A DNA stretch of 29,311 bases, taken from the IMG/VR virus record IMGVR_UViG_3300031696_000036, positions 1 through 29,311 of that record, one strand, 5' to 3'. The stretch is from a virus. The translations under genes and the position numbers were made by a program. Below the pieces are notes generated by a model. It ran no database searches, was not told the origin of the DNA, and saw only the letters and a list, made by a program, of their open reading frames with translations. Of the stretch, positions 1 to 29,311 are shown one piece after another; within the stretch, counting starts at the first letter, position 1; the number at the start of each line of letters is the position of its first letter.

Positions 1-3000
1 TCCGACCGTCCCCAACCTAAATCACTGATTGGTGAGGTGTATGATGACACTTCAAGGATGAATGAGCCTCCCATAACAGGGACTCCATGCGTATGTCCGA
101 AGCGCATAACTTGCTTCGCGCTTGATAAGTTCAAAACTGTCATATCAAAGTCATCTAATGTTCGGTCGGTTGTTTTGACTCCTCCCTCTAATATGAAACG
201 CTGTCCTACTGCGCGGTCGGTATGGAGGCTTACTGCTTCTGTTCCAATGATTGCGTAGTTCTTGTCAACCTCGTCAATGGTGTGTGCGTCAATCCCTATC
301 ATTGGGGATGCGCGCGATATTGGTTCTTGTATAGATTGGTTAGCAGGTAAGAATGCTGATTCAATAGACGCGGTGTTAGAGCCAACCATAGCGGCAGGCT
401 TGAGTAATCCATCATCAGCGGCAATGTCCAACCTGCTACTGATACCATGAGGGACTTCATAATTCTGTAAGGTGAGATTGGATGCGCGGATATATCCACT
501 TGTGAATGGAGGTTCGGATGTGTGGTGAGATAGCATCATACCGGATAGTTGGATTCTTGTATCAACCGATTGCAGGATGTCCTCATTGAATACTGTCGGC
601 CAACGAACACCTCGCCCGTCTCCTCTATCACCCACACGCTTTGCTGTTGCAGGGTTGAAGAAGTCAATTACTGCTAACGCCGCACCTGTTGTCCCTCGTT
701 GCACCACCATCGCTTCTGCGCTCACTGTTCTGTCAGTTGCGCGGTAAGCATCTTCGGGGTCCCATGATGGGCGAATACCAAACCCGCGAACAGGGAATCT
801 GCGCACTTCTTCTCCGGTGGTGTTACCCCACCAATCAACCATGTAGTGCGCTTGAGCGAGCGCGAGGCTCACCCTTTGGTCATCAACATCTGTCCCTTCA
901 AGACCCGTAGGTGTGTCTCCGTGGAACAATCTAAATCCTGTTGTTGGATTGATTATGTTACGAACTGCACATCCGAATGATTTCGTCATACGACGACCGT
1001 GGCTGTAACGAACTTGCTGTCCTTTGAGGTCGCTACCAATCAAGGCTGATGCGTTAGTGTGTCGCTCAAGAATACCTGTGTAAGATTGAAGGAAAGTTGC
1101 ATTTGTGTCACGCGCAGAACTGCCAGCACCAGCACCTTCGCTGAATGTGATTCCTGTCCCTGCTTCGTTTGAAACATAAGGTCCGTCAAGGTTGAAATGG
1201 TAAGATGCGTAAGGGTCACGAAGCCCTTGTCCGCCTTTAACAGCCCAACGAGGTCTGTTGTATGGTTGGCGAACTGATACTCGGTAGCCCGTCCCTACGC
1301 GTCGTTTTGTGTTGACACCTCCGATAGAGTCAGTCAAGCCTGTTGGGTCTGTCTCCTCTATCTTCACACCGTCGTCAGCAATACCGCTTGTTCCTGTGTC
1401 AAGTTGAATCTTACCATCGTTCGCTCCCCACCCGATAGAGGCTGTCCCGTATAGGGTCATAGAACTCATCTGCGCACCGAAGCGATGACCACCCGGCCAA
1501 AATGAACCAAAGTTGTATTCCCGCGCCGATGAATCAACTCCGGCTTGGTGAGGGTATTCGGTGTCTGTCCAATCATGAACTAACCCATCACCCGGTCCGT
1601 CTAAGCCGCGCATACGGAACTTGAACGGTCCGTCACTCATAGCGTATGTGAATTCGTGATAATGAACTGTCTCAAAATGTTCGGGTAGGTGATTGTAAGG
1701 TGCTTTGTCAACCGCCGCATCAGTAGCGTTCGTCCTTGAATCGGAGAACCAAGTCATCGGGCGACCGAGATTATAATGCCATAGACATAGATATGCGTCT
1801 GCCGGATTACCGGAATTGGTGTCGCGCGTTCCGGTTAACAACTGTGTGAGGTTACGAGTTGCTACACTTGTTTCGGAATTAGTATAGACCTCTCCTGCGA
1901 GAAGTGTAGCCGATGGTCCGGTAAGACGAATAGTTTGACCGGGTGCGAGTTTACCCCACGAGAAGGCGCTTGGTGTCCCACTCAAAGTAAACACTGTCGT
2001 GTTAGAACCGGCGGTTGGGTTGCTGATATATCCTCTATCAGTATATGAGAAGTAATGAACAACTCCATCGGTTCCCTCAATCGCTAATTGGTGTTGCTTG
2101 TAACTTAATCCAACAAGAGGGAACAGTGCATTGTTATCAACAAATATCTTGTATGCTCCTGCGCCTCCTGTTGAATCAATTCTCTTGATTATACATGTTG
2201 GGGTGAGAGAGGTAAGGTATTCTGTATAGACATCAAGGTAGTGAGAAGGATAGCCGGTCATCGTTAATTGACACCCAACGCCTCCAAGCGTTGAGCGACA
2301 GAAGAGGTAGTAATCATCGGGGTGGTAGTGTTCTGTCTGCATCCATTTGTTACCCGCGAAGACCGTAGTATGGTCGTATGCGACAGCCCACCACGGCACT
2401 GTTACTGTTCGCGCAGGAGTTGCTCGGCGGAACATGTTAGGGTGGTATGGTAGCGAGCGACGAGTAAACGCGCCGGATGATGATGCATTGATACCGAATG
2501 GGTTCTGCAAACCAAGAAGAGGTAGGCTTGTAAATTGCTCTCGTGATGAAGGGTCAACATCAAGCATCAACTCATTAAGGTATATCTCGCATCCGCGCAC
2601 ATCAGCCATTGTTGCTTCGGATAGGATGAGGTCGGAACTACCATTTGCCCACTGAACGGCTACAACAGTCGCAATCATTTGGTCTGTGAGTAAAGGCTTT
2701 GTTGCTGTCGCGGAGTTAGCAGGGTCAAGAGGTGCGGCGGCGGAGGAGAAAACCGTGTTCGCATTGTTACCCATCAACTGCTGACTGAACAAGTTTGGCT
2801 GAATCACAATTTGATATGCTCCTACTTCAAGCGGGTCGGGGAAGTTCCAAGATGTGTTGTAGTTAGTTCCCGACTCTAACTCAATGCGATGCCCGCCTGC
2901 GGCGTTACAAGTTGCGCTCTCATCAGCGATTCCATAACCATCAAATCGGATTTTGGTTTCGGTGAGTAATGTGAATCCATCCCCATGAATGTCACTCGGA

Positions 3001-6000
3001 GGAGAAGGTGCGGTTGCGCCGGAGAACCACACAAGCGTATCGCGATGTTGCTCAACATCAGCATACCCTGCGACTTGTTCCGCTGATAATGTTGCAGGGG
3101 CGCAAGCGTATGAATTTTGATTTATGACTTGGTAAGCAGGGTGTGCTAAGTGACCCGGCATTGTAGCCATAGTCGGCGTAACATAGTGATGCCCCATACG
3201 CGGCAAAGGCATTGGTGTGAGTTTGTTAGCGGCTCTTACTGCTGTGGCGGGGCTTGTGGTTGCACCGACACCGGCCCAATCGGTGAGAGGTTTGTCGGGG
3301 CTGTTACCACTCACTTCTGCGTGGTCGCGTAGTCGTCGCGCGGCGAAGTGTCGGGTCGTCCCCGCAGGAATGTAATGAGATGGTTTGATTACATCCCCAA
3401 CTTTACCTGCGAAATCGGGCGTGAACACAACTTCTGTGAACTTATTCAATGAAGGGTCGGGGATTGTTGTGAATGAAGCAACGCTTCCGTTAACTACCAC
3501 GAAGCAACGCCCATCCGGTGTAGCGTTCTGTTGCCATATTGATGCTGTGATTGTTCCCGATACTGTAATGTAATCAGTTCCTATTTCTGTAACGGTTAAT
3601 GCATTATGAGTCATGACTCCTGCAACGATACCAAGTGGTTCTCGTTCAGTGTATGTGTGTCCCATCTTTGTGATATGGAAATACAATGCGCGGTCGTGAG
3701 GCTCGTATGCGGTCTTGAGTATATTGTCCTCGTTAAGAGAACTAACACTGTCGGGGAAAGAATTCGGGTTGCCATCAATATGCTCGTAGCCGAGTTGCTC
3801 CCAATAAGGGGCTGTGGTTGGAGTTTTGCCATCAGCGGCGAATGCCTCAGTAACAGCAGGGATTGGTTGGTTTGTGTGTTGTAGCCCTCCATCACCCATA
3901 GTTTCATTTTGGTATGCTTGTAGCCTATCAAACCCGCTACGGATAAGAATGTTAGATGGTATTTCATCATGGTTGGGTAGTTGAATCCTCATGTTTGGTT
4001 CAACACCGGCTCTTGCGAGAGCAGGGGCAAGACCTTCTGTTGCGCGGTCTTGGATGAGTTTGTAGTCACGGATAACAATACCGAGTGGAGAACCTCCGGC
4101 GAGCGTATGTATTTGACCTGTATCGTCTTCAACATTTATCTTCTCAAACTGCATCTCCTCGTTAGGAATAGTGAGAGCGTTTCGTATCTCGTAAGGGAAC
4201 TGCTCAGCCAATGACGGGTGAGCCAATTCTTGCGCTTGTATGATTGGGAACATTGAATTGTTGGTTGTCTCAAAAGAGAAACGAGTGTTACCATAAATGG
4301 TTTCTCCTAACTTGTAATGCGTATCTCCTACCTTATGGTATTGCCACGGTATAGAACCAAGCCCTCGCGCATTAGGAGCAGGTAGTGTAAGGTTGCCTCC
4401 ACTCATTCGTTTCCATACGACATGCTCAACAAAGAAATTACGAGCCGCGCTACGAGTTTTACCGTAGGTGAGAACATCTGTGAGATGGTCATTATATGAA
4501 TCGTAGCCTTTAGAATTACTGATTGCTGTTTCGCTATCAAATAATGTCTCGCTTGCGTCGCCGGTTGAATAATTCTTAACTCCGGGGTTCAAATCGCTAT
4601 TGTAAAACAAATCTCCTGTTGGGAACAGGCAGGTGTCCATTTGGAATAGAGTTGTTTGGGTGGAGTCTGTTGTTTGGGCTAACGCGCTTTCTGTTGGTTG
4701 CCCTCTCCCGCTATCATATTGCGCTTCAACATGAGGACCGGCGTTTGATTCAGCACTAAATCTGTCACTGTTGAATCGCTCATTATGATACGCGATGGAT
4801 GTTCCGCCCATTGTTGCGCTACCTGTGTCTGTATCTCGCCATTTGAGTTGGAGCATATCACCACATGTGCTTTGACCGTTACGCGCGGCTTTGGCGATAA
4901 TGGGTAAGTCGCCTTCGTATGATATTGCCACATAATGTCGTTGGTGTAACCCCGATACAGCAGGATGAGATGACACCGATGGCACTACTGATACTGTGCC
5001 GTTTTCGGAGGGGTTTGCTACTATGCTCATTGAGATACTGTTAACTGTGTGGCAAGTTTGTGACGGGCCGTAAGGATTGAAACCGGATGCGGGGTTCCAA
5101 GCACCAAGACCTGCGGCTACTTTCGTTCCTATGTTGAGGCTATTGAAATATGAATAACGCTCTCCATGCCATCCCACAGCACCGACAGCGCGCGTCCTGT
5201 CAATAGCATCATGCACCCCCGAAAAGTGGACTTGAGTTGCCGCAAAGTGGTCATATGCACTATTGGTTGGAGTTGATGTGCTTGTTACTCCGGTGTCACG
5301 AGTTGAAATTGCGGCCTCTTGGAAGCCGTTATCCCATCTTAGATTACCTGTTTTAGACCACACATAAATACGATGGCCGGATGGAGTTAGCGAGGCCACA
5401 GCCCCATTAGCAAGGCCACCTACGGCTGTGCTTTTAGCAGGGTCTTCTAATTTATTCAAACCACTTCTATGGTTAGCGCCAAGAATAAATACACCCTTAT
5501 TGGTGGAGGCTTGTTTCGCTATGTGAGAATAGTAACCATAAAACACATCACCATTTGAGTTGCCAACTTTGTTACTCACCCTAATCCAACCGTTTTCCGG
5601 TATGGTGTCGGGTAGTATGTTATCCGCTATGACAAGACCGTCTGTTGAATCGTAAGACGCAAACGCTGAGCAGTCAACCCAACCATATCGGTCTTGCCGC
5701 TGTCCATCTTGAAACGATGGTAGGAATGAACCACCAATGGCTTTGAGGTTTGCAGGACCCGGCCAAGTATTGATAGCGGCGGCGATAACAGCACCCAACT
5801 CTTCGCTGTTTTGACAGCGCGTAGCATCAATAAGGAATGCGTCATCGGGAGTGCCGCTTGCGTGTTCTGTATCATACGCCTTTGCGACAATTGCACCTAC
5901 ACGGAACATCGTAGCGTTTAGACCTGTGATTACTACTTGACCGTTAATGGTTGCAGATTGAGAAGATTGAATCGTTGCGCCTGTGATTGGATGAGGAGGG

Positions 6001-9000
6001 TTCTTTCTCACCGTATCATCAAACCAAGAGCCGCCGGGAGCATATCCACCATCAAGATGGAATATCATTTTGTTGTTCTTGGAGGGGTCGGTAGTGATAC
6101 CGGAAGCCGCATAACGAATTACTGCTTGGTAGTGAGAGTATGGATGCGCGTAAATGTTAGCGGCTGTATCGTTTGTTGATACCGAACCAAAGTGATGTGT
6201 TACATTAAGAGAATGGGTTGCGAGGGTTTGATTGAAATTGGTGTTAGGAGAACCAAGAGGAGTCTCCCAATGTGTAAAGGATTTGTAAGGGAATAGGTTC
6301 TTTGCTACATACGCGGTTGTGCGCGGCAAGAAAGAATTGTCGCCGCTATCAAGGGTGGTGTTACCTAACTCGTTAGGCAACCCGTAAGCATTTTGTGTGT
6401 GCATCTCAAACTCATTTGATGCTCCATTCTCAGTCATATAATGTTGCGCGGCAACAGTCCATTTAGCAGAAGGTTCGGTTGAGGTAGTCATGAGTTGAGA
6501 TTCACCCTTCCAATGCTTAGGTGCGGCTTGACCCGGACCAAAGATGATGTATGCGACGCTGTTGTTACCATCTGTATAACGCGCGTATGGGTGAGCAAAA
6601 CGAAGAATCACAGGAGTTGGTTTGACAACTTTCACATTGGTGTATGTTCGTGTTGCTACGGTGTGTGCCGCACCGTTCATGTCTTCGGACAAGATTGCAT
6701 CTTGATTCGCGAATGGAGGGATTGTGGAACCATGCATTTGGTTCAGTAAAGGAGTGCCGGGGAACATAGCAAGTAATGCTGTTGCGTCAAGTAAAGCGTA
6801 GGCTCCCATATTCTCTCCGATATTCTGCATACCTGCGCTACCTGTCGGGCCGCTTGCGTAAGGGTGTTCGTTATGTTCGGTGTAATCAGTTTTGCTACCG
6901 TCGTTCACATCAAGAGACACACCGCTAAACCCTCCACCGAAATACAGTGGTATGCTGTGGTCTGCGCTATCATGCGCGCCGCGGAAATAGGTAAGAGGTT
7001 GGCCTCTTCTGCTACCATCTAAGCGAATACCTGCGAATTTCTTATCAACACCTTTGTATCTTTGCCCGTATATTCGTAGTGTTGCGGCATCTATTCCTAC
7101 GATTGAATTTATTTGATTGGAGAGTGCGCCATAAGGGTGTGTTTTCTCAAAACTTCTTTGCCAAACCCTACCATCAATACCTTTGGTGGTGTCTGCGCCC
7201 AAGAAGCGTATTTTATCACCAACGGGATATACAAGCATAGAATCTGCTTCGGTAACATATAATTTAGTCGGAGCGACCCAATTAAATTCTCGCTGGAATC
7301 CACTTGCGACATTATATAATGAATCGCCCAAATCAAGGTGATTCGTTTGAAATGCTTTCTCTCGCCCATACGGACCAAGCAAAAAGTCTCCATTAGCGCT
7401 CCAACGGTAAGATTTGTCTTCGTGGCGAGTTATTCCTGCAATCGCCACAACGGTAAAATCCGAAGAAGAGGCTTGGGAGATTTGCACTTTGCCGCCACTA
7501 CCCGCCGCCGCGGGGTCAACAACATCAAAGTTATCTCCTATACTATATCCGTAAGTTCCGACATCAACAAGCGGTGTGATAATCTTAGTTAGCACCCCTC
7601 CATCCACTTCAAACTGAGCCTGTCCTTTTGTCACCCCTCCGACTTGTAAGTTGTAAGTTGTGTCTGCTGAGTAACCGCTACCAAGACCGGCGCTAACAGT
7701 CTCAAGTATAATATGAACATTATCCGAAGCCCCTATACCTTGTGCGAAAAGTAGGTCGCCGTTGGCATATCCTGTTCCTGCGTTTGTTATCGTGATTGAA
7801 TCTGCGTCGGGTCGCCCGCCTGTTACTCCACTAAAGGTGCATTGCGCACCACTACCCAACCCGCCTATAAGGCTGTAAGTTGTGCTTGTAGCATAACCCG
7901 TCGCGGTGATGGGGTTATAGAATGCGTAAGTATCAATAGTTCCAACCCCTATCACATATCTATAATCAAAAACCCCGTAGGTGTCTCCGACAGCATACCC
8001 CGACCCCGCACTACCCATGCTATCAATTAAACGAGGGCCTCTCCAATCAAATAATACACTGTGTCGCGCACCGCTACCGCTACCTGTCAATGTGTGAGTC
8101 TTGTATTCTTTACCGGACTCCCATAAGTCGCCCGAACCACTATTAGCCTCAGCGTATAGAATCGGCTGAGTGATTTCCTCGCTAAGTTTGACAGGCATAT
8201 TATGTAGTAATGGTGTGATATGGTCGCCCGGATGGGATGTGAAATACTCTCCGCGTAAGTGCTTTTTCCATTCGCTTGTGTTGATTGGGTTGTTGTTATA
8301 ATCAATAACGACAGGGGTTGCGGTATTGGCATTATATCCACGAGCGCGAGTAGTAACATGCAACAATGTTTTCGGTATATAACCCGCGTCAAACATCATG
8401 CCGGAATTGATTTCGTCATTTGATAACCCACCCATGTGGACATTCGCTCCCGCGTCCGGCACTGTGCTTGTTGATGCGGTAGTCATTACCGAAGATGTTA
8501 GTATTCCCCAATCTTCGCTTAGTTCTATGCTGAACATATCCTTTAGGGGTAACACTTTTTTCTTGGGGTTGAAGGCTTTGATTTTAATAGCGGTCTGTGC
8601 TTTCTCCCCCATCCAATCAGCGTATGTTCGTCCGTCGGGGGCGAACATCTCACTACAATCAAAAGTCATCACCTCACCGCTGTCAGCCTCAAAATCAAAC
8701 GCCGCGGCAGTAGCCGCCGCCATAAGTTCATCAGTTAAGATTGTAGTTTGGTTAAGGTAAGGGCTTATGGTGACAGGGTTCTTAGTGTCGGACGAGGTTT
8801 GAGGGCCGTTTTTAGCAACTGCGAAGTAATTAGCCATAGCAGACGCGTTTAGACCCGTCAAGCCGAAAAAGGCGTGTTCTCCATCCTTGTCATCATGGGT
8901 GCGAGAAGCGTAGTGTAACACAAGCCCTGTCACTCCCGCGTGTGTTGATGAAGTTGTGTTGTTGCCGTCATCAATAGAAATCCAAACCAAACCACTATCG

Positions 9001-12000
9001 GGGAATCCTAACCACCCTAATACATCTTTTCCTTCCGCAGATAGAGAGGAGGCAGGGTCGGGTAATCTATGCCAAATCCCTGTGTCGTCGTTTCCGATGT
9101 TGCTACCTTTTGCTAAAATAAGAGATGCAGGATGCGCGTAGTTTACAGTTGATGTAGTAGCCACGACTGTAATTGTAGCGTCGTTAGTTCCTCCGTTAAT
9201 GACCAACACATCACCAACCGCATATCCTGTCCCTGCTGTTATCAATGAGGATATACCTGTTACTTGTCCCGACCCGTTCACGGTAACTTGAATTTGGCCG
9301 CTTTGGCCTATACCTCCACCAATTCGTGATTGCATTATCACATCGTATGTGGTGCTTCCCGCGTAGCCGCTTGTTCCCGCGGTAGTGATGGTGTGTGAAG
9401 TCCCGCTAAGATTTCCGCTTGTAAGATAAGTCTTTGGTGATACTGTTACTGCATAGCCATTATTGGGAACATGAATTCCTCTAAATGTATTACCACGATG
9501 TGATTCAAGCCCTACGGAAGCAGGTTGGAATCTCTCAACAGGAGTGCCGTTAGCGCCAATCCCCCACATTCTATCACCTAATGTAAAACCCCCTTGTGAA
9601 ACATCTCGGTCATCAAAATGAATGATTATTTCCTCGTCAATAGTAGGAGGCATTGGAGAGTTTTTATGAGTGTATGAGACTCCTTCTTGACGATACACAT
9701 AGCGGATGATATGATTCTTGCCGAGATGGTCCGTTAATTTCATACCGTAAAGATTTGTTCCAATCCCAACATTGTTGGTGTCAACATCCGTGGCCGGAAC
9801 ATACACACCATAAGACGAATAGGAAAGGTGGGTCGTTGGGATATTTTGACCGTAAATGTTAAGGAAACGATTGTTTGAATCACCTTCTTCTCCGAATCCC
9901 CACTTACCCGCGTCGGGTGCAAAGCCGGGAATACCGCTTGCTACAAGACCACCAAAGTTTATCCGCGCGGAAGCAGTTGTTCCTTTTTGTAGCCCTTCGC
10001 GCACTGTGTATTGTTGCCCTTCGTCTTCAAAGGATTCCATATTGATAGTGTTTGAATTGCGTCCTGTTGTTGCTTCGCTATTGATTGTTGATTGGTCGTT
10101 ATTACCAAGTGTTGCAGTATCGTTAGTGTTAAGGTCTTTATCAGTGCCGAGATTTTGAGAGTTGATAACATCGCCTTCAACTTCATCAATCGGTAAATAC
10201 TGACGGAGAGTAGTAATTGGTGCGAACGGCTTACCGTTTTTATCAATAGGCATTGGCGCAGGGTGCATATTTTCACCTGTTAGTTCGGGTTGGTTACAGA
10301 AGAAATTGCGGAAATGCCCACCATGCCCGATTAAGAACTGAGGTTTGTATTCGGTTTGTCCTTTGCTGTTGTCTAACCAAGCACAGAAGTTTCGGCCCGC
10401 CGCACCCGGAACAGTGCTATGCACTACAACGGTGAATCCTTCGTTACCGTCTATGTCTTCAACTACACGGCCAATATGCGCGCGCATGTAACCCATATGT
10501 GAACCTCTATCGTAAGATGTGAAAGCGGTATCATCCCAAAACGGTGCGGGGTCGTGAGTGCTACCTGTGGTTGCAAAATCAGCATGGTGGTGAGCCGATG
10601 TAGGGTCGCTTGGTTCGTTAGTGTCATCACCGCTTGCTGATATAGCGCGCCTGTTAATATCAAAGCGTTCGCCCTCGGCAGGGTATTGGTCGGACGGTCG
10701 TCGCTGACTACTCTTCCCGTTCTTAGCACCTGCTTGATTGATAAGTCTAACAACTTCTTTAGCCGCGGCCTGTATGTCGGTCACACCGTCTTTGATACCT
10801 ACTTCACCAAAATCAATAGTGAGTCTGCGTGTGAAATCCATAGCATACCATTGTGGTAAATGCTGTATGTTAGTCTCGTTATGCGAGGATAGGGACAGGT
10901 TACTACCTCGCTTACCTTTCATACACAAGAAAGCAGGTATCACTCGTGTCCCATCCGGTGTGTCAAAGAAGCGAGAGTTGAATTTGTAACTTGCTGTGCC
11001 TGTCAACGCTGAGGGTGTCTTGAGCATATTTTGAGTGTGTCTCGCTTGCGCGGCAGTATCATCTATAACGCTCGGTTCAACCCTGTCATGTTCTGCTGAT
11101 GACACAGAAGCCGTCTTGACGAAGTGACGAGTCTGTCGGCTACCTCTATTGAAGTTGCCCGATGGTGCGGTATTATACCCTTCATCCATCAAATACCAAG
11201 ATGCATGAGCGTATGCACCTTCAACGAATTGCGAATGCCCTTGCTCGTCTTCAAAGGTGTAATCTGCGCCACCTATGGTGACGACCTTCCCTCCTGTGCG
11301 ATTAGGGTTTTTGTCCTTTCTTTGAGTAGCGAAACCTGCCGCTACATCAAGTTCGTTGATTTGAGGTGTTGTAGCGCTTGATTGAACTTGCATCTGTAAA
11401 TCATGGAATGCGATAAACTCACGGTCATGTGCGACATCGTAAAGGAGAACGCGCGCGTGTTGTTCTGTGCTGAGATAAGGGTCAAGGTAAGCAACAATTG
11501 GTGCGTTAGTGGAGTGACCTAACTCGCTCCAATTCAACTCAATGGTTTTATTGACATGTTGAACAAAGTTGCGCGCCGTCTCTAAACAAGTGTCACCAAT
11601 TAAGAAGTTCTCTATCGGTAGCGAATCGCGCGCTTGTGTTGCTAAATCCCCTTTACCACCATTGAAACTTGTCCATACCTCATATTCATTGAGAACGCCT
11701 CGCGATTTAGCGAATAACCCCTCAATCGCATGTGGGTTGGTGTAGTGCATATTCATCCAAATGGTGTCACCGTAGCGCAATCCACCTGCGCAATAAGGGT
11801 GGTTCCATGTTTGGTTAAGGCATCCATCTTGAACAGTCTTTGGGTAAACGGTAGTGGTTGATGATACTATACCTGTAATGGTAAGAACATCTCCGACCAC
11901 AGGAGCGATTGTATTGTAGTAAACGGTGACTTGGTTCTCATCCGCAGATGAGTCATAGATAAATGTCCCAACATCACCATTTGTCTCATTAATACAAGAG

Positions 12001-15000
12001 AATCTATCATAATTGGTAGGTAATATCCCTCTTGGTAATACACCATTTATATTCTCAAAGCGAACAACTTGAGGATTCGTTGCGCTTGTAAGTTCTAACA
12101 CTTTAATGCGTGTTACGCCGGTTTGGATGCGCGCAAGGTGAGGATTTGATAACGGGCCTGCTTTAAACTCAACAGCACTTACATATTGTCGTAATCCGTA
12201 ATCCACATTACCTCCTTGAGTTTGAGAGTTTGCTCGGTCATAATAGAATGGTTTACGATATTCGTTAGCCGAAGTGAAAGTATCTTGGGAATCATCAGTG
12301 AGAAGAGGTTTGAAAACTTTGAATGGTAGTTGACCGACTGTTAAAACCGAGCCGCTTGTTAAATCTTGAAAGAAGTTTTCACTATGGTGAGAGGCAAAGG
12401 TGAGTAATTCAATGCGGTTTAGGGTAGTATCAGTTCTGCCGGGACTGTCGTCTATAACATAGTAACACCATTCGCCATTGTCAAGATATACTTTTCTAAG
12501 CCAATTTTGAGCATCCAATCCCGCAATATCTCCGGTAGCAGTCAAACTGCTTTTTGGTATTCGTTCAATATGACCTGCTTTGAATTGGACATAATACCCA
12601 ATGATACTACTTACAGTAATTTTATGAATTGAAGTTACTTCAACGCGGGTAGGTTCATCATTGTAAGTGCGCTTGTAGTAAGGACCGAATGCTTCGTGGT
12701 CTATGGCGGGTTTGTTTGTTGCGCGCCTACCAACAGGGGAAGGACTCCAAGTGTGGGCTGTCATTGTAGCGTCAAGATGAACCTTCATGCTGTTGCCCGG
12801 ACCGGGGAATACACCGTTCTCGCGGTCTTTAAAGAATTGATTAGGGAATAGAGGTATCTCAACAAGAGAACGAGTTGATGCATATTGTGTTCCTAACTGA
12901 TAATCATGAGAGATGGTTCCTAACGATTGGAATAAACGGTCATTGACAGTTGTGCCATCCGCGCAAACGCTTTGAGTATTAAATTCGGGGTCAAGTAATA
13001 TCTCAGTGCCTACATCAATTTTGTTAACCACGGCCCAATTATGCATATTGCCCGCGGTAGTGCCGTTGGAGTTAACGAACACACCCTCGTGTCCATACTT
13101 CAAAGCGTAAGCGTTTGCGGCTAAATCAAACACAAACGCGTTTGCGGTTCTTGATTCGTAATGAGCGTAGGCTCCGTTAGGGAAATGTATTTTACCTGTT
13201 GGCGGGAAGCAATAAGTCCCCCAAGACGCAAGATTAGCAGACTCGTTATTTAGAGGAACGACTTCAATACTTGCTGTTAATACATGAGGCCACCCTGCCG
13301 ACCCCACGGTGTTCGGTATTCTATACACCTTAACCGAGCAACCTCTTCTTGTATTCCATCCGATACGCGCGAGAGGGCTTGGGTCCCACGATGGTTTTGT
13401 GTTGATTGCTCCTTGTCCTGCACCTCCGAGAGTGACAGAAACGACAGGCGCACCCGGCATAATTTCCTTTACGCCGTGAGAATCGGGAGAGCCGTCTCCT
13501 GTGTATGATGCGCTTTGGTCTGCGACATCCGACATCAGCCCGCGAACCCTCATAACTACATCGCGAGTGCCTTGTTTCTCAACGATTTGAAAAGAGTTTA
13601 CTCTCCCCTGCCCTTGAATAAACTCAATACTCGCGTATGTGTGGTCTAACGGGTCATTAGTAGTCCCAACTGTGCGTGATAATTGCATTGAGCGCGAGTG
13701 TTGAGAAGGCTGAACGATAATATGATGCTCGTTATTGAGTTTGTAATTGTCAATAATGTCAAAGACTTCGTATGCCGCGCCTTGCTGAGAGGCAAACTGT
13801 TCATTCTCTTGGTAGTGCGCAGGTGATAAATCAATAGGAGGGTCGCTTTGCGACCTCTCGTTGGGGTGCAACAGTAACCGATGGTAAACTGATGGGTGAG
13901 ACGACTCTTCGTTAGATGAGGATATACCTATCGGGCCTGTTTGTGGTAAGTCGGTTACTGATACAGGCGTATAATTAGCAGGTAGTCTTGACTCGTCTAA
14001 CTCAATCTCTTTCTCGCTACCACCTGTGTTATCACCTACCAATCTATGAGGGTTCATTACAGTATGAGCCTCTCCAACCGCGCTATTGCTAAGGGTGACT
14101 ATTCCACCGGCTGAGTGTATAAGTGCGCCTATTGCATCTGTTATATGCTGAGCAACTGTGTCACCATCAATTGTGACATTAGCGCTCGGCACTGTTTTCT
14201 CAACTATCAAACAAGGCTTATCAACACCCATTTTAGCACCTGTTAAGTCAATCGCGTTGTAATGAATTTCAACATAAGGTAAAGATGCTACCCCGTCCAC
14301 TTCCATAATAGCAACGCGAGAAGTGTCTTCGGGGATTAAGTGCAATTTATGTGCGGCGCTATCAGTTGTCACATCCTCAATACCGTGACCTTTGAGAAGG
14401 AACGGGCGTATATCATCAACCCCAATAGCAATGACCCCATCGTTGTAAGCCCCTACAATACCCCCCATACCGTTACGGGTAACATGTGTAGTGGTTGCGC
14501 TTGTTGTCACCTTACGGATAGCACCGTTGAATGCTGTGTAAGCCATAGATACACGCGAGTTAATTGGTAATTGGTCCTTGATGCCGATATGCGCGGCAGG
14601 GAATGTTGCTCTCATAGTGTCTGCGATACCATCAATGGTGCGCGTAATCACTTCTTTTGAGGAAGGTGGTAACATTCTCAAGAATGAATGACCTTCAAGG
14701 TGGTTGTATTTGTGTCGCCCGCTATGACCGCGTTGGAATTTATCATCAATTGTCCAATTCGCAGTAGCAACTGTGAAAGGATTCCCACTTGTATTGACAG
14801 AACACTGTCTTGAATATATGAATCCGTGAAAGTCATTCCCGCTTTCGTCTATAACCATAGCCCCGTTCCTATCAATTGCTTGAGTTGCGGCCCCTTGCAT
14901 TTGATACGGTTTACCGCTTTGGCTATCAATTAGTAAATCCGAACGGATGACAACGACTGTGCTGTCCGAGGCTAAATTGGTTGTTGAATCATAGGCTGTG

Positions 15001-16085
15001 CGCGCATGTAATATACCTCTTGAGCCTGTGTCTGCTGTTGTGTTAAAATCAAGATGTATGCTTTGAACTGTGACTGTTCCCGATGACTGTATGCTTACCA
15101 ATCTAACTCTTTCGGGAGGTTTACTGTTAGGTAGCGTAGTATTAATGTCTGTTCCGGTTGGATTGATTAAGAGATTGATTTGACAGTGCGCAACGCTAAT
15201 CACTTGCGCGCCACCGCTATGGGCTGAGTTAGCGATACGATAACTACCAAGACTTTCGGGGGTGTAAGTTCCGCTAAAGGTGTCACTCTTACCGCTAATT
15301 GACTGATAGAGTGTTTGAACCTGTGTGGTGTCAAGGGTGAGTGTAGTATCGCCTGCTGATGCGCTTGACTTGATATGGTATGTGTTCGCATCGGTTTCAA
15401 CAGGCTCTTCAAATCTCCAAAGACCTAATGTTGTTCCTGTTTTCATAAAGGCGAGAGGGCGTAAATCGCTTCCTTTAGCACCTCTTTGCCAATGAACTGA
15501 TTCTATGAATCCTCGGTATTCGCCACCTTTACCACCAAGATACAAGTCTTTATCGTTAACTTTCGTAGTGTAAGACCCATTAAGTTTCTCGGTAGCCATA
15601 ACTTCTCCGTTCACATAAAGTTTGACTTGTCCTCCGGTGAAGATACCGCAGATGTGGTAAAGTTCTCGTTGGGAAGTGCTGACTCCATTGTTGTTAGTAA
15701 TGAACGAAGCGGCGCTGGTAGGGTAGTTGTTCTTAGAATAAGCCGCGACAGTCACGCCACTGTCTAAAGTAACTTCAAAAGAAGCAGGTGCGGGTGCGCC
15801 AACGCTACCCATTCTTAGAGCAAAAGTTCCTTCTTTAGATGCGATAATTCCTCCGCAGTCGGGAGATACCCATGCTTCAATCGTGAAGGAGGTAAGAGAT
15901 TGATTTTTTGAAAAGGCATGTCTTAGCGAATCCCCATCTTGGACAACATGCGCTGAGGTTCGCGCGTCATCCCCATTCAATTTGATTTTATGTCCGGTTT
16001 GGCTGAACCCACCTTGAGGACAAACGATACTGTCGTTGACCCCATTGAAATACAAACTATGACTTGACTTCCCGAATAGTGACAT
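1..16085 (-). CDS. Giant tail tip/fibre protein, at least 5361 residues (C-terminus beyond window)
   Basis: From the ATG at 16085, which overlaps the upstream stop as TAATG, one minus-strand frame appears open to the window edge, giving 5361 complete codons without a stop. The smaller open frames in the region lie in other frames and look like shadows. Residues about 8-227 form a LamG/concanavalin-like jelly roll. The remainder is Gly, Thr, Asn, His and Tyr rich, beta-strand-like, without signal peptide or membrane segments. It includes GYAxGD repeats near residues 2215-2310 and 2670-2885 and recurrent AHPY motifs. Position after tape measure and distal tail genes, plus an N-terminal sugar-binding-type fold, point to a tail tip, fibre or adhesion protein. 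The size is far beyond ordinary tail fibres of 500-2000 residues. No enzymatic domain was recognised. Confidence 0.85.
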   Translation of the reverse strand, partial: MSLFGKSSHSLYFNGVNDSIVCPQGGFSQTGHKIKLNGDDARTSAHVVQDGDSLRHAFSKNQSLTSFTIEAWVSPDCGGIIASKEGTFALRMGSVGAPAPASFEVTLDSGVTVAAYSKNNYPTSAASFITNNNGVSTSQRELYHICGIFTGGQVKLYVNGEVMATEKLNGSYTTKVNDKDLYLGGKGGEYRGFIESVHWQRGAKGSDLRPLAFMKTGTTLGLWRFEEPVETDANTYHIKSSASAGDTTLTLDTTQVQTLYQSISGKSDTFSGTYTPESLGSYRIANSAHSGGAQVISVAHCQINLLINPTGTDINTTLPNSKPPERVRLVSIQSSGTVTVQSIHLDFNTTADTGSRGILHARTAYDSTTNLASDSTVVVIRSDLLIDSQSGKPYQMQGAATQAIDRNGAMVIDESGNDFHGFIYSRQCSVNTSGNPFTVATANWTIDDKFQRGHSGRHKYNHLEGHSFLRMLPPSSKEVITRTIDGIADTMRATFPAAHIGIKDQLPINSRVSMAYTAFNGAIRKVTTSATTTHVTRNGMGGIVGAYNDGVIAIGVDDIRPFLLKGHGIEDVTTDSAAHKLHLIPEDTSRVAIMEVDGVASLPYVEIHYNAIDLTGAKMGVDKPCLIVEKTVPSANVTIDGDTVAQHITDAIGALIHSAGGIVTLSNSAVGEAHTVMNPHRLVGDNTGGSEKEIELDESRLPANYTPVSVTDLPQTGPIGISSSNEESSHPSVYHRLLLHPNERSQSDPPIDLSPAHYQENEQFASQQGAAYEVFDIIDNYKLNNEHHIIVQPSQHSRSMQLSRTVGTTNDPLDHTYASIEFIQGQGRVNSFQIVEKQGTRDVVMRVRGLMSDVADQSASYTGDGSPDSHGVKEIMPGAPVVSVTLGGAGQGAINTKPSWDPSPLARIGWNTRRGCSVKVYRIPNTVGSAGWPHVLTASIEVVPLNNESANLASWGTYCFPPTGKIHFPNGAYAHYESRTANAFVFDLAANAYALKYGHEGVFVNSNGTTAGNMHNWAVVNKIDVGTEILLDPEFNTQSVCADGTTVNDRLFQSLGTISHDYQLGTQYASTRSLVEIPLFPNQFFKDRENGVFPGPGNSMKVHLDATMTAHTWSPSPVGRRATNKPAIDHEAFGPYYKRTYNDEPTRVEVTSIHKITVSSIIGYYVQFKAGHIERIPKSSLTATGDIAGLDAQNWLRKVYLDNGEWCYYVIDDSPGRTDTTLNRIELLTFASHHSENFFQDLTSGSVLTVGQLPFKVFKPLLTDDSQDTFTSANEYRKPFYYDRANSQTQGGNVDYGLRQYVSAVEFKAGPLSNPHLARIQTGVTRIKVLELTSATNPQVVRFENINGVLPRGILPTNYDRFSCINETNGDVGTFIYDSSADENQVTVYYNTIAPVVGDVLTITGIVSSTTTVYPKTVQDGCLNQTWNHPYCAGGLRYGDTIWMNMHYTNPHAIEGLFAKSRGVLNEYEVWTSFNGGKGDLATQARDSLPIENFLIGDTCLETARNFVQHVNKTIELNWSELGHSTNAPIVAYLDPYLSTEQHARVLLYDVAHDREFIAFHDLQMQVQSSATTPQINELDVAAGFATQRKDKNPNRTGGKVVTIGGADYTFEDEQGHSQFVEGAYAHASWYLMDEGYNTAPSGNFNRGSRQTRHFVKTASVSSAEHDRVEPSVIDDTAAQARHTQNMLKTPSALTGTASYKFNSRFFDTPDGTRVIPAFLCMKGKRGSNLSLSSHNETNIQHLPQWYAMDFTRRLTIDFGEVGIKDGVTDIQAAAKEVVRLINQAGAKNGKSSQRRPSDQYPAEGERFDINRRAISASGDDTNEPSDPTSAHHHADFATTGSTHDPAPFWDDTAFTSYDRGSHMGYMRAHIGRVVEDIDGNEGFTVVVHSTVPGAAGRNFCAWLDNSKGQTEYKPQFLIGHGGHFRNFFCNQPELTGENMHPAPMPIDKNGKPFAPITTLRQYLPIDEVEGDVINSQNLGTDKDLNTNDTATLGNNDQSTINSEATTGRNSNTINMESFEDEGQQYTVREGLQKGTTASARINFGGLVASGIPGFAPDAGKWGFGEEGDSNNRFLNIYGQNIPTTHLSYSSYGVYVPATDVDTNNVGIGTNLYGMKLTDHLGKNHIIRYVYRQEGVSYTHKNSPMPPTIDEEIIIHFDDRDVSQGGFTLGDRMWGIGANGTPVERFQPASVGLESHRGNTFRGIHVPNNGYAVTVSPKTYLTSGNLSGTSHTITTAGTSGYAGSTTYDVIMQSRIGGGIGQSGQIQVTVNGSGQVTGISSLITAGTGYAVGDVLVINGGTNDATITVVATTSTVNYAHPASLILAKGSNIGNDDTGIWHRLPDPASSLSAEGKDVLGWLGFPDSGLVWISIDDGNNTTSSTHAGVTGLVLHYASRTHDDKDGEHAFFGLTGLNASAMANYFAVAKNGPQTSSDTKNPVTISPYLNQTTILTDELMAAATAAAFDFEADSGEVMTFDCSEMFAPDGRTYADWMGEKAQTAIKIKAFNPKKKVLPLKDMFSIELSEDWGILTSSVMTTASTSTVPDAGANVHMGGLSNDEINSGMMFDAGYIPKTLLHVTTRARGYNANTATPVVIDYNNNPINTSEWKKHLRGEYFTSHPGDHITPLLHNMPVKLSEEITQPILYAEANSGSGDLWESGKEYKTHTLTGSGSGARHSVLFDWRGPRLIDSMGSAGSGYAVGDTYGVFDYRYVIGVGTIDTYAFYNPITATGYATSTTYSLIGGLGSGAQCTFSGVTGGRPDADSITITNAGTGYANGDLLFAQGIGASDNVHIILETVSAGLGSGYSADTTYNLQVGGVTKGQAQFEVDGGVLTKIITPLVDVGTYGYSIGDNFDVVDPAAAGSGGKVQISQASSSDFTVVAIAGITRHEDKSYRWSANGDFLLGPYGREKAFQTNHLDLGDSLYNVASGFQREFNWVAPTKLYVTEADSMLVYPVGDKIRFLGADTTKGIDGRVWQRSFEKTHPYGALSNQINSIVGIDAATLRIYGQRYKGVDKKFAGIRLDGSRRGQPLTYFRGAHDSADHSIPLYFGGGFSGVSLDVNDGSKTDYTEHNEHPYASGPTGSAGMQNIGENMGAYALLDATALLAMFPGTPLLNQMHGSTIPPFANQDAILSEDMNGAAHTVATRTYTNVKVVKPTPVILRFAHPYARYTDGNNSVAYIIFGPGQAAPKHWKGESQLMTTSTEPSAKWTVAAQHYMTENGASNEFEMHTQNAYGLPNELGNTTLDSGDNSFLPRTTAYVAKNLFPYKSFTHWETPLGSPNTNFNQTLATHSLNVTHHFGSVSTNDTAANIYAHPYSHYQAVIRYAASGITTDPSKNNKMIFHLDGGYAPGGSWFDDTVRKNPPHPITGATIQSSQSATINGQVVITGLNATMFRVGAIVAKAYDTEHASGTPDDAFLIDATRCQNSEELGAVIAAAINTWPGPANLKAIGGSFLPSFQDGQRQDRYGWVDCSAFASYDSTDGLVIADNILPDTIPENGWIRVSNKVGNSNGDVFYGYYSHIAKQASTNKGVFILGANHRSGLNKLEDPAKSTAVGGLANGAVASLTPSGHRIYVWSKTGNLRWDNGFQEAAISTRDTGVTSTSTPTNSAYDHFAATQVHFSGVHDAIDRTRAVGAVGWHGERYSYFNSLNIGTKVAAGLGAWNPASGFNPYGPSQTCHTVNSISMSIVANPSENGTVSVVPSVSSHPAVSGLHQRHYVAISYEGDLPIIAKAARNGQSTCGDMLQLKWRDTDTGSATMGGTSIAYHNERFNSDRFSAESNAGPHVEAQYDSGRGQPTESALAQTTDSTQTTLFQMDTCLFPTGDLFYNSDLNPGVKNYSTGDASETLFDSETAISNSKGYDSYNDHLTDVLTYGKTRSAARNFFVEHVVWKRMSGGNLTLPAPNARGLGSIPWQYHKVGDTHYKLGETIYGNTRFSFETTNNSMFPIIQAQELAHPSLAEQFPYEIRNALTIPNEEMQFEKINVEDDTGQIHTLAGGSPLGIVIRDYKLIQDRATEGLAPALARAGVEPNMRIQLPNHDEIPSNILIRSGFDRLQAYQNETMGDGGLQHTNQPIPAVTEAFAADGKTPTTAPYWEQLGYEHIDGNPNSFPDSVSSLNEDNILKTAYEPHDRALYFHITKMGHTYTEREPLGIVAGVMTHNALTVTEIGTDYITVSGTITASIWQQNATPDGRCFVVVNGSVASFTTIPDPSLNKFTEVVFTPDFAGKVGDVIKPSHYIPAGTTRHFAARRLRDHAEVSGNSPDKPLTDWAGVGATTSPATAVRAANKLTPMPLPRMGHHYVTPTMATMPGHLAHPAYQVINQNSYACAPATLSAEQVAGYADVEQHRDTLVWFSGATAPSPPSDIHGDGFTLLTETKIRFDGYGIADESATCNAAGGHRIELESGTNYNTSWNFPDPLEVGAYQIVIQPNLFSQQLMGNNANTVFSSAAAPLDPANSATATKPLLTDQMIATVVAVQWANGSSDLILSEATMADVRGCEIYLNELMLDVDPSSREQFTSLPLLGLQNPFGINASSSGAFTRRSLPYHPNMFRRATPARTVTVPWWAVAYDHTTVFAGNKWMQTEHYHPDDYYLFCRSTLGGVGCQLTMTGYPSHYLDVYTEYLTSLTPTCIIKRIDSTGGAGAYKIFVDNNALFPLVGLSYKQHQLAIEGTDGVVHYFSYTDRGYISNPTAGSNTTVFTLSGTPSAFSWGKLAPGQTIRLTGPSATLLAGEVYTNSETSVATRNLTQLLTGTRDTNSGNPADAYLCLWHYNLGRPMTWFSDSRTNATDAAVDKAPYNHLPEHFETVHYHEFTYAMSDGPFKFRMRGLDGPGDGLVHDWTDTEYPHQAGVDSSAREYNFGSFWPGGHRFGAQMSSMTLYGTASIGWGANDGKIQLDTGTSGIADDGVKIEETDPTGLTDSIGGVNTKRRVGTGYRVSVRQPYNRPRWAVKGGQGLRDPYASYHFNLDGPYVSNEAGTGITFSEGAGAGSSARDTNATFLQSYTGILERHTNASALIGSDLKGQQVRYSHGRRMTKSFGCAVRNIINPTTGFRLFHGDTPTGLEGTDVDDQRVSLALAQAHYMVDWWGNTTGEEVRRFPVRGFGIRPSWDPEDAYRATDRTVSAEAMVVQRGTTGAALAVIDFFNPATAKRVGDRGDGRGVRWPTVFNEDILQSVDTRIQLSGMMLSHHTSEPPFTSGYIRASNLTLQNYEVPHGISSRLDIAADDGLLKPAAMVGSNTASIESAFLPANQSIQEPISRASPMIGIDAHTIDEVDKNYAIIGTEAVSLHTDRAVGQRFILEGGVKTTDRTLDDFDMTVLNLSSAKQVMRFGHTHGVPVMGGSFILEVSSYTSPISDLGWGRS
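7440..8070 (-). repeat. Cluster of GYAxGD / GYxxxTTY protein repeats in the giant protein
   Basis: Residues about 2672-2882 contain a run of related units: SAGSGYAVGDTYGV, TATGYATSTTYSLIGG, SITITNAGTGYANGDLLFAQ, GSGYSADTTYNLQVGG, and GTYGYSIGDNFDVV. They alternate two half-motifs, suggesting a row of small beta modules. DNA identity between copies is low, so the duplication is old. Confidence 0.75.
9150..9440 (-). repeat. GYAxGD-type protein repeat unit in the giant protein
   Basis: Around residues 2216-2312 the giant protein reads TAGTSGYAGSTTYDV, then GGGIGQSGQIQVTVNGSG, then SLITAGTGYAVGDVLVINGG. The two half-motifs, GYA-x-x-TTY and ITxAGTGYAxGDxL, recur further on in the protein (7440-8070) and in part in the tail tube protein. 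Confidence 0.75.
15404..16064 (-). other. LamG/concanavalin-like domain at the N-terminus of the giant protein
   Basis: Residues about 8-227 show the order of strands typical of LamG-type jelly rolls: SLYFNGVNDSIV at the start, SLTSFTIEAWVSPDCGGIIA near 63-82, ELYHICGIFTGGQVKLYVNG near 141-160, KDLYLGGKGGEYRGFIESVH near 179-198, and a closing GLWRFEE near 221. The family commonly binds carbohydrates or proteins. Only this N-terminal copy was recognised. Confidence 0.8.
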
Positions 16086-17296
16086 TATAACCCCACCATG
16101 AAATCAAGAGGTTGGAATGTAATAGTCCCCTCATAAATGTTATTTCCGGCATCGTAACCCATGTTCATACCTACAACAGTGCCGCGTATGCCTGTGAACT
16201 TATCTCTCACATCAAAGACAACACCGGAGGGTAACACATTACCTGTGGAGGATTGAGATTCTGCGCTGTTGAAACCTGTAATCACGAGTAAATTGCGCGT
16301 GACATAGCCATCGTTGACAGCATCAACGGCTGTCTTCTGCACTAATGAATTGTAGGGTAGTTGCAATCCGACAATATAATCGGTTCCTAAGTCTCCACTT
16401 AGAGTGCTTAGTTCACCCGATAGGTCAAACCCACCGGCTTCGCCACCGGCTTCGCTACCGAACGCGTCAAACAGACTACCAACTGCCCCCATCAAAGAAG
16501 CGTTGCTCACATAAGCGATAAGGTCTTGCAACTTATCACCTGCGCTTTTACAATTATGCGCGCTACCACCCTTGAAGGCTGTATGGAATGGTTTTGGTAA
16601 ATCTTCGTTATCAGTATCAGTCCAAAAAGTTGGAGTAGCGTTGTTACCATTCCCGCCTAATTCAACTTGTGTGATGGTGAGTTTTGAATTGCCTGTCGCG
16701 CTTAGTTTACCTGCACTGACTGATGTGGTGAATATACTTGCAAAAGTTGTCGCGCCGGATGTGGCGACTTGGGTAGTGCTGTAATCGCTTGCGTCAAGCG
16801 CGGTCTTGATTGCGCCTGCTAACGATGCCGCATTTGTAACGCCTTGAATGCCGACTATTGTTGTTGGGTTAGCACCTCCGGCGTTTGAGGAGTGACTTGC
16901 TGAGCCTGTGTTAAGCAGGACGCGTATAGGCATTCTAAGGCGACTTGTGGATTGATACAATGAAGATATGTTAAATGATTTGCCGTCTAAATCGGCAAGG
17001 TCCACTGTGTCACCAAACCATTGTTGTGTCACGCCCCCTGTTGTGTCAGCCCCCGCACCAAAATCAATTGAGCAAGATGCGGCTCGGCTTTGATATTCTG
17101 TTGCCGCGCAATCATCATCAACCAATATAACATCTATTTGGATGTCGGTAGCGACAGTGTTTGTATCAATACCCATTCTCTCAGCGAGAACAGGGACAGG
17201 AATGACAGGAACGGAACGAGTTACATTTAGAGAGAACGATGTTGCGTCAAGAGTGAGCAACCCACCGTCTTTTCTAACAAGGCGTATTTTTGGCAT
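16085..17296 (-). CDS. Distal tail / baseplate protein (403 aa)
   Basis: A 403-residue protein between the tape measure gene and the giant tail gene, where distal tail or baseplate hub proteins are coded. It opens with a beta-rich domain (MPKIRLVRKDGGLLTLDATS, then LNVTRSVPVIPV and IDVILVDDD). A Gly/Ser/Thr-rich middle includes TNAASLAGAIKTALDASDYS and a beta run ending QVELGGNGNN. The end is a beta domain (VVFDVRDKFTGIRGTVVGMN, then EGTITFQPLDFMVGL). The ends together look like one domain with a large insertion near residues 135-245. I do not recognise a named family; the role is inferred from position. A 12-base tandem duplication gives EAGGEAGG. Both its start and its stop are TAATG overlaps, so it is probably translationally coupled on both sides. 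Confidence 0.65.
   Translation of the reverse strand: MPKIRLVRKDGGLLTLDATSFSLNVTRSVPVIPVPVLAERMGIDTNTVATDIQIDVILVDDDCAATEYQSRAASCSIDFGAGADTTGGVTQQWFGDTVDLADLDGKSFNISSLYQSTSRLRMPIRVLLNTGSASHSSNAGGANPTTIVGIQGVTNAASLAGAIKTALDASDYSTTQVATSGATTFASIFTTSVSAGKLSATGNSKLTITQVELGGNGNNATPTFWTDTDNEDLPKPFHTAFKGGSAHNCKSAGDKLQDLIAYVSNASLMGAVGSLFDAFGSEAGGEAGGFDLSGELSTLSGDLGTDYIVGLQLPYNSLVQKTAVDAVNDGYVTRNLLVITGFNSAESQSSTGNVLPSGVVFDVRDKFTGIRGTVVGMNMGYDAGNNIYEGTITFQPLDFMVGL
16431..16454. repeat. 12-base tandem repeat, two copies
   Basis: CCACCGGCTTCG occurs twice head to tail in the plus strand. On the coding strand it encodes the duplicated tetrapeptide EAGG in the distal tail protein, a recent in-frame slippage duplication in a flexible Gly-rich linker. 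Confidence 0.85.
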
Positions 17297-19065
17297 TACA
17301 ATGCACCTCTCCTTGTTCCCATAGAGCGACCGGAACGGAACATCTCGTCACGGATAGCGTCACCGATTTCACGAGCAAGCGCGCGCTTATCGCTTCTGTC
17401 TGTTACACCGCCAACATTGATGTTGATAGTGACAGGTCCCGTGTTGTTTGTCTTGTTCTCATTTCCACCTAAACCAATACCTTTGGGATTGTTTCGTTGG
17501 CTTAGAGGAATAACCGCCTCCGGCCCATCTTCGCCAATCAAAGCGAAGGTTGGTTTATTCACAATACCACCCTTTGCGAGTTTCGCAATTTGTGGTAGTT
17601 GAAACCCTTGACCTCCAATATGCGGAACCCAATCGGGTATAGAAAAACTCATCTTGCCCGCAAAGGAATTATAAATACCTGCGATACCATTGAATACACT
17701 TTTCGCCGCATCAATAGCAGTTCTTGTCACCAAAGGCCCTATACCTGTCAACCATGATAAAAAGCCTCTCCATCCTTTCTTTCCGCTTGCTTTCCAAGAT
17801 GCTTGTAGGTCAGTCCAAAGTTTTTTCGCGAATACGAACGGGAGTAATATAAGACCAACAACGGTTGATACGAATAAAAGCCCTACCCCTATGATTGAAA
17901 CAACGAAAGAAGCCACAAATGCTACTATACCGCCAATAATTGCGGCAACCCATCCAAGAACCCACCCACCAAAGGCGAGTATTCCTTCAACGAACAATGT
18001 TCCGTAATGCACTATCTCGTCCCAATAGCGATAGACGAGCGCGGCAACGAAGAGCATTATGGCTATGACAGCAACGAACGGTGCGAGGATAGGGAATAGT
18101 ATAGCAAGTCCTATCGCGACAGCCGTAGCGCCAACAGCCGCCAATAGCCATCCTAACCATCCACCAATCTTACCCGTAGCGAACAGGTATAATATAGTCA
18201 AACCGCCCATGATGAGAGCAATACCAATCAATATCGGTGCGAACGCCATCATCCAAGCGGCGGCAGACGCTATGGCGGCGGAGGAGGACATAGTGCCTAA
18301 CCAAATGAATGCGGCGGCAAGAAGAAGTGCCACCGTAGTAGCCGCCGCCATAGCCACATAGACATTATCAAATTCTTTCAGCACCAACTGATACGCGCCA
18401 TAAACAAGGATTGCTGAAAACGCAAGTGCGGCAATCGGGCCACCTAACAACATGAAGGCTACGAAGCCCACCGTCGCGGCGGCGGCAATTATAGTTAAAG
18501 CACCATATAAACCACCTTCGCCCTCACCTGTGAGAGCCAAAACAAGCCCTTTAGCGGCCTCATCAATACCCCACATTCCTTCGGTCAAATCAAGTATAGG
18601 ACTGTCGGCTCCTTGAAATGCTAACATAACTATACCGAAAGCGAACGCTACCATCGCAAATATCGCCACCAACGAGAACACACTCATGAGCATCTTCAAG
18701 AACATATTATTGGTTTTCCCACCAATCTTATTCATCATTTTTGCTATACCTGTATGAAAAATCATAGTAGCGGTGAGTTTAGTTAAACCTTTCATCTCCT
18801 TTTCCATCTCATCTAATTTCTCTTCACCTACGCTACGGGCTTTGACTGTGTATTCACCGAGTTGCTTGAAGGATTTGAAATAACCTCTCATCGCTCTCCC
18901 TGTTTTCACATAGGGGTTTTTATCATACGCCTTCTTGAGTTTATACATCCCTTTCTCTAAATGCCCGCCGGTTTTCTCATTGTGTTTTGTGACGAGTCCA
19001 AGTTCGGTCATGACGGTAATGAGTTGCTCAATATCAACTGTTGTTGCCTGTATCTCACCCGCCAT
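17296..19065 (-). CDS. Tail tape measure protein
   Basis: A 589-residue protein with the hallmark C-terminal tape measure motif GGIVNKPTFALIGEDGPEAV (about residues 490-510), followed by IPL. The N-terminal 120 residues are polar and helical. Residues about 120-410 hold many long hydrophobic stretches, such as SVFSLVAIFAMVAFAFGIVM and LAILFPILAPFVAVIAIMLF, enough for eight or nine membrane segments. Tape measure proteins set tail length and are ejected before the DNA, where such segments can span the host membrane. At the usual 0.15 nm per residue the length predicts a tail of roughly 90 nm, a rule-of-thumb estimate. The start follows GAGGGATGAT, and the stop overlaps the next ATG (TAATG). 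Confidence 0.9.
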   Translation of the reverse strand: MAGEIQATTVDIEQLITVMTELGLVTKHNEKTGGHLEKGMYKLKKAYDKNPYVKTGRAMRGYFKSFKQLGEYTVKARSVGEEKLDEMEKEMKGLTKLTATMIFHTGIAKMMNKIGGKTNNMFLKMLMSVFSLVAIFAMVAFAFGIVMLAFQGADSPILDLTEGMWGIDEAAKGLVLALTGEGEGGLYGALTIIAAAATVGFVAFMLLGGPIAALAFSAILVYGAYQLVLKEFDNVYVAMAAATTVALLLAAAFIWLGTMSSSAAIASAAAWMMAFAPILIGIALIMGGLTILYLFATGKIGGWLGWLLAAVGATAVAIGLAILFPILAPFVAVIAIMLFVAALVYRYWDEIVHYGTLFVEGILAFGGWVLGWVAAIIGGIVAFVASFVVSIIGVGLLFVSTVVGLILLPFVFAKKLWTDLQASWKASGKKGWRGFLSWLTGIGPLVTRTAIDAAKSVFNGIAGIYNSFAGKMSFSIPDWVPHIGGQGFQLPQIAKLAKGGIVNKPTFALIGEDGPEAVIPLSQRNNPKGIGLGGNENKTNNTGPVTININVGGVTDRSDKRALAREIGDAIRDEMFRSGRSMGTRRGAL

Positions 19066-19075
19066 ATATCATCCC

Positions 19076-19378
19076 TCATTCACTAAATGGCATCGGTTGA
19101 CCCGCGTCTGTTCCCGCTACGCGCATCTTACCTTTGGAGTCTTTGTTCATTTTCTCCATCTCTTCTGCTTTTATTCTGTCTGCCGCGGCGGCGAACGCCA
19201 GCGACTCAGTAAATTCTTTCTCGTTCATGCGCCATACTTGACCCATACTGATACGATAATGGTTAGCCACATAGTAGGCTGAGGAATTCATAAGCAATTC
19301 AATATCAACCTCTTCAAGATTTTCGTCGGGGGCTTTCATAAACGAATAGACTTCTTCTATTCGTTGTCCCCATCGCTC
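19076..19378 (-). CDS. Tail assembly chaperone extension (gpT-like), made by -1 frameshift
   Basis: This 100-codon region is read in the -1 frame after CCCTTTG, joining ...LISTPL to ERWGQRIEEVYSF and then MKAPDENLEEVDIEL, to give a chaperone of about 222 residues. The extension is helical (ESLAFAAAADRIKAEEMEKM) and includes MNSSAYYVANHYRISMGQVW, as expected for a domain that contacts the tape measure protein. An ATG at 19339 could in principle give a separate 87-residue protein. No ribosome binding site precedes it, unlike almost every other gene here, and the frame stays open and protein-like upstream of it. The TGA stop overlaps GAGGGATGAT before the tape measure gene. In lambda the GT product is made at a few percent of G; the ratio here is unknown. 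Confidence 0.72.
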   Translation of the reverse strand, partial: ERWGQRIEEVYSFMKAPDENLEEVDIELLMNSSAYYVANHYRISMGQVWRMNEKEFTESLAFAAAADRIKAEEMEKMNKDSKGKMRVAGTDAGQPMPFSE

Positions 19379-19743
19379 AAAGGGGTTGAAATTAAGTCCT
19401 GTGGTTGAGGTAGTAGTGCAGTCAATTGCGATGCTACAAATGGATTAAGTTGCATCAGTTGAGTAGGAGTAAGGCGAGGTTCGGTCTTCTCAATACACTC
19501 CGCGAATATATGTTTCCAATAAGCCGCAAGGTCAATATCAACTGAACCGTCACCGCCAATGCTTACGAATGTCTTGATAGCGTTCTGCATCTGCATGAAC
19601 GATAATTCGCGCACCCACACTTTCAACCCAATGTCGGGGTTGTCGGGGTCTGCGCGTATCATATGTTCTATCGCTGATGTATTCACTAATAGGCTAACTG
19701 CATTATCAACCAACTGTGTCGGTTGTTTCGGGTTCGGATTCAT
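19357..19743 (-). CDS. Tail assembly chaperone, short form (lambda gpG-like)
   Basis: A 128-residue mostly helical protein coded just upstream of the tape measure gene. It has a segment KVWVRELSFMQMQNAIKTFV and a C-terminal part RLTPTQLMQLNPFVASQLTA that look like tail assembly chaperones, which bind the tape measure protein before tube assembly. Near its end, in the zero frame, lies the slippery heptamer C CCT TTG. A -1 slip there continues translation into the next frame for 100 more codons. The zero-frame product ends seven codons after the slip site at TAG. It starts inside the 3' end of the SAP gene with AGGAAGTG upstream. The chaperone role is inferred from position, size and the frameshift. 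Confidence 0.75.
   Translation of the reverse strand: MNPNPKQPTQLVDNAVSLLVNTSAIEHMIRADPDNPDIGLKVWVRELSFMQMQNAIKTFVSIGGDGSVDIDLAAYWKHIFAECIEKTEPRLTPTQLMQLNPFVASQLTALLPQPQDLISTPLSDGDNE
19378..19384 (-). promoter_or_regulatory. Candidate -1 ribosomal frameshift slippery site CCCTTTG
   Basis: On the minus strand the heptamer CCCTTTG is phased as C CCT TTG in the upstream chaperone frame, the canonical X XXY YYZ pattern. A one-base backward slip lets both tRNAs re-pair with CCC and TTT. The -1 frame from here is open through to the stop at 19076. Many tailed viruses use a frameshift at exactly this gene position, between the G-like and T-like chaperone parts. Confidence 0.72.
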
Positions 19744-20068
19744 TACTTACACTTCCTGTTTCGTCGCTTGATGCGGCCTCTTGCGGGGGAGCATCTTCGG
19801 TTACTTCCACAGCCTCTTGCGAGGGGGTGTCCGCTTCCAATAGACGGGCAACTAATTCCGCCTTTTTGCCTGTAACCGCTAAGTCTCTTGCACGACAAAG
19901 CGCGCGTAGTTCTTCAACGGTTAAGGAATTGTAATCTAATTCTTCTTTAGGAAATGGGTTGCCGTCAGTTAAGGCGGCTTCGGGGTGAAAAATGACTTCT
20001 TCAACCTCAATGACTTCTTCAACGACAGGTCTGCGCGTGTCCGAGCCGGGGTGCAAACTTCTCCTCAT
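19706..20068 (-). CDS. SAP-domain protein in the tail module (120 aa)
   Basis: The middle of this 120-residue protein, about residues 45-80, contains a SAP motif: LDYNSLTVEELRALCRARDL, then AVTGKKAELVARLLEAD. It has the two helices with the Gly-Lys turn characteristic of this nucleic-acid-binding family. The flanks are acidic and low in complexity (VVEEVIEVEEVIF before it, Glu/Ser/Thr-rich after it). The same frame opens three codons earlier at GTG 20077. ATG at 20068 is preferred because AGGAGTGA, which includes the upstream stop, lies five bases before it. The last 38 bases overlap the chaperone gene in another frame. SAP-containing proteins in virion modules are known from annotations of tailed viruses, but a specific tail role is unknown. 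Confidence 0.75.
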   Translation of the reverse strand: MRRSLHPGSDTRRPVVEEVIEVEEVIFHPEAALTDGNPFPKEELDYNSLTVEELRALCRARDLAVTGKKAELVARLLEADTPSQEAVEVTEDAPPQEAASSDETGSVSNESEPETTDTVG

Positions 20069-20073
20069 ACGAT

Positions 20074-20493
20074 TCACTCCTGTTCCTGCGACTCTTTCAA
20101 CTTATCCATCCCTAAATCAAGAGGGTTTGGGTCGTCATCGGGATTGTATGGTTCTTGGCCGGGTAGTTTACCTGTGGCTGATACTAACTTATCGTTCTTA
20201 CCTTGACTCATCAACTCTTCGGGTGATGCGTTAACCGCGTCGGGGAACGATGGGTTTTCTTGTTCGTTCTGCCTCATTTGATTATTCTCGGAAGGGTTGT
20301 CCGGTTCAGCATGTTCTTTGTTCCACTCGCGCGCTTCTTGGAGGCCACTCATAGCGTGTTCGTCGCTCATGGTAGGGAATGCTTCTTTCATCTGCGCTAA
20401 TGCTTCTTCATCATCGGGGTATTCATCTGCTATGATTAACATAGTCTTATGTCCGCCTTTGAGGATAGTCCAAGATGCTTCAAGTGGATTCAT
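20074..20493 (-). CDS. Acidic protein of unknown function (139 aa)
   Basis: A 139-residue protein I do not recognise. The N-terminal part (WTILKGGHKTMLIIADEYPD, then helical DEEALAQMKEAFPTMSDEH) could be a small folded domain. From about residue 60 onward it is rich in Asn, Pro, Glu, Asp and Gln and probably disordered (for example ENNQMRQNEQENPSFPD, and near the end PYNPDDDPNPLDLGMDK). It lies between the tail tube and chaperone genes, starting four bases after the tube stop with only a weak ribosome binding site. A role as an assembly cofactor or chaperone is possible from position but is not shown by sequence. Confidence 0.7.
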   Translation of the reverse strand: MNPLEASWTILKGGHKTMLIIADEYPDDEEALAQMKEAFPTMSDEHAMSGLQEAREWNKEHAEPDNPSENNQMRQNEQENPSFPDAVNASPEELMSQGKNDKLVSATGKLPGQEPYNPDDDPNPLDLGMDKLKESQEQE

Positions 20494-20497
20494 AATA

Positions 20498-22711
20498 TCA
20501 CAACCCCAAGAAAGCGTCGTGAGAAATCACGCGCACATGCTTCGGTAAAATCTTAATCTCGCTCTTGATGACACCTTTGTCTTCGGGGATTGGTAGCGGT
20601 GCTTCACTGATGATGTAGTCATCAATGACGATGATGATTTCTTCGCGAGTTGCTCCTGCTCCTCCTTTAGTGAGGGTGAGGGTAATTGGTTCTGTGTAAT
20701 TGTGAGAACGGTTGGTTCTGTATTCATGCCATAGGAGAGGGTCGCTCACAATAATGCTTAGACTGCATTCGTATTCAACATTCTTCTCCACTGTTAGAGA
20801 GGGGTTACGAGAACCGCCGAATGGGACTTGCTCAAGTGATTGCCCAAGACTGTTTCGTGATTCTGCTTGTGAAGAGCCACGAATAGTCAAGAAGTTCTCA
20901 ATGTTGTTGTTGCCCGACAGGTTGAAGTTTGTAATCTGCGCGAGGTTGACCCCAAAGGCACTGATAGAACCGTTGTAAAAGAAGTATGGTTTTTCAGTAT
21001 TTGGTGCAATACCCGCTGTCTTTCTGTTAATCTTACTGTTGGCGATATTCTCAAACATTCGGTGAGCCGTGTATCTGTCGCCTTTGTTACCGTTCTCAAG
21101 ACGACCTGTATCGGTATAGCATAAGAGAGCATCAAAGTTGATAGACAGTTTGACTTCCGCATCCGCGTCTGCCGCAATGGAGAAATCCTTAACCTTGCAT
21201 CCTCGCCAAATACGCGTAAGTTGCTTGCTGTCGGATGCTGAACCCGGCGCGGCTAATCCTTTGTCGGTAAGGTCGTTACCGTTGTAAGACCCTGTATTGC
21301 GTGTGCGAATACTTGATTCAAGAGTGAATGAAGGAACGGTTGCTCCTTGAAATATGAGTCGTGATTGACGGTTAGTGATTGTTCCGTAAGTTGCCGAGGC
21401 GGTATCAAAGTGAGGAGAACCTTTGGTGCTTCCGTCAGCGTCATACCCCACTACCTTTTGAGCCATGTCTGTAATAGCGTGGTCAAAAGTGAATGGTTCA
21501 TCAACATAGATTCTCTTTTCAGTAAGAGTGTTGTCAATAGCAACAACGCGACGAATCTCGTTGCGTTGTGCTTCTTCCATATCTGTGCCTGTTCCGTCCC
21601 CACCCCATACTTTAGATGAGGCGGCTTCTGCTCGGTCGTTAGGGAACGCAACAGGGGTTGCGTCAACGATAAGTAAGTATTCTCCTACTGTTGGAGGAGA
21701 GGTCGCGGTTCCTGTGTATGCGTAATAACTGTCACCCGCGGCTATGTCCTTCTCCACACCATCGGTTGTGAAGGTTGCTTTGACTACTGCTGGCTCGTCA
21801 ACGACTTGAGCGCCGAGAGCATAGTATAACCAACGCGCGCTGTTCATCATCATTTCCATAGACCCGCCTTCATTCTTTATGCTTTGAGGTTCTTGGATAA
21901 CGACATCTCTTCCGACTCCGATAACATGGCTTCGTTTAATCTCCACTTTGGTTTCGGGTAATGAGATAGTGGCCGCAAGACCAACGAATTGGTCGGTCAG
22001 TATGGTTTCATCACTTGCATCCGCTAAGGAGTTGTAAGCCATTCCTGTGTCAACCGTAGGGGTTAAGATAGTGTCCAACATTAATTCGTCGCCACTCGTT
22101 GATACACCTGTTGACTTCATTGCCGGAGATACAGAAATAGTATGGCCGGAATTCGCAACGATGTTATACACATTTCCTGTGGTAGCGAAGTCGTCTGTTG
22201 AGTAACTCCCACCTCCGATGACGCGTATTAGTGAACCGACAAGCATACCGGCAGGGTATTTGAGTTGTCCTTTAGCATCAAAGTGAAAACTTTCTCCGGC
22301 TGGTGCGGGGACAGCGACAGTTAAAACTGTCATTACCAAACCAATTCCGGGTCCGGTTGATTCAGCGGCGGATAGTTGAGTGAGAACATCTCCAACAGCG
22401 ATATTTGTTCCGGCGTTAGTGATTGCGGCGGTGGTGACTATGCCACTACCGTCAACAGCCGAGGCTGTGATTGTTACAGCGGTCCCACCGCGTTGTGTTG
22501 GCATGGTGATTACATTTGTTGCTACATGCCCCGACCCGCCATTTGTTATTGCTACTGTGATTGCGGTTCCGCAAAATGTGAGTGTTGATATATCGCCAAC
22601 TGTGGTGATATACGGGTGAATACCTTTGTTACCACCATGCGGTATTGTAAATCCACATTCGTGACCGAATGTTACTTCTGCTAAATCTCCCTTATACACT
22701 GTTGATGCCAT
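20498..22711 (-). CDS. Major tail tube protein, enlarged (737 aa)
   Basis: A 737-residue protein after the tail terminator and before the chaperone/tape-measure genes, the standard place of the tail tube subunit. Tube-like signatures are KRSHVIGVGRDVVIQEPQSI with the nearby helix MEMMMNSARWLYYALG. Later come KVKDFSIAADADAEVKLSIN, KPYFFYNGSISAFG, and ITNFNLSGNNNIENFLTIRG, the last strongly reminiscent of tube beta-barrels. Typical tube proteins are 150-400 residues. The excess includes residues about 45-115, a Gly/Thr-rich insertion with ITNGGSG and ITNAGTNIAVGDVL repeats that also occur in the giant downstream protein. These extra domains probably decorate the outside of the tube. ATG is preceded by GAGG at suitable spacing. 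No sheath gene lies next to it. Confidence 0.75.
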   Translation of the reverse strand: MASTVYKGDLAEVTFGHECGFTIPHGGNKGIHPYITTVGDISTLTFCGTAITVAITNGGSGHVATNVITMPTQRGGTAVTITASAVDGSGIVTTAAITNAGTNIAVGDVLTQLSAAESTGPGIGLVMTVLTVAVPAPAGESFHFDAKGQLKYPAGMLVGSLIRVIGGGSYSTDDFATTGNVYNIVANSGHTISVSPAMKSTGVSTSGDELMLDTILTPTVDTGMAYNSLADASDETILTDQFVGLAATISLPETKVEIKRSHVIGVGRDVVIQEPQSIKNEGGSMEMMMNSARWLYYALGAQVVDEPAVVKATFTTDGVEKDIAAGDSYYAYTGTATSPPTVGEYLLIVDATPVAFPNDRAEAASSKVWGGDGTGTDMEEAQRNEIRRVVAIDNTLTEKRIYVDEPFTFDHAITDMAQKVVGYDADGSTKGSPHFDTASATYGTITNRQSRLIFQGATVPSFTLESSIRTRNTGSYNGNDLTDKGLAAPGSASDSKQLTRIWRGCKVKDFSIAADADAEVKLSINFDALLCYTDTGRLENGNKGDRYTAHRMFENIANSKINRKTAGIAPNTEKPYFFYNGSISAFGVNLAQITNFNLSGNNNIENFLTIRGSSQAESRNSLGQSLEQVPFGGSRNPSLTVEKNVEYECSLSIIVSDPLLWHEYRTNRSHNYTEPITLTLTKGGAGATREEIIIVIDDYIISEAPLPIPEDKGVIKSEIKILPKHVRVISHDAFLGL
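22330..22600 (-). repeat. GD-type repeat insertion in the tail tube protein
   Basis: Near the N-terminus of the tail tube protein, residues about 40-125 read VAITNGGSGHVATNVITMP, then TAAITNAGTNIAVGDVL. The ITNAGTxxAxGDxL unit closely matches ITNAGTGYANGDLL in the giant protein, indicating a shared module. Confidence 0.65.
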
Positions 22712-22727
22712 CTTATTTCCCTCATTA

Positions 22728-23165
22728 TTATGCTATTAGTTCACTGAAAATTACTATTTCCACTTGGAAAGTCATGCGGTGCAACCGCTTCGTTCTGTCC
22801 GAAAGGTCAGTCCGTGTTTTATAGAGTAATCGGTCAAAGTTGGCCCCATCACCCTTTCTGTTCGTATGAACAACACGCCGAACCTCGTCTTCCATCTTTG
22901 ATAGTTGCGCGCGACCTTCCATTGTGCGCGCATCCACTGTTACATTGATACGAGTGTGAACGAAATCATAGAAGATTTCCGGTTGTTCTTCATTATGTGC
23001 TGTTTCATAGAGAACCAACGCGTCCGAGCGAGAAAGGTCAAGCCTTTTTCCGCCCGGTGCGACGGTAGTAATATCTTGGATGGTTGGTTTCCTTTGAGAA
23101 GTGTTACTACGATTCCACCCGTCATCAAACAACTTCTTAATAAGTTCAATAGATTCAAGAGCCAT
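22728..23165 (-). CDS. Tail terminator / tail completion-like protein
   Basis: A 145-residue protein between the neck genes and the tail tube gene. The pattern fits tail terminator proteins, which cap the tail tube and join it to the head: an N-terminal helix (LESIELIKKLFDDGWNRSNT), a central DFVHTRINVTVDARTME strand, a helix RAQLSKMEDEVRRVVHTN, and a final strand MTFQVEIVIFSE. The frame opens five codons earlier at 23180, but ATG at 23165 is preferred: it overlaps the upstream stop as TGATG, and GGAGG lies about eight bases before it. It ends with TAA 16 bases before the tail tube start. The function is inferred from gene order and fold-like pattern, not a firm family match. Confidence 0.75.
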   Translation of the reverse strand: MALESIELIKKLFDDGWNRSNTSQRKPTIQDITTVAPGGKRLDLSRSDALVLYETAHNEEQPEIFYDFVHTRINVTVDARTMEGRAQLSKMEDEVRRVVHTNRKGDGANFDRLLYKTRTDLSDRTKRLHRMTFQVEIVIFSELIA

Positions 23166-23428
23166 CACATGTCCCTCCATAGAGGACCGTTGCTTGCATC
23201 TTTCTTTGCCATGCTAACGATTGATTCGTAATCCTTGTGCTTAGGGGTCATCACTGAACCGTTTTTGAGTAGTATCTTGTTGTTTGAGTCAATCTCGTAA
23301 CCATAAGCGTCTGCTGAGGCTAATAGATACGCGCGGCCTTCTTTGCCCCAAATGGTTTCTGCGCGCATTGCTTTGAGTGTAGGTTCTATATCTGCCAAGA
23401 ACGCGGCTTTGTTGAATACATCAGTCAA
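23165..23428 (-). CDS. Small neck-region protein (87 aa), TTG start
   Basis: An 87-residue protein of unrecognised family. It begins TDVFNKAAFLADIEPTLKAM after the initiator, continues with a helix-rich middle (GRAYLLASADAYGYEID), and ends in KKDASNGPLWRDM. It lies between the adaptor and the tail-terminator-like gene, where head-closure or neck proteins are normally coded, so a neck role is inferred from position. The TTG at 23428 overlaps the adaptor stop by eight bases and is supported by GGAGGTGA six bases upstream; the first internal Met is not until residue 21. The TGA stop overlaps the ATG of the next gene (TGATG). Confidence 0.75.
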   Translation of the reverse strand: MTDVFNKAAFLADIEPTLKAMRAETIWGKEGRAYLLASADAYGYEIDSNNKILLKNGSVMTPKHKDYESIVSMAKKDASNGPLWRDM

Positions 23429-25010
23429 GCGTCATCACCTCCACATATCGCGGTAAGGTTTCTGCTACTTGAGCCTTTAGGAGTTGGTATTTTGAACCCA
23501 AATCAACATTCTGTGTGCCTTCGGGGAGGAGAACGCTTCGGTCATCGGATAGTATCAAATCCATCGCTACTAATTTAGTGCATATGTCTTCAATTGCCTT
23601 CTCAACATATCGCTCACCATAGACATAAGAAACCTTGACAGCATTCCATGAGAAGTAAGGATATGTGTTGTTGAAGTAAATGATACCCATGTCGTAGTCA
23701 CACCACCAATCACGCAAGCGCGCTTCGTCTCCGGTTGTGCCTCCGTGATAATCAATGGTGAATCTTGTTTGATTAACAACTGCCTCCGCTATCGCCTCCG
23801 CGCTTATGTCACCCGCAAGGTCTGTAACGCCATTCAGCACATTGCCTGTCTTGCTTGTGTAATATCCTATCACAGCGCCGATTTTAATAATACCATAGTC
23901 TGCAAACGATGATGTGTCTGTGAGAGTAATAGTGGTTGAGGTGGCTGAAACTACTGTTCCTATGATAGAAGATGCACCTGTGACGCTGATACCTGTTTCA
24001 TCAGTAACGGCTACTGTGGCTGTTTCGCCTGCACCACCTCGGCGCATACTTGAAACTTTGATTTGTGCGCTACCGTAGTCTGCATTGGCTGATGCCATAA
24101 ACTCATGATGGAGGTTAGCAACAACAGTTCCGCCGCTTGCCTCCGCGTCTTCATGAGTGAAAGATGGAGAGAAAAGAATAGCAGACTTACCACGCCTCAA
24201 GTCTTTATTGATAAGGTCGGATAGTTGTTGCGCGGTAGTGGTGTTGTTGAATTGAGCATTGAATTTTGATAATGATGTTCCGACAGTGAGGGTAGCAACA
24301 CCACCACCACCGGGGCATAGATAGACCGCATCGCTATCGGCTGTTAGTTTAGTGAAGTCAATAACCTTGAGTCTTACTTCTGCCGCCGCTATCTCACGAT
24401 ACTCACTACCTTGCCAAATCTCAAGTCTCATGATTTGTTGAACATTACGGAATAGGAGAGGAACTGAACCAACATAATCTGTATAGTATCGTTTTCTGTA
24501 TGGTTTGTATGTGTCAAAATTAAGATATTCTGCGGACTGTAACATAGGTCGCCATGAGTTATTAGTGAGGTTATCAATCTTATCTTGGGTGCGCTGAATC
24601 AAAGTCTCAACTTGAGACTTGGTTACACCTTTACGCTTACCGTTAGTAAATGATTGAAGAGGTTGGATATACGCGTTGTCTGCTATGTCGTAGTCTCCAA
24701 CAGTCCCACCAACCCATGTGATAACCACAGCGGCTCCGTCGCGAGCAATAGCGGTGATAACCACAGTTTCTCCCATCTCAACATCACTCGCGATTTCAAC
24801 GCTATCACCAACTTCAAAGCCGGTGTGTCTGTAATCACTCGCTGAAATAAGCGCGGTTGTAGCGTTGGTGTTAGAATCCGCTGTTAGATACACAGGGTCG
24901 GGTAAAGGGATTTGAAGAATATCTGCAACCTTTTGCGCTGATGTGTAATACAGACGCGTAGGGTCAAGAGGACGAGATGCTCGTTCGCCTGTTTGGAAAA
25001 CGGTAGGCAT
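23421..25010 (-). CDS. Head-tail adaptor (connector) protein, enlarged
   Basis: A 529-residue protein at the expected place for the head-tail adaptor that docks under the portal. An N-terminal helical part contains GVTKSQVETLIQRTQDKIDN followed by NSWRP, and the C-terminal helices (VEKAIEDICTKLVAMDLILS, then QNVDLGSKYQLLKAQVAETL) resemble the helical bundle of gp6/gp15-type adaptors. Those family members are usually 100-250 residues. Here the core appears split by long beta-rich insertions, roughly residues 50-115 and 200-430, including a Thr/Val/Ile-rich segment near 335-400 and the motif TTAQQLSDLINKDL. Insertions of this kind could form exposed collar domains. The gene begins in a TAATG overlap and ends inside the next coding sequence. 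The adaptor assignment rests on the termini and gene order. Confidence 0.7.
   Translation of the reverse strand: MPTVFQTGERASRPLDPTRLYYTSAQKVADILQIPLPDPVYLTADSNTNATTALISASDYRHTGFEVGDSVEIASDVEMGETVVITAIARDGAAVVITWVGGTVGDYDIADNAYIQPLQSFTNGKRKGVTKSQVETLIQRTQDKIDNLTNNSWRPMLQSAEYLNFDTYKPYRKRYYTDYVGSVPLLFRNVQQIMRLEIWQGSEYREIAAAEVRLKVIDFTKLTADSDAVYLCPGGGGVATLTVGTSLSKFNAQFNNTTTAQQLSDLINKDLRRGKSAILFSPSFTHEDAEASGGTVVANLHHEFMASANADYGSAQIKVSSMRRGGAGETATVAVTDETGISVTGASSIIGTVVSATSTTITLTDTSSFADYGIIKIGAVIGYYTSKTGNVLNGVTDLAGDISAEAIAEAVVNQTRFTIDYHGGTTGDEARLRDWWCDYDMGIIYFNNTYPYFSWNAVKVSYVYGERYVEKAIEDICTKLVAMDLILSDDRSVLLPEGTQNVDLGSKYQLLKAQVAETLPRYVEVMTLD
23435..23442 (-). promoter_or_regulatory. Ribosome binding site GGAGGTGA for a TTG-start gene
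   Basis: Minus-strand GGAGGTGA lies inside the 3' end of the adaptor gene, six bases before TTG at 23428. Its strength and exact spacing are the main reason for accepting a TTG start for the 87-residue gene. Confidence 0.8.
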
Positions 25011-25285
25011 TAGACCACCTTCTCAACTTTGCCGAGGTTGTAATCCATTGCTTTGTTACAAGCCCCGCACCGTTCAAGGTAACAGAAATGCAACATGCTA
25101 CAATGACGACAGCGCGTTCCTGCGCCAATGTTGAGAACATCGCGAATGTTTCGCGAACGAGTGTTTTGATTCTTAACAACACCTTTCAGTCTATCGCGTT
25201 GGGTGTCATCCACACGGTCGCCTTCGTCTTGCGCCCAACCTTGCTTAGCCATTCTGTGAATGTCTTGTGGGGTTAAACCTGTCAT
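25010..25285 (-). CDS. Small zinc-ribbon protein (91 aa)
   Basis: A 91-residue protein whose second half carries a CxxC-x10-CxxC zinc ribbon. The cysteines are at about residues 59, 62, 73 and 76, with an additional Cys68 and His67. The N-terminal half (MTGLTPQDIHRMAKQGWAQD, then an Arg/Asp/Lys-rich region) looks helical and polar. Small zinc-ribbon proteins occur in many archaeal viruses, as transcription factors or structural stabilisers. Here the position between capsid accessory genes and the head-tail adaptor suggests a structural or assembly role, but sequence alone does not decide. The frame also opens at a GTG at 25294; the ATG is chosen because it follows the TGAGGTGA element. The stop overlaps the next ATG (TAATG). 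Confidence 0.8.
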   Translation of the reverse strand: MTGLTPQDIHRMAKQGWAQDEGDRVDDTQRDRLKGVVKNQNTRSRNIRDVLNIGAGTRCRHCSMLHFCYLERCGACNKAMDYNLGKVEKVV

Positions 25286-25290
25286 GCTAA

Positions 25291-25298
25291 TCACCTCA
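25291..25298 (-). promoter_or_regulatory. Stop/ribosome-binding element TGAGGTGA before the zinc-ribbon gene
   Basis: Minus-strand TGAGGTGA, in which TGA terminates the 57-residue gene and GAGGTGA lies five bases before the ATG at 25285. It argues against the in-frame GTG at 25294, which lies inside this element. Confidence 0.8.
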
Positions 25299-25469
25299 AG
25301 AAGTGACTACCACGACATATAGATTTCCTTGCATTGTGTAAGATGTTACGCTCTCAACTGTTTTACCGTTGCTGTAATCGTCAAGGACCTTTTGAACCCC
25401 TGCCGTAACTGCCGCGCCTGTCTCAGTCGCTTGGTCGGGTGTGAATTCAAACACTTTGGTATCGGACAA
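25296..25469 (-). CDS. 57-residue protein with TTG start
   Basis: A short gene in the 196-base gap between the 91-residue and zinc-ribbon genes. From TTG at 25469 the frame codes for 57 residues: MSDTKVFEFTPDQATETG, then AAVTAGVQKVLDDYSNG, then a strand ending LYVVVVTS. The pattern is a beta strand, an amphipathic helix and two more strands, a plausible small alpha/beta fold. I do not recognise a family; a superficial likeness to short Cse60-type proteins is not reliable. The case for a gene rests on the perfectly spaced TGAGGTGA upstream, the absence of stops, and a TGA stop that again forms part of TGAGGTGA for the next gene. Confidence 0.75.
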   Translation of the reverse strand: MSDTKVFEFTPDQATETGAAVTAGVQKVLDDYSNGKTVESVTSYTMQGNLYVVVVTS

Positions 25470-25475
25470 AATAAA

Positions 25476-25483
25476 TCACCTCA
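25476..25483 (-). promoter_or_regulatory. Stop/ribosome-binding element TGAGGTGA that fixes a TTG start
   Basis: Minus-strand TGAGGTGA, whose first three bases end the 91-residue gene. Exactly six bases downstream lies TTG at 25469, the only suitably spaced start in an otherwise open frame. The same six-base spacing before ATG codons elsewhere supports use of TTG here. Confidence 0.8.
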
Positions 25484-25756
25484 ACGGCGACCTATTGCTG
25501 TCCACTTACCTGTGTTAGCACTAACGCAATCAATGGTTAGAGTTGATGCCGCTGTAATTAATACAAACGCGCCATCCACTCCGCCACCTGTGTTGTCTTC
25601 GGTGTCGCCATTGACTGTCGCGCTTAGAATATCACTAAGGTGCGCTGATAAGTCAATTACGCCTACATCCACTGCTGTCGCGGCAAATGTTCCGCTAAGT
25701 AGGATTAAGTCGCCGATGCTGTGAGGTCTGTTATCTATTGTAAATGTTAATGCCAT
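25481..25756 (-). CDS. Putative minor capsid/decoration protein (91 aa)
   Basis: A 91-residue beta-rich protein of unrecognised family, starting MALTFTIDNRPHSIGDLILL and ending TGKWTAIGRR. The opening strand followed by NRP and a hydrophobic strand resembles small proteins that often follow the capsid gene in marine tailed viruses, where they are annotated as decoration or structural proteins. I treat that as a weak family-level similarity. The ATG overlaps the upstream stop by one base (TAATG), and AGGAG lies about ten bases upstream. The TGA stop doubles as the start of the TGAGGTGA ribosome binding site of the next small gene. Confidence 0.75.
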   Translation of the reverse strand: MALTFTIDNRPHSIGDLILLSGTFAATAVDVGVIDLSAHLSDILSATVNGDTEDNTGGGVDGAFVLITAASTLTIDCVSANTGKWTAIGRR

Positions 25757-26142
25757 TATTGTTCATCTCCTATTGTGTTATCCATAACGCCTTCGCTCAT
25801 AGAGTCTTCGGTTGGATTAAGGTGTTCGGTGACTTTAGCGAGTAACTTTGCTTTGGTTGATAAGGAGGAATATGTAACCCCTTCTTCGTCTAACCATGAC
25901 ATAATATCGCCTTTAGTCCACTTAGTGTTAGGAATCCCGTTGTTACTCTCGTCCACCTTTGCAAGTGTAGGAGTAGGTAGCGCGAACTTCACGCCATCAA
26001 CTAAAAACTCTCCAACAAGGCCGCGCGCATGAGTATCAACCCACTCTTGTGACCTTTCTTCTGCTCGTCCCCAAGACCAAAAACCCATACGACCCATGTT
26101 GCGACCCGCCTTATGCGGGCCTTTGTAAATAATCGTAGGCAT
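25756..26142 (-). CDS. Small virion-module protein with HeH/SAP-like C-terminal motif (128 aa)
   Basis: No confident family assignment for the whole protein. The N-terminal half is basic and aromatic (KGPHKAGRNMGRMGFWSWGR). Residues about 74-112 (TKWTKGDIMSWLDEEGVTYS, then a Lys/Ala-rich helix and TEHLNP) have the helix-turn-helix pattern of HeH/LEM/SAP-like motifs. In tailed viruses such motifs often occur at the ends of small proteins in the head region, and some bind nucleic acid. The gene sits between two putative decoration genes. It begins at an ATG six bases after TGAGGTGA and ends with TAA overlapping the next ATG (TAATG). A head accessory or head-completion role is an inference from location. 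Confidence 0.75.
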   Translation of the reverse strand: MPTIIYKGPHKAGRNMGRMGFWSWGRAEERSQEWVDTHARGLVGEFLVDGVKFALPTPTLAKVDESNNGIPNTKWTKGDIMSWLDEEGVTYSSLSTKAKLLAKVTEHLNPTEDSMSEGVMDNTIGDEQ

Positions 26143-26148
26143 GGATAT

Positions 26149-26156
26149 TCACCTCA
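26149..26156 (-). promoter_or_regulatory. Stop/ribosome-binding element TGAGGTGA before the 128-residue gene
   Basis: Minus-strand TGAGGTGA, in which TGA ends the 146-residue gene and GAGGTGA is the ribosome binding site for the ATG at 26142. The spacing is six bases, the same as at the capsid/146-residue junction. Confidence 0.85.
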
Positions 26157-26594
26157 AGCGCATACAAGCCAAACTTGAACATCTGCTGTGGTGACATCGG
26201 AGATGCCGCCAGCGAAGGTCAAAGTTAGGGTATCGTTCAATCCGGTAGTTGTAGCGGATGTTAATGCTCCTGTTACTCCACTACCAAGACCACTTGTTGA
26301 ATGGTCAATTGTTCCTGCGCTACCAAGCATGAATGAAACAATATGTGTTGCTTCACCTGTTACTTTTAGTGTGATTGCCGCCGCTTTGTAGTCTGCAATT
26401 ACTGCTGAGCCACATAATAGTTTAAGCCCTGCTACATTAGCACCGTCGGTTTGTCTTGGTTCAAATGCTGTTAACGCACCGGGGTAGTCGGTTCCCGACC
26501 AAACTGAATTATCCGGTGAACCCGCATATAAATCCAATTCTAAACTTGTAGCCCATGTAGTTAATCCTGCTCCTGTTGTTATTGTTACTGACAT
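26154..26594 (-). CDS. Putative capsid decoration or minor virion protein (146 aa)
   Basis: I do not recognise a named family. The 146-residue protein is rich in Thr, Ser, Gly, Ala and Val, with alternating hydrophobic residues typical of a beta-sandwich (for example AAAITLKVTGEATHIVSFML, and the end segment TTADVQVWLVCA). It has few charged residues and no signal peptide or membrane segment. Its place directly after the major capsid gene suggests a capsid decoration or vertex protein, although a tail or fibre role is possible. Translation starts at the ATG six bases after a TGAGGTGA element that also ends the capsid gene. Its own TGA stop is again the start of an identical TGAGGTGA element. 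Confidence 0.8.
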   Translation of the reverse strand: MSVTITTGAGLTTWATSLELDLYAGSPDNSVWSGTDYPGALTAFEPRQTDGANVAGLKLLCGSAVIADYKAAAITLKVTGEATHIVSFMLGSAGTIDHSTSGLGSGVTGALTSATTTGLNDTLTLTFAGGISDVTTADVQVWLVCA

Positions 26595-26600
26595 ATCTAA

Positions 26601-26608
26601 TCACCTCA
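26601..26608 (-). promoter_or_regulatory. Stop/ribosome-binding element TGAGGTGA before the 146-residue gene
   Basis: On the minus strand the bases read TGAGGTGA. The first three are the stop codon of the capsid gene, and GAGGTGA is complementary to the 3' end of 16S rRNA. Six bases separate it from the ATG at 26594. The arrangement couples termination of one gene to initiation of the next. Confidence 0.85.
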
Positions 26609-27763
26609 TTGTAAATCGCGAATGCTACCACTTGCACCAAAGAAAGAACACCAAAGTTCTCCCATAGTTCTGTAAAGCCCCTCTTGTCCAAGACGGTTAA
26701 TCGCGAATGGGTCGCCGGTTTCTATACCGGATTCAAAGTATTGCGTAGGAATTGCAGTTTGGAACCACAAATAATCAGTATCAAGATAGTAAGCACGAGA
26801 TAGAGAACCTGCACCTTCGTCACCCATATCCTTAGTAGGAATGATTGGGACACCATTGTATGTTGCAACAATGAATCCTGCTTCAATACCCGGAACACCC
26901 TTCACACCGGAGTATGTAGGAGTAATACGCTTGCTGTCCATGAATCTTTGTTGAGATTGTAGGAGTTGCTGTGTGCGCATCAAAGTGTCGTAGCCGGTTA
27001 GGATAACCTTTGGATTGCCACCACGGGTCCAAATCTGTTGGAATAATCCATCAAGTTGGTTAAGAGATAAGTTACGGTTAACTGATGCTCCGCTACCGTC
27101 GCCGCCAATATCACATTCTGCACTGTGGAAAGCCGCACTACCGTCACGAGTAATTGAATACATGTCGTGGTCGCCGAGAGTGTCAACTGAGCCGGAGGCA
27201 ACAGTTAGTTTGTCGGGGTCTGCTGTAACACGGTCAAGTGATTCAAAGTTGTTTCCGGCAGGGGTTGTAACATCCTCAAGCATCATTTTGTTAACATGCT
27301 CAGCGTGGTGCTTACCCATTTCTTCCTTTAGGACTTGGCGAACATCGCCCATTCCGTCATCCTTGTCGGATAGGAACATAGCGACTTCGGATAAGTCAAA
27401 GGTATGTGCAATAGTCTTAGGCTTAGCCGCGACATGCAGGAATTCCGGTCTTGTGGTTTCCGGTAGCGTTGCGTTCTCAGAAAGACCGCCACCCTTAGTA
27501 AAGGATGCGCGCTCGGTGAGGATTCTCCAACCGCTTCTTTCCCACGGTTTCTTAGGTAGGATTGAAAAGGCGTTAAATTCTTGGTTTAGTTGCGACCAAA
27601 CCTTGCGCCCATAAACTGCTTGATATGTTCCTGCTGTCGTTGACATCATTGGGCTGTCTGCCTTCAAAATGTCTCCGCTTGAGTAGGTATATCCTGTTTG
27701 CGCCGCACCACCGTAGTAGTATCTTTCCATGTCTTGAACTGTCCTTACATAATTTCGTGCCAT
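26606..27763 (-). CDS. Major capsid protein, HK97 fold
   Basis: A 385-residue protein directly after the protease/scaffold gene. Length, position and sequence character fit HK97-fold major capsid proteins of archaeal and bacterial tailed viruses. The N-terminal arm is followed by the segment WSQLNQEFNAFSILPKKPW and the E-loop-like GGGLSENATLPETTRPEF. A long helix (RQVLKEEMGKHHAEHVNKMM) acts as the spine, and the C-terminal part contains WFQTAIPTQYFESG. It would form the icosahedral shell. The open frame extends 18 codons upstream to 27817, but those codons overlap the protease C-terminus. The ATG at 27763 has GGGAGAGTGA just upstream and begins MARNYVRTVQ, so it is chosen as the start. The stop codon TGA is the first three bases of the next gene's ribosome binding site. 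Confidence 0.9.
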   Translation of the reverse strand: MARNYVRTVQDMERYYYGGAAQTGYTYSSGDILKADSPMMSTTAGTYQAVYGRKVWSQLNQEFNAFSILPKKPWERSGWRILTERASFTKGGGLSENATLPETTRPEFLHVAAKPKTIAHTFDLSEVAMFLSDKDDGMGDVRQVLKEEMGKHHAEHVNKMMLEDVTTPAGNNFESLDRVTADPDKLTVASGSVDTLGDHDMYSITRDGSAAFHSAECDIGGDGSGASVNRNLSLNQLDGLFQQIWTRGGNPKVILTGYDTLMRTQQLLQSQQRFMDSKRITPTYSGVKGVPGIEAGFIVATYNGVPIIPTKDMGDEGAGSLSRAYYLDTDYLWFQTAIPTQYFESGIETGDPFAINRLGQEGLYRTMGELWCSFFGASGSIRDLQ

Positions 27764-27768
27764 ATTAT

Positions 27769-29214
27769 TCACTCTCCCTTCAATGCTTTGTAGGCAAGTC
27801 GGTGAACATCGTCCCACGACATATTTGCCATTTCCGTAGTATTGGGAACGGTAATTGAAGCGGACGAAGCACTCTTAGCAAGTGTTTCTCCGCCGCTAAC
27901 TGCTACATTACTGATGCGTTGGTCTAAAGCGACCACAGCCTTCTGTAATTCAAGAAGAGGTCTGCGAGCATCGTAATTTTTCTTCGCTTTTTCGTTCTTT
28001 GCAATTTTTTGTTCTGCTGATAGGCGGTCGGAGAAGTAGTCTCCGAGTGAGCCTTTGAATTGTTGTTCTGTTGCCGCGGCTTTGTAAACTTCATAAGCCG
28101 ATTCAATATCGGATTGAGATACATTGCTTGGTGCAAGGTAATCGCCCTTGATGACATTTGTGTTTCCGCGAGGTGCAGAACCAAAGTCCATCTTAGGACG
28201 CTTGGAGGACTCGCCTTCGCCAGCGCCTTCAAGAGAACCTTGTCCACGATGGTCAAAGCCGGATTGTCCCGGTCCATACCCTTTGCTCACATTGTCAAAG
28301 TGAGCGCGAGCGTCACCAACATTGTGTCCTTGTCCCTTAACTGTTGTTTCCAGCCAATTAAGGTAGTCCATTGTTATCATATCATCTGCTTTTGTAGTCA
28401 TGTCATCACCATACATTAAATCTTCGGTTTCGCCGTCGTCATCGTCCTCGTCAAGGTCTTCGTCAAGGCCGGGGAGTGTAGGTTTTTTGCTTTTCTTAGG
28501 AGGGAAGGGGGAATCTTCTTCGCCGCCTTCGTCTTCGTCTTCTTCGCCCAAATCAAATCCTTTGTCGGAGTCTTCGTCGTCTTCTTTCTTCTCTTTCTTA
28601 GGAGGGAAGGGGCTATCTTTGTCGTCGTCGTCTAACTTCTTTGATAGACGCTCTAATACATTCTGTAATTCACTCATTGGGTCGGTCATAGTATCACCTG
28701 TGTCCTCCTTAAGAATACGAAATTGTGCTTCGGGATTGATACCCTTTTCACAAATCGTAACCTCGTGGAGTTCCATACGACGGATTTCACGGTAGTCACC
28801 GCGGGTTGCGTCGCTCTTGTTGACGCGCTCAAAGGCTTGACCGCCTATTGAGAACGACCGCAGGTTGCCCTTGCGGATTTCGGATGCAACTTCACGGGCT
28901 TTTTCTATATCCCCGCGTAGTTTAATGACTACAAACATTCCTGTATCGTCAACTTCGGATTTCCAAACGCGCCCGTTGCTGTCAGTAAAGGTCGGAATAA
29001 CTGTTCCGACTTGAATGTTAGAATGAGCAAGTTGAACATTGCGGAAGTCTTCCGCTTTCATAAATCCGGTGAACGCTTCTTTCAACGCTCCTCGTGTAAT
29101 AAGGTCGCCTTGCTTGTCAACCATCTCAACTGACGCGTAGCCTGCAACAACCAAGTCATCACCAAATCCCTTGAGAACAAGGGGGGTGGATGCGGTAGGT
29201 GCGAGAAGTGCCAT
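27769..29214 (-). CDS. Prohead protease fused to acidic scaffold domain
   Basis: A 481-residue protein with two parts. Residues 1 to about 175 match the HK97-type prohead serine protease family (peptidase family S78): a domain opening with VAGYASVEMVDKQGD, a candidate catalytic His64 in QLAHSN, a candidate Ser122 in RSFSIGG, and the closing strand ELHEVTICEKGINPEAQF. The rest is a low-complexity scaffold-like region. Residues about 190-270 are strongly acidic (runs of D and E) with two copies of DSPFPPKK, followed by Gly/Ser-rich and helical Lys/Glu-rich stretches. Such a protein directs capsid assembly from inside the procapsid and then cleaves scaffold and capsid protein. The frame can begin three bases earlier at a TTG, but ATG at 29214 is preferred. 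The major capsid gene follows after five bases, as expected for this pair. Confidence 0.9.
   Translation of the reverse strand: MALLAPTASTPLVLKGFGDDLVVAGYASVEMVDKQGDLITRGALKEAFTGFMKAEDFRNVQLAHSNIQVGTVIPTFTDSNGRVWKSEVDDTGMFVVIKLRGDIEKAREVASEIRKGNLRSFSIGGQAFERVNKSDATRGDYREIRRMELHEVTICEKGINPEAQFRILKEDTGDTMTDPMSELQNVLERLSKKLDDDDKDSPFPPKKEKKEDDEDSDKGFDLGEEDEDEGGEEDSPFPPKKSKKPTLPGLDEDLDEDDDDGETEDLMYGDDMTTKADDMITMDYLNWLETTVKGQGHNVGDARAHFDNVSKGYGPGQSGFDHRGQGSLEGAGEGESSKRPKMDFGSAPRGNTNVIKGDYLAPSNVSQSDIESAYEVYKAAATEQQFKGSLGDYFSDRLSAEQKIAKNEKAKKNYDARRPLLELQKAVVALDQRISNVAVSGGETLAKSASSASITVPNTTEMANMSWDDVHRLAYKALKGE
28492..28510. repeat. 19-base direct repeat, copy 1 (scaffold region)
   Basis: TTTCTTAGGAGGGAAGGGG on the plus strand is identical to 28594-28612. 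On the coding strand both copies encode PFPPKK, part of DSPFPPKK, within the acidic scaffold part of the protease/scaffold gene. Confidence 0.9.
28594..28612. repeat. 19-base direct repeat, copy 2 (scaffold region)
   Basis: Second identical copy of the 19-base repeat, 102 bases from the first. The repeat plus surrounding Glu/Asp-coding triplets suggests duplication of a unit of about 34 codons containing DSPFPPKK. Confidence 0.9.
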
Positions 29215-29241
29215 CAAATCTCGTCACGGTTTTCTTGTATA

Positions 29242-29311
29242 TCAAACGCGCGGTTTGGTTATAGTGATATTACCACGGTTATCAGTGATGGCTTCTTCGC
29301 CCTCAGTAGTG
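29242..29311 (-). CDS. C-terminal end of an upstream gene, possibly portal protein (partial)
   Basis: The minus strand enters the window in an open frame coding for 22 residues that end in ...ITITKPRV before a TGA stop. The reading (TTEGEEAITDN...) has ordinary protein composition. One other minus-strand frame is also open to the window edge but ends sooner, at 29259, with a less protein-like sequence. Too little is visible to assign a function. In HK97-like structural modules the gene immediately upstream of the prohead protease is usually the portal, the dodecameric ring at the DNA-packaging vertex; that is the only reason for naming it. The stop lies 27 bases before the ATG of the protease gene. 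Confidence 0.45.
   Translation of the reverse strand, partial: TTEGEEAITDNRGNITITKPRV

Follow-up and report, generated by a model that had tools for sequence, protein, structure and literature searches.

A conserved giant tail-module protein with an N-terminal LamG domain as a candidate tail-tip body of predicted magroviruses

Magroviruses are tailed viruses whose Poseidoniales hosts are archaea abundant in the sea. They make up the order Magrovirales, with Apasviridae, Aoguangviridae and unclassified groups (PMC12999244, PMC10768690). Capsid, portal, tail fibre, baseplate or minor tail proteins are mentioned in the magrovirus literature and no giant protein is; some key papers lie outside the literature covered, so an earlier mention is possible. 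Laminin_G_3 has been reported as the sole 'auxiliary metabolic gene' common to four magrovirus groups (PMC10160649). Among tailed viruses, gp96 of the Thermus phage P23-45 is a tape measure of 5,002 aa fused to an RNA polymerase (PMC10770324).

The stretch of DNA analysed here (the window, IMGVR_UViG_3300031696_000036, 29,311 bases) is the entire public record and represents a genome fragment. Read along the minus strand, a giant gene comes last, after those for prohead protease, HK97-type capsid protein, tail tube protein, tape measure and a 403-aa protein, in this order. The features referred to below are the following.

27769..29217, minus strand: prohead (head maturation) protease
26606..27817, minus strand: HK97-type major capsid protein (PHROG major head protein, E 9.8e-53)
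20498..22711, minus strand: tail tube protein, 737 aa (Phage_tube_2)
17296..19065, minus strand: tape measure protein, 589 aa
16085..17296, minus strand: conserved protein of 403 aa between the tape measure and the giant gene, placed where a distal tail protein would be expected
3..16085, minus strand: giant tail-module gene, ATG start, 5,361 codons, open at the contig edge
15489..15899, minus strand: Laminin_G_3 domain (PF13385; LamG, concanavalin A-like), residues 63-199 of the giant protein, Pfam E 1.5e-13
13536..16085, minus strand: residues 1-850, chain of beta-rich domains, model of good confidence
8886..9335, minus strand: variable insert zone, residues 2251-2400, small GTGYxxGD-type domains
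7086..8435, minus strand: variable insert zone, residues 2551-3000, another GTGYxxGD-type copy, highest dN/dS in residues 2701-3000

The nearest annotated relatives of the capsid protein were those of Druskaviridae haloviruses, at about 33% identity. The tailed dsDNA gene set and this Druskaviridae-related capsid are common to the window and the magroviruses, as are, in related contigs, a family B DNA polymerase in the long ones, a chaperonin and genomes of about 90-118 kb (PMC12999244, PMC10768690). The polymerase was present in all eight of the giant-gene relatives searched that reach 90 kb or more; the window stops short of that module, and contigs with the giant gene reach 118 kb. By gene content, capsid relationship and published descriptions, the virus is therefore assigned to the magroviruses (PMC12999244, PMC10768690, PMC10160649), a placement to order only, as named magrovirus genomes were absent from the collection compared. 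Judging from the published magrovirus group, the host would be a Poseidoniales archaeon.

Druskaviridae HCTV-1 and HVTV-1 resemble the window in the related capsid and share its overall arrangement of genes as far as the tape measure. After the tape measure, in contrast, they encode several proteins of 150-1,045 aa, none of them detectably related to the giant protein; homology to the HCTV-1 and HVTV-1 tail proteins was rejected, as profile comparison never rose above 5% probability. No tRNA was found in the window. At 737 aa, the tail tube protein is of unusual length and seems to bear a small GxxVGD-type domain, as in the insert zone of the giant protein. Two small proteins of the head-tail module (19706-20077 and 25756-26142, both on the minus strand) appear by eye to carry SAP/HeH-like DNA-binding helices, which would be odd at that place, and the latter matched an Arc-like repressor in PHROG (E 4.6e-05). 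The 403-aa protein was without a family match. In three related contigs (3300029787_000010, 3300030117_005706 and 3300025110_000007; G005, G007 and G009) it was matched twice, in separate frames ahead of the giant gene, as if the 403-aa gene had been duplicated.

A first-pass annotation made from the letters alone had claimed a single viral gene of at least 16 kb and more than 5,361 residues, starting at a TAATG overlap at position 16085 and filling 55 percent of the window. All of this held: the minus-strand frame from 16085 to 3 contains no internal stop in its 5,361 codons, occupies 16,083 of the 29,311 bases, and overlaps at its start, in TAATG, the stop of the upstream 403-aa gene. A homologous single frame with stops at both ends, of 5,100-5,980 aa from stop to stop, was found in 13 other IMG/VR contigs, nearly all from separate metagenomes, and further IMG/VR contigs hold a homologue cut by the contig end. 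The number of independent contigs is slightly lower, since G002/G011 and G014/G036 are probable near-duplicate pairs with equal lengths and scores.

The extension of the frame past position 1, which the same annotation had proposed as a check, was made through the nearest relative, IMGVR_UViG_3300025127_000023, whose giant protein (5,657 aa counted from its first Met, about 613 kDa) has 73.5% identity across 5,327 aligned residues. As this relative continues for some 207 residues that are absent from the C terminus in the window, the full-length protein would have approximately 5,570-5,660 aa, which by analogy with the relative means about 610 kDa. The protein had also been ranked among the largest coded by a tailed virus, and it does exceed the 5,002-residue tape measure of P23-45 (PMC10770324).

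Identity among the giant-gene homologues was 42-74% over the whole length. In the comparison with the nearest relative, dN/dS was about 0.10 overall and 0.07-0.25 in the computable slices (18 slices of 300 codons, with synonymous sites saturated in four), with the peak of 0.25 in residues 2701-3000. That the long frame arose through misassembly or by accident has next to no probability, and the relatives already refute this view. It would fit that the window is a fragment whose frame stays open at the contig edge and that the frame is broken in four related contigs, but whole frames of similar length recur in the 13 contigs, homology runs along the entire length, and purifying selection is strong. 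Neither an in-frame stop nor an artefact, named beforehand as what could undo the claim, was seen. Therefore, the giant frame is a real single gene under purifying selection, and neither chance nor artefact.

Pattern scans of IMG/VR yielded 305 N-terminal and 322 C-terminal relatives that were confirmed. In contrast, no relative was detected with the C-terminal profile in a genome collection of 84,980 prokaryote species, nor among cultured phages with the two slices searched. When 20 contigs were picked by a related capsid gene and then checked for the giant gene, it was present in 16, that is, in all 16 with enough DNA beyond the capsid gene; the remaining four stop 1.9-9.5 kb past the capsid gene, whereas the giant gene begins at 10.5 kb in the window. 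The capsid proteins of the carriers were 69-92% identical to that of the window. The giant gene is thus not the oddity of one virus and is carried by every sampled contig of the group that reaches the place. In the four contigs with broken frames the breaks lie at different places in each, and two of the four contain ambiguous bases; they look like sporadic errors, not a common split. Besides frame breaks, two contigs (3300002231_000085 and 3300002242_000338; G017 and G020) have an insertion of about 1.6-2 kb in the giant gene, which lies inside an open frame of 2,005 aa and repeats about 150 residues of adjacent sequence.

The N terminus had been described as a LamG-like fold, and this was corroborated by both Pfam and Foldseek: the Laminin_G_3 match scored 51.6 bits against a curated cut-off of 27.6, and the matches were to LamG and concanavalin-type structures. 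In the N-terminal model, obtained by AlphaFold2 with 52 homologues, the jelly roll corresponds to residues 1-230 approximately. Residues 850-915 and 1035-1150 are highly conserved and were poorly modelled in isolation; they may need partners outside the modelled slice. The C-terminal AlphaFold model had a mean pLDDT of 39.5 and was therefore kept out of the fold search.

Among the top 50 Foldseek matches listed against the PDB, the matches were explained by the LamG or concanavalin-type fold, and long alignments extending past LamG were rejected as evidence because of rmsd values of 15-20 Å. Against viral models, one homologue at 35% identity was found and the rest were mostly LamG proteins, including a LamG-bearing cyanophage 'baseplate wedge initiator' and a 'structural protein', both matched in the LamG part only. 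The homologue is UniProt A0A1B1IU10, a viral protein split into pieces in BFVD, which aligned over 1,227 columns (E 8e-104) along the whole modelled N-terminal slice and was without name or annotation in the tables searched.

Apart from LamG, the giant protein gave no Pfam, PHROG or PDB family match, and sequence searches of solved structures with three profiles gave nothing significant, in agreement with the earlier remark that the rest of the protein had no recognisable domain. The chain is conserved and non-repetitive over nearly its whole length, except for the insert zones at about residues 2,250-3,000. Self-comparison by BLAST gave no self-match, and profile self-comparison limited the repeats to the GTGYxxGD-type domains of the insert zone; a tandem-repeat giant adhesin was therefore rejected, since neither comparison showed long repeat arrays. 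No transmembrane-like stretch was found (highest 19-residue hydropathy, 1.49), and a motif scan detected neither the polymerase motif DxDGD nor HExxH.

In the nearest relative, the giant gene is followed by genes for proteins of 594 and 115 aa, both conserved, a tail fibre of 687 aa and a protein of 240 aa. The first 430 residues or so of the fibre are conserved and the remainder is variable, and the 240-aa protein is nearly private. Host-range fibres and their partners usually show such a pattern, in which the fibre is conserved at the N-terminal end and variable at the other. Because of this pattern, the host-range role probably sits with the separate fibre gene and its 240-aa partner downstream. 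The 594-aa protein was considered as a tail hub; its top match, HVTV-1 gp133, reached only 2% probability and no solved relative was found, so it is a lead only.

On balance, the giant protein (approximately 5,600 residues, about 610 kDa) appears to be the conserved, lectin-bearing tail tip or baseplate body of magroviruses and not the fibre that chiefly sets host range. This reading is suggested by its position after the tape measure and the 403-aa protein and before the genes for the 594-aa protein, the 115-aa protein and the fibre; by its presence in 16 of the 16 sufficiently long capsid-bearing contigs; by the LamG domain and the beta-rich modelled N-terminal part; and by the existence of a separate fibre whose C-terminal part varies while its N-terminal part is conserved. 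Conservation over the whole length and a dN/dS of about 0.1 are as expected of a structural core. Against it counts that no search of Pfam, PHROGs, the PDB sequences or haloviral tail proteins linked it to a hub, Dit or baseplate protein, with the fold search covering the N-terminal model only. The first-pass annotation had placed the gene in the tail tip/fibre position; its location in the tail module, after the tape measure and before the fibre genes, agrees with the tip, whereas the fibre part does not stand, as a separate fibre gene lies three genes downstream.

That the giant protein acts as the principal receptor-binding fibre, in the form of an exceptionally long adhesin fixing host range via lectin domains, is unlikely. 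The N-terminal LamG, the variable insert zones and a further LamG-like insert close to the C-terminal end in two relatives (confirmed by Pfam in one of the 12 members scanned) would fit such a role, but the chain is mostly strongly conserved and non-repetitive, unlike tandem-repeat adhesins, and downstream lie both a separate fibre gene, variable at its C-terminal end, and the nearly private gene of the 240-aa protein. That the chain is a polyprotein, processed into several separate tail proteins once translated, is distinctly less probable: the prohead protease encoded by the virus, the extreme length of the chain and its variable zones, as possible boundaries, are consistent with it, whereas the chain carries no HExxH-type protease motif and no relative was found with an orderly split into separate genes.

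An internal or ejected enzyme-bearing protein, comparable to the N4 virion polymerase or to the P23-45 tape measure with its fused polymerase, is highly improbable. The giant protein shares with gp96 of P23-45 its size class (5,002 aa in the phage; PMC10770324) and its origin in the tail module of a tailed virus, and its conserved segments without a known fold would leave room for an enzyme. Unlike gp96, however, it lacks the DxDGD motif and coexists with a separate tape measure of 589 aa, and what was modelled of it is rich in beta structure and includes a lectin fold.

As a tail-tip body, the giant protein would assemble distally on a short tail and link the tail end, formed by the 403-aa protein, to the ~590-aa protein and the separate tail fibre, with the N-terminal lectin domain and the variable inserts pointing outward to contact glycans of the host surface. 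Its presence in the virion, its location at the tip, its binding of glycans and its copy number are inferred. Tape measures usually correspond to 0.15 nm of tail per residue. At this value, the 589-aa tape measure would limit the tail to about 88 nm, so that the tip would make up much of the tail mass. A wider claim, that the whole baseplate, elsewhere made of several proteins, is encoded here as one chain of about 5,600 residues of mostly new folds and conserved throughout a sea-wide virus group, is rather doubtful; if true, it would mean a single-chain tail tip of megadalton size once assembled.

The giant protein family is already in public data, yet it is undescribed in the accessible literature. 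It is probably a tail-tip protein in a single-chain giant form, in which LamG alone belongs to a known family. The Laminin_G_3 'auxiliary metabolic gene' of magroviruses is probably, at least in part, the first domain of this giant tail-module gene, and a correction of that label is suggested (PMC10160649). One conserved chain this large at the tail tip raises questions of folding, assembly and host attachment, in viruses whose hosts would be archaea known mainly from metagenomes. With regard to folding, the nearest relative encodes a chaperonin close by: a full-length Cpn60/TCP-1 protein (L318:8994-10514, minus strand, of 3300025127_000023; Pfam E 3.6e-108), located on the opposite strand directly beyond the tail genes.
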